Assembly: GCA_947172415.1 (NCBI GenBank)
Contig: OX359200.1
Span: forward strand, 3,722,501 to 3,786,500
Reading direction: 5' to 3'
Source: Chondrosia reniformis
Lineage: Eukaryota > Porifera > Demospongiae > Chondrillida > Chondrillidae
Length of the DNA stretch: 64,000 nucleotides
Both the position numbers and the translations under genes were made by a program. Within the stretch, counting starts at the first letter, position 1. The number at the start of each line of letters is the position of its first letter. Shown here in pieces: positions 1-64,000 of the stretch. The notes under the pieces are model-generated. The model did no database searches and was not told where the DNA came from. It saw only the letters and a program-made list of their open reading frames with translations.

Positions 1-2486
1 TTATATGTACTAGTTCCCTGTGTATGGACTAGTTTTATGTAGTACTTGTGTGTACTAGTTATATGTGTATGTAATAGGTATATGTAGTAGTTGTATGTAC
101 TAGCTATATTGAATAGTTATAGGTTCTAGTACTAGTTATAGTGGTTACTAGGTGGGTACAGGTTGTATGTACTAGTTATATTTAGTAGTTGTGTGAACTA
201 GGCGTATATACTAGTTGTTTGTACTAGTTATATGTACTAGTTGAATGTACCAGTTGTATCCACCATTTATATGGACTAGTTGTATATACTAGTTGTAAGT
301 ACTAAATAGCTGTAAGTTCTAGTACTAGTTTATACTAGGTACTAGGTTGGTTCTAGTTGTACGTACTAGTTGTATGTACTAGTTGTTTGTACTAGTTTTA
401 TGTAATCAATACAAGTTGTATGTACTAGTTGTATGTACTAGTTATATGTACTAGTTGTATGTACCACTTGTGTGCAATTGTTGTATGTATTAGTTGTATG
501 TACTAGATGTAGGTTGTAGTACTAGTTGGACTAGGTAATAGGTGGGTTCTAGTTGTATGTACCAGTTGTTTGTACTAATTGTATGTACTAGTTGCTTGTA
601 CTAGTTCTATGTACTAATGGTATGTTCTAGTTTTGTTGTTGTTTAATGTAGTAATTGTGTGTACTAGTTATATTTACTGGTTGTGGGTACTAGTTGTATG
701 TTCAAGTACAAGTTATAACAAAGTATTAGGTAGGTACTAGTTGTATGTACTAATCGTTTGAACTAGTTCTATATACTAATTGTATATTCCAGTTTTATGT
801 ACTAGTTGTATATATGTACTAGTTGTATGTACTATTTATATGTACTAGGTATATGTGTATGTGCTGGTTATATGTAGTAGTTGTGTGTACTACATGTATA
901 TACTAGTTGTATAAAGTAGTTATATGTACTAGTTGTATGTACAAGTTATAGGTTCTAGTACTAATTATACTAGGTACTATGGAGATTTTAGTTGAATGTA
1001 CTAGACACAAGTTGTATATACTATTTGTATGTATTAATTGTGTGTTATTGTTGTATGTACTTGTTGTATGCACTATTTATATTTATTAACTGTATGTACT
1101 AGTAGTAAGTACTAGTTGTATGTTCTAGTACTAGTTATATTAGGTACTAAGTAGGTACTAATTGTATGAAGTCTTTGTATGTACTAGTTGTTTGTACTAG
1201 TTGTATGTACTCGATACTAGTTGTATGACTAGGTGTAGATACTTGCTGTAGGTTCTAGTACCAGTTGTACTACGTACTAAGTAGCTTCCAGTTGTATGTA
1301 CTAGTTTTATGTACCACTTGTAGGTTCTAGTTTATGTTCTAGTTGTATATACTATTTATATGTGCTAGTTTTCTGTGAATGCACTAGTTTAATGTAGTAA
1401 TTGTGTGTACTAGTTTTATGTACTAGTTGTGTGTAGTAGTTGTATGTACTAGTTGTATGTACTGTTTACATGTACTAGGTATATGTGTATGTACTAGTTA
1501 TATGTAGTAGTTGTGTGTTCTAGGTGTATATACTAGCTGTATGTTCTAGTTATATGTACTAGTTGTATGTACTCGTTGTAGGTTCTAGTCCTAGTTATAC
1601 TAGGTACTAGGTAGGTCCTAGTTGCATGTACTAGACACAAGTTGTATGTACTATTTGTATGTACTAGTTGTGTGTACTAGGTTTATGTACTAGTTGTGTG
1701 TAGTAGTTGTACGTACTACATGTACTTACTATGTGTATGTACTAGTTGTAGGCATTAGTTATATGTACGAGTTGTAAGTACCACTTGAATGCACTAGTTG
1801 TATATATGTTCTGGCTGTGTGTAATAGTTATAGGTTCTTTATAGTAGTAGTTATAGTGGGTACTAGGTAATTACAGGTTGTATGTACTATCTTTTTGTAC
1901 TATTTGTATGTACTAATTATATGTACTAGTCATATGTACTAGATATGTACCATTGTATGTAATAGTTGTATTTAGTAGTTGTAAGTACTATTTATATGTA
2001 CTAGTTATATGTGTATGTACTAGTTTTATGTAGTAGGTGTATGTATTACTTGTAATTAATAGTTGTATGTACTAGTTGTAAATACTAGATGTATTTACTA
2101 GTTATATGTACACATTACTAGCTGAATGTGACAGTTGTACGTTTTAGTTGTATGGACTAATACTAGTTTTATTTACTAGTCATAGATACTAGTTGTTTGT
2201 AGTATTTGTATGTACTGGTACAAGGTATATTTAGTATTTGTAGGTACTATATGTATGTACTAGTTGTATGTACTAGATTTATGTTCTAGTTGTATGTAGT
2301 AGTTGTATGTATTAGTTGTATGTATTAGTTTTTTTGTACTCGTAAATTGTTGTTTGTACTAATTGTATGTACTACATTTCTGTACTCATAACTAGTTGTG
2401 TGTAGTAACTGTATTTACTAGTTTATGTATTAGTTGTATGTACTAGTTGTGTGTACTGGTTGCATGCACTAGTTATATGTACTTCA
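1..2486 (+). repeat. Satellite array, 13-bp unit, forward
   Basis: Degenerate tandem array of a 13-bp unit near ACTAGTTGTATGT. Common variants change one or two positions (TTATATGT, TTGTGTGT, TTTTATGT) or insert short blocks such as TAGGTACTAGG. This is the left outer arm of the palindrome. No gene is seen in it. Confidence 0.95.
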
Positions 2487-2599
2487 CATTGTATAGATAA
2501 ATAATTCGATACATACTAAACAGATTAAATAACAATGCATATAAGAAAAAAAGTTTATATGTATAGTCAATAAAAGCCATGCAAGCATAGTTACAATAG

Positions 2600-5124
2600 T
2601 TAGATTGAAGGCAGGACACATGACCTGCAGTCATTATTGGCAAGTGTAAATGAGTCAAATCTGACGGGTCTCCCTTGACGAGATCTGTATTCTCTGATTG
2701 CATTGATCGAGGATTTGAGGAGGGCAAAGTTGATCTTGATGCGAATCCATAAAATCCCCTGACCATATGGTTTGCCTCGCTTCGCTGAGATCAGGTCAGC
2801 CAGATGCTTGTATGCCACTGCTGTAGACTTGCTCATCCCTCCAAAGATCGAGAAGACAAGGGGAGTGAAGGAGCTCTTCTCTACCTCTCGGACGCGTTCT
2901 TCATATTGCCTACGCTTTCCCCGCTCTTGCAATTGGTATACTGCTTCCAGGGAGGATTTGCGATAGCTTTGGGCAGTTGGATTACAGATCCTTACGCCAA
3001 AATATGCCCTCTGACTATCGTTGCCCCAGAATCCCTGGGCACAGATGTCTGATCTCGCATTGTCCTCAGTGATTGCACTTGCGTAGGAGAACCTCTCGCC
3101 ACTCAGAGGTGGCAATGGCGGTTCAATAGCAACTCCCTCACACACTTCTGTCATAAGATTGGCTGTTATGTCACGAATGAGGTTGTGGCGCTTACTTGGG
3201 AATCCTCCGCTTGGACAGTCCATGGCATGTGAGACACTAAAGCCCTGCCCGCAAGCACATTGTGAGGGCAATCTAGGGGGTGTCCATTGGTATCGAATGC
3301 ACAGTGCATCCCTGAAATCGCCTTTGTGCAGAGCAAAGTCATAGTCTGCCCTTGGAATTGCTGTTAGCCATGCTGATGCTCCCTTCTCCTGTGCCATGTC
3401 CACGTTTCGCTTCATCTCCTGGGGTATCTTCAATCTAACATCCGCAACTTCCTGCTGACGTTTCACTTTTCTTTGCTGTCTTAGTTTGTTCTTAGCTTCT
3501 TTCTGCTCAGCTTCAACCCGTGCATCATAATTCGACTCTTTGTTGATGATGGCTGCAACCAAGGGTTGAGTAACAGTTGTTGAGGCATCACACTCATCCC
3601 TTGATTTACGAGTGGGAATGGAGATGTCAAGTCCTCCCAATCTTGCAGGTAGGGCCAATAGCTCTCTGACTTCATCTGTGACATCTCTTCCTATTAATGC
3701 TGGCAGGAAATCTCCCACAATTGTTTCCTCAAGGAGATGCAGCAAATCTTCCAGGTCAGGTGTTGTTCTCATTAGATAGGACCATTGATTGCGGATCCCA
3801 TGAACTAACACTGCATACGCAGCATGGGGCTGAATGTTGGCCATATCTGATAGCTTCTTCATGGTTCCTGACCACTTCCTCACCTCCCTTCTTAGCATGT
3901 CCTGAACTGAAGCCTCAGTACCCAAAGCTGACCCAAGATATCTGTTCGCATCAGTTGTCACCTTTACTCCACTGTTCCTAAACAGGGCTCGTGCTTCTTC
4001 CAATTTCTCCTTCTTCACAATAATCACAGTCTTTGAGGGATTGGCATAGTAACCATACGATGGTCCCGATTCAATTATTTTATCCCACCATGATCAAAGA
4101 TTATTCAGGGATCCAGTTGCGGAAGCATCATCAGCAAACCATATCTGGTGTTGTTCATCACAGTCCACCTGCAATCTCCATATCAGGGGCATGATCCCAA
4201 CGGCATAGATGGCCATAGCCAAAGGGTCCCCCTGTGGAACACCCTCTTGTGAGAGAAGTATCTCACCATCGATGAACAACTTGGACTCTTCCCGATATAG
4301 GTTGGTTGCAACTATTGCCAAGGTAGGGCAGATACTTTGGAAGTTTCTCAGAGCGACTTGTCGGTTCAGACGGTTAAACGCATTGCTTGCATCAACAAGT
4401 AAGGCTGCATCAGTTGATTCATCTTGAAAGAGGGTACGAATGGCATGGACAGCGGCTTCAGCACCCGCTTCTTGACCTGCGCATAGCTGTAGATTTCCTG
4501 TGACCCTCAAGACATCTGGCTTTATCACCTTGAGTATGGCCTTCCCAATTATTCTGCATGCTGCTTTGCCAACTCCAATTGGCCGGACGCCAGGATTCTT
4601 ATTCAAGGCAATAAGGCGGCAAGCTGTATAGGCTGCTAGTCCATTCGGGTCAACATTTGAGGTTGCAATCTTTCTTGCCACACAAGCCAGTGCACTGCAT
4701 AGGTCATCAGAAGCCACACCAAAGGAAGTAGCAAACCGCTTCCAAGCCTGGGCATCTGCACCAGAAGGACCAGCAGCACCATTTGCACGAAGCGCAGCCT
4801 GCTTTTTGGACAAAGCATCAATGGAGTCAAAAATCACTGGGTGGACCTCAGTGTAGTCCATGTCTTCATGTGCTCTTATTACACTTTGGTGAGCTGGCTC
4901 CCCATTGGGATATTTTTCACGCAGAATGTCTCTCACTGATCATACACATCCTCCCTCATTTTACTTGGTCATCCAGGGACAAAACACCCGCACCATTAGC
5001 CTGTTTATTCAGCAGTCGGACTGAATCTCTCACTTTGCCACGGAACATTAGACTGGTGAAAACTTTTTCAAGCTTTTCATCATCTGCTTGCCTTCTCTGT
5101 GGTAGTCGTTGCTGGATGGTGCAC
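2600..5124 (-). pseudogene. Reverse transcriptase with CCHC and restriction-like endonuclease, copy A (broken)
   Basis: Reading down the minus strand: an N-terminal piece (5124 to about 4968), a 1-nt shift near 4968, a TGA at 4940-4942, then an open stretch 4936-4097. That stretch holds RT motif A (LVDASNAFN), motif B (GVPQGDPLA) and the catalytic box FADD. An in-frame TGA at 4094-4096 follows; the frame stays open through 4093-4028 and on to 2600. The C-terminal half has the knuckle CACG-x7-H-x4-C and the RLE segment ending FGVRICNP. The acidic residue expected there (FDVRI in the copy at 41.3 kb) is Gly, so nuclease activity is probably lost. A coiled, basic linker (KNKLRQQRKVKRQQEV) sits between RT and knuckle. 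The stops occur where an Arg codon (CGA) would fit. Confidence 0.87.
4487..5124. other. Unduplicated spacer at the palindrome centre
   Basis: This 638-bp stretch is single copy in the window. It is the 5' part of LINE copy A on the minus strand (protein segments TIQQRLPQRRQADDEKL and SLMFRGKVRDSV, then the RT fingers region). Arm identity begins at the shared CTATGCGCAGG on each side. At the right border lies an 8-bp perfect palindrome, GGTGCACC at 5118-5125. Confidence 0.85.
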
Positions 5125-7010
5125 CTATGCGCAGGTCAAGAAGCAGGTGCTGAAGCCGCTGTCCATGCCATTCGTACCCTCTTTCAAGATGAATCAACTG
5201 ATGCAGCCTTACTTGTTGATGCAAGCAATGCGTTTAACCGTCTGAACCGACAAGTCGCTCTGAGAAACTTCCAAAGTATCTGCCCTACCTTGGCAATAGT
5301 TGCAACCAACCTATATCGGGAAGAGTCCAAGTTGTTCATCGATGGTGAGATACTTCTCTCACAAGAGGGTGTTCCACAGGGGGACCCTTTGGCTATGGCC
5401 ATCTATGCCGTTGGGATCATGCCCCTGATATGGAGATTGCAGGTGGACTGTGATGAACAACACCAGATATGGTTTGCTGATGATGCTTCCGCAACTGGAT
5501 CCCTGAATAATCTTTGATCATGGTGGGATGAAATAATTGAATCGGGACCATCGTATGGTTACTATGCCAATCCCTCAAAGACTGTGATTATTGTGAAGAA
5601 GGAGAAATTGGAAGAAGCACGAGCCCTGTTTAGGAACAGTGGAGTAAAGGTGACAACTGATGCGAACAGATATCTTGGGTCAGCTTTGGGTACTGAGGCT
5701 TCAGTTCAGGACATGCTAAGAAGGGAGGTGAGGAAGTGGTCAGGAACCATGAAGAAGCTATCAGATATGGCCAACATTCAGCCCCATGTTGCATATGCAG
5801 CGTTTGTTCATGGGATCCGCAATCAATGGTCCTATCTAATGAGAACAACACCTGACCTGGAAGATTTGCTGCATCCCCTTGAGGAAACAATTGTGGGAGA
5901 TTTCCTGCCAGCATTAATAGGAAGAGATGTCACAGATGAAGTCAGAGAGCTATTGGCCCTACCTGCAAGATTGGGAGGACTTGACATCTCCATTCCCACT
6001 CGTAAATCAAGGGATGAGTGTGATGCCTCAACAACTGTTACTCAACCCTTGGTTGCAGCCATCATCAACAAAGAGTCGAATTATGATGCACGGGTTGAAG
6101 CTGAGCAGAAAGAAGCTAAGAACAAACTAAGACAGCAAAGAAAAGTGAAACGTCAGCAAGAAGTTGCGGATGTTAGATTGAAGATATCCCAGGAGATGAA
6201 GCGAAACGTGGACATGGCACAGGAGAAGGGAGCATCAGCATGGCTAACAGAAATTCCAAGGGCAGACTATGACTTTGCTCTGCACAAAGGCGATTTCAGG
6301 GATGCACTGTGCATTCGATACCAATGGACACCCCCTAGATTGCCCTCACAATGTGCTTGCGGGCAGGGCTTTAGTGTCTCACACGCCATGGACTGTCCAA
6401 GGGGAGGATTCCCAAGTAAGCGCCACAACCTCATTCGTGACATAACAGCCAATCTTATGACAGAAGTGTGTGAGAGAGTTGCTATTGAACCGCCATTGCC
6501 ACCCCTGAGTGGCGAGAGGTTTCCTACGCAAGTGCAATCACTGAGGACAATGCGAGATCAGACATCTGTGCCCAGGGATTCTGGGGCAACGATAGTCAGA
6601 GGGCATATTTTGGCGTAAGGATCTGTAATCCAACTGCCCAAAGCTATCGCAAATCCTCCCTGGAAGCAGTATACCAATTGCAAGAGCGGGGAAAGCGTAG
6701 GCAATATGAAGAACGCGTCCGAGAGGTGGAGAAGAGCTCCTTCACTCCCCTTGTCTTCTCGATCTTTGGAGGGATGAGCAAGTCTACAGCAGTGGCATAC
6801 AAGCATCTGGCTGACCTGATCTCAGCAAAGCGAGGCAAACCATATGGTCAGGTGATTTTATGGATTTGCATCAAGATCAACTTTGCCCTCCACAAATCCT
6901 CGATCAATGCAATCAGAGGATACAGATCTCGTCAAGGGAGACCCGTCAGATTTGACTCATTTACACTTGCCAATAATGACTGCAGGTCATGTGTCCTGCC
7001 TTCAATCTAA
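5125..7010 (+). pseudogene. Reverse transcriptase and RLE, copy B (5'-truncated, broken)
   Basis: Open from the fusion at 5125 to a TGA at 5515-5517 just after the FADD box (WFADDASATGSLNNL), the same nonsense change as in copy A. It then runs on in frame (SWWDEIIESGPSYGYY) through the thumb and linker to the CACG knuckle. A private 1-nt deletion near 6520 (TTCTCC in A, TTTCC in B) shifts the frame inside the RLE. The rest of the RLE is readable in another frame to the stop at 7008-7010. The catalytic-position Gly (FGVRI) is shared with copy A. The shared lesions predate the inversion and the frameshift postdates it. Confidence 0.88.
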
Positions 7011-7128
7011 CTATTGTAACTATGCTTGCATGGCTTTTATTGACTATACATATAAACTTTTTTTCTTATATGCATTGTTATTTAATCTGTTTAGTGTGTA
7101 TCGAATTATTTATCTATACAATGTGAAG
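5125..7128 (+). mobile_element. RLE-type non-LTR retrotransposon, copy B (inverted partner of A)
   Basis: Plus-strand mirror of copy A starting abruptly at LCAGQEAG of the RT domain (5125) and ending in the same 3' UTR and satellite junction near 7128. It is not an independent insertion: its 3' flank is the mirror image of the left-arm satellite, base for base over long stretches. Confidence 0.9.
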
Positions 7129-10100
7129 TACATATAACTAGTGCATGCAACCAGTACACACAACTAGTACATACAACTAATACATAAACTAGTAAATACA
7201 GTTACTACACACAACTAGTTATGAGTACAGAAATGTAGTACATACAATTAGTACAAACAACAATTTACGAGTACAAAAAAACTAATACATACAACTAATA
7301 CATACAACTACTACATACAACTAGAACATAAATCTAGTACATACAACTAGTACATACATATAGTACCTACAAATACTAAATATACCTTGTACCAGTACAT
7401 ACAAATACTACAAACAACTAGTATCTATGACTAGTAAATAAAACTAGTATTAGTCCATACAACTAAAGCGTACAACTGTCACATTCAGCTAGTAATGTGT
7501 ACATATAACTAGTAAATACATCTAGTATTTACAACTAGTACATACAACTATTAATTACAAGTAATACATACACCTACTACATAAAACTAGTACATACACA
7601 TATAACTAGTACATATAAATAGTACTTACAACTACTAAATACAACTATTACATACAATGGTACATATCTAGTACATACGACTAGTACATATAATTAGTAC
7701 ATACAAATAGTACAAAAAGATAGTACATACAACCTGTAATTACCTAGTACCCACTATAACTACTACTATAAAGAACCTATAACTATTACACACAGCCAGA
7801 ACATATAAACAACTAGTGCATACAAGTGGTACTTACAACTCGTACATTTAACCAATGCCTACAACTAGTACATACACATAGTAAGTACATGTAGTACGTA
7901 CAACTACTACACACAACTAGTACATAAACCTAGTACACACAACTAGTACATACAAATAGTACATACAACTTGTGTCTAGTACATGCAACTAGGACCCACC
8001 TAGTACCTAGTATAACTAGGACTAGAACCTACAACCAGTACATACAACTAGTACATATAACTAAAACATACAGCTAGTATATACACCTAGTACACACAAC
8101 TACTACATATAACTAGTACATACACATATACCTAGTACATGTAAATAGTACATACAACTAGTACATACAACTACTACACACAACTAGTACATAAAACTAG
8201 TACACACAATTACTACATTAAACTAGTGCATTCACAGAAAACTAGCACATATAAATAGTATATACAACTAGAACATAAACTAGAACCTACAAGTGGTACA
8301 TAAAACTAGTACATACAACTAGAAGCTACTTAGTACGTAGTACAACTGGTACTAGAACCTACAACTAGTATCTACACCTAGTCATACAACTAGTATCGAG
8401 TACATACAACTAGTACAAACAACTAGTACATACAAAGACTTCATACAACTAGTACCTACTTAGTACCTAGTATAACTAGTACTAGAACATACAACTAGTA
8501 CTTACTACTAGTACATACAGTTAATAAATATAAATAGTGCATACAACAAGTACATACAACAATAACACACAATTAATACATACAAATAGTATATACAACT
8601 TGTGTCTAGTACATTCAACTAAAATCTCCCTAGTACCTAGTATAACTAGTACTAGAACCTATAACTTGTACATACAACTAGTACATATAACTACTTTATA
8701 CAACTAGTATATACATGTAGTACACACAACTACTACATATAACCAGCACATACACATATACCTAGTACATATAAATAGTACATACAACTAGTACATATAT
8801 ACAACTAGTACATAAAACTGGAATATACAATTAGTATATAGAACTAGTTCAAACGATTAGTACATACAACTAGTACCTACCTAATACTTTGTTATAACTT
8901 GTACTTGAACATACAACTAGTACCCACAACCAGTAAATATAACTAGTACACACAATTACTACATTAAACAACAACAAAACTAGAACATACCATTAGTACA
9001 TAGAACTAGTACAAGCAACTAGTACATACAATTAGTACAAACAACTGGTACATACAACTAGAACCCACCTATTACCTAGTCCAACTAGTACTACAACCTA
9101 CATCTAGTACATACAACTAATACATACAACAATTGCACACAAGTGGTACATACAACTAGTACATATAACTAGTACATACAACTAGTACATACAACTAGTA
9201 CAAACAACTAGTACATACAACTAGTACGTACAACTAGAACCAACCTAGTACCTAGTATAAACTAGTACTAGAACTTACAGCTATTTAGTACTTACAACTA
9301 GTATATACAACTAGTCCATATAAATGGTGGATACAACTGGTACATTCAACTAGTACATATAACTAGTACAAACAACTAGTATATACGCCTAGTTCACACA
9401 ACTACTAAATATAACTAGTACATACAACCTGTACCCACCTAGTAACCACTATAACTAGTACTAGAACCTATAACTATTCAATACAGCTAGTACATACAAC
9501 TACTACATATACCTATTACATACACATATAACTAGTACACACAAGTACTACATAAAACTAGTCCATACACAGGGAACTAGTACATATAAATAGTATATAC
9601 AACTAGAACAAAAACTAGAACATACAACTAACACATTGAACTAGTACATACAACTAGAACCTATCTAAAACCTAGTACAACTAGTACTAGAACCTACAAC
9701 TAGTACTTACAACTAGTAAATACAACGAGTATCGAGTACATACAACTAGTACATTCAACTAGTACAAACAAGTAGTACATACAACTAGTCCAACAACTAG
9801 TACATACAACTAGTACCCACCTAGTACCTAGTATAACTAGTACTAGAACGTTCAACTAGTACTTACAACTAGTACACACAATTAGTACATATAACTAGTA
9901 AACACAACTGCAACAAAAAACTAATCATACACAGGTAACTAGTACATATAAATAGTGTATGCAACTAGAACATAAACTAGAATATACAACTGGTACATTG
10001 AACTAGTACATCCAACTAGAACCTACCTAGTACCTAGTACAACGCGTACTAGAACATACAACTAGTACTTAAACAAGTACATATAAATAGTGCATACAAC

Positions 10101-11690
10101 TAGTACACACAACTAGTACATGCAACAAGTACAGACAACTAGTACATTCAACTAGTACATACAACTACTAAATATAACTAGTACATACAACTGGAACACA
10201 CATCTGGTACATACAAATAATAAGCACAACTAGTACATAGAAATAGTGCATATATACAACTAGAACATGAAACTGCTACATACAACTAGTACATACAACT
10301 AGTACATACAACCATCCATACAACTAGTACATACAACTAGTAACTACAAGTAGTATATACAACTATTCCATACAAAAATTACACACAACTAGTACAAATC
10401 GGTAGTACATATAACTATATACAACTAGTTCAAACAACTACTACTTACGACTAGTATAAACAACTGGTACATACTGCTAGAACACAAAATTAATACATAA
10501 AACAAGTATATACAACTAGTACATACAACTACTTACTAGTACATACAACTAGTACATATAATTATTACATACAACTAGTACATATAACTAGTACATACAA
10601 CAATTACACACAATTAGTACATACAACTACTACATATAACTACATACAACTAGTACATACAATTAGTAAATACTGATTGTAACTAGTACATACACCTAGT
10701 ACATACAACTAGTACAAGCAACAAGTACATACAACTAGTATATGCAACTACCAAATACAAATTGATACTAGAAGATATTACTAGTAGAAAGAGCTAGTAA
10801 ATACATATTGTTCCCAGTATTTACACCTAGTAAATACAACTAGGACATACAACTTGTACGTATAACTCATACATACGACTAGTATATACAACAATACATA
10901 CAACTAGTACATACAACTAGTACATACAACTGGTGCATATAACTAGTACATACAACAATTGCACCCAACTAGTTCATACAACTATACATACAATCAGTAA
11001 ATGCAAAGTGTTGCTAGTACATACACCTAGTACACACAAATAGTACAATCAACTACTAAATACAGATTGATACTAGAACATATAACTAGTACAAAGAGTA
11101 AGTAAATAAATATTGTTACTAGTACTTACACCTAGGAAATACAACTAGTACATAAAACTAGTACATACAACTAGTACATATATCTAGTTACTAGTACATA
11201 CAACTAGTACATGCAGCTAGTACATAAAACTAGTACATAAAACTAGTATATACAACCACTAACTAGAACATAAATACATCTACTACATTCAACTAGTACA
11301 TACAATCAGTACAAACAACTAGTACATTCAACTACTAAATACAGATTGATACTAGACCATACGACTAGTACAAAGAACTAGTAAATACATATTGTTACTA
11401 GTACTTACACCTAGTTCATACAACTAGTACTTACAACTAGTACATATAACTAGTACATGCAACTACTTACTAGTATATACAACTAGTACATACAATTAGT
11501 ACATACAACTTTTACATATAACTAGTTCATACAACAATTAGACACAAATAGTGCATGCAACTTGTGTATATAACTACATACAAGTAGTACATACAACTAA
11601 TAAATACAGCTAGTAACTACAACTAGTAAATATAACTAGTACATACACAAATGTCACACAACTAGTACCTACAAGTAGTACATACGTATA
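7129..11690 (-). repeat. Satellite array, reverse orientation
   Basis: Same 13-bp unit read as ACATACAACTAGT. 7129-9589 is the right palindrome arm. Beyond 9589 the array continues in reverse orientation with further variant blocks such as ATTGATACTAGA near 10.75, 11.08 and 11.35 kb, a local higher-order pattern. No gene is seen. Confidence 0.94.
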
Positions 11691-11696
11691 TATTAT

Positions 11697-14600
11697 ATTC
11701 TGTAGTTGTATGTGCCAATTGTATGTACTAGTTGCATGTACTAGTTATATGTGAATATACTAGTTGTATGTACTAGTCGTAGGTTCTAGTTCTAGTTAAA
11801 CTAGGTACTATGTAGGTACTAGTTAAATGTACCAGATAATACTTTTATGTATTAGTTGAATGTACCAGTTATATGAACTAGTTCAAAATACCAGTTGTAG
11901 GTACTAGTTGTATGAACTTGTTGAATGTTATAGTTGTATGTACTAATTGCATACACTAGTTTTATGTACTAGTTGTGTGAACTAGTTGTATGTGCGAATT
12001 GTATGAACTAGTTTTATGTGCGAGTTGTATGTAATAGTTGTATGTGGTAGTTATATGTACTATTTTTATGTACTATTTATATGTACCAGTTATATGTGTA
12101 TTTACTTGTTATATGTAGCAGTTGTGTCTACTAGTTTTATGTACTAGTTATATGTGTATGTACTAGTTGTATGTACTAGTTTTAGGTTCTAGTACCAGTT
12201 AAACTAGGTACTATGTAGCTACTAGCAATATATACTAGATTTTACTTGTATGTCCTTCTGTGTGTTCTAAATCTCTGAATTAGTTTTAGGACTACCCGTG
12301 TGTCCTAATTGTATATACTATTTGTTTGTACTAATTGTTTGTACTAGTTGTATGTACTAGTTGTATGTTCAAGTTGTATGTACTACTTATATGCACTTAT
12401 AAATGCCCATGTTTTGTGTAAAAGTTGTATGTACTAGTTGTATGTACTAGTTGTGTGTACTAGTTTTATGTACTTGTTATATGTACTAGTTTTATATACT
12501 ATTTGTATGTACTAGTAGTATGTAATACATAGGTGTACTATTAATAGTTACCAATTATATGTGCATGTACTACGTATATCTAGTAGTTGTGTACCTGTTA
12601 TAGGTACTAGTTTGATGTACTAGTTATAAGTACTAGTTGTAGTTTCTAGTATTATTTAAACTAGGTACTAAGTAGGAACTAGTTGTTTGCACTAGTACTA
12701 GTTATATTAACTAGTTGTTTGCACTAGTACTAGTTATATTAACTAGTTGTAGGTATTAGTTACATGTACTAGTTGAATGTATTAGTTGTATGTACTAGGT
12801 GCATATACTAGTTGTGTGTACTAGTTCTTTGTACTAGTTTCATGTACAAGTAATGTACCAGTTGTATGTACTAGTTGAATGAAGTAGTTGTGTGCACTAG
12901 TACTAGTTATATTTAGTAGTTGTAGGTGCCAATTGTATGTACTAGTTGTTTGTACTAGTTGTATGTACTAGTTTTATGTACTTGTTATATATACTAGGTG
13001 TATATACTATTTGTATGTACTAGTTTTATGTTCTGTATAGGTGTACTATTAATAGTTACCAATTATATGTGCATGTACTACTTATATCTAGTAGTTGTGT
13101 ACCTGTTATAGGCACTAGGGTGATGTACTAGTTGTAGGTTCTAGTACTATTTAAACATGGTACTTAGTAGGGACTAGTTTTTTGCACTAGTCCTAGTTAT
13201 ATAAACTAGTTGTAGGTACTAGTTACATGTACTATTTGTATGAACTAGTTGTATGTGCTAGTTACTAGTTGTATGTTCAAGTTGTATGTACTACTTATAT
13301 GCACTTATAAATGCACATGTGGTGTGTAAAAGTTGTATGTACTAGTTCAATGTACTAGTTGTATGTACTAGTTCAATGTATTAGTTTTATGTACTAGTTC
13401 AATGTACTAGTTGTATGTACTAGTTCAATGTACTAGTTGTATGTACTAGTTATATGTTTTAGTGCCATCTTCTAGTTTCCAGTTATATGTAGTAGTTTTA
13501 TGTAAAAGTAATATTAACTAGTTGTATGTACTAGTTGTATGTACTAGTTTTATGTACCAGTTATATGTATATGTACTTGTTATACGTAGTAGTTGTTTGT
13601 ACTAGTTATATGGACTAGTTGCTTGTACTACTTGTAGGTTCTAGTACTAGTTATACTAGGGATTGGTTTGTGCTAGGCGTATATACTAACACTAGTTATA
13701 TTTACTAGTTGTAGGTACTAGTTGTATGGAGTAGTTGTGTTCTAGTTGTAGATACTATTTTGATGGACTAGTTGTATTTACTAGTGTAAGAACTAGTTGT
13801 TTGTACTAGTACTAGTTTTATTTTGTAGTTGTAGGTGTCAATTATATGTACTAGTTGTATGTAGTAGTTATATGTGAACATACTAGTTGTATGTACTAGT
13901 TGTAGGTTCTAATACTAGTTATATTAGGTACTAGGTAGGGACTAGTTAAATGTACTAGATACTACTTGTATGTACTAGTTGTAAGTACTAGTACTAATTA
14001 TATTTTCTAGTTGTAAGTGCCAATTGTAGGTACTGGTTGCATGTGCTAGTTGCATGTACTAGTTATATGTGAATATATTAGTTGTATGTACTAGTTGTAG
14101 GTTCTAGTTCGAGTTAAACTATGTACTATATAGGTACTCAATAAATGTACAAGATACTACTTGTATGTACTAGTTGAATGTAGTAGTTATATGAACTAGT
14201 TGAAAATACCAGTTGTATGTCCTAGTTGTATGTACTGGATGTATGTACTAGTTATATGTACTACCAACTAGTTGTATGTGCTAGTTGTAATTACTACCTA
14301 TATGCACTAGTTCTATGTACATGTAGTGTGTAAAAGTCGAATGTACTAGTTGTGTGGACTAGTTGTTTGTACTAGTTGTATGTACTAGTTGAATGAACTC
14401 ATTGCTAGTTGTATGTAGTAGATGAATGTACTAGGTACCTTCCAATTGTTTGTACTAGGTGTATGTACTAGTTATTTAAAATTGTATGAACTAGTTGCAA
14501 CAACTAGTTGTATTTACTAGTACAAGTGATATTAACTAGTTGTAGGTACTTTTTGTATGTACTAGTTATATGTACTAGTTGTATTTTCAAGTTTTATGTA

Positions 14601-15820
14601 CCACTTATATGCACTTCTAAATGTACACGTTGTGTGTAAAAGTTGTATGTACTAGTTGTACGTACTAGTTGTATGAACTAGTTGTATTTACTAAAGAGGT
14701 GTATGTACTATTTATAGGTGCCAGTTATATGTGCAGGTACTAGTTATATGTAGTAGTTGTGTACCAGTTGTAGATACTAGTTTGATGTACTAGTTGTATT
14801 TACTAGTTGTAAGAACTAGTTGTTTGTACTAGTTCTAGTTATAATTTGTAGTTGTAGGTGCCAATTGTATGTGCTAGTTGTATGTAGTAGTTTTATGTGA
14901 ATATACTAGTTGTATGTACTAGTTGTAGGGTCTAATACTAGTTATATTAGGTACTTGGTAGGGACTAGTTAAATGTACTAGATACTACTTGTATGTATTA
15001 GTTGTATGTACTAGTTTTATGTACTAGTATTAGTTATATTTTCTAGTTGTAAGTGCCAATTGTATGTACTGGTTGCATGTGCTAGTTATATGTGAATATA
15101 ATACTAGTTGTAGGTTCTAGTTCGAGTTTAACTAGGTACTAGATAAGTACTCGATAAATGTATCAGATACTACTTGTATGTACTCTTTGAATGTACTAGT
15201 CATATGAACTAGTTGAAAATACCAGTTGTATGTCCTAGTTGTATGTACTGGATGTATGAACTAGTTATATGTACTACCAACTAGTTGTATGTGCTAGTTG
15301 TAATTACTACCTATATGCACTAGTTCTATGTACATGTAGTGTGTAAAAGTTGTATGTACTAATTGTGTGGACTAGTTGTTTGTACTAGTTGTATGTACTA
15401 GTTACATTTACTAGTTGTGTGAACTACTAGTTGCATGGACTAGTTGAATGTACTCATTGCTAGTTGTATGTAGTAGATGAATGTACTAGGTACCTTCCAA
15501 TTGTTTGTACTAGTTGTATGTACTAGTTATTTACAATTGTATGAACTAGTTGTAACAACTAGTTGTATTTACTAGTACAAGTGTTATAAACTAGTTGTAC
15601 ATACTGGTTGAATGTTCTAGTGTCTAGTTGTAGGTAGTAATTGTGTGTACTAGTTCTTTGTACTAGTTATAGGACTATATGTGTGTTCTAGTTGTATGTA
15701 CTAGTCAATAGTTGTATAGTCTAGTTGTATGTACCAGATGTATGTTCCAATTGTTCTATGTACTAATTGTATATACTAGTTATGTAAGTTCTATGTGTAT
15801 GAACTAGTTCTATGTAGTAG
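11697..15820 (+). repeat. Satellite array, forward, with higher-order units
   Basis: The array switches back to forward orientation at about 11.69-11.70 kb. It contains recurring blocks a few hundred bases long, for example TAAGTAGGGACTAG-type blocks near 12.67 and 13.16 kb and an AAAGAGGTGTATGTACTA block near 14.69 kb. These reappear in the 52-61 kb array, so the two regions share ancestry. A short exact duplication is seen at 12670-12745. No gene is seen. Confidence 0.93.
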
Positions 15821-16030
15821 TTGGGTTACCCATCGGAAGAAGATGGAAACATTCAGATAAAAGCGGTCTGCGTTTACGGGAGGTGCTTTGAAGCTTTTTG
15901 TACTAAGGTTCTTTTCGATCTGTAAATTCGTAATCTTTTTCATCTTTGGAAAAGCTTTTGTAGCAAATATCGACTATCACAATTGCGTAACAACTCTAAT
16001 AAGGATCCTTAAGGTGTTTAAAAGCTCACC

Positions 16031-18925
16031 ATGTCTGATAATACGGAAGAAAGAAACAACACTGACAGCCATCATGATAATTCGGTTTTGCGAAGCAATC
16101 TGCAATCGACTCCAGGGCCTAGCAGTTGTCATTCAATTAGTTTGAAATTGAGTTCACCTCAAGCAATGGAAAGGCAAAAGAAAGCATTCTGCCAGAAGAT
16201 ATAAAGCCATAAATAAATGCTTCAATCCACAACCAACAGTCCTATTCCATGCTAGTACTAGTCCCATTGCAAACCAGAATCCCATATGGCAAAACACTCC
16301 AGATGACTTACCTAGCAGCTTAAGTGGGGAGGCAGAAGAGAGTTTGTTACTTCAACATGGTCCCTTCTCAACTTCAGATCTTGATTCAGAAGCTAGTTTA
16401 CAGGCCACATGCATCCATATACAATAAAATTCTTTATTAACTTGCCTGTGTATGTTCAGTATATAGCACACATGAACATGCAATGCATATTATATATAAA
16501 TTTACAAATTACATAATTTACAATAGGTTTATAAAGTTACAAATGAAAATGTCAGTTGAATCTTGAATCCTGAGCTTTCTTGTCCTATAGGATGGAACAA
16601 TATTAAATAAGTAATAATTTCTTAAGATTCTGTGTGGCTAGGTATTGACATGGTGAAATCTCTGATACTAAATTAGCCGGGCAATTGGATTATTTAATAA
16701 ACCAAACGTTTTGACCCCAATCTAGGGGTACTAAAGAGTGCTTGCCTTGTACACAGATCATTACAACTGATGAAGACCCCTGGATTGGGGTCAAAGCATT
16801 TTGTTTATTAACAAATCCAACAGCCCAATTTCAGGCTGGCTAGTACAGTACTAGAGATTTCACCACAAGTAGTAATTGTGAATGTAAAATGTATTTTTTT
16901 AGTATATATACAGGAAATTGAAAGTGGAGAGACCTGTAGCAAGGATGAGGATGATTTCAACTTAGATGATTCAGTGACTCATTTAACTGATTGGATGAAG
17001 ACAATGCCATCAAAGTATCGTAAGAAAATAGCAGTTCAGTTATATCACCATTTGCACAAGATGTATGAACCAGACAAGACCAAGGCAGCTCAGAGTGCTG
17101 GTTTAGCATTGGGATATTCCAGACAGACCATCTACAAATGGGTACGGCAATACTGTAGAAATGGAGGTGAATTTGCAACTTCGGAAAGGGGTAAGTACAA
17201 AAGAGATACTGTACTAGATCAAGAAGATGTCACCAGAAAAGCTGTCAGATGGCTGGGGAAGAATGTTCATGACAGAAAATTCAACCTGACTCACAAGAGA
17301 TTTCAGATATGGTTAAATGAATATCTTCAAAAGCTGGAGTTCCCAGATACCATTAAAAAGAATGTTTCAGAAGCTACTGCCTTTAGATATATGAAAAGGT
17401 TAGGATTTACTCACAGACGATACAAGCAGGGCTATGCAGATGGCCATGAGAGGGAAGACATGGTAGAATACAGAAAGCTGTATTTTAAGAAGGTAAGGAT
17501 TTTTGAGGCATCCCATTTACTTCCACCCACATGTGAAGACAACATACCATCATGGAACTGTGGCAGCAATTCAAAGGCAAAAAATGTGGTATTCATATAT
17601 CATTACAAGACAACTTTTAATGCCTATGATGCAAAACCATCAGTTTGGGTGGATCCATGTGGTATTAGTGAGGTTCGACCAAAAGACAAAGGGCAAGATA
17701 TTATGGTAAGCAATTTATTGATGAGTTTTCTGGCTATCTCCGTCTTACTGATGAAGAGCACAGAGCTGTGCAACGAGAATATCCCTTTTTCCCAAAGGAA
17801 GCCAGAAGGATTACCGAACATCAGAGAGATGGCTATTGGGACAATGCTAAGTTCATGAATCAAATTAAAGCAGCAGCAATGATAGTCCAATTCAAGTATC
17901 CAAGAGAAAAATATGATCTGGTATTAATCTTTGACCACAGCAGTGGTCACCAGGCATATAATGACAACGCATTAGTAGCCACACGAATGAATGTAAAGCC
18001 AGGTGGAAATCAGCCAGTGATGCGGGATGGGAGTTTACCTAATTGCAATTTACAGGAGATGTGTCTACCAAATGGTACCCCTAAGGGGTTATAGCTGGTT
18101 TTGCGAGAGAGGGGTGTGGACACCACTGGTATGGTGAAGATTGATATGGTTCATAGGCTTCAGCAATTCAGAGATTTGAAGAATGAAGTCAGCAGTGTTG
18201 AAGCGTACTTGAAATCAAAAATCATCGATGTCTATTTTCTCCCAAGGTACAAGAATATACATTACATAAATGTATACAACCTACAACATACATGTAAATG
18301 TATGTATATATGCATCTAATGGTATCTTACTTCCTTCTGCTATATAGTTTCACCCAAAGCTCAACCCCATTGAGAGATGCTGGGGTAAAGCCAAACAATA
18401 TGCAATATCCAACTGTAACTATACAATGAATGAATTGAGGGAAACTGTGCCAATTGCCCTAGAATCTGTCACTGTTGATCTGATTAGACAATACTTTCGA
18501 AACGTTCGCGATTATCATAAAGCCTACATAGAAGTAATGATGACAGGCAATGAAGCTGATAAACAGGTAAAAATAATGTATGCATATAAAAACATTAACA
18601 TGTACATATACGTATGCTTTCATAAATGTATACTCATATAGTCTAGCTGAATTGCCTATAGTTTGTGAGCTACAGTACTAGTTGTTGTTTCGTTGTGAAT
18701 TTTGTTGGTCAAGATCTACAAGGCACACCACAAAGTATCACAGAATAATTAGAACTTATTTTGTACGTTACTAATTAAAGTATGAAGTCAACATCATGAT
18801 CATCTAAATCACAGTCATTATTATATTTCTTTCCTTCTCCGTAGATCAACATTTACTACATGGACAAAATATTTTATTGCATGGAACTTAGAAACATCTT
18901 AGAAGCTGAACTAACACTAATTTAG
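16031..18925 (+). pseudogene. IS630/Tc1-like DDE transposase with introns, copy 1 (broken)
   Basis: The start ATG at 16031 has a good context (CACC before it) and opens a Ser/Asn-rich N-terminus, which shifts frame near 16175 into a basic stretch (GKRKHSARRYK). Exon 2 begins at 16914 after a TATATACAG acceptor. It carries a helix-turn-helix (LGYSRQTIYKWVRQY) and the family motif GYADGHEREDMV. The frame shifts near 17714, continues with IFDHSSGH (second acidic residue), and meets a TAG at 18092-18094. An intron at 18247-18347 precedes the exon with NPIERCWGKAKQ, the third acidic position; its phase is off by one base. A possible last exon is 18845-18925 after a pyrimidine-rich acceptor. The first catalytic Asp appears replaced (YHYKTTF). 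Three fates of one protein are inferred from motifs, not alignment. Confidence 0.72.
16652..16864. repeat. Foldback MITE inside a transposase intron
   Basis: A 213-bp inverted repeat. GGTGAAATCTCTGATACTAA opens at 16652 and its reverse complement (AGAGATTTCACC) closes at 16864, with arms of about 75-85 bp joined by a spacer of roughly 50 bp. Each arm contains TTGACCCCAATC or its complement. The right arm is preceded by CTGATGAAGACCCC, which looks like part of a hammerhead core. It sits between exon 1 and exon 2 of transposase copy 1. Confidence 0.8.
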
Positions 18926-19490
18926 CACTATTATTGCCAGTTCACTAACTATTAGCTAAGAGAACTAACCCGAAAATGTTTATGAATATATTGCGGCTCA
19001 TGTCTCCATTGAAAAGGACAAATCGACTTAAACCTACTCCAGAATCTGTTAAATATCATTATCTAAAGAATAAAGCACTAAATGGGCAATAATATAACTT
19101 CTTATTAAAGAAATTTCTCACTAAAAAATCGCTGCTTAGCGCATGTAGGTCAATAACTTCTCTTTCCTTCCTTTGAATCGCTTAAGCATACTTGCGATTA
19201 TAAAGGACTGCCTAATCTATAAATTGATACTTTATTCAACTTACAAATGTGTCCCAAAGGCTTTAAATTCCTACAAATCGAAAGAAAAGACATTTTTTCT
19301 TCCTCTACTAAATGTGATTGCATCATCAATGCAGAGCTATGGAAACACAACTTGCATAAAAAATATCAGCCTAAACACCTTTTCGACAATTTTATGATTT
19401 AAAAGTGCTTCAATAACAGTATTTTGGTCACTTTTTTCGCCTGTCATCACTTATTGGTTTAATATCTGCATTTGGTAACTTTATGGTGAA

Positions 19491-20049
19491 ATGAACTATA
19501 TGTATTATTTATATGTGTTAGTTTTATTTCCTAGTTGTATGTACTATTTGTATGTACTATTTATATCTACTTTTTATATGTGCATGTACAATTTTTATGT
19601 ACTAGTTTCAGGTACTGGTTGTATGTACTAATTGTATACTAGTTGTATGTTTTAGTTTTATGTATTAGCTTTATGTACTAGTTGTATATACTAGATGTAT
19701 GTACTGGTTGTATGCACTTATTTTATGTACTAGTTGGATGGACTGGTTGTATGTATAAATGTATGTACTAGTTGTATATACTAGTTGTACGGTCTAGCTG
19801 TATGTACTAGTTATATGGACTAGTTGTATGTACTAGTTGTATGTACCACTAATTAGTTGAACGTACTAGTTGTAAGTTCTAGTTGTATGTACCAGTTGTA
19901 TGTACTAGTTGTATTTACTAGTTGTATACACTAGCTGTATGTACTACTTACTTGCTGTATGTACTAGTTGTATATACTATTTGTATCTACTAGTTTTATT
20001 TACTAGTTGGATGGACTAGTGGTGGGTATAGATGTATGTACTAGTTATA
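19491..20049 (+). repeat. Satellite array, forward
   Basis: Forward 13-bp units between the DNA transposon and the next LINE. No gene is seen. Confidence 0.93.
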
Positions 20050-20080
20050 TTTGGGGGTCAGTGTTTTGTAAACACTAGTT

Positions 20081-23000
20081 ATGTGTCAGCACCTCCTCGT
20101 GGTTACCCCTGCGCAGTTACTTTACCTGGCGAAAGCTGACCTTGTAGACTTAGTTATCTGGAACTTGGGTACAGGGTGTCATTTGATGGCATCACCCGAT
20201 TTTCATCAAGTCGTTAATCCTGCAGCAGACTTGCATACTGCTGTGGACGATATGTCATCTACTCAGTTACCATCAATTTTAAAGGCACGTAGTACAAGAC
20301 AAAAGCGATCATTGAAACATTCAGTGTGGTATATGGCTTCCTGGAATGTTAGGTCCTTATTGGATGTAGAGGGTCCTAATGAAGTTGCTAAACAAGGCCG
20401 TGGAGTGAAGTATATGGAAGATAGGAAGATGGATCAGGTAGTTATTGAACTTTCAAGATACAAGGTTGTTGTTTGTGCATTACAGGAAACTAAATGGTTT
20501 GGTAATGAAGTTTATAAAGTGGGTAATGGTGTTGTCCTGTCATCTGGGAGATCAGTACCGGGATTAGGTGAGATTAGGCAGAGAAGAGAAGGTGTAGCTA
20601 TTGTTCTAATAGGTCCTGCTTTAGAAGCTTGGAAAAATGGGGGTAGTGTTTGGAAGGCATGGTTATCAAGAATAATTTTGGTAATGTTAGTTGACGATAG
20701 TTTTAGGGGATCAAACCGTTTGCATGTTTTGTCTTGCTATGCACCAACCTTTTCAGCTACTAGGCAAGAGAAAGATTCATTTTACAGTACCCTACAGTTT
20801 GCACTAGATGCCATTGCACTCAGAGAAAATGTTTTATTTTTGGGAGACTTTAAAGCTCGTATTGGATCCTGATCAAGTTTTGAGGAAGATGAGTGGTGGA
20901 ATGTCAGGGGTCCTCATGGTTTGGGTATTATGAATGAAGCTGGTAGGGCATTTTTGTCATTTCTTGCTATGAATCAAGCCATTGTCTGTAACACCTGGTT
21001 TGAGAAGAAGTCCATTTATAAGTCAACCTGGCAGCATCCTAAGTCCAAACAATGGCACTGCATTGATTATGGTATACTCAAGCTAAAGGATAGGAGAAGA
21101 TGTTTGGATATTTCAGTAATGCATGGAGCAGATTTCAATACTGACCATCACTTACTGAGGATGAAGCTCCAAATGAAATCTTAAAAGGGATATAAAATGT
21201 CTAAGGAGAACAAGAAAGTGCTTGAGGTAAAGAAAAAATATGATGTTTCCCAACTGACTGGTTCATGTGTTGATGATAAGGGAGAACTGACAACAAAGGG
21301 TATTTTTCAAGAAAATGTTTACCAGAGAGTGAAAAGGTCTTGGCAAGACATGAAAACTGCAAATGAGAAGTGGTCAGCCATCAAGGATGCTCTTCAGAAA
21401 GCTGCTAAGTGTTGTTCGAGGTTAGAGAAAAGGAGACAGCCAGACTGGTTTAGAGACAGTTACAACTGTTTAAAGCCCTTGATAGAAGATAGGAATAAAC
21501 TATATGCTAGATGGGTAAGTACTGGTAATCAGGGGGACAAGAGAAAGTACTGTACACAACGTAGGTTTACCAGGAAGGTTATAAGAGAAGCGAAGAATAA
21601 ATGGTTCCAACAGAAGGCCTCTGAGGCTCAGAAAGGTAGGCATGGTAGTTTAGTGTGAAGGTTTATTAGGGAGATGCAACATGGTAGAATAGGACTTATC
21701 CCTGTTCGATCAAAGGCTGTTAAAGATGAAAATGGGATTGCATGTACAACCCCAAAAGCACAACATCAAAGATGGAGACAGCATTTTAGTAAAGTTTTAA
21801 ACCTTCAAAGCCAGTTCGATGAGTCAGAGTAGGAAAATGTTAAACAAAGACCTATGAAGAATGAAATGTCTTGTCTGCCATCGTTGGAAGATTTGTGTGA
21901 GGCCATAACTAGATTGAAAAATGGAAAGGCTGCAGGTGCTTCTGGTATCCTTCCAGAAATGGTTAAAGTAGCTTATGAAAGGGAAGAGTTTCTTGAAGTA
22001 CTTCTGGACTTGGTTCATGAGGTATGGAAGGAGTGTAAAGTCAGATTGGACAAACGCCATCCTGATTCCAATTCCGAAGAAAGGTGACCTTAGCTCATGT
22101 GATAATTGGAGGGGTATTTCACTCCTTGATGTTGTTGGAAAATTGGTAGCCAGTATTCTTCAAAGAAGGTTGCAGGTTTTGGCTGAAGAGATTCTAACTG
22201 AATCGCAGTGTGGTTTTAGAAAGGGCAGAAGCTGTAGTGATATGGTTTTTACTATGAGGCAGTTAGTAGAAAAGTCATGGGAACATTCGGCTAAACTTTT
22301 TGTTACCTTCATTGACCTGCAAAAAGCATATGATTTAGTACCAAGAAATGCATTGTGGATGGCACTAAGAAAGTTAGGTGTACCAGATAGCATAGTAAGT
22401 CTTATTGGGTCATTTCATCAGGGCATGACAGCAACTATTCAGTTGGATGGGGAACTGTTAAAGGAGATTAATGTTGAGAATGGGTTGAGGCAGGGTTGTT
22501 GCATGGCCCCAGTTTTATTCAACCTGTATACATATCCTTTGATGGAACAATGGTATGCTAAGACTGTAGAATCAGATGGGATTGGTATTGCTTTGAGGTT
22601 CAAGTATGATGAGAAATTATTTAGAAGATATATAAGGAATGCAGATGAAAGGAAGCTAACTGAATGCCTCTTTGCAGATGATGGAGCCCTCCTTGCAACA
22701 AGTCAGGATGGTGCTCAAAAAGCAATTAAGGAATATATGGCTGTGAGTAGAAGTTTTGATCTTACAGTTAGCATCTCTAAGACAAAGCATATGGCTACTG
22801 GAAGAGCTTTATCAAATGTAGAGAAGGCACCAATCTCAGTAGGTATAAATGAAACTATTAGTGTGGTTGAGGAGTTCAAATACCTAGGTTCTGTTATAGG
22901 TGCTTCTGGAAATATGGATGGTGATATTCAAAACAGATTGGCTCAAGCATTGAGAGCATTTGGTGCCCTGAGGAAAGCTGTTTTCCAGGATAAGAACTTA

Positions 23001-23714
23001 TCTCTGATGACAAAAAGAAAGATCTATCAATCCTGTGTTCTTACAGTGCTCCTTTATGGTGCTGAATCTTGGATACCACTAAGAAGACATGTCATCAAAT
23101 TAAATGCTTTCCATCATAGATGTATTAGATCAATCTTAGGGATAACGAATAGGCAGCAATGGGTGCAGAGTATTACTTCTTGCAACATCAGACAAAGATG
23201 GGGTGATCTGGAAACAATAGAAGATAAATTGATTAAGAGAAGATTGGAGTGGCTAGGTCACCTTGCTCGTATGTCAAATAAAAGAATCCCCAAATCTGCA
23301 CTATTTGGATGGCTCACACAACCACGCCCCAGATGTGGACCAAAGAAGAGGTGGAGAGATGCAGTTAGCCAGGACTTGAAGACTATAAGCGTTGGCGAAA
23401 ATAACTGGTATAGTGAAGCAAATGAATCACGAGAGGTATGGAGAGCATTGTATAACTTAGGAGTAGAGGATCATGTGAAGAGCCGATGCACAGATAGACA
23501 ATCAACCCAAGCCAACTATGGTGTATTTTGCGACATATGCAAAAGGTCTTTTAGACATGAGGGTGATAATAAGAGGCACAAATGTACAGCCGAGCGGAGA
23601 AAACCAACAGCGGAACAGGTTGGGGCTACGCAATGCCTTGTATGCAGTAGGTGGTTTCGGAGCAAAGGTGGTTTTGCTCTGCATAATTGTTCCCCAGTGC
23701 CTTCTTCACACTGA
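20081..23714 (+). pseudogene. LINE ORF: APE endonuclease, reverse transcriptase, two C2HC fingers (broken)
   Basis: From ATG 20081 one frame runs to about 22040, interrupted by TGA 20870-20872, TAA 21182-21184, TGA 21656-21658 and TAG 21830-21832. A frameshift near 22040 then leads into a long open frame ending at 23714. The endonuclease region shows ASWNVRSL, LQETKW, GDFKAR (Asn to Lys change in the usual GDFNAR) and TDHHL. The RT region shows NWRGISLLDVVGK, TFIDLQKAYDLVPR, GLRQGCCMAPVLFN and the catalytic box FADDGAL. After the thumb (KYLGSVI) come a GHLARM/RCGPKKRW segment and two fingers, CDICKRSFRHEGDNKRHKC and CLVCSRWFRSKGG ending in HNC. The product would be about 1,200 residues, near usual length. 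The RT core looks intact but upstream stops prevent expression as one protein. Confidence 0.88.
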
Positions 23715-23784
23715 AGAGTTTTTTTGTGTCTGCTGGAGTCTTGTTCCCTTTTTATGGGATAGTGTGACTAATTTATGGCAACGA

Positions 23785-23806
23785 ACAAGACAAGACAAGA
23801 CAAGAC
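23785..23806 (+). repeat. 3' tail of LINE, (ACAAG)n
   Basis: Four and a half copies of ACAAG directly at the 3' end of the LINE and abutting satellite. This is the kind of tail used by the element for target-primed reverse transcription. Confidence 0.85.
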
Positions 23807-23812
23807 TAGTTG

Positions 23813-25514
23813 TATTTACTAGTTATGGGTAAAGGTGGTAGGTAGTAGTTATATATGCTAGTTATTTGTTCTAGTTGTATGTACTACTTACTAGTGGTAC
23901 GTACTAGTTGTATGTACTAGCTGTATGTATTACTTACTTGTTGTTTGTAGTAATTGTATGTAATAATTCCATGTACTAGTTGTAGTTCTAGTTTAATATA
24001 CTAGTTGTATGTACTAGTTGTATGTACTATTTAGATGAACTGGTTATGGGTGTCTGTTCTAGTCATATGTACTAGTTGTATGTACAAGTTGTATGTACTA
24101 GTTGTAAGTACTATTTGTATGCATTAGTTGTATGTAATAGTTGTATGTACTATTTAAATGTACTAGTTGTATGTGCTAGTTATATGTACTAGTTGAATCT
24201 AGTAGTTTTATGTACCAAGTTATATGTATATACTAGTTGTTTGTATATACTAGTTGTATGTACTAGATACATGTACTCCATTTATGTAATAATTAGTTGT
24301 AGTACTAGTTGTGTGTCCTAGTTGTATGTACTATTTTTATGCACTCATTGTATGTACTAGTGGTATGTACTAGGTGTATATATTCATTACTAGATGTATG
24401 TACCAGTTGTATGCACTAGTTGTATGTACTAGCACTAGTTATATTTACTATTGTAGTTACTAGTTGTATGTACAAGTTGTATGTTTTACTTGGATGGACA
24501 AGTTGTGAGTATAGATGTATGTACTAGTTGTATTTACTAGTTATGGGTAATGGTTGTATGTAGTAGTTATATATGCTAGTTGTATGTACTAGTTGTATGC
24601 ACTAGTTACTAGTGGTACGTACTAGTTGTATGTACTAGTTGTATGTACTAGCTGCATGTATTACTTACTTGTTGTATGTACCAGTTGTATGTACTCATTA
24701 CTAGATGTATGTATTTGTTGTATGCACTAGTTGTATGTACTGGCACTGGTTATATTTACTTGTAGTAGTTACTAGTCGTTTGTACTAGTTGAATGTAGTA
24801 GTTGTATGTACTAGTTATATGTGTATTTACTAGGTTTATGTACTAGTTGTATGTCCTAGTTGTATGTACTATTTATATATTCTAATTACATGTCTATGTT
24901 CTAGTTATACGTACTAGCGGTGTGCATATGTTTTATGTACTAGTTGTATGTACTAGTTGTATGAACTGTATAATATGTTCTAGTTATATGTCTATATATG
25001 TTCTTATTATATGTACTAGTTGTATCTACTAGTTGTATGTACATGTTGTATGGACTAGTTGTGGGTACAAATTGTATGTACAAGTTGTTTGTACTAGTTG
25101 TAAGAACTAGTTGTATCTACTAGTTGTATGTTCTAGTTGTATGTACTAGTTGTATGTTCTAGTTGTAAGAACTACTTATTTGCACTAGTTATATGAACTA
25201 GTTATATACTAGTTGTATGTACTAGTTGTATGTTCTAGTTGTAAGAACTACTTATTTGTACTAGTTATATGAACTAGTTATATACTAATTGTATGTACTA
25301 GTGGAATCTGCTAGCTAAATGAACTAGTTATGTACTAGTTGTATGTACTAGTACTGGTTATATTTAACAGTTGTACGTACTAATTGTATGTACTAGTTGT
25401 ATGTAGTAGTAGTAGGTCCTAGTACTACGTTTAATAGGTACTAGATAGGTCCTGGTTATGTGTACTAGATGCTAGTTGCATTTACTAGTTGTATATACTA
25501 GTTGTATGTACTAT
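23813..25514 (+). repeat. Satellite array, forward
   Basis: Forward 13-bp units. A block with TGTGAGTATAGATG and ATGGGTAATGG (24.48-24.56 kb) resembles one at 20.02 and 23.82 kb, and another pair (TTCTAGTTGTAAGAACTACT near 25.14 and 25.23 kb) is a local duplication. No gene is seen. Confidence 0.93.
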
Positions 25515-25584
25515 CTTTGAAATAGTACATCCTTCGACTTTTGAGCGTTTTAAAAACGCCGTTGGTTTTCAATTCTTCGTCAAA

Positions 25585-25611
25585 CATTTCAACCCTGGGG
25601 GTCTTCCTCAG
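25585..25611 (-). other. Degenerate hammerhead-like core at the Penelope 3' end
   Basis: Minus strand reads CTGAGGAAGACCCCCAGGG followed by TTGAAATG. This resembles CUGAUGA, stem II, GAAA of a hammerhead with the U replaced and the third stem unclear. Penelope-like elements are known to carry hammerhead motifs in their terminal repeats. This copy is not predicted to be active. Confidence 0.3.
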
Positions 25612-25640
25612 TGACTGATGGTTGAGTGGAAGAATAGCCT

Positions 25641-27440
25641 CTATTTATAAAGGATTTTTTCGCCATTTCCACTTCCTGTCATTTGACCCTCAGCAGGATG
25701 AAAAAACCAGTATGAACTAGAAGTATGAATATTAAATCGTCTCCAGGCTTGATGTAACACAATGCCTTGATCTAAATTCATTCTCACCTGACTCTTCTGG
25801 ATCCTGATGGCTACTTTGACCCTTCTCCTTTGCCAGTGGGTTTCCTTGTATGTAATCTTGGCCTTGTCCTAAGCAATTGAGTGGCCAGTCTTGAGGAGTG
25901 AACAGCTATACCGTTGTTCACATCCCCCATCCTGACTGCTCCCTGGTGTTCTGCAAATCACAATTTCAGGATCCTTCCAGTTTTACCAATATAGACTGCA
26001 GAACACTCAGAGCAAGGAATTAGGTAAACTACACCCTTGATATCCATAGATGGATGGTGGATACCCATTTTCCTACAGCTTTTATCGATCATCTCACTGA
26101 GTCCCTTTATTTATGGAATAAAAAGTTTGTGTTTACACTCATCCTCACTCCCGTTAGTCTGCCTTCTCCTGTTGAGCAGTCTAGGAACCTCCTGTTTATG
26201 GTATCCATTAGCTTGAAGTACTCCTTCCAGATGCTCCTTTTCTTTTTCCAAGCTACTAGAGTTTGGTCCACAAATCTTTTCGGCTCTGTCTTTGAGAAAC
26301 AGTGTGATACCAGTTTTTGCCTTAGGGTGGTGATGAGAGGTAAAGTGAAGGTACCTGTCTGTGTGTTGGTTTCCTATACACAAATCTGTCCAAACGTCCC
26401 ATGCACTTCTTTACTTATACATTCAGGAAGGGCAAGGAACCATTGGTCTCCTTCTCCATATTAAATTTGAGGAAACTCAAAAAGTCCTACAGCTGCTCTT
26501 CACCATGATTCCAGATGACAAATGTGTCATCCACGTATATCAAGCACAACTTAGGCCTTTTCACAGCAGCACGAAGGGCTTCTATTTCGAATTCCTCCTT
26601 GATGATGTTTGCTACCACCGGGGAGAGAGGAGATCCCATGGCTGCCCCTTCTCTCTACTCAAAGAACTCATCACTGTACAGGAAGTACATTGTACCGAGA
26701 CAGAGTTCTGTAAGATCGGCAATGGTGGATATATCCAAGGGTGTCCATTGTTCCAAGTTAGGGTCCTGTGCGAGTCGTCTCCTGATGATCTGTAGAGATA
26801 GATCAATGGGGACTTTGGTAAATAGGCTCTTAACATCGAAACTGATCAACTTATCTTCGGTGTTCACAACCATTGCCCTGATCTTCTTAACAAAGTCATG
26901 TGAATTCCGCAGAGGTTTTCCCCCATACTGGTGAAAATACCCCTGCCAGATACCTGGAAAGGTTGTAGGTAGAGGAATTACTGGAGGAAACAATTGGTCA
27001 CAAGGGTACACTTGCTTTGTGGATTTTTGGTAATCCATAGAGCTAAGGTGTGGAGCTGTGTTGGTTCTGAACCTTCTTCCTCAGATCAGAGGACTTCAGT
27101 TACCTTCCTTTCTATCTTCATTGTGGGATTTCTCTTAATGGCTTGAAAACTAGTAGCATCCAAGAGTGTGAGTGTGAGGTCCATAGTCCTTCCTATCCAT
27201 AAGGACAGTGGCATTCCCTTTATCCGCTGGAAGAATGATGGTTTCAGGATCAGATCTAAGCTCCTTAATTGCTACTTGCCGACTTTTGGTCAGGTTCCAG
27301 CATGGGGCCTCAGCTTTGGCTAGGCAGTGTTGTACCTCACTTCTGAGTTTCTCACCGAGTGTTCCTGGAAGGCTTCGGGCCAGAGTCTCAGTTCCAGCGA
27401 TAATGTCCTCCTGTGGAAGTGAAGATGGAGTAGTTATCAA
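25641..27440 (-). pseudogene. Penelope reverse transcriptase and GIY-YIG endonuclease (broken)
   Basis: The N-terminal side (27440-27150) has ILPADKGNATVLMDR, the usual start of Penelope RT. Next come FDVKSLFTKVPIDL (about 26.86 kb), GAAMGSPLSPVVANI (about 26.64 kb) and the catalytic box YVDDTFVIW (about 26.53 kb). HTDRYLHFTSHHH and EHLEGVLQANGY follow, in a different frame. The endonuclease reads GVVYLIPCSECSAVYIGKTGR at about 26.04-25.98 kb, then AEHQGAV and a C-terminal part (HWQRRRVKVAI, MNLDQG) ending with a stop at 25641. Several frameshifts and stops, for instance TAG after HGEEQL, break it. RT and GIY-YIG catalytic signatures are still readable. The GIY-YIG domain makes this the classic endonuclease-bearing type of Penelope element. 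Confidence 0.86.
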
Positions 27441-27445
27441 GTTTA

Positions 27446-28494
27446 GTAGATGTATGTACTAGTTGTATGTTATAGTTCTATGTGCTAGTTGTATTTACTT
27501 TATGTATGTACTAGTTTTATGTGTATGTTTTAGTCATATGTACTAGTTGTATATACAAGCTGTATGTACTTGTTGTAAGTACTAGTAGTTTGTACTAGTT
27601 GTATGTACAAGTTGTATGTGCTAATAAATGTATTACTTGTTTGTACTAGTTGTATGTACTAGTTGAATAAACTAGTTGTGTGTATTAGTTGTATTTACTA
27701 GTTGGATGTACTAGTTGCATGTATTAGTTGTATGCACTAGTTAGTATGTACTAGTTGTATGTACTATTTATATGATGTATGAAGTTTATTGAGCAACAGA
27801 AACATCAAATCTTTGGTATAGAACGTTTCAACCCCTAGGACTTCATCAGCAATGAATGTACTATATATATGTACTAGTTATATGTGTATGTACCAGTTAT
27901 AGGTAGTAGTTTTGTGTACTAGTTATGAGTGCTAGTTGTATGTACTACTGGTAAGTGCTAATTGTATGTACTAGTTGTATGTACTAGTTGCATGCATTTA
28001 CCAGTTGAATGTACTAGTGCTAGTTATATTTCTAGTTGTAGGAACTAATTGTATGTACTGGTTGTGTGTACTATCAGTAGGTCCTAGTACTAGTTAAACT
28101 GGGTTCCACTTAGGTACTAGTTATGTGTAGTAGATGCTAGTTGCATTTACTAGTTGGATGTACTGGTTGGATGTACTGGTTGTGTATACTAGTTGTTTGT
28201 ACTAGTTGCATGTACTAGTTATCAGTTGTAGGTACTGGTTGTCTCAACTAGTTATATGTACTAGTTGTATGTTCTAGTTGAAAGAACTAGTTATATGTAC
28301 CAGTTATATGGACTAGTTGTATGTACCAGTTACTAGTTGTATGTACTAGTTGTATGTACTAGCTACTAGTTGCATGTCCTAGTTGTATGGTCTAGTTGTA
28401 TGTACAAGTTGTATGTACTAGTTGTATGTAAAAGTTGTTTGTACTGGTGGTATGTACTAGTTGTATGTACTAGATGTAGTACTAGTTGTATGTA
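27446..28494 (+). repeat. Satellite array, forward
   Basis: Forward 13-bp units, interrupted by a roughly 80-bp foreign fragment at 27772-27854. No gene is seen. Confidence 0.92.
27772..27854 (-). other. Short fragment with hammerhead-like core
   Basis: A foreign stretch of about 80 bp in satellite. On the minus strand 27849-27825 reads CTGATGAAGTCCTAGG followed by GGTTGAAAC. That matches both conserved hammerhead boxes (CUGAUGA and GAAAC), with a weak, wobble-rich stem II between them. I cannot form a convincing stem III or stem I. It resembles the 3' end of the Penelope-like element nearby and the MITE at 16.65 kb, so it may be a stray terminal piece of such an element. Confidence 0.45.
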
Positions 28495-28834
28495 CAGTTA
28501 GAAAGCAGCTGCAATCGTGAGCATAAGCGACAGCGAGTTGGAAAAGAGGAGGCTGTTGGCAGTGCCCTGTTTCTATGGTTAAACTGAAATTGGGCAGGGT
28601 GCACGACTTTCAGGACCAATACTTAAGCAGAAGGCCAAGGAATTCAGAGAAGCGGATGGGTCTAATTTTTCACCTTCTGACGGCTGGCTGTCACGTTGGA
28701 AGAAACTCTACGACATTGTTTAAACTTTAATATGTAGCTATTACATTATTCTTACCTTCTGCTTAATTGGGACTACTGATAAAATGGGACATTATCCTGA
28801 CTCCCGAGGCGTCCCGATTAAGTGGAATATACTG
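28495..28834 (+). mobile_element. Pogo/Tigger-like nonautonomous remnant 1
   Basis: Begins with CAGT at 28495 and ends ACTG at 28834, followed by TA. Compared with the fuller copies, the left 150 bp or so are deleted just after CAGT. It retains the best-preserved CENP-B-type domain of the four copies. All four copies share satellite flanks, so they were probably amplified with the satellite and did not insert separately. Confidence 0.8.
28589..28723 (+). pseudogene. CENP-B-type helix-turn-helix fragment of a pogo/Tigger transposase
   Basis: Frame 28589-28723 reads GARLSGPILKQKAKEF, then GSNFSPSDGWLSRWKKLYDIV and a stop. This is the second DNA-binding half (CENP-B type) of a pogo/Tigger transposase. 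The preceding half (RVGKEEAVGSALFLWLN) is in another frame just upstream. No DDE catalytic domain is present, so only the DNA-binding end of the gene was retained. Confidence 0.8.
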
Positions 28835-29949
28835 TACCAGTTATATGTGCATGTACTAGGGATATGTACGGCTTGTATGTACTAGTTATATGTACTAGTT
28901 GTATGTATTAGCTGTATGTACTAGTTGTTTGTAATAGTTGCGTGTACTAATTGTATGTACTACTAATATGTACTACTTCTATATACTGTTTGTATGTACC
29001 ATTTGTTTGTACTCATTGTATATACCAGCTGGATGTACTAGTTGGATGTTTTAGTACTATATATATTTAGTAGTTGTAGGTACTAGTTGCATGTACTAGT
29101 TGTGTCTACTGGTTTTATGTTCTAGTTGTATGTTCTAGTTGTATGTACTAGTTATATAATCTAGTTATATGAACTAGTTGTATGTACTAGTTATATTTGC
29201 TATTGATATGTACTAATTTTATGTAGTAGTTTTATGTACTAATTGTATGTATTAGTTGAATGTACTAGTTGTATGTAGTAGCTAGCTACCAGTTGTATGT
29301 ATCAGTTGTATCTACTAGTTGCATGTACTAGTCACTAGTTGTGTGTACTAGTTGTACGTACTACTTGTATGTACAACTTGTATGTACCAGTTATATGCAC
29401 TAGTTACAAGTTGTGTGTATTAGTTCTATGTTCTATTTGTATGTACTAGTTATATGTATTAATCTTAAATACTAGTTATAGGTACTAGTTGTATGGACTA
29501 GTTCTACACACTATTTGTAAGAACTATTACTATATAGTTATATTTACAAATTAAAGGTACTAGTTGTATGTACTAGTTTTATGTTGTAGTTTTATGTAGT
29601 AATTGTTATATGTACTAGTTTTATGTACTAGTTATGTCCCAGTGGTATGTACTAGTTGTATTTATTAATTCCATGTACTTGTTGCATGTACTAGTTGGGT
29701 TTACTAGTTGTATGTACTACTTGTATGTACTAGTTGTATGTACTACTTGTATGTACTAGTTGTATGTACTAGCTGTATGAACTAGTTGTATGTTGTCATT
29801 GTAAGTACTAGTTCTATGTACTAATTTATTGTACTAGTTGTTTGTACCAGTTCTATGGACTAGTTGTATGTACTAGTTCTAGGCAATAGTTGTAGTACTA
29901 GTAAAATGTAATAGTTGTGTGTACTATTTGTAGGTACTATTTATATCTA
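28835..29949 (+). repeat. Satellite array, forward
   Basis: Forward 13-bp units between two Tigger remnants. No gene is seen. Confidence 0.93.
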
Positions 29950-30441
29950 CAGTGGCGGCCGGTTAATCGGAATCCGATTAATAGTGATTTTTGATTAAAC
30001 AGGTCCATTTCTGTGGAACAGATTCGCTATAAACGTTGCGTATACAAATTACTTCTGATAATTGCGATGAGATTTCGGTTAATTGGGACGTTTGGCGAAG
30101 GCTAAGGAAGAAATCTTATAGCAGCTTGAAAGCGGCGGCAATCGTGAGTGTAAGCAACAGCGAGTTGGGGAAGAGGAGGTTGTTGGCAGTGCCCTGTGTC
30201 TATGGTTAAACAGTAGTTGAGCCAGGGTGCACGACTTTCAGGACCAATACTAAAGAATTCGGATGGATCTAATTTTTCACCTTCTGACGGCTGGCTGCCA
30301 CGTTGGAAGAAAGTTACAACATTGTTTAAACTTCAATATGTAGCTGTTACATTTGTCTTTACTTTCTGCTTATTTGGGACTAGCGATTAATTGGAACATT
30401 TTCCCGACTCCCGAAGCATTCAGATTAAGTGGAATGTACTG
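29950..30441 (+). mobile_element. Pogo/Tigger-like nonautonomous remnant 2
   Basis: 492 bp, CAGTGGCGG at the left (preceded by TA) and GGAATGTACTG at the right. Ends pair weakly (CAGT and TTAATC shared). The interior holds the same CENP-B-type fragment with more damage. Its left flank (ATTTATATCTA) mirrors the right flank of the minus-strand copy at 32183-32669, showing the two are one insertion duplicated in inverse. Confidence 0.82.
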
Positions 30442-31560
30442 AACAGTCATATGTGTATGTACTAGGTATATGTACTGGTTGTATGTACTAATTGTATATA
30501 CTAGTTGCATGTACTATTTATATGTACTAACTATATGTGTATGTACTAGTTATATGTAGTAGTAGAGTGTACTAATCATATATACTAGTTGTATGTACTA
30601 GGTGTGTGTACTAGTTGTAGGTTCTAGTACTAGTTATAATAGGTACTGGGTAGGAACAAGTTCTTTGTACTAGCTGTTTGTACTATTGGTATGTGCTAGG
30701 TATATGTACCAGTTTTGTGGAGTAGTTGTATGTACTACTTGCACGTACTAGTTGTATGTACTAGTTATATGTGCTAGTTGTATGTATGAGTTGTGTGTAC
30801 TAGTTGTATGTATTAGTTGTATGTATTAGGTGTATTAACTAGTTTCTAGATTTATGTACTAATTGTATGTACTAGTTTTAAGTACTCATGCTATGTGCTA
30901 GTTTTATGTACTAGACGTAGTATTAGTTGTATTTACTAGTTGTATATTCTAATTGAATATACTAGTTGTATGTAATATATACTTGCATATATTAGTTGTA
31001 TGTACTATTTATATGTACTAGTTGTAGGTTCTAGTTCTAGTTATAATAGGTACTAGTTAGGTGCAAGTTGTTTGTACTTGTTGTTTGTACTATTGGTATG
31101 TACTAGTTGTGTGTACCAGTTTTGTTTAGTAGTTGTATGTACTACTTGTATGTACTAGTTGTATGTATGAGTTGTGTGTACTAGTTGTATGGACTAGTTG
31201 TATGTACTATTTATATGTACTAGTTATACATGTATGGACTAGTAATATGTAGTAGTGGTGTGTACTAGTTGTGTGTATTAGTGGTATATACTACTTGTAC
31301 GTACTAGTTGTATGTACAAGTTGTATGCATTAATTTCATGTCCTAGTTATATGTCCTAGTTGTATGCACTAGTTGTATGTACTAAGTGTATGTACTATAT
31401 ATATGTACTAGTTATATGTGTATGTACTAGTTACTTCTAGTTCTTGTGGGTACTAGTTATATGTACTAGGAGTATGTACTAGTTGTATGTAGTAGTTGTA
31501 TGTACTAATTGTATGTACTAGTTGTATGTGCTACTTAGAGGCACTAATTGTATAAACTAT
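30442..31560 (+). repeat. Satellite array, forward, up to an orientation switch
   Basis: Forward units with an internal near-duplicate block (TATAATAGGTACT blocks at about 30.63 and 31.04 kb). Orientation flips at about 31560. Confidence 0.92.
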
Positions 31561-32182
31561 TTCATAACACTAGTACATACAAGTAGTGCCTAAAACTAGT
31601 ACATACAAATATTACATGCAATTAATATGGAGGACTTACAACTAGTATATACATCTAGTACCTACCTAGTATAACTAGTAGCATAACCTACAACTAGTAC
31701 ATACAACTAGTACATTCAATTAGAACATATAAGTAGTTTATACAATTAGTGCCTACGAGTAGCACATACAACTAGTACATACAGCGAGTAGATACGACTA
31801 GTATAAAACACTAGTATTTATAACTATTACACACAACTACTACTTATAACTAGTACATACACATATAACTAGTACTTATAAATAGTTCATAGAACTAGTA
31901 CAAACAACTGGTACATACAACTATTACATACAACTGGTACATACAACTAGTTCATACAACTAGTACATACAACTAGTACACACAACTAGTACAAAGAGGT
32001 ACTACATACAACTAGAAGCTAGGACATACAACTAATACATAGAACGATTACATAAAACTAGGACATACAACTGGTTCATACAACTAGTACATAGCTAGTA
32101 CATCCAACTAGTACATACAACTGGTACATAACTAGTACCTACAACCAGTACATATACCTAGTACATACACATATAACTGGTA
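31561..32182 (-). repeat. Satellite array, reverse
   Basis: Reverse units from the switch point to Tigger remnant 3. No gene is seen. Confidence 0.92.
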
Positions 32183-32669
32183 CAGTACATTTCACTTAAT
32201 AGGGATGCCTTGCAGTTGGGAGACTATTCCAATTAATCACTAGTCCCAAATAAGAAGAAGGTAAAGAAAACTGAAACAGCTACATATTAAAGTTTTAACA
32301 ATGTTGTAGCGTTTCTTCCAACGTGGCAGCCAGCTGTCAGAAGGTGAAAAATTAGATCCATCCGCTTCTCTGAAATTTTAGTATTGGTCCTAAAAGTCGT
32401 GCATCCTGGCTCAACTACTGTTTAACCATAGAAACAGGGCACTGCCAACAACCTCCTCTTTCCCAACTCGCTGTTGCTTAAGCTCAAGATTGCAGCCGCT
32501 TTCAAGCTGCTACAAGATTTCTTCCTTAGCCTTCACCAAACGTCCCAATTAACCGAAATCTCGTCCCGATTCTCACAAGTAATTTGTATACAAAATGTTT
32601 ATAGCGAATCGCTTCCACAGGAATGGACCTGTTTTACCAAAAATCTCTATTAATCGGATTCCGCCACTG
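32183..32669 (-). mobile_element. Pogo/Tigger-like nonautonomous remnant 3
   Basis: Minus-strand copy, CAGTACATTTC at the left and GCCACTG at the right, TA on both sides. Inverse counterpart of remnant 2 by flank similarity (AACCAGTACATATACCTAGT on its left). Carries the CENP-B-type fragment in decayed form. Confidence 0.82.
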
Positions 32670-34295
32670 TAGATATAAATAGTACCTACAAATAGTCCAT
32701 ACAACTATTACATTATACTAGTACTACAACTAGTACATAGAACTAGTACATAAAACTAGTACATACAACTGTTAGAAACAACTAGTACATACGACTACTA
32801 CATACAACTAGTAAATTATACTAGTACAGACAACTAGTCCATAGAACTCGTACAAATAACTAGTACATTAAACGAGTAAATAGAACCTGTACTTACAATT
32901 ACAACATACAACTAGTACATACATATAGGACACACAACTAGTAAACCCAACTAGTACATACAACTGGTACATAACTAGTACATAAAACTAGTACATAAAA
33001 CTAGGACATGCAATTAGTACATAAAACGACTGCATACAACTAATACATACAACTAGTACCTACAATTTTGTAAAAATAAATATATAGTAGTAGTTCTTTC
33101 AAATAGTGTGTAGAACTAGTCCATACAACTAGTACCTATAACTAGTAATTATGATTAATACATAGAACTAGTACATAGAACTAGAACTGAGAACTAGTAC
33201 ATATAACTAGTACATACAAATAAAACATACAACTAGTACACACAACTAGTAACTAGTGCATACAACTGGTATATACAACGTGTACATACAAGTAGTACCT
33301 AGAACTAGTACACACACCTAGTGTGTACTAAATTTTACAAACATCTATAACTAGTAAAAACAACTAGTACATACAACTAGTATCTTGCACATACAACTAG
33401 TACCTACCCAGTGGGTACAGCTACTACATACAACTAGTACATATAACTAATGCATATGACAAGTACATACAACCAGTACATATCACTAGTATATACAACT
33501 AGTACATAGAGGTAGTATGGCGTACATACAACTTAAATATACAATAGTAAATACAACGGGTACATTGTACTAATACATACAACTAGTAACTAGTACATAC
33601 TACTAGTACATATAACTAGAACACACAACTAGTTCATACAACTAGTATTTACAACTAATAAATATAACTAATATTAGAACATACGACTAGAACATACAAC
33701 TAGTACATACAATTAATACATACAACCAGTACATACAACTAGTACATAGTAGTAGTAAATAGAACAAGTACATACAACTAGTACACAACTAGTACATATA
33801 GGTACTACATACTATAAGCTAGTACATACAACTAGTGCATAGAACGATTACATAAAATTAGTACATACAACTAGAAGCTAGTATATACAACTAGTACATA
33901 GGACGATTACATAAAAACTAGTACATACAACTGGTTCATACAACTAGTACACAGCTAGGATATACCACTGGTATATAACTAGTACATACAACTAGTACAT
34001 ACAACTAGTACATAGAACTAGTACATAGAACTAGTACATATAAATAGCACATATAACTAGTACATACAACTAGAACATAAAACCAGTACACACAAGGAGT
34101 ACATGCAACTAGTACCTACAATTGGTAAATATATGTAGTACAAGAACATCCAACTAGTACATCCAACTAGTATATACAATTAGTACATACAAATAGTACA
34201 TACAAATAGTACATAGAAGTAGTACATATAAGTAGTACCTACAACTAGTACATACAACTAGTACATATAGCTAATACATGCACTTATAACTGGTA
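32670..34295 (-). repeat. Satellite array, reverse
   Basis: Reverse 13-bp units. Local duplicates such as the AAGCTAGTACATACAACTAG blocks near 33.81 and 33.87 kb. No gene is seen. Confidence 0.93.
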
Positions 34296-34774
34296 TAATA
34301 CATTCCATTTAATCGGGATGCCTCAGGAGTCGGGAGTATGTCCCATTTAATCAGTAGTCCCAATTATATATTAAAGTTTAAACAATGTCGTAGAGGTTCT
34401 TCCAACGTGCCAGCCAGCAGTCAGAAGGTGAAAAATTAGACCCATCTGCTTCTCCGAATTCCTTGGCCTTCTGCTTTAGTATTGGTCCTGATAGTCGTGC
34501 ACCCTGTCTCAACTTATGTTTAACCATAGAAACAGGGCACTACCAACATCCTCCTCTTTCCCAACTCGCCGTCGCTTACGCTCATGATTGCAGCCGCTTT
34601 CAAACTGCTACAAGATTTCTTCCTTAGCCTTCGCCAAATGTCCCAATTAATCGAAATCTCGTCCGATTATCAGAAGTAATTTGTATATAAATCGTTTATA
34701 GCGAATCTGTTCCACAGGAATGCACCTGTTTAACCAAAAATCTCTATTAATCGGATTCTGATTAACCGCCACTG
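34296..34774 (-). mobile_element. Pogo/Tigger-like nonautonomous remnant 4
   Basis: Minus-strand copy from ATACATTCC (the CAGT end mutated) to CGCCACTG, followed by TA. Its left flank matches the mirror of the right flank of remnant 1 (CCAGTTATATGTGCATGTA type), so it pairs with remnant 1 across the 31.5 kb centre. Confidence 0.8.
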
Positions 34775-35614
34775 TACATAAAAAGTACATACAAATAGTA
34801 CATACGACTAATACATACAACTAGTACATATAAGTAGCACATATAACTACTACATACAACCATTACCCATAACTAGTACATACAACTAGTACATACAACT
34901 AGAACTTACAACTAGTATGCACTATTAATTATTGGTACATACAACTAGTACATACAACTAGTAGATACAACTAGTTCATACATCTATACATATAACTAAT
35001 CAATCCAACTAGTACATTCAACTAATACATGTATTTAGTACATAACTATTAAATATTATTATACATACAACTAGAACATACAACTAGTACATGAACCTAG
35101 TACATAGAACTAGTACATAAAACCAGTACATACAACTAGTACATGCAACAAGTACATACAAGTAGTCCATTAAACTAGTACATGCTGCTAGTCCGTACAA
35201 ATAGTACATACAACTAGTACATACAACTAGTGCATACATCTTTAGAAACAACCAGTCCATCCAAGTAGTACGTAAAAAAGTGCATACAACCAGTGCATAC
35301 AACCAGTACATACATCTAGTACATACAACTAGTACATACAACTAGTACATAAAACTGAAATATACAACTAGTACATTCAATTTAACATACACATATAAAA
35401 AGCACATATAAAGAGTACATACAAATATATAGTACATACAGCTAGAACCTACAGCTAGAACATACAACTGGTACGTACAACTTGTAACTAATCTTTAAAA
35501 CTAGTACATACAACTAGTAACTACAATTACTACATAAAACTAGTACGTATCACTAGTAGATACAGCTAGAACATTCAACTAGTACATACAACTAATACAT
35601 ACAACTAGTACATA
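34775..35614 (-). repeat. Satellite array, reverse
   Basis: Reverse 13-bp units. One strand stays open for 85 codons because the unit lacks stops in one phase; this is satellite, not a gene. Confidence 0.92.
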
Positions 35615-36316
35615 GTTAACAAAGAAAAGCCTTAATTGAGAACCTTGTTACTGCTTGTCTTAGTTTATTAAGGCAAGGAGTGTCTGACTTGGAAAGCCCT
35701 CAGTCAGTCGTGTTTTCCCTTGTTTAGGTTTTTAGCCTGAAGCTTTGGCTTTGCCTTCTTCCAGCAGCAGCAGACAGATGCACGTCAGGACAAAGTTGAC
35801 CTCCAATCTCCAATCCACCACTACTTTCCAGTGGTCAACAGTCAAGAACTTGTACAGGAATACTTATCAGCCAGGCCCCAATCCCTCAACAGCTAGATGT
35901 TTACTCCATATCCTTTTAGCTGAACAGAAAACAGTTCTCTACATGGCTCTCATCACTTCTACTGCACTTTTGACAGCTTTGGAATTCCTCTAAGGTCTTC
36001 CAAGAGAGTATCCACAGTCCCAAAAGCTCCAATCATCGGAACAACCTTAATTCGGTAGCCCCTAAATTGTTTCCTCATCTCAGCCGACAGCTTATGGTAA
36101 TTTTGGAACGTCAGTTGTCATCTTCCATTAAGATTAAGTGAGTAGTTCTGATGCAATGTATGCTGTGACAGTCTTGCACATTGTGTTGAGACATGCAATA
36201 GTTCGGTAGTTGGCCGCACGTTTTGGGTCATCCTTTTTGGGGATGAGTAGAGTGCGACCCCTTCTGACAGATCTCTGCTCACCACCCTCCATAGTACTTC
36301 TGCCAAGGCATCAATT
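35615..36316 (-). mobile_element. Retroelement fragment with internal deletion
   Basis: Non-satellite island on the minus strand. The right part encodes LLIPKKDDPKRAANYR and TIACLNTMCKTVTAYIASEL (RT fingers, about 36.28-36.14 kb). The next readable part, NYHKLSAEMRKQFRGY and KVVPMIGAFGTVD (about 36.10-36.01 kb), resembles the C-terminal end of the same kind of polymerase. The RT palm with its catalytic box is missing, so this is a deletion derivative. 35615-35990 is noncoding 3' sequence. Clade not assigned. Confidence 0.68.
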
Positions 36317-36478
36317 ATATACAACTAGTACATACAACTAGTACATACAACAAGTACATAAAACTAGTTGCAAATATTTACAACTAGTTACTAGTACATA
36401 CAACTGGTACATACAACTAGTACATACAACTATAACCTACAACTAGTAAATATAACTAGTACATACAACAATTACACA
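36317..36478 (-). repeat. Satellite array, reverse (short)
   Basis: Reverse units between two retroelements. Confidence 0.9.
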
Positions 36479-36827
36479 ATCAAGTCAAGTCAAGTATCTT
36501 ATTTAGACTGGGGAGGCCTTTAGCCATTGGCTACTATACTAGGCACCCAGTATTAAAAATGGGCAATGACAAAATAGGGTAAGATGGGAAAAAGAATATG
36601 AAGGGGAAAAAGAACATGAAGGGGAAAAGCTGGTTAATAATAAAAGGCCTAATTGTCATGTACAAGAAATAACTAGAGTGATATAATACAGGAAATAATA
36701 AATACCAAATTTACAGGATTGGGTTGAGTCTGTCTTTGCATCTGTAGGAAGTGATTTCCAGATGGAGGTTCCGCCATAAGTGTACGACTGTTTACCCATG
36801 TTGGTTTTCACAGGAGGAGGGTTGAAG

Positions 36828-39689
36828 TCAGATGCACTCCCTCTTGTGTGGTAGTGGTGGGTGGGGATTTAAATAGGTCTCTAAGATAAGGGGGTGTATG
36901 CCCTTAACAGATTTCAAAACTTGCTGTGACAAGTGGAGACGTCTTCTATGTTCCAAGGATGTAACCCCGCGCTGTTGTCTGGGGGAAGAGGTGGAGTCAA
37001 AGCGACTCTTGTGTAGAATACTTTTGATGGCTAGATTGTGGAGTCGCTCTAGCCTAGTAGATTCCTGGGATGTACATTGCTGCCACACAACATCACAGTA
37101 ATCAAAGATAGGCATAATGTAGGATTTGCAGAATAAAATCCTCAAGGGTGTTGGAAGGAACAAAGAGGTTGATCTGCCGAGAAGTTTGGAAATGATAAAG
37201 TCAATATGGTCCTTCCAGGTCAGGGTGTCGTTAATTTGGATACCAAGAAATTTGTAGACTCGAATTCGTTTAATAGTGGGACTGTCCAAGGAGAGGTTAA
37301 GTGGTGGAAGATTAGTCTTACAACTAGAGTGGAGTAGCATGGAGATGGTCTTCAGAGGGTTTAACTTGAGACCATTGGATTTCATCCAGAGATTAAAAAG
37401 GTTAAGACAGTTCTGCAGGGTGTTGGTAATATTTGAAATATCATGGCCTGCAAAGAATATAGTAGGGTCATGGGCAAATAGGACGGTGGTAGAGTCAATG
37501 ATGGTATCAGGTAAATCATTAATGACAGCCTAGAAGAGGGAAGGGCCTAGGATGGATTCTTGGGGAACTCCTGAAGACAGAGGTCGAGAGGTAGAGGTGT
37601 GACCTTCCATATGAGTGGACTGTGAATGGTTGGCTAGGTAGGATCTAAACCATTGCACAGTAGATGGATCAAGACCCAGGTTGGTGAGTTTGCTGAGAAG
37701 AAGTGAGTGATTTACTGTGTCAAAGGCTTTAGACACGTCGATGAACAGAGTGGCTACAAACTTCCCAGAATCAAGGGCTTTGGACCAAGTATCGGTACAA
37801 AATAACAAAGATGTGGTGGTGGAGTGGCCAGGGTGAAAACCAGATTGCAATGGATAGATAAGGCCATTCTCAGAAAGATGACGATATAACTGATGTTTTA
37901 CATGCCTTTCAAGGACCTTGCTGCAGGCAGGTAGGATAGATATAGAACGGTAATTGGAGAGGCTGGAAGGATCACCGCCTTTGTGGAGAAGGTGGACGAT
38001 GGCATGCTTCCATGTAGTTGGAAAGGTGGAAGTTTGGATAGAATGGTTGATGATGGAGCAGATGGGCTTCATGATAACTGAAGAAGCTAGCTTGAGCATG
38101 AAAGTAGGTATTCCATCAGAGCCAGTACCTTTGTTGATGTTTAGTCCTGAGAGAGATGATTTACACCAGTCTTCAGGGGTTGGTGACAAAGCTGAGGTGG
38201 GTGGATTTGAGGAAGGAGTAGAAGGTTGATATAGGTCTGATAGAGTGGTGCAGGCACAGCTGGAGATGGAGGTAAAGTGAACATTGAATTTATCTGCAAT
38301 GGACTGGTAGGTAGAGTCAAATGCGTTCCACTTATGTGAAGACTGAAGAGGATTGGCAGCCTTCAGAGCCCTCCAAAGAGTGGATGGATAAGTGTTATTG
38401 GAAATGAGGTGAGCGAAATGGGATTGTTTGGCTTGTCTCTGCAAGTTGGTGACGAAATGTCTTTGGATCCTGTACTGTTGCCAGTTTTGATTGGATCGGT
38501 TAGAACGGAAGGGTTTAAGTAGCTTATTTCGTTTGTCCATTTCACGTCTGATAGGCTTAGAAATCCAGGGGGACGGGTGGCTTTTGACTCTTATGCTCTT
38601 AAGAGGGGCATGTCGATCGATGACACCAAAAAAGGGTTTCAAAGACCTTAACCTTATCATCAATATCATCAAATGTATCCATCAGCTGCCAGGGAATGTG
38701 ATCTAAATCAGCTAAGAACTTGGAGGCATCAAAGTTTTTATATGAGCGACAGGAGATAGTTTTGGGAGAAGACTTAGGAGATGACCAGGATGTTAAGAGG
38801 CTAATTGGATAATGATCAGTAATGGCATGATCTTGTACTGTGGCTTGGGTATAAGGAACATCAGGAGAGATAAGGAATAAATCGAAAATAGAACAGGTGC
38901 TCTCAGAGATACGAGTGGGATGGCAAATTGGTTGGGATACAAGATGAGAGTAGACCAAGTCATGTAAGATCTTGGAGAGTTGGTTGCTAGAATCACTAAA
39001 ATCAACATTGAAGTCACCACAAGCAATGAAGTACTTACTGGAGATGAGGATGTTGTCGAAAGTGGAAGATATGTTGTGCACTGACTGGACAGGAGAACTG
39101 GGAGGATGATAGAAGCAGCCAACCAACAACTCTGAAGGAAGGAGGGTCCCATCTAAAACCAACCAACAGAAACTCTAGACCTGCATTTGTAATCCCACAG
39201 GAGATGACTTTGCTAGAAAGGATGTCAGATATATAGCAAGCAACACCTCCACCTGAGCGGTTTTGATCTCGACGAAAAAGAGTATATTCTCGAAGATAAA
39301 CCTCGAAATCGTTGATATAAAAGTCCAACCCAACCAAGTCTTGGAGGGGCAGAGAGTCTCTTGACAAGTGACAGAAACAAAGTATTGAAGTTCCTCGAAG
39401 TGCCGTAGCAAACTACAAGTTTTTAGGTGGATAATGGTAAGTTTCTTTGTCTTTAGTTTTCGACACAATCTTGGGGTCCAGGGTTAGCCTCTACATCACC
39501 CCAAAGCTGAAGAGATAGAGAAGAGTAACGGCAATTCCATGAGTAGGTCCTGGGAGCATCGGGAAGGTGGGAAAAGGTTTCGTGGTGAGAAGGTTTGTAA
39601 AAAATCCTCCAAATATGGAGATTGCATAAAATACACTTAGGGTAACACACTTTGACTTCTGTTGAAACAGTTGCGAGAACGATCAACAA
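36828..39689 (-). pseudogene. CR1/L2-like ORF: 2A, APE endonuclease, reverse transcriptase (broken)
   Basis: From 39689 the N-terminal segment (about 70 residues, with a CYPKCILC cluster) runs into GDVEANPGP. A 1-nt shift then opens KKLTIIHLKTCSLLRHFEEL, the endonuclease start. Its usual SETWLG reads SKTWLG, losing the catalytic Glu. Two more shifts connect to SGGGVACYIS and then GDFNVDFSD and TDHYPI. The RT from 38672 is essentially one frame: NYRSISILPACSKVLE, TLFIDVSKAFDTVNH, SSGVPQESILGPSLF. It then has a TAG near 37520 and FAHD at the catalytic box, where FADD is expected. KFLGIQINDTLTWKDH and the C-terminal region follow to the stop at 36828. The RT is therefore catalytically dead even if read through. 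Confidence 0.87.
39474..39500 (-). other. 2A ribosome-skipping motif
   Basis: Minus strand encodes LWGDVEANPGP with the full D-V-E-x-N-P-G-P consensus. At such motifs ribosomes skip the Gly-Pro bond and release the upstream peptide while continuing. Known from several animal APE-type LINEs. Here it would separate the about 70-residue leader from the endonuclease/RT protein. The coding frame shifts a few codons later. Confidence 0.85.
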
Positions 39690-39738
39690 CTATATTCTAT
39701 AAAGTAGACTTTCTGCCATTTTCTCGCACCTTGAACCT

Positions 39739-41135
39739 CGAACACACAACTAGTACATGCAACTAATACATATCACTAGTTAATACATATATCTAGTTTG
39801 GAGTACATACAACTAGTACATACAATTAGTACATACAACCAGTATATACAACTAGTACATACAACTAGTACATAAAACTATTGCATATTACTAGTACATA
39901 CAACTAGTACATATAACTAGTACATATAACTAGTACACACAACCAGTACATACTACTGAAGCATTCAACTAGTTCATACAACTAGACCATACAACTACTA
40001 ACTATTAAGTACAACTAGTACATACAAATACTACATAAAACTAGTATTTACAACTACTACACGCAACTAGTTACTAGTACATAAAATATTCCATACAACT
40101 ACTAAACACAACTAGTACATACAACGATTGCATACAACTAATACATACACATATAACTAGTACATTTAAATGTACATTCAACTGCTACACACAACTGTAC
40201 ATACAAATAGTTAATAAAACTAGTACATACAAATAGTACATACAACTGAAAAATAAAACTAATTCATACAACTAGACCTTACAACTAGTATATACAACTA
40301 TTACATACAACTAGTATTGACAACTAGTACATACAACTACTGCACACAACTACTACATACAACTAATACATATAACTAGTACACAGAACGACTGCAATTA
40401 CAAATACATACACATATAACTACTAAATATAAATGTACATTCAACTACTACATACAAGTATACATTCAACTAGTTATTAAAACTACTGCATACAACTAGC
40501 GCTACAACTAGTACATACAACTAGTGCTGCAACTAGTACATACAACTAGTACATACAATTTGTACATACAATTACTACATATAATTTGTACATAAAACAA
40601 GCACCTATGTAGTACCTAGTATAACTAGTACTAGAATCTACAAGTAGTACATACAACTAGTGCATACAATTAGTAAATGTAGCTGGTACTAGATCATACA
40701 ACTAGATCATACAACTAGTACCTACAATTTGTACATACAACCACTATATACAACTAGTACATACAACTAGTAGATACAACTAGTAGATACAACTAGCACA
40801 TACAAACATAATATACTACTAGTCCATACAAATAGTAACTACGACAAGTAAATGTAACTAGTACATACAACTAGTAAAAACAACGAGAACATACAACTAG
40901 AACCCACCTAGCAACTAGTATAACTGGTACTAGAAACTACAGCTAGTACATACAACTAGTATATAAAGCTATACCATATATACAACTAATAACTAGTAAG
41001 TACAACTAGTACATAAAAATACTCTATAAAACTAGTATTTACAACTACTACATGCAACTAGTTATATACTAATACATACAAATAATCCATACAACTACTA
41101 AACAAAATAGTACATACAACTAATATATATGATTA
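39739..41135 (-). repeat. Satellite array, reverse
   Basis: Reverse 13-bp units. Blocks at 40.13-40.20, 40.41-40.49, 43.04-43.17 and 44.70-44.83 kb repeat a pattern with ACATTCAACT and GACTGCAT, a higher-order unit of the reverse array. No gene is seen. Confidence 0.93.
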
Positions 41136-41942
41136 GTTTTTTTTATATATACTACGTGAATGTAATCATAAACTACACACTTCGTAACAATGCATATAAG
41201 AAAAAAAAATTTTGTTTTTATGTATAGTCAATAAAAGCCATGCAGGCATAGTTACAATAGTTAGATTGAAGGCAGTACACATGACCTGCAGTCATTATTG
41301 GCAAGTGTAAATGAGTCAAATCTGATGGGTCTCCCTTGACGAGATCTGTATCCTCTGATTGCATTGATCGAGGATTTGAGGAGGGCAAAGTTGATCTTGA
41401 TGCGAATCCATGAAATCACCTGACCATATGGTTCGCCTCGCTTCGCTGAGATCAGGTCAGCCAGATGCTTGTATGCCACTGCTGTAGACTTGCTCATCCC
41501 TCCAAAGATCGAGAAGACAAGGGGGGTGAAGGAGCTCATCTCTACCTCTCTGATGCGTTCTTCATATTGCCTACGCTTTCCCCGCTCTTGCAATCGGTAT
41601 ACTGCTTCCAGGGAGGATTTGCGATAGCTTTGGGCAGTCGGATTACAGATCCTTACGTCAAAAAATGCCCTTTGACTATCATTGCCCCAGAAGCCCTGGG
41701 CACAGATGTCTGATCTCGCATTGACCTCAGTGATTGCACTTGCGTAGGAGAACCTCTCGCCACTCAGGGGCTGCAATGGCGGTTCAGTAGCAACTCCCTC
41801 ACACACTTCTGTCATAAGGTTGGCTGTTATGTCACGAATGAGGTTGTGGCACTTACTTGGGAATCCTCCCCTTGGACAGTCCATGGCGTGTGAGACACTA
41901 AAGCCCTGCCTGCAAGCACATTGTGAGGGCAATCTAGGGGGT
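41136..41942 (-). mobile_element. RLE-type non-LTR retrotransposon, copy C (5'-truncated)
   Basis: About 800 bp of the same family as copies A and B: 3' UTR and the CCHC/RLE region only, cut at the CACR knuckle and joined directly to satellite at 41942. A separate insertion: its 3' UTR end (41136-41185) differs from that of A and B, and it carries different substitutions. Confidence 0.88.
41261..41932 (-). pseudogene. CCHC and restriction-like endonuclease fragment, copy C
   Basis: 223 codons open from the truncation to the natural stop. The knuckle reads CACRQGFSVSHAMDC. The endonuclease segment has NARSDICAQGFWGNDS and then FFDVRICNP, keeping the Asp that is Gly in copies A and B. It lacks RT and any start, so it is a fragment despite the clean frame. 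Confidence 0.85.
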
Positions 41943-44900
41943 ACATATGATTAGTACACACAATGACCGCATATAAAAGGTACATACACATATAACTTGA
42001 ACATACAACTAGTACCTACAATTAGTACATAGAACCAGTATATACAACTAGTACATACAACTAGTATATACAAATACTATATATACGTAGTCATACATAT
42101 ACAACTAGTACCTATAAGTAGTACACAAAACTAGTACATATAACTAGGATATACAACTAGTACATCGGTATTGTAAATACACATATAACTAGTACATATA
42201 AATAGTACATACAACTAGCACATACAGTTTATAAATACAACTAGTATATACATAGAAATAGTACATACAACTAGTACACACAACTAGTATATACAACTAG
42301 TACATACTACTAGTATATGCAACTGAAACATACAGCTAGTTCACACAACTAGATTTTACAACTAGTAACTAGCAAGTACAACTAGTACATACAACTAATA
42401 CATTCAACTAGTATATGCGAGTACCTAATAGTAGTTTATATATACAACTAGAAAATACCATTAGTAGATACAACTAGTACATACAAACACAACATACTAC
42501 TAGCACATACAAATAGTAACTACGACAAGTAATTATAACTGGAACATACAACTAGTACATATAACTAGTACATACAACTAGTACGTACATACCATTATTA
42601 CACATACCTAGTACAAACAACTATAACATACATCTAGCATATACACATACATCTAGTACCTAATAATAGTACATACAACTAGTACATATAACTAGTACCT
42701 ACAACTAGTACATACAACTAGTACATACAACTACTACATAAAATTAGTATTTACATCTAGTACAAAACTCTAGTACATATATACAACTAGTACATACAAA
42801 TGAAGCATACAACTATAATATATAACTAGTACATACACCTATAACTAGTACATATAAATAGTACATACACCTAGCACATACACTGTGTAGATAAATCTAG
42901 TATATTCATAGAAATTGTATATAGAACTAGTACACACAACTAGTACATACAACTAGTAAATACAACTAGAACATAGAACTAGTATTGACAACTAGAAAAT
43001 ACAACTACTGCACACAACTACTACATACAACTAATACATATAACTAGTACACAAAACGACTGCATATTATAAATACATACACATATAACTACTACATATA
43101 CATGTACATTCAACTGCTACATACAAGTATACATTTAACTAGTTATTGCAACTACTGCATACAACTAGAATTACAACTAGGACATACAACTAGTACATAC
43201 AACTAGTACACACAATTAGTACATACAACTAGTGCTACAACTAGTACATACAACTAGTACATGCAACTGGTACATATTAAGTACAAAAAACTAAACATAC
43301 AACTATTACAAACAATTAGTACATTCAACTAGTACATACAACTAGTACATAAAACTAGTACCTACATAGTTCCTAGTATATCTAGTACTAGAACCTACAA
43401 CTAGTACATACAACTAGTACATATATACAACTAGTACATACAACCAGTACATACATATAGTACATACAATTAGTACAAACAATGGTTACATATCTAGTTA
43501 ACACAACTAGACATACAACTAGTACATAAAACTAGTACATCCAACTGGTACGTAGAATTGATAAATACAACTAGTACTAGTGCTATACAACTAATACATA
43601 AAACTAGTACATATAATTAGTGCACACAACCAGTACATACAACTAGTTCATACAACTAGTACATCCAAGTAGTACATATACCCAGACATACACATATAAC
43701 TAAAACTTATATATAGTACATACAACTAGTACATATAACTAGTACATACAAGTAGTACATAAAATGAGTCCATACAACTATTACACACAAGTTGTACATA
43801 CAACCTGTACAAACAACTAGTACTTACAACTAGTACATACAACTCGTACACACAACTAGTATATATAACTAGTATACACAACTACTACATGTACCTAAAT
43901 TTTAAATTGTACATTCAACTAGTACGTGCAAGTTGTACATACAACTAGTACAAACAACTAGTCCATACAACACGCAACTAGTACTACTAGTTACTACTTT
44001 TATGTACTAGTTTTATGTTCTAGTACACTGGTAATTAATAAGTACAACGAGTACATAAAACTAAAACATACAAGTAGTGTTTACAACTAGTACATTCAAC
44101 TACTTTGTAGTACCTAAAACTGGTACATACAACTGATACACACAACTAGTAACTACAACCACAACATACAACTAGTACATACAATTAGTAGATCCAATTA
44201 GTACATACAATCAATACATACAACCAGAACAAACAGCTTGTACATACAAGTACTACATATACCTAGTACACACACGTATAACTAGAAACTATAAATAGTA
44301 TATACAACTGGTACATATAACTAGAACATTCAACTAGAAGATATACCTAGTACTTAACCATATAACTATAACATACAACTGTATACTTTGGATTACAACT
44401 AGTACATACAACTAGTACATACAATTATTGCATACAATTAGGACCTACGACTAGTACACACAACTAGTACATACAACAATTAGTCAGAACTAGTACATAC
44501 AACTAGTAGATTAAACTAATGCATATATCTAGTACATTCAACTAGTACACACAACTAGTACATACAACTGGAGCATACAACTAGTTCATACAACTAGACC
44601 ATACAAGTAGTACCTAGTAAATACAACTAGTACATTCAACTAATTACTGTACATAAAACTAATTCATCCAACTGCTACACACACCTAGTACATACAACTA
44701 ATACACATTACTAGTACACACAACGACTGCATATAAATAAGAGTTACACATATAACTAGTACATATAAATGTACATTCAACTCCTACATTCAACTGTACA
44801 TAAAACTAGTTATTACAACTAGTTACATACAACTAGTACATACAACTAGTAAATAGCTAGGTCAAACAACTAGTACCCACAAATAGTACATAAAACTGTG

Positions 44901-46424
44901 TGCATACAACTGGACATACAACTAGTATATACAATTAGTACATACAACTAGTACATACAACGCGTACCTACCTAGTACCTACTACAACTAGTACTAGATC
45001 CTACAACCAGTACATACAACTAGTACATACAACTGGTACATGCAACCAGTAAATGCATATAGTACATACAACTAGTACATACAATTGTTACATATCTGGT
45101 ACATACAACTAGACATACCAATAGTACATACAACTAGTAAATACAACTAGTACATACAATCAGTATATACAACCAGTACATAAAAGTAGTACATACAAAT
45201 AGTATGTATTCGTAGTCATACACATATGACTAGTACCTATAAATAGTGCATACAAGTAGTACATACAACTAGTATATACAACCAGTACATACAACTAATA
45301 CATACAACTTGTTCATACAACTAGTGTATACAACAATTACACCCAACTAGTACATACAACTAATACATATAACTAGTATATATAACTAAAACATACAACT
45401 GAATAGTTTGGATTACTTACAACTAGTACATACAACTAGTACATACAACTTAAACATTCAACAATTAAACAGATCTAGTACACACAACTAGTAGATGAAA
45501 CTGGTACATACATCTAGTACATTCAACTAGTAACTAGTACATACAATGAGTACCTACTTTGTACCTAGTATAACTAGTTCTAGAACCTACAATTGGTACA
45601 TACAACTAGTAAAAACTTACAACTAGTACATATAGCCAGTACACACAATTATTACATATACCTAGTGCATATTGGTTTAAGTAATACTAATAAATAGTAC
45701 ATACAGCTAGTCCATGCAACTTGAACCTACAACTAGTAAATATAACTAGTACATACAACAATTACACACACCAAGTACATACAATTAGTACCTACCTATA
45801 ACCTAGTATAACTAGCACTAGAACCTATAACTAGTACATACAATTAGTACATACAACAAGTTCAGATATATTGTACTTTAAACTAGTAAATACAACTAAC
45901 TAGCATACACAAGTGATAAATACAACTAGTAGGGAACACATAAAATTAGGACATACAACTAGTACATACAACTAGTACATACGACTAGTACCTGCCTAGT
46001 ACCTAGTACAACCAGTACTAGAATGTTCCACTAGTACACACAACTAGTACATAAAGCTACTACATACAAGTATAAACTAGTACATACAACTAGTACATAA
46101 CTTGTACATATAGCTACCATATACATACAACTAGTACATACAATTAATACAAACCAGTACATACAATTAGTATACACAACTAGTACATACAACTAGTACA
46201 TACAACTACTACATACAACTGCTACATACAACTAGTACCTACAACTAGTAAATATAACTTGTTTTAGGACATACTACTAATACATACAATTAGTGGATAC
46301 AACTAGTACAAATACCTAGTACACACAAGCACTACATGTAACGGGTACATACACATATAACTAGTACATATTAATGGTACATACAAGTAGTAAATACAAC
46401 TAGTACAAACCACTATGTACTAGA
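41943..46424 (-). repeat. Satellite array, reverse
   Basis: Reverse 13-bp units with higher-order blocks shared with 39.7-41.1 kb. A forward-oriented patch of about 48 bp lies at 43986-44033. No gene is seen. Confidence 0.93.
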
Positions 46425-47587
46425 TACTAGTTGTATGTTCTAATTGTATGTACTAGTTGTACATAATTGATGCTTGTAATAGTTGTATGTTCTACTAACT
46501 AATTGTATGTACTAGTTGTATATACTAGTTGTATGAACTATTTATATCTACTAGTTATGTTTGTATGTAATATTAATATATACAACTTGTATGTACTAGT
46601 TGAATGTACAAGATGTATGTACTAATTGTAGGTTCTAGTACTAATTTGATCAGGTACTAGGTAGGTACTAGTTGTATGTACTAGATACTAGTTATATATA
46701 CTAGTTGAATGAGCTAGTTATATGAACTAGTTGTATGTACTAGTTGCGTGTAATTGTTTTAAATACTACTTGTATGTTCTAGTAGTATGTACTAGTTGGG
46801 TGCATATACTAGTAGTATGTTCTAGTTACTAGTTCTCTATACTAGATACTAGCTGTATGTATTAGTTGTATGTACTAGTTGTATTTACTAGTTGTATATA
46901 CTAGTTGTATGTACTAGTTGTGTGTAATTGATGTTTACACTAGGTATATTTACTAGTTGTAGGTTCTAGTTGTATGTACTATTAACTAGTTGTTTGTACT
47001 GGCTGTACCTACTAGTGGCAAGAACTAGTTGTTTGTACTAGTTGTATGTACTAGTTGGGTGCTATATTTATATGTACCACCTGTTGGTAACTATTGTAGG
47101 TACTAGTTATATGTAATAATTCTATGTACAAGTTTTAGTTCTAGTTTAATGTACTAGGTGTATGCAGTTGTAGTATGCACTATTTATATGTACTAGTTAT
47201 ATGTGTATATTCTAGTAATATGTATTAGCTGTATGCACAAGTCGTGTGTACTAGATGTAAGTACTAGTTGATTGTACTCGTTCTTGGTTCTTGTTGTATG
47301 TACTAGTTGTATGTACTAATTGTATGTACTGGGTATGTCCTAGTTGTATGTACTAGTTGTATGAACTAATTCTATGTACTAGTTGTAGTCCTAATTGTAT
47401 GTGCTAGTCCTATGTACTAGTTGTAGTACTAGTTGTATGGTATAGTTTTATGTACTAGTTGTATTCGTAGTTTAATGAACTAGTTGCTAGTGTCAGCTGT
47501 ATGTAGTTGTTGTATGTACTAGTTGTAAATAGTAGTTGTATGTACTAGATGTATGTACTAGTTGTATGTATTAGTTATATGTGGTAC
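46425..47587 (+). repeat. Satellite array, forward, after an orientation switch
   Basis: Orientation changes from reverse to forward at about 46.42 kb. Most of this block (46430-47570) is duplicated in direct orientation at about 51600-52600, offset 5177 bp where the shared TTCTACTAACT block is aligned. Confidence 0.92.
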
Positions 47588-47601
47588 TTGTTTGTACATG
47601 T

Positions 47602-47987
47602 CATCATCATTTAACTCTGGGTTTTACCCCGTCCACTCATGTCCCTTGAGGAGCGCAATGAGCTAATGGACGGAACCAAAGTTCGCTTGATGGGAACCAG
47701 AGTTTCCCCCTAGCCACTCAAAAAGATGGTCAAGCCATAGACAGCTGTTTTGTCCTTATTAGGACTCATCAGTGTGGCATACAATGGAAGTTTGAGTGGC
47801 TAGTCTGCTAATATGGACTCCCAGAAGCAAAAAAGCCTGTGGTTTCCTTATCAGCAGATAAGGGGTCCAGCCAAAAGTGTGGCAGCCCACTAATAGTAGG
47901 GCAGGGGTAATATCCAGAGTTAAATGATGATGACATTGATGGTTTAAGATCAACTTTAGATCTTGTAGTTCCCCAATTTTTTCCATA
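47602..47987. mobile_element. Short nonautonomous element with hammerhead, flanked by 14-bp direct repeat
   Basis: A 386-bp non-satellite insert flanked by TTGTTTGTACATGT on both sides (47588-47601 and 47988-48001), a likely target duplication. Near its left end is CATCATCATTTAACTCTGG and its complement lies at 47913-47932, an inverted pair of about 20 bp closing on TTACCCC. About 50 bp (to CCCCAATTTTTTCC) lie outside the right inverted arm. The long duplication suggests insertion by a LINE-type or Penelope-type machinery. It resembles a SINE or retrozyme in size. Confidence 0.7.
47731..47785 (-). ncRNA. Hammerhead ribozyme fold (type I, core G changed)
   Basis: Minus strand: CTGATGA (47772-47766), then stem II GTCCT/AGGAC with loop AATA, then AAAAC where GAAAC is canonical. 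A tiny stem III follows (ACA/TGT) and the cleavage triplet GTC. Stem I can form between GCCACA before the core and TATGGC after the triplet, with one mismatch. The only core departure is the G at the GAAA box, the catalytic G12, changed to A. That is what CpG decay of GGAC-GAAAC would give. Architecture is convincing; activity is doubtful. Confidence 0.7.
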
Positions 47988-50929
47988 TTGTTTGTACATG
48001 TTGCATGTACTAGTTGAATGTACTAGTAGTATTTACTATTTGTATGTACTAGAACTAGATATATTTACTAGTTGTAGGTACTTGTTGTATGAACCAGCTA
48101 TGTACTAGTTGTATGCGCTAGTTGTATGTGTTAGCTGTATGTACAAGTTATGTACTAGTTGTATGTTGTAGTTGTATGTACTATTTATATGTACTAGTTA
48201 TATGTGAATGTCCTAGTAATATGTATTAGTTGTATGTGCCTGTTGTATGTACTTGTTGTATGTACTAGGTGTGTGTACTAGTCGTAAGTACTAATTCTAC
48301 TTATTAGTTGTAGTACTAGTTGTATGTACCAGTACTCTGTACTTGTTGTATGAACTATTTATAAGTACAAGTTATATGTGTATGTATTAGTTATAAGTAG
48401 TAGTTGTGTGTACTAGTTATATATACTAGTTTTATATACTAGTCGTATCCACTCGTTGTATGTACTAGTTGTATGTCCTAATTGCATATAATAGTTGTAT
48501 GTACTACTTATATGGTCTAGTTGTTTAGACTAGTTGTGTGTTATTGTTGTATATACTAGTTATATTAACTAGTTGTAGGTTCTAGTTGTATGTACTAGTT
48601 GTATGTATTAGTTGAATGGACTAGTAACTAGTTGTAAGTACCGGTTGTATTGACTAGTTTTATGTACTAGTTGTATGAACCAGTTGTAGGTTCTAGTCCT
48701 AGTTTTACAAGGCACTAGCTAGGTACTATTTGTTTATACTAGTTGTATGTAATAGTTATATGGACAAATTGTATGTAGTATTTGTATGTCTAGTTGTATT
48801 TATAAGATATGTGTCAATTGTATGTACTAGTTGTATGTGCTAGCTATTTACTAGGGTTATGTACTCAGTCTATGTAGTACTTCTATGTACTAGTTGTATG
48901 TACTAGTTGTATGCACTAGTTGTATGCACTAGTTGTATGTACTAGTTGTATGTACTAGTTGTATGTTCTACTTGTATGTTTTATATAGTTGTATATACTA
49001 GTTGCGTTTACTAGTTTTATGTAATATTGTATGTAATATTTATATGTGTATGTACTAGTTATATGTAGTAGTGTTGTGTACTAGATATACGTACTAGTTG
49101 TTTGTACTAGTTGTATTTACTAGTGGTATGTACTAGCTATTTACTAGCTTTATGTTCTTGTTCTATGTAGTATTTCTATGTACTAGTTGTAGTACTAGTT
49201 GTATGTACTAGTTGTATGCACTAGTTGTATGTACAAGTTGTATGTACAAGTTGTATGTACTAGCTATGTGCTAGTTTTATGTACCCGTTCTAAGTAGTAC
49301 TTCCATGTAATAGTTGTAGTACTAGTTGTATGTACTAGTTGTATGTACTAGTTGTATATGTATGTACTAGTTATATGTAGTAGTGTTGTGTACTAGTTAT
49401 ATGTACTAGTTGTTTGTACTAGTTGTATGTAATATTTGTATGTAATAGTTCTATGTACTAGTTGTGTGTCCTAGATATATACTAGTTGTATGAACTAGTT
49501 GTAAATTCTAATACTAGTTAAGTTAGGCACTACATTAGGTATGAGTTATATGTACTACATCTTTGTAATAATTGTGTACTAGTTGTATATCCTAGTTTTA
49601 TGTAATTTTATTTAATGTAGAAGTTGTATGTAGTAGTTTTACTATTTATATGTATTAATATATGTGCATGTACTAGTTATAGGTAATAGTTGTATATATG
49701 TATTAGCTGTATTTAGTAGTTGTATGTTCTAGTACCAGTTATATTTACTAGTTGGAGGTTCCAGTTGTATGTAGTAGCTATATGGAGTAGTTGTATGTAC
49801 TAATTGTAAGTACTAGTTGTATGAACTATTAGTATGTACTAGTTGTTTGCACTACTTGTTTGTACTCCTTGTAGGTTCAAGTTGAATGTACTAGTTTTGT
49901 GTACTAGTTGTATGTATAACTGGTATGTACTAGTTGTATGTACTAGTTGTATATACTAGTTGTATTAATTAGTGGTGTGATCTAGTTGTATGTATTATTT
50001 AAATGGACTAGTTATAGGTCTATGTGCTAGATATATGTAGAACTTGTGTACTAGTTATAGCTACTAGTTCTATCTATTACTTGTATGTACTAGTTGTATG
50101 TACTAATTGGGTTTACCAGTTGTATGTTCTTTACCAGTTGTATGTACTAGTCCTAGTTATATTTACTAGTTGTAGGTACTAATTGTATAATCTAGTTGGA
50201 TGTACTACTTGCATGTACTTGTTGTATGTACTAGTTGCATGTACTAGTTATAATAACTGGTTGTATTCACTAGTTGTATATGCTAGTTCTAGTTATATTT
50301 ACTAGTTGTAGGTACTAATTGTATGTACTAGTTGTATGTACTAGTTGTGTGTATTAGTTATATGTGTGTGTAATAGTTGTATGTACTAATTGTAGGTCCT
50401 AGTACTAATTAAACTAAATTCTCGATAGGTTCTAGTTAAATGCAGTTGATACTAGTTGTATTTACTAGTAATATGAGCTAGTTGTACATACTAGCTGTAT
50501 GTACAAGATGTGTGGACTAGTTGTATTTAGTAGTTTTATGTACTAATTGTATGTACAAATTGTAGGCATTAGTTGTATTTATTAGATATGTACTAGTTGT
50601 ATGAAATAGTTGCAGGTTCTAGTACTAGTGAAACTAGGTACTAGGTAGGTATTGGTTGTATGTACAACCTGTTTGAACTAGTTGTGTACAAGTCGTATGT
50701 ACTAGTCCTAGTTATATTTACTATTTGTAGGTACTAAATGTATGTATTAGCTGTGTGTTGTAGTTTTATGTACTAATTGTATGCACTAGTTGTGTTTACC
50801 AATTGCATGTATTAGTTGTATGTAGTAATTGTATGTGCTACCTATGTACTTTATGTACTCTTTCTATGTAGTACTTCTATGTACTAGTTTCTAGTTGCAT
50901 GTACTATTTGTATGTACTTGTTTGTGTAC

Positions 50930-51545
50930 TAGTTTTATGTACTTCTTGTATGTACAAGTTGAATGTACTAGTTGTATGTGCTCGGTGTATGTACTAGTCC
51001 TGGTTATATTTACTAGTTTAGGAACTAGGTGTATGTACATAGTTCTATGTATTAGTTGTAAGCATCAATTGTATGTACCAGCTGTATGTACTACTTGTAT
51101 GTACTATTAATATGTGATAGTTATATGTGTATATACTAGTTATTTGTAGTAGTTGTGTGTACTAGTTATATGTACTAGTTGTATGTACTAGTTGTATGTG
51201 CAAGGTTTGTGTACTAGTTGTATGTGCAAGTTTTGTGTACTAGTTGTATGTACGTCTTGTATATACAAGTTTAATGTACTAGTTGTATGTGCTCGGTGTA
51301 TGTCCTAGTCCTGGTTATATTTACTAGTTTAGGTACTAGGTGTATGTACACAGTTCTATGTATTAGTTGTAAGCATCAATTGTATGTACTAGCTGTATGT
51401 ACTACTTGTATGTACTATTAATATGTGATAGTTATATGTGTATATACTAGTTATTTGTAGTAGTTGTGTGTACTAGTTATATGTACTAGTTGTATGTACT
51501 AGTTGTATGTACAAGGTTTGTGTACTAGTTGTATGTACTAGTCGT
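50930..51545 (+). repeat. Tandem duplication within satellite, period 311 bp
   Basis: GTGCTCGGTGTATG occurs at about 50979 and 51290, and the following 250 bases match closely, including a foreign-looking TTAGTTGTAAGCATCAATTG block. The two copies are more alike than random satellite units, so the duplication is recent. Confidence 0.85.
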
Positions 51546-51599
51546 AAGTTCTAGTACTAGTTATACTAGGTACTAGGTAAGTACTAGTTGTATGTAGTT

Positions 51600-52600
51600 G
51601 ATACTTTCTGCATTTACTAGTTGTTTGTACTAATTGCATGTACTAGGTATTTGTAATAGTTGTATGTTCTACTAACTAATTGTATATACTAGTTGTATAT
51701 ACTAGTTGTATGAACTATTTATATCTGCTAGTTATGTAAGTTTGTACTACTGATATGTGCTACTTGTATGTTCTAGTTGAATGTACAAGTTGTATGTCAT
51801 AGCTGTAGGTTCTAGTACTAATTAGATTAGGTTCTAGGTAGGTACTAGTTGTATGTACTAGATACTAGTTGGATAAACTAGTTGTATGTACTAGTTGTGT
51901 TTAATTGTTTGAATTACTACTTGTATGTACTAGTTGTATGACCTAGTTGCACGTTCTATTTGGGTGCATATACTTGTTGTATGTACTAGTTACTAATTCT
52001 CTATACTAGATACTTGCTGTATGTTTAGTTGTACATACCAGTTGTATTTACTAGTTGTAAATATTAGTTGTATGTACTCCATACTAGTTGTATGTACTAG
52101 TTGTATGAACTAGTTGTGTGTAATTGGTGTATACACTAGGTATATTTACTAGTTGTAGGTTCTAGTTGTAGGTAGTAGTTGTGTGCTTTATTTATATGTA
52201 TATGACCTGTTTGTAACTGTTGTAGGTACTAGTTGTATGGAATTGTTCTATGTACAAGTTTTAGTTCTAATTTAATGTAATAGGTGTATGCAGTAGTAGT
52301 ATGTACTATATATATGTGCTAGTTATATGTGTATGTTCTAGTAATATGTATTAGCTGTACGCACAAGTCGTATGTACTAGATGAAAGTACTGATTGTATG
52401 AACTAGTAAGTTCTTGTTATGTGTACTAGTTGTATGTACTAGTTGTAGTACTAGTTGTATATACTAATTGAATGTAACAATTTTATGTACTAGTTGAAGT
52501 TCTAGTTTAATGAATTAGTTGCAAGTACTAGCTTTATGTAGTTGTAAATACTAGTTGTAAGTAGTAGTTGTATGTACTAGATGTATATACTAGTTGTATT
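51600..52600 (+). repeat. Direct duplicate of 46430-47570
   Basis: Shares with the 46.4 kb block an ordered series of rare variants: TTCTACTAACTAATTG, ATTTATATCT, CTAATT(T/A)GAT and TTAGGTAGGT, TTGGGTGCATATACT, and CAAGTTTTAGTTCTA. Small indels separate the copies. Confidence 0.8.
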
Positions 52601-52604
52601 TAAA

Positions 52605-53205
52605 CTAGGTACTAAGTAGGGACTAGTTGTGTGCACTAGTACTAGTTATATTAACTAGTTGTAGGTACTAGTTACAAGTTCTAGTTGAATGTAATAGTTG
52701 TATGTACTTGTTATATGTACTAGTTGTATATACTATTTGTATGTACTAGTAGTATGTACTATATAGGTGTACTATTAATAGTTACCAATTATATGTGCAT
52801 GTACTTCCTATATCTAGCAGTTGTGTACCTGTTATATGTACTAGTTTTATGTACTAGTTATATATACTAGTTGTAGGTTCTAGTACTATTTAAACCAGGT
52901 GCTAAGTAGGGACTAGTTGTGTGCACTAGTACTAGTTATATTAACTAGTTGTAGGTACTAGTTACAAGTACTAGTTGAATGTAATAGTTGTATGTACTAG
53001 TTGAATGTAATAGTTGTATGTACTTGTTATATGTACTAGTTGTATATACTATTTGTATGTACTAGTAGTATGTACTATATAGGTGTACTATTAATAGTTA
53101 CCAATTATTTGTGCATGTACTACTTATATCTAGCAGTTGTGTACCTGTTATATGTACTAGTTTTATGTACTAGTTATATATACTAGTTGTAGGTTCTAGT
53201 ACTAT
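52605..53205 (+). repeat. Tandem duplication within satellite, period 290 bp
   Basis: The block TACTATTTAAACTAGG-type, AAGTAGGGACTAG, ATAGGTGTACTATTAATAG occurs twice in tandem (AAGTAGG at 52614 and 52904). A third partial copy is interrupted by the TTAA element at 53210. Confidence 0.85.
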
Positions 53206-53209
53206 TTAA

Positions 53210-54155
53210 GGTAGTAGGGGGGCTATCTTGTCTAAATCAAAACGACACGAATTTTGGTACAGAGGTTAGGTTAGTGGTCTATTTTTTATATCTACATTTT
53301 TAAACCCGTCTGTACTTCTAAACTTGAATTATTAAAGGAATAAAAAGCGTTATCTTGTGTTAAATTTAAGTGTTAATTGCCTACTTGATATTGAGTGACT
53401 CTCTTCTTTACTTTCGGCATAGCAGATTCATTCAGAAACACTTACGGAGGTGATAGATAAATTAGGTGTGAAATCATGGGGCCCAAATTCGACCGAGTTA
53501 ACTTTCTTCTCTTGTGAATAAATGTTATGGTCGCTGCCCTTTAGCCAACTAATTATTGTATACAGTATGGATAATTCTACGATTTGATGTTTGTTTAAGG
53601 CGAGAATATGGTAAGACCGTTTTTTCCGTAGTTAATTTGTATAGAATCAGTGTTAACGAAGGTGTTGCAAATCTAACTAGTCTGTTACGTTGCAACCGAT
53701 TGGAATGCGGACAACTTGCCTGTAAAGGCACCCAAAGCATGCACAAACTGACGGGAACGAATTGGAATACTCCAAGTTTTGACGAAGATATTGCGTTTTT
53801 TTGTAAAACAGGAATTATTCCAGAATACAAGTGAGAATGGTGATTTGCTCCTGTAGCCCTGTGAACCAATGCTTGTAGATTATATATACCAAAGTTGGTG
53901 CTTCTCAGCTCATTTATGCAGAAGTAGATAGCTTTTTTGTCGAGCTTTTTGACACTTTTTGAGGTCACATTTTTCGATTTTAAATAAAAATATCTCGGTA
54001 ACAGAGTAGCCAATCAAATTATGGTTGACACCAAATCATGCGAAATTTACCTAGTTTTTTTGCTTGTAAAATGCAAGTGAGTTGGACCTATGGTCAGAGA
54101 GATACATCACTAAGACCAATGTACCCCAAAGAAAGCCTTTAGCCCCCGTACTACC
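53210..54155. mobile_element. TTAA-flanked nonautonomous DNA element, 946 bp
   Basis: Terminal inverted repeats GGTAGTAGGGGGGCTA at the left and its near-complement at the right (one mismatch in 16). TTAA is duplicated on both sides (53206-53209 and 54156-54159). Removing the insert and one TTAA restores TACTATTTAAACCAGG, which exists intact at about 52887 in the neighbouring repeat unit. TTAA targets are used by the piggyBac and Kolobok superfamilies. No transposase is recognisable inside; overlapping opposite-strand ORFs of 154 and 92 codons have no known motif and are probably not genes. Confidence 0.9.
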
Positions 54156-57100
54156 TTAAACCAGGTACTAAGTAGGGACTAGTTGTGTGCAATAGTACTA
54201 GTTATATTAACTAGTTGTAGTTACTAGTTACATGTACTAGTTGAATGTAATAGTTGTATGTACCAGTTGCATATACTAGTTGTATGTACTAGTTCTTTGT
54301 ACTAGTTTTATGTACTAGTAATGTACCAGTTGTATGTAATAGTTGTATGTTCAATTGTATGAAGTAGTTGTATGTAGTAGTTGTATGTATTTGATGTATG
54401 TACTAAGTGTATGTATTAATTCTATGTACTAGTTGGAGTTCTAGTTTAATGTACTAGTTGTATGTACTATATTAATATACTAGTTATTTGGGTATGTTCT
54501 AGTCATAGGTACTAGTTGTAAGTACAAGTTGTATGAACTAGTTGTACGTGCGAGTTGTATGTACTAGTTATATGTACTATTTTTATGTACTATTTATATG
54601 TACCAGTTATATGTGTATGTACTTGTTATATGTAGCAGTTGTGTCTACTAGTTTTATGTACTAGTTATATGTGTATGAACTAGTTGTATGTACTAGTTTT
54701 AGGTTCTAGTATCTGTTAAACTAGGTACTAGGTAGCTACTAGCAATATGTACTAGATATTACTTGTATGTCCTTTTGTGTGTACTAATTCTTTGAATTAC
54801 TTTTAGGACTAGCCGTATGTACTAGTTGTATTTACTATTTGTTTGTACAAATTGTTTGTACTAGTTGTATGTACTAGTTTTATGTACTAGTTGTATGTAT
54901 TAGTTACTAGTTGTATGTTTAAGTTGTACGTACTACGTATATGCACTTATAAATGTACATGTTGTGTGTAAAAGTTGTATCTGCTAGTTGTAAGTTCAAG
55001 TTGTATGTACTAGTTCAATTTACTAGTTGCATGTACTAGTTATATGTTTTAGTGCCATGTACTAGTTTCCAGTTATATGTAGTAGTTTTATGTAAAAGTA
55101 ATATGAACTAGTTGTATGCACTAGTTGTATGTACTAGGGTATGTACTATTTTTATGTACTAGTTATATGTATATGTACTTGTTATACGTAGTAGTTGTGT
55201 GTTCTAGTTATATGGACTAGTTGTATGTACTGCTTGTAGGTTCTAGTACTAGTTATACTAGGGTCTTGGTATGTGCTAGGTGTATATACTAACATTAATT
55301 AGATTTACTAGTTGTAGGTACTAGTTGTATGTAGTAGTTGTACGTTCTAATTGTATGAACTAGTTGTATTTACAAAAGAGGTGTATGTACTATTTAAAGG
55401 TGCCAGTTATATGTGCATGTAATAGTTAAATGTACTAGTTGTGTACTAGTTGTAGATACTATTTCGATGTACTAGTTGTATTTACTAGTTGTAAGAACTA
55501 GTTGTTTGTACTAGTACTAGTTTTATTTTGTAGTTGTAGGTGGCAGTTGTAGGTGCCAATTGTATGTACTAGTTGTATGTACTAGTTATATGTGAATATA
55601 CTAGTTGTATGTACTAGTTGTAGGTTCCAATACTAGTTATACTAGGTTCTAGGTAGGGTCTAGTTAAATGGACTAGATACTACTTGTATGTACTAGTTGT
55701 ATATACTAGTCCTAGTTATATTTTCTAGTTGTAAGTGCCAATTGTATGTACTGGTTGCATGTGCTAGTTGCATGTACTAGTTATATGTGAATATACTAGT
55801 TGTATGTACTAGTTGTAGGTTCTAGTTCGAGTTAAACTAGGTACTAGATAGGTACTAGTAAATATGTACCAGATGCTACTTGTATGTACAAGGTGAATGT
55901 ACTAGTTATATGAACTAGTTGAAAATACCAATTGTATGTCCTAGTTGTATGGACTAGTTGTTTGTACTAGTTGTATGTACTAGTTATATTTACTAGTTGT
56001 GTGAACTACTAGTTGCATGCACTAGTTGAATGTACTAGTTACTTTTGTATATATAAGTTGTATATTCTAGTTCCATGTACTAGTTTTGTGTACTAGTTAT
56101 ATGAACTAGTTGTATATACCAGTTGAATGTCGTAGTTGTTTGTACAAGTTGTATGTACTAGGTGTATGTACTAGTAACTAGTTGTATTTCAAGTTGTATG
56201 TACTAGTTATATGTAGTAGTTGGCTACTAGTTATAGGTAATCGTTTGATGTGCAAGTTGTAGGTACTAGTTTTATGTACTAGTTATATGTACTAGTTGTA
56301 GGTTCTAGTACTATTTAAACTAGGTACTAAGTAGGGACTAGTTGTGTGCACTATTACTAGTTATATTAAGTAGTTGTAGGTACTAGTTAGATGTACTAGT
56401 TGAATGAGATAGTTGTATGTACTAGTTCTTTACTAGTTTAATGTACTGGTAATGTACCAGTTTTATGTACTAGTTGTATGTTATAGTTGTATGAACTAGT
56501 TTTATGTAGAAGTTGTATGTATTTGATGTATGGACTAAGTGTATGTATTAAGTCTATGCACTAGTTGGAGTTCTAGTTTAATCTACTAGTTGTATGTACT
56601 ATATTAATATACTAGTTATTAGTGTATGTTCTAGTGAAAGGTGCTAGTTGTAAGTACAAGTTTTATGTACTAGTTGAATGTACTAGTTATATGTACTATT
56701 TGTATGTACTATTTATATATAAACGTTATATGTGTATGTAATTGTTATATGTAGCAGTTGTGTCTACTAGTTTTATGTACTAGTTGTATGTAAAGCTATA
56801 TGTGAATATACTAGTTGCAGGTACTAGTTATATGTGAATATACTAGTTGTATGTACTAGTTGTAGGTTCTAGTTCTAGTTAAACTAGGTACTAGTTAGGT
56901 ACTAGTTAATGTACCAGATACTACTTGCATGAGCTAGTTGCATGCACTAGTTATATGTGAATATATTAGTTGTATGTACTAGTTGTAGGTTCTAGTTCTA
57001 GTTAAACTAGGTACTATGTAGGTACTAGTAAAATGTACCAGATTCTACTTTTATGTATTAGTTAAATATACCAGTTATATCAACTAGTTGAAAATACCAG

Positions 57101-60100
57101 TTGTAGGTACTAGTTGTATGTACTTGTTGAATGTAATAGTTGTATGTACTAATTGCATGTACTAGTTGTATGTACTAGTTGTATGAACTAGTTGTATGTA
57201 CTAGTTGTATGAACTAGTTATATGTGCTATTTTTATGTACTATTTATATGTTCCAGTTATATGTGTATGTACTTGTTATATGTAGCAGTTGTGTCTACTA
57301 GTTTTATGTACTAGTTATATGTGTATATACTAGTTGTATATGCTAGTTTTAGATTCTAATACCAGTTAAACTAGGTACTAGATAGCTACTAGCAATATGT
57401 ACTAGAAATTACTTGTATGTCCTTTTGTGTGTACTAAATCTTTGAATTAGTTTTATGACTACCCGTGTGTACTAGTTGTTTATACTACTTGTATGTACTA
57501 GTTGTATTTTCAAGTTGTATGTACTACTTATATGCACTTATAAATGCACATGTTGTGTGTAAAAGTTGTATGTAGTAGTTGTATGTACTAGTTGTAAGTA
57601 CTAGTTCAATGTACTAGTTGTGTGTATTAGTTATATGTTTTAGTGCCATGTACTAGTTTCCAGTTATATGTAGTAGTTTTATGTAAAAGTAATATGAACT
57701 AGTTGTATGTACTAGTTGTATGTACTAGGGTATGTACTATTCATAAATACTAGTTATATGTATATGTACTTGTTATACGTAGTAGTTGTTTGTACTAGTT
57801 ATATGGACTAGTTGTATGTACTACTTGGACGTTCTAGTACTAGTTAGACTAGGGACTTGGTATGTGCTAAGTGTATATACTAATACTAGTTATATTTACT
57901 AGTTGTAGGTACTAGTTGTATGGAGTAGTTGTGTACTATATAGTTGTAGATACTATTTTGATGTATTAGTTATATTTACTAGTTGTAAGAACTAGTTGTT
58001 TGTACTAGTACTAGGTATATTTTGTAGTTGTAGGTGCCAATTGTATGTACTAGTTGTATGTACTAGTTGTATGTAATAGTTATATGAGAATATACAAATT
58101 GCATTTACTTGTTATATGTGAATATACTAGTTGTATGTACTAGTTGTAGGTTCTAGTTCCAGTGAAACTAGGTTCTAGTTACATACTAGTTAAATGTACC
58201 AGATACTGCTTTAATGTATTAGTTGAATGTATCAGTTATATGAACTAGTTGAAAATAGCAGTTGTAGGTACTAGTTGTATGAACTTGTTGAATGTAATAG
58301 TTGTATGTACTAATTGCATTTACTAGTTGTATGTACTAGTTGTATGAACTAGTTATCTACTAGTTGTGTGTAGTAGTTGTATTAACTAGTTGCACGTACT
58401 ATTACTGGAAATATTTACTCTTTATTTATATATGTAGGTATTAGCTGTAATGTTAGTTGTATGTACAAGGTGTATGTACTATATATAGGTTTCAGTTATA
58501 TGTGAATGAACTAGTTATATGTAGCAGTTATGTACTAGTTTTATGTATTAGTTGAAGATTCTAGTACTAGAAATGCTAGGTAATAAGTTGGTATTAGTTC
58601 TATGTAAGAGTTGAATGTACTGGCACCTGTTAATTTTACTAGTTGTAGGTACTAGTTGTATATTCAAATTGTATGTACTAGTTGTATGTAGTAGTAAAAG
58701 TTATGTTAACTAATTGTAGGTACTGGTTGTGTGCACTAGTTTGGATGTAATAGTTGTGTGTACTAATTGCATGTACTAGTTATATGTACTAGTTGGGTGC
58801 TAGTTATAGGTACCTGTTTGATGTACAAGTTGTAGGTACTATTTTTAAGTACTAGTTATATGTACTAGTTGTAGGTTCTATTACTATTTAAACTAGGTAC
58901 TAGGTAGGGACTAGTTGTGTGCACTAGTACTAGTTATATTAACTAGTTGTCGGTACTAGTTACATGTACTAGTTGAATGTTATAGTTGTATGTACCCACT
59001 GCATATACTAGTTGTATGTACTAGTTGTATGTAGTAGTAAAAGTTATGTTAACTAATTGTAGGTACTGGTTGTGTGCACTAGTTTGGATGTAATAGTTGT
59101 GTGTACTAATTGCATGTACTAGTTATATGTACTAGTTGGGTGCTAGTTATAGGTACCTGTTTGATGTACAAGTTGTAGGTACTATTTTTAAGTACTAGAT
59201 ATATGTACTAGTTGTAGGTTCTATTACTATTTAAACTAGGTACTAAGTAGGGACTAGTTGTGTGCACTAGTACTAGTTATATTAACTAGTTGTCGGTACT
59301 AGTTACATGTACTAGTTGAATGTTATAGTTGTATGTACCCACTGCATATACTAGTTGTATGTACTAGTTCTTTGTACTAGTTTATGTACCAGTAATGTAC
59401 CAGTAGTATGTACTAGTTGTATGTTCTATTGTATGAACTAGTTATATGTTGTAGTTTTTTGTCTTTGATGTATGTACTAAGTGTATGTATTAATTCTATT
59501 TACTAGTTGGAGTTCTAGTTTAATGTACTAGTTGTATCTACTATATAAATATACTAGTAATTTGTGTATGTTCTAGTCAAAGGTACTAGTTGTAAGTACA
59601 AGTTATATGAACTACTTGTATGTGCGAGTTGTATGTACTAGTTGTATGTACTAGTTATATGTACTATTTTTATGTACTATTTATACGTAAAAGTTATATG
59701 TGTATGTACTTGTTATATGTAGCAGTTGTGTCTACTAGTTTTATGTAATAGTTGTATGCACTTTATCAGTTGTGTGTACTATTTCTAGTTATAGGTATTA
59801 ATTGTATGTACTATTTGTAGGCACTAGTTATATTTACTAGTTGTATGAACTAGTTGTATGCACTAGTACTAGTCCTATTTAGTAGTTGTAGGTGCCAATT
59901 GTATGTACTAGTTGTATGTACTAGTAGTATGTACTATATAGGTGTACTATTAATAGTTACAAATTTTATGTGCATGTACTACTTATATCTAGTAGTTGTG
60001 TACCTGTTATTTGTACTAGTTTAATGGACTAGTTATATGTACTAGTTGTAGGTTCTTATACTATTTAAACTAGGTACTAAGTAAGGACTAGTTGTGTGCA

Positions 60101-61235
60101 CTAGTACTAGTTATATTAACTAGTTGTAGTTACTAGTTACATGTACTAATTGAATGTAATAGTTGTATGTACCAGTTGCGTATACTAGTTGTAGGTACTA
60201 GTTCTTTACTAGTTTTATGTGTTAGTAATGTACCAGTTGTATGTACTAGTTGTATGTTCTATTGTATGAACTAGTTGTATGTAGTAGTTCTATGTCTTTG
60301 ATGTATGTACTAAGTGTATGTATTAATTCTATGTACTAGTTGGAGTTCTAGTTTAATGTACTAGTTGTGTGTACTAGGTGTAAGTACTATTTATAGGTAT
60401 CCGTTATATGTGGATGAACTAGTTATATGAAGCAGTTTTGAACTAGTTTTATGTACTAGTTGAAGATTTTTGTACTAGTAATATTAGGTGCTAAGTTGGT
60501 TCTAGTTGTATGTACTTGTTGTATGTACTAGCACCTGTTTATTTTACTAGTTGTAGGTACTAGTTATATGTTTAAATTGTATGTACTAGTTGTATATGCT
60601 AGTAAAAGTTATGTTAACTAGTTGTAGGTTCTAGTTGTATGTACTAGGGTATGTACTCTTTATATGTACTAGTTATATGTATATGTACTTGTTATACGTA
60701 GTAGTTGTGTGTACTAGTTATATGGGCTAGTTGTATGTACTGTTTGTAGGTTCTAGTACTAGTTATACTAGGGTCTTGCTATGTGCTAGGTGTATATACT
60801 AACACTAGTTAGATTTACTAGTTGTAGGTACTAGTTGTATGGAGTAGTTGTACGTTCTAAGTGTATGAACTAGTTGTATTTACTAAAGAGGTGTATGTAC
60901 TATTTATAGGTGCCAGTTATATGTGCATGTACTAGTTATATGTACTAGTTGTGTACCATGTAGACACTATTTTGATGTACTAGTTGTATTTACTAGTTGT
61001 AAGAACTAGTTGTTTGAACTAGTTTGATGTACTATTTATATGTACTAGTTATGTGTGTATGTTCTTGTCATATGTACTAGCTGTATGTATAAGTTGTTTG
61101 TACTAGTTAATAGTTGTATAGTGTAATTGTATGTACTAATTGTATGAACTACTTATATGCACTAGTTCTATGGACATGTTGTGTGTAAAGGTTTTATATA
61201 CTAGTTGTATGTACTCGTTCAATGTACTAATTGTA
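54156..61235 (+). repeat. Satellite array, forward, higher-order
   Basis: The longest uninterrupted array of the window. Higher-order blocks recur, for instance AAAGAGGTGTATGTACTA at 55.37 and 60.89 kb, GGGTATGTACT at 55.14, 57.73 and 60.65 kb, and GAAAATACCAGTTG-type blocks at 55.92, 57.09 and 58.25 kb. All have counterparts in 11.7-15.8 kb. No gene is seen. Confidence 0.93.
58690..59375 (+). repeat. Tandem duplication within satellite, period 343 bp
   Basis: AAAAGTTATGTTAACTAATT occurs at 58696 and 59039, followed by almost identical sequence for a full period, including the rare block TTGTCGGTACTAG and CCCACTGCATA. Near identity marks it as one of the youngest duplications here. Confidence 0.87.
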
Positions 61236-61454
61236 TGTACTACGCTAGTGGAACATGTCCATACTTCCGGAAATTTTCGATAAAGTCGCTAACTAACACT
61301 CTTTTTTAATTTACTCTATTTTACTTTAGAAACATCGTATCAAACAAATTATATAGATTTGAAGCACTATTCTTTCTTAAAAATTTTGGCTACAAGAGTG
61401 TCACGATTGCAGGCTTTAAGGAGAAGGTAAGCGGCCGTAAGTGATAGGTGCCAA

Positions 61455-61765
61455 ATTGCCAAAAATGTTTATTAGACAGTGGAAAATACGAATATAGGAT
61501 AAACGGTGACACCAATCTATGAAGGATAATGATATCTAACGATGGTATGTATACTCCTTTTAAATTCCCTTTACTTTTTGAATTATAATCGAAAACGTAT
61601 TTTCGTACCTTTATCGGGCGCCTCTAGTACTTCATATCTCAGTTAAACAAGGGAATATTCCAGGAGTATACATACAACTTTTAGATTGATGTCAAAAAAT
61701 GGTTAGATATACAATTCTCCACTGTCTAATAATCGGTTCGTTTTCCATTTGTCTCTTCTCAATGG
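61455..61765. repeat. Imperfect foldback in the transposon leader
   Basis: Left-arm segments TATTAGACAGTGGA (about 61469), TGACACCAATCTA (61508) and GTATGTATACTCC (61545) recur as complements in reverse order on the right (GGAGTATACATAC at 61656, TAGATTGATGTCA, TCCACTGTCTAATA at 61717). Arms of roughly 110-130 bp surround a loop of about 60-80 bp. It may be a separate MITE inserted in the transposon or part of its subterminal region. Confidence 0.75.
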
Positions 61766-62305
61766 TATTGTCACGTGATTATCAGCCGAAATTAGTAATA
61801 TAGCTTAGGCATCATACATTGACGTCTTATGACGTTGCATATGCACCCAAATATTTAGGTAACACGTTATACAAACATTAGATTTCCGAAGTTGAATATG
61901 TCAAGTAAATCTTCTCGGTAGCGATACAGTTTCCTTGATCGAAGTTTTTTGTTGTTGTAAGAGGTATAGTGCATTTCAGTCAAAGCTTCCACTTTTTAAA
62001 ACCTGTTTAAATATTATACAGTAATGAACCGCTATGAAATAAATACGTACATATAGGTTTTTCATACCGTAGATTCCGAATCTGACATTAGATTTTTAAA
62101 ACGATTGTTCTAAAGCACAGGTTCGATATAAGCCAATCATATGGCTTGTTAGCTGAGACATCAGGATGCGTTACTATGGTTTCCTGTGAGGTTTAACCAC
62201 AGAATCCGTATAAGTCCGTCCTACTAATAGATAACAACGCCCATCGCCACGAAGAGATTCATTTTATTCGTTTGTTCTTTCAGTCGATTATTCTAAGGCT
62301 TTATC

Positions 62306-64000
62306 ATGCCTAAAAGGAAGTCAAGAGTTAGTTTTATGAAGAATAAAATGGATAGGTTGCAAATCTGAAAAGATTCAAGCCCAATGAAAAAGAAGTCGAA
62401 TAAAATGTTCAGTCTTCTTCACGGCAACTTCCCAAAGAGCCTTTATTAGTAGTCAATTCGCCACAAGTCAGCGTCAGTGAAAGCCTAAGTGATCAATACT
62501 CTGCCAATGAAGAGACAGAAGAAGAAGAAATGATTGAAGCGATCACTGGTACAAATCAGTCAGAAGCTGAAAATCCTAGTGAAGATGAAGACGGCGATGT
62601 TGGGTATGTTTTCATATTGAAAACTGGGATAGAGAAACGTATTATGCTTTAAACTAGAGCATTTATTTAAGTACCTAAGTTTAACTAAAGCTTTGTTCGT
62701 TTAGATTTCTACTTTAAATGAATATAATGCACTCTTTGTTTATAAACATTAATGTAATAGCAATCATTTGGCCTTTCTTACCTATATACACACTTAGAGC
62801 ATACCTAAAAGTCTTATAATTAGACTAAATGTGCTCTGTTTGCGTTCTAAAGGTATTCAAAGGTAATTTCAACCATTATAAATTTTAATTACTTGGTTCT
62901 TTCCAGCTTTCAATTCACAACTGATGGGGCATTAGTAAATTATAAGGATTGGATAAGAGATCAGGCTGGTGAAGTACAAAAGATGGTAGGGTTAATAGTA
63001 GTAGATGCCCTAAGGAAGGAGGGTAAGGGTACAGTACAAGCTTGTAGGAAGACAGAGTCTTTAGTAGGCATATCAGAGCGAAGAAAATGGAGGAAATCAT
63101 ATTACACTAGAGGGGAAATAGCCATTAGTAAGAGAGGTGGTATTCAAAAAAATCCGTTACTGATAGATGAAAATTTAAAGTAGGAAGTTATTGAATGGCT
63201 GCGGAAGGAAACTAGTAGGAAAAACAATAAATTAACAGTTAGTGCCTTTTGTAGGTGGATAAACAATACCCTTATTCCTAAGTCAAGCATGCCAGCCAAC
63301 TATCCAAAGGAAATATCTAGAGTCACTGCTTGGAGATGGATGCACTCACTAGGTTTTTGCTATGTTAAGTATACCAAGGGATATGTAGATGGTCATGAAA
63401 GGGAGGATGTAGTTAAGGATAGGAGATTATTTCTAGAAAAGATGAAAATACTAGAATCAACAAATCTGCCACCACCACCTTGCTCAGATGGTGTTCATCC
63501 ATACACCATAGGTACAAATAATGCATCTAGGCATCTAGTTACAATTTATCATAATGAGTCAGCATTTCATGCAAATGAAGGGAGAACTAGTGGGTGGACA
63601 GTGAAGGGAAAGCAGCCTTTATTGCCTAAGGGAAAGGGGAGGGGTTTAATGGTTAGTGACTTTATTGAAGAACATGGAGGCTCTTTACAATTAACAGATG
63701 AAGAGGTATAAGATGCTAAACGAATTTATAGTAATCCTAATTTTCCACAGTATGATAGAGAAATTTTGCACATAGGAGCAGAGAATGAGGGATACTGGAC
63801 CAGTGAACTATTCGTTAAACATGTAAAGAAAGTAGCCAAAATTGCATCACACAAGTATCCAGTGGATAGATTTAGCATATTATGGATTTTTGATCAAAGT
63901 AGTAATCATAGGGCATATAGTGATGATGCATTAGTAGCAAGTAGGATGAATGTAAATGATGGAGGCAAGCAACCAAAAATGAGGACAACAATATGGAATG
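62306..64000 (+). pseudogene. IS630/Tc1-like DDE transposase with intron, copy 2 (broken, partial)
   Basis: ATG at 62306 starts MPKRKSRVSFMKNKMD, a basic start like a nuclear signal. A shift near 62358 and a TAA at 62401-62403 follow, then an acidic stretch (ANEETEEEEMIEAITG). The intron 62604-62906 has GT/AG ends and joins in phase to FQFTTDGALVNYKDW. The main exon has a TAG at 63181-63183 and a TAA at 63709-63711. Motifs: TAWRWMHSLGF, GYVDGHEREDVV, IYHNESAFHANE (Asn where the first catalytic Asp is expected), GRGLMVSDF, and IFDQSSNHRAYSDDALVASRM with the second Asp. The NPIE-type third motif would lie beyond 64000. The in-phase intron supports a genuine spliced gene ancestry. Confidence 0.75.

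Follow-up and report, generated by a model that had tools for sequence, protein, structure and literature searches.

A LINE-centred palindrome in a mid-chromosome satellite block of the sponge Chondrosia reniformis and its relatives on other chromosomes

A long inverted duplication around a spacer is a known kind of structure. The case described in yeast involves Ty elements, which are LTR elements. According to a review, the risk posed by palindromes falls as the spacer lengthens, and wild-type yeast stably maintains a Ty pair whose spacer is 280 bp (PMC7999016). Yeast fragile site 2 resembles the sponge locus described here: it consists of two retroelements in inverted orientation, a few hundred base pairs apart, and is stable in the wild type; it differs in being a Ty pair rather than a duplication that takes in flanking satellite (PMC7999016). 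Centromeres of Candida tropicalis share with the sponge inverted repeats that are common to several chromosomes and more alike within a centromere than across centromeres, and recombination within and between chromosomes has been proposed for them, as we propose for the sponge (PMC4741521). In Candida, however, a CENP-A core lies between the repeats, whose inverted orientation was shown to matter for centromere function (PMC4741521), whereas those of the sponge have a LINE at their centre and lie in a 13-bp satellite.

Two other systems are also close. Human Y palindromes such as P6 resemble those of the sponge in that their long arms undergo gene conversion with each other and, rarely, inversion, but they are Y-specific with arms more than 99.9% alike (PMC3723533); the sponge palindrome consists of satellite and LINE, occurs on several chromosomes and has arms about 99% alike. 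The Drosophila G2/Jockey-3 islands likewise have a non-LTR element common to satellite-rich centromeres of many chromosomes, with CENP-A occupancy demonstrated for the fly element and sequence evidence for the sponge one (PMC6516634). Unlike the fly element, that of the sponge travels in shared segments, partly as mirrored pairs. In the literature searched, no such palindrome is described for any sponge and, judged by titles and the openings of abstracts, no paper deals with sponge centromeres. The word centromere does not occur in the main text of the Chondrosia reniformis genome paper.

The window, the whole stretch of 64,000 nucleotides that we analyzed, lies on chromosome 12 (C12; other chromosomes are abbreviated likewise). 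It contains the following features.

1..2472, plus strand: 13-bp satellite in forward orientation (unit ACTAGTTGTATGT with variants)
1..4489, minus strand: left arm (B), reaching about 0.53 kb left of the window to C12:3721968 (window -532)
2530..5125, minus strand: left-arm element with a LINE-like reverse transcriptase; its open frames are 2603-4093 and 4097-4939
4490..5121, no strand: 632-bp spacer, consisting of 5' sequence of the left-arm LINE that has no second copy on the right
5121..5127, no strand: palindrome centre, a junction at which about 1 bp is shared
5122..7080, plus strand: right-arm copy of the same LINE, shortened at its 5' end and facing the left-arm copy head to head
5122..10121, plus strand: right arm (C)
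7128..11636, minus strand: the same 13-bp satellite, reversed
41185..41942, minus strand: separate 5'-truncated LINE of a sister subfamily with a different 3' end

Each arm thus carries 13-bp satellite and a LINE-like element, and the satellite switches strand across the LINE pair. In a BLASTN comparison of the window with itself, positions 1-4489 matched the reverse complement of 5122-9589; the alignment spans 4,489 columns at 98.6% identity, with 41 mismatches and 2 gap openings. The next-scoring inverted matches are satellite background at 67-69%, so the palindrome match is far beyond chance; the highest other inverted identity among the matches listed is 76% (28833-31035 with 31569-33898). 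When the DNA left of the window is included, the full arms are C12:3721968-3726989 and C12:3727622-3732621, each about 5.0 kb (window -532..4489 and 5122..10121). Arm identity is 98.0-100% in all 20 steps of 250 bp and then falls to 92% and 79% beyond 10121. The structure is therefore a long interrupted palindrome of about 10.7 kb with 5.0-kb arms, a 632-bp spacer and sharp ends, its arms differing at about 1% of sites. Looser alignments carry on past these ends into the satellite background: one reaches window -1108 and 10672 (97.8%), another C12:3720516 and C12:3734119 (93.1%).

A sequence-only reading had called a near-perfect palindrome of at least 9.6 kb at 1..9589. The self-alignment it proposed as a check confirms the palindrome and lengthens it: the called range is within the arms, and 9589 merely mirrors the first base of the window. 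The sequence contains both the block TTTTTTTGTACTCG near 2330 and the mirrored block near 7270, the satellite and LINE content was correctly read, and the spacer is close to the 638 bp proposed, at 632 bp. That a spacer would aid stability agrees with the review cited above (PMC7999016).

To place the palindrome we compared it with related segments elsewhere in the genome. Inverted pairs of the same LINE are also found on C4 and C11, each with a 238-bp spacer, and the two spacers are reverse complements of each other over 238 of 238 bp at 96.6%. Measured against the common outer flank, the spacer joins opposite arms in C4 and C11. The window centre lacks 1,250 bp that are present in the C4 palindrome (C4:3420296-3421545). 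C12 carries a second inverted pair (A/A'), and its copy A is 21.5 kb from copy B and 98.3% identical to it; A and B could be two haplotypes joined in tandem. A pair on C13 is known from coordinates alone. The central gaps differ among C12 B/C, C12 A/A' and C13. In the stretches fetched from C9, C10 and C14 the segment is uninverted, and on C9 the 238-bp spacer sequence is present as unbroken LINE 5' sequence.

The same LINE 3' end and the same satellite flank are found on C4, C10, C11, C12 and C14, and the C9 satellite flank is also alike, at 97-98% or more, to about 3.5 kb. Flanks were compared by pairwise profiles and a multiple alignment was set aside, as C4L, A' and the outer columns look misaligned in it. 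The C11 left arm ends about 50 bp past the LINE, and satellite on both sides of the C11 pair is on one strand, giving no strand switch. At 250-bp resolution C4L and A' seemed to end at one outer breakpoint, some 1.0 kb past the LINE; this was rejected because the letters place the two breakpoints some tens of base pairs apart.

In a tree of 15 LINE copies (bootstrap support in parentheses), the C4 arms cluster together (100), as do the C11 arms (99). All 17 informative sites among the four C4 and C11 arms group arms within a chromosome (17:0:0), and in an AU test both ways of pairing homologous arms are rejected (p = 9.2e-6). The two arms of each of these loci are thus more alike than the corresponding arms of C4 and C11 are to each other. 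As the arms group by chromosome despite a common junction, their likeness appears better explained by gene conversion between arms than by recency. In the first 0.93 kb of satellite, C4L and C4R are 0.43% apart and cluster (98), and B groups with C (95).

For the window's own palindrome the signal for gene conversion appears mixed. B pairs with C in the LINE tree (90), the LINE distances are 1.03% for B-C, 1.13% for A-B and 1.03% for A-C, and the two four-copy site counts are 5:1:2 and 6:0:2. In satellite 1.0-1.6 kb past the LINE, C clusters with C4R, C11R and C14, apart from A and B (95), with C 0.83% from C4R and 1.50% from B. A and A' have the smallest distance (0.32%), yet their pairing is not resolved in the tree. 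A tree of the outer satellite was discarded, C11R having been aligned past its homologous part (33% from B).

Three other explanations were weighed. The first, that each palindrome formed separately and recently on its chromosome, with arms alike through youth and no gene conversion, fits the grouping of C4 and C11 arms by chromosome and the centres of C12 B/C, C12 A/A' and C13, which are unlike the C4/C11 centre. We consider it unlikely given that C4 and C11 have the junction and 238-bp spacer in common, that inverted-pair copies are split from the remaining, uninverted LINE copies (99) and that the differing C12 centres are readable as deletions from the C4 form. The common junction places the inversion before the split of the C4 and C11 copies. 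With an older inversion and converted arms, near-perfect arms need not be recent, so the recent formation suggested by the sequence-only reading is not required; for the window arms the mixed conversion signal applies.

An assembly fold-back was also suggested there; here or in the library, a single strand would have been read in both directions and the resulting mirror image retained in the assembly. We took junctions as given in the published HiFi assembly. Satellite blocks are difficult to assemble, and 10.31 Gb of HiFi data from 0.80 million reads (PMC12181767) give a mean read of about 12.9 kb, barely above the 10.7-kb palindrome. The arms are, however, not identical, differing at 41 positions in 4,489 columns in an assembly with a reported primary QV of 69.8; related pairs of the same LINE have other centres on C4, C11 and the second C12 place, one with an inverted spacer; and the high-identity parts of C11 (about 5.9 kb) and C4 (less than 8 kb) fit inside a mean read. 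Such an artifact is improbable, and the window palindrome is, by its sequence, a genuine inverted duplication in the C12 mid-chromosome satellite block. Two independent opposite LINE insertions into already inverted satellite, without inverted duplication, are very improbable: 5'-truncated copies of the element are present in satellite and LINE-free strand switches are common (5 of 7), but satellite outside the LINEs is mirrored at 98-100% for about 3 kb and both LINEs have one 3' flank in common, contradicting independent insertion.

We favor, with a probability of roughly three in four for the account as a whole, an inverted duplication internal to the LINE that spread, had its arms homogenized and later lost its centre in differing ways. 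It would have started from a LINE within 13-bp satellite, a state still seen uninverted on C9, C10 and C14. Repair of a break in the LINE's 5' part, through fold-back or fusion of sister chromatids, would have produced two head-to-head LINEs, the 238-bp unduplicated spacer and a satellite strand switch. The segment may then have been exchanged among the non-homologous chromosomes 4, 11, 12 and probably 13. Recombination between arms would have maintained their likeness by gene conversion, and a crossover between arms may have inverted the C11 spacer relative to that of C4. End joining would have removed the centre at differing points in each copy, with 1,250 bp lost in the window and the spacer becoming 632 bp; the C12 and C13 forms would thus derive from the C4 form. 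We infer both the order of these events and the repair pathways. A single natural palindrome would then be represented in one genome by an almost complete series of states: uninverted (C9, C10, C14), original with a short spacer (C4), with a flipped spacer (C11) and centre-deleted (two on C12 and probably C13). Such a series allows one to measure how palindromes age, how their arms convert each other and how non-homologous chromosomes exchange segments.

We also examined the satellite setting. Among the places listed, exact satellite is found on 14 of 14 chromosomes at a relative position of 0.28-0.55, the exception being six overlapping places near C3:7.00 Mb. The block around the palindrome is near mid-chromosome among these places, as for a centromere-associated inverted repeat, and from this position the 13-bp satellite block is a putative centromere. 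The protected chromatin setting proposed by the sequence-only reading would accordingly be heterochromatic and, by position only, centromere-like. The palindrome also hints at the possible make-up of a sponge centromere.

Seven satellite strand switches are present in 134 kb, five of which are not LINE pairs. Against a background of 40 random pieces per switch, the two LINE-pair switches have local symmetry scores of 1184 and 1469 (z 4.1 and 4.9), while the five others score 519-624. The non-LINE switch at 31.5 kb of the window reaches 624 against a background maximum of 530, with a z of just 1.4, and the other four do not exceed the background maximum (z 0.7-1.1). With four of five non-LINE switches within background, the idea that all strand switches are palindromes was dropped. 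It is doubtful that LINE-seeded fold-back duplications are among the chief forces shaping the centromeres of this sponge. If they were, the frequent strand switches would come from fold-backs, two of the seven visible and five older or decayed; the duplications would have spread between chromosomes; and inverted orientation would be retained as an aid to centromere identity, as in the inverted-repeat yeast centromeres.

The element in the arms has a reverse transcriptase domain (Pfam RVT_1, E 2e-8), and an in-frame stop splits the two left-arm frames. Seven copies elsewhere have seven different starts and one common last base (query position 771), and sister LINE types end at other 3' ends. 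With variable 5' starts and a fixed 3' end, the element behaves as LINEs do. Its C-terminus may resemble that of LINEs with a restriction-like endonuclease (PD-(D/E)XK-type). A search of the C-terminal 497 aa for such a nuclease domain gave no Pfam match above the cut-off (M32 and DUF4892, below it, were disregarded), and a PDB sequence search with this part gave no matches at E 0.01. An AlphaFold2 model of the C-terminus, built on an alignment of one LINE copy with three more that are each 96% identical to it, was too poor to use (mean pLDDT 34, pTM 0.19). Counting matches as pieces rather than independent copies, with 86 of 583 candidates scored, block limits resting partly on listed places and no p value drawn, 68 of 92 RT-family matches are within 0.5 Mb of a satellite block, in stretches that make up 22% of the genome.

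The arms of the palindrome in the window (positions 1-4489 and the reverse complement of 5122-9589) are 98.6% identical and are separated by a 632-bp spacer. When the flanking DNA on the left was included, identity was 98.0-100% in all 20 steps of 250 bp. High arm identity reaches C12:3721968 and 3732621 (window -532 and 10121); beyond, it is 92%, then 79%. Each arm has a LINE-like element, its 3' end facing outwards, and a 13-bp satellite, which changes strand from one side of the LINE pair to the other. The left-arm LINE piece (window 4097-4939) matches RVT_1 (E 2e-8). The window is C12:3722501-3786500 of a genome of 117,379,552 bases in 15 contigs (G000), and all comparisons are within this one assembly. 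For Chondrosia reniformis odChoReni1.1, PMC12181767 gives an assembly made by hifiasm and Hi-C from PacBio HiFi data (0.80 million reads, 10.31 Gb).

Used as a DNA query, the final 801 bp of the LINE gave 37 matches. Related segments are found on C12 and other chromosomes:

Related LINE segments (C7 and C13 from coordinates only)
C4:3415759-3420483 and 3420722-3425499, inverted pair, 93.1%, spacer 238 bp
C11:3321710-3324542 and 3324781-3327611, inverted pair, 98.9%, spacer 238 bp
C12:3696932-3705434 (A), direct copy of the window's left arm, 98.3%
C12 inverted piece (A'), meets A at 3705428-3705434
C13, LINE on the minus strand up to 2920358 and on the plus strand from 2920358
C7, one LINE copy

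The duplication of A and the window's left arm (B) on C12 may represent joined haplotypes. C9, C10 and C14 each have one LINE in the 20 kb fetched, with the same satellite strand on either side, and share long collinear satellite-and-element segments around it (85-98% alike). Of 17 LINE 3' ends read, 16 fall into three types; the seventeenth, on C9, is cut about 45 bp short of the common 3' end and so has no type by this feature.

LINE 3'-end types
Palindrome type, n=10: C12 A, A', B and C (the window's right arm); both arms of C4; both arms of C11; C10; C14
C3 type, n=3: C3a, C3b, window 41 kb
C5/C8 type, n=3: C5a, C5b, C8

In C9 the sequence of the 238-bp spacer is uninterrupted LINE 5' sequence (97.5%), which argues for a single LINE as the simpler, ancestral state. 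The palindrome would then be a duplication that turned back inside the LINE. In C4 the spacer runs on from the arm with the outer flank common to C12 A and B, whereas in C11, with this flank on the right arm, it runs on from the left arm. The spacers are joined to opposite arms relative to the outer flank, so the spacer itself was inverted, and not the whole unit alone. The C11 left arm ends about 50 bp past the LINE, so a strand switch is not visible there.

In a tree of 15 LINE copies (ultrafast bootstrap), copies from inverted pairs separate from the rest (99). The two C4 arms group together (100), as do the two C11 arms (99), A, B and C (97), and B and C (90). LINE differences are 0.56% between the C4 arms and 0.98% between the C11 arms, against 1.54-1.80% between C4 and C11. 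For these four arms 17 sites favor grouping by chromosome and 0 and 0 the two alternatives, and the AU test rejected both forced pairings of corresponding arms (p = 9.2e-6). Within the C4 pair and within the C11 pair, the two arms appear to evolve together. Over the first 0.93 kb of satellite beyond the LINE, the C4 arms differ by 0.43% (98) and B and C by 0.86% (95); A and A' differ by 0.32%, a pairing without tree support. However, at 1.0-1.6 kb C groups with the C4 and C11 right arms and C14, not with B (95), so arm conversion in the window's palindrome is at best patchy. The support for B with C (90, 95) and this contrary stretch balance out.

Compared with C4, and with coordinates accurate to a few bp, 1,250 bp are missing from the window's palindrome (C4:3420296-3421545) and 3,386 bp from A/A' (C4:3419649-3423034). 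Both junctions have about 1 bp of shared sequence. These features fit loss of the centers by end joining. In yeast, the hairpins that MRX/Sae2 attacks have loops shorter than 9 nt (PMC8053094), and we therefore assign no nuclease to the 238-bp spacer.

The satellite lies near mid-chromosome (relative position 0.28-0.55) on 14 of 14 chromosomes among the matches listed, except for six overlapping places near C3:7.00 Mb. Exact 28-mers gave 4,521 matches (those listed all on C1), exact 54-mers at least 120 (those listed on C1 to C12), and two further exact-match searches 16/16 and 22/22 of the places listed. The strands are near equal, with 2,309 exact 28-mers on one and 2,212 on the other, against 0 on either strand for the reversed control. 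C12:3672739-3806459 has seven strand switches, two on head-to-head LINE pairs and five on plain satellite. From its position, we infer that the satellite block is the centromere. A palindrome is reportedly present in the pericentromeric region of the Drosophila Y. In Candida tropicalis, the inverted repeats of one centromere resemble each other more closely than they do those of other centromeres (PMC4741521); these are kin to the sponge palindrome. Human Y palindrome P6 undergoes gene conversion and rare inversions (PMC3723533). The sponge palindrome belongs to the kind seen in these three.

Two plain satellite switches 60 kb apart (C12:3674341-3674440 and window 11636-11703) are nearly identical over about 125 bp, compared by eye; the switch itself thus seems duplicated. 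Around a switch at 31.5 kb, window 28833-31035 and 31569-33898 are 76% identical, perhaps an older palindrome (symmetry score 624 against a background maximum of 530, z 1.4). On C3, 3069001-3087679 and 4306001-4325290 are inverted copies of at least 18 kb, as bounded by the stretches fetched, about 1.24 Mb apart and 88-96% alike. Window 20072-23711 has another non-LTR-like element (RVT_1, E 7e-36) with a weak, below cut-off endonuclease/exonuclease/phosphatase match. Reverse-transcriptase relatives with open frames over 1000 aa, found on C2, C3, C4, C5, C6, C8, C9 and C12 with 86 of 583 candidates scored, may be the active members; among the matches listed, 9 of 9 are within 0.5 Mb of a mid-chromosome satellite block.
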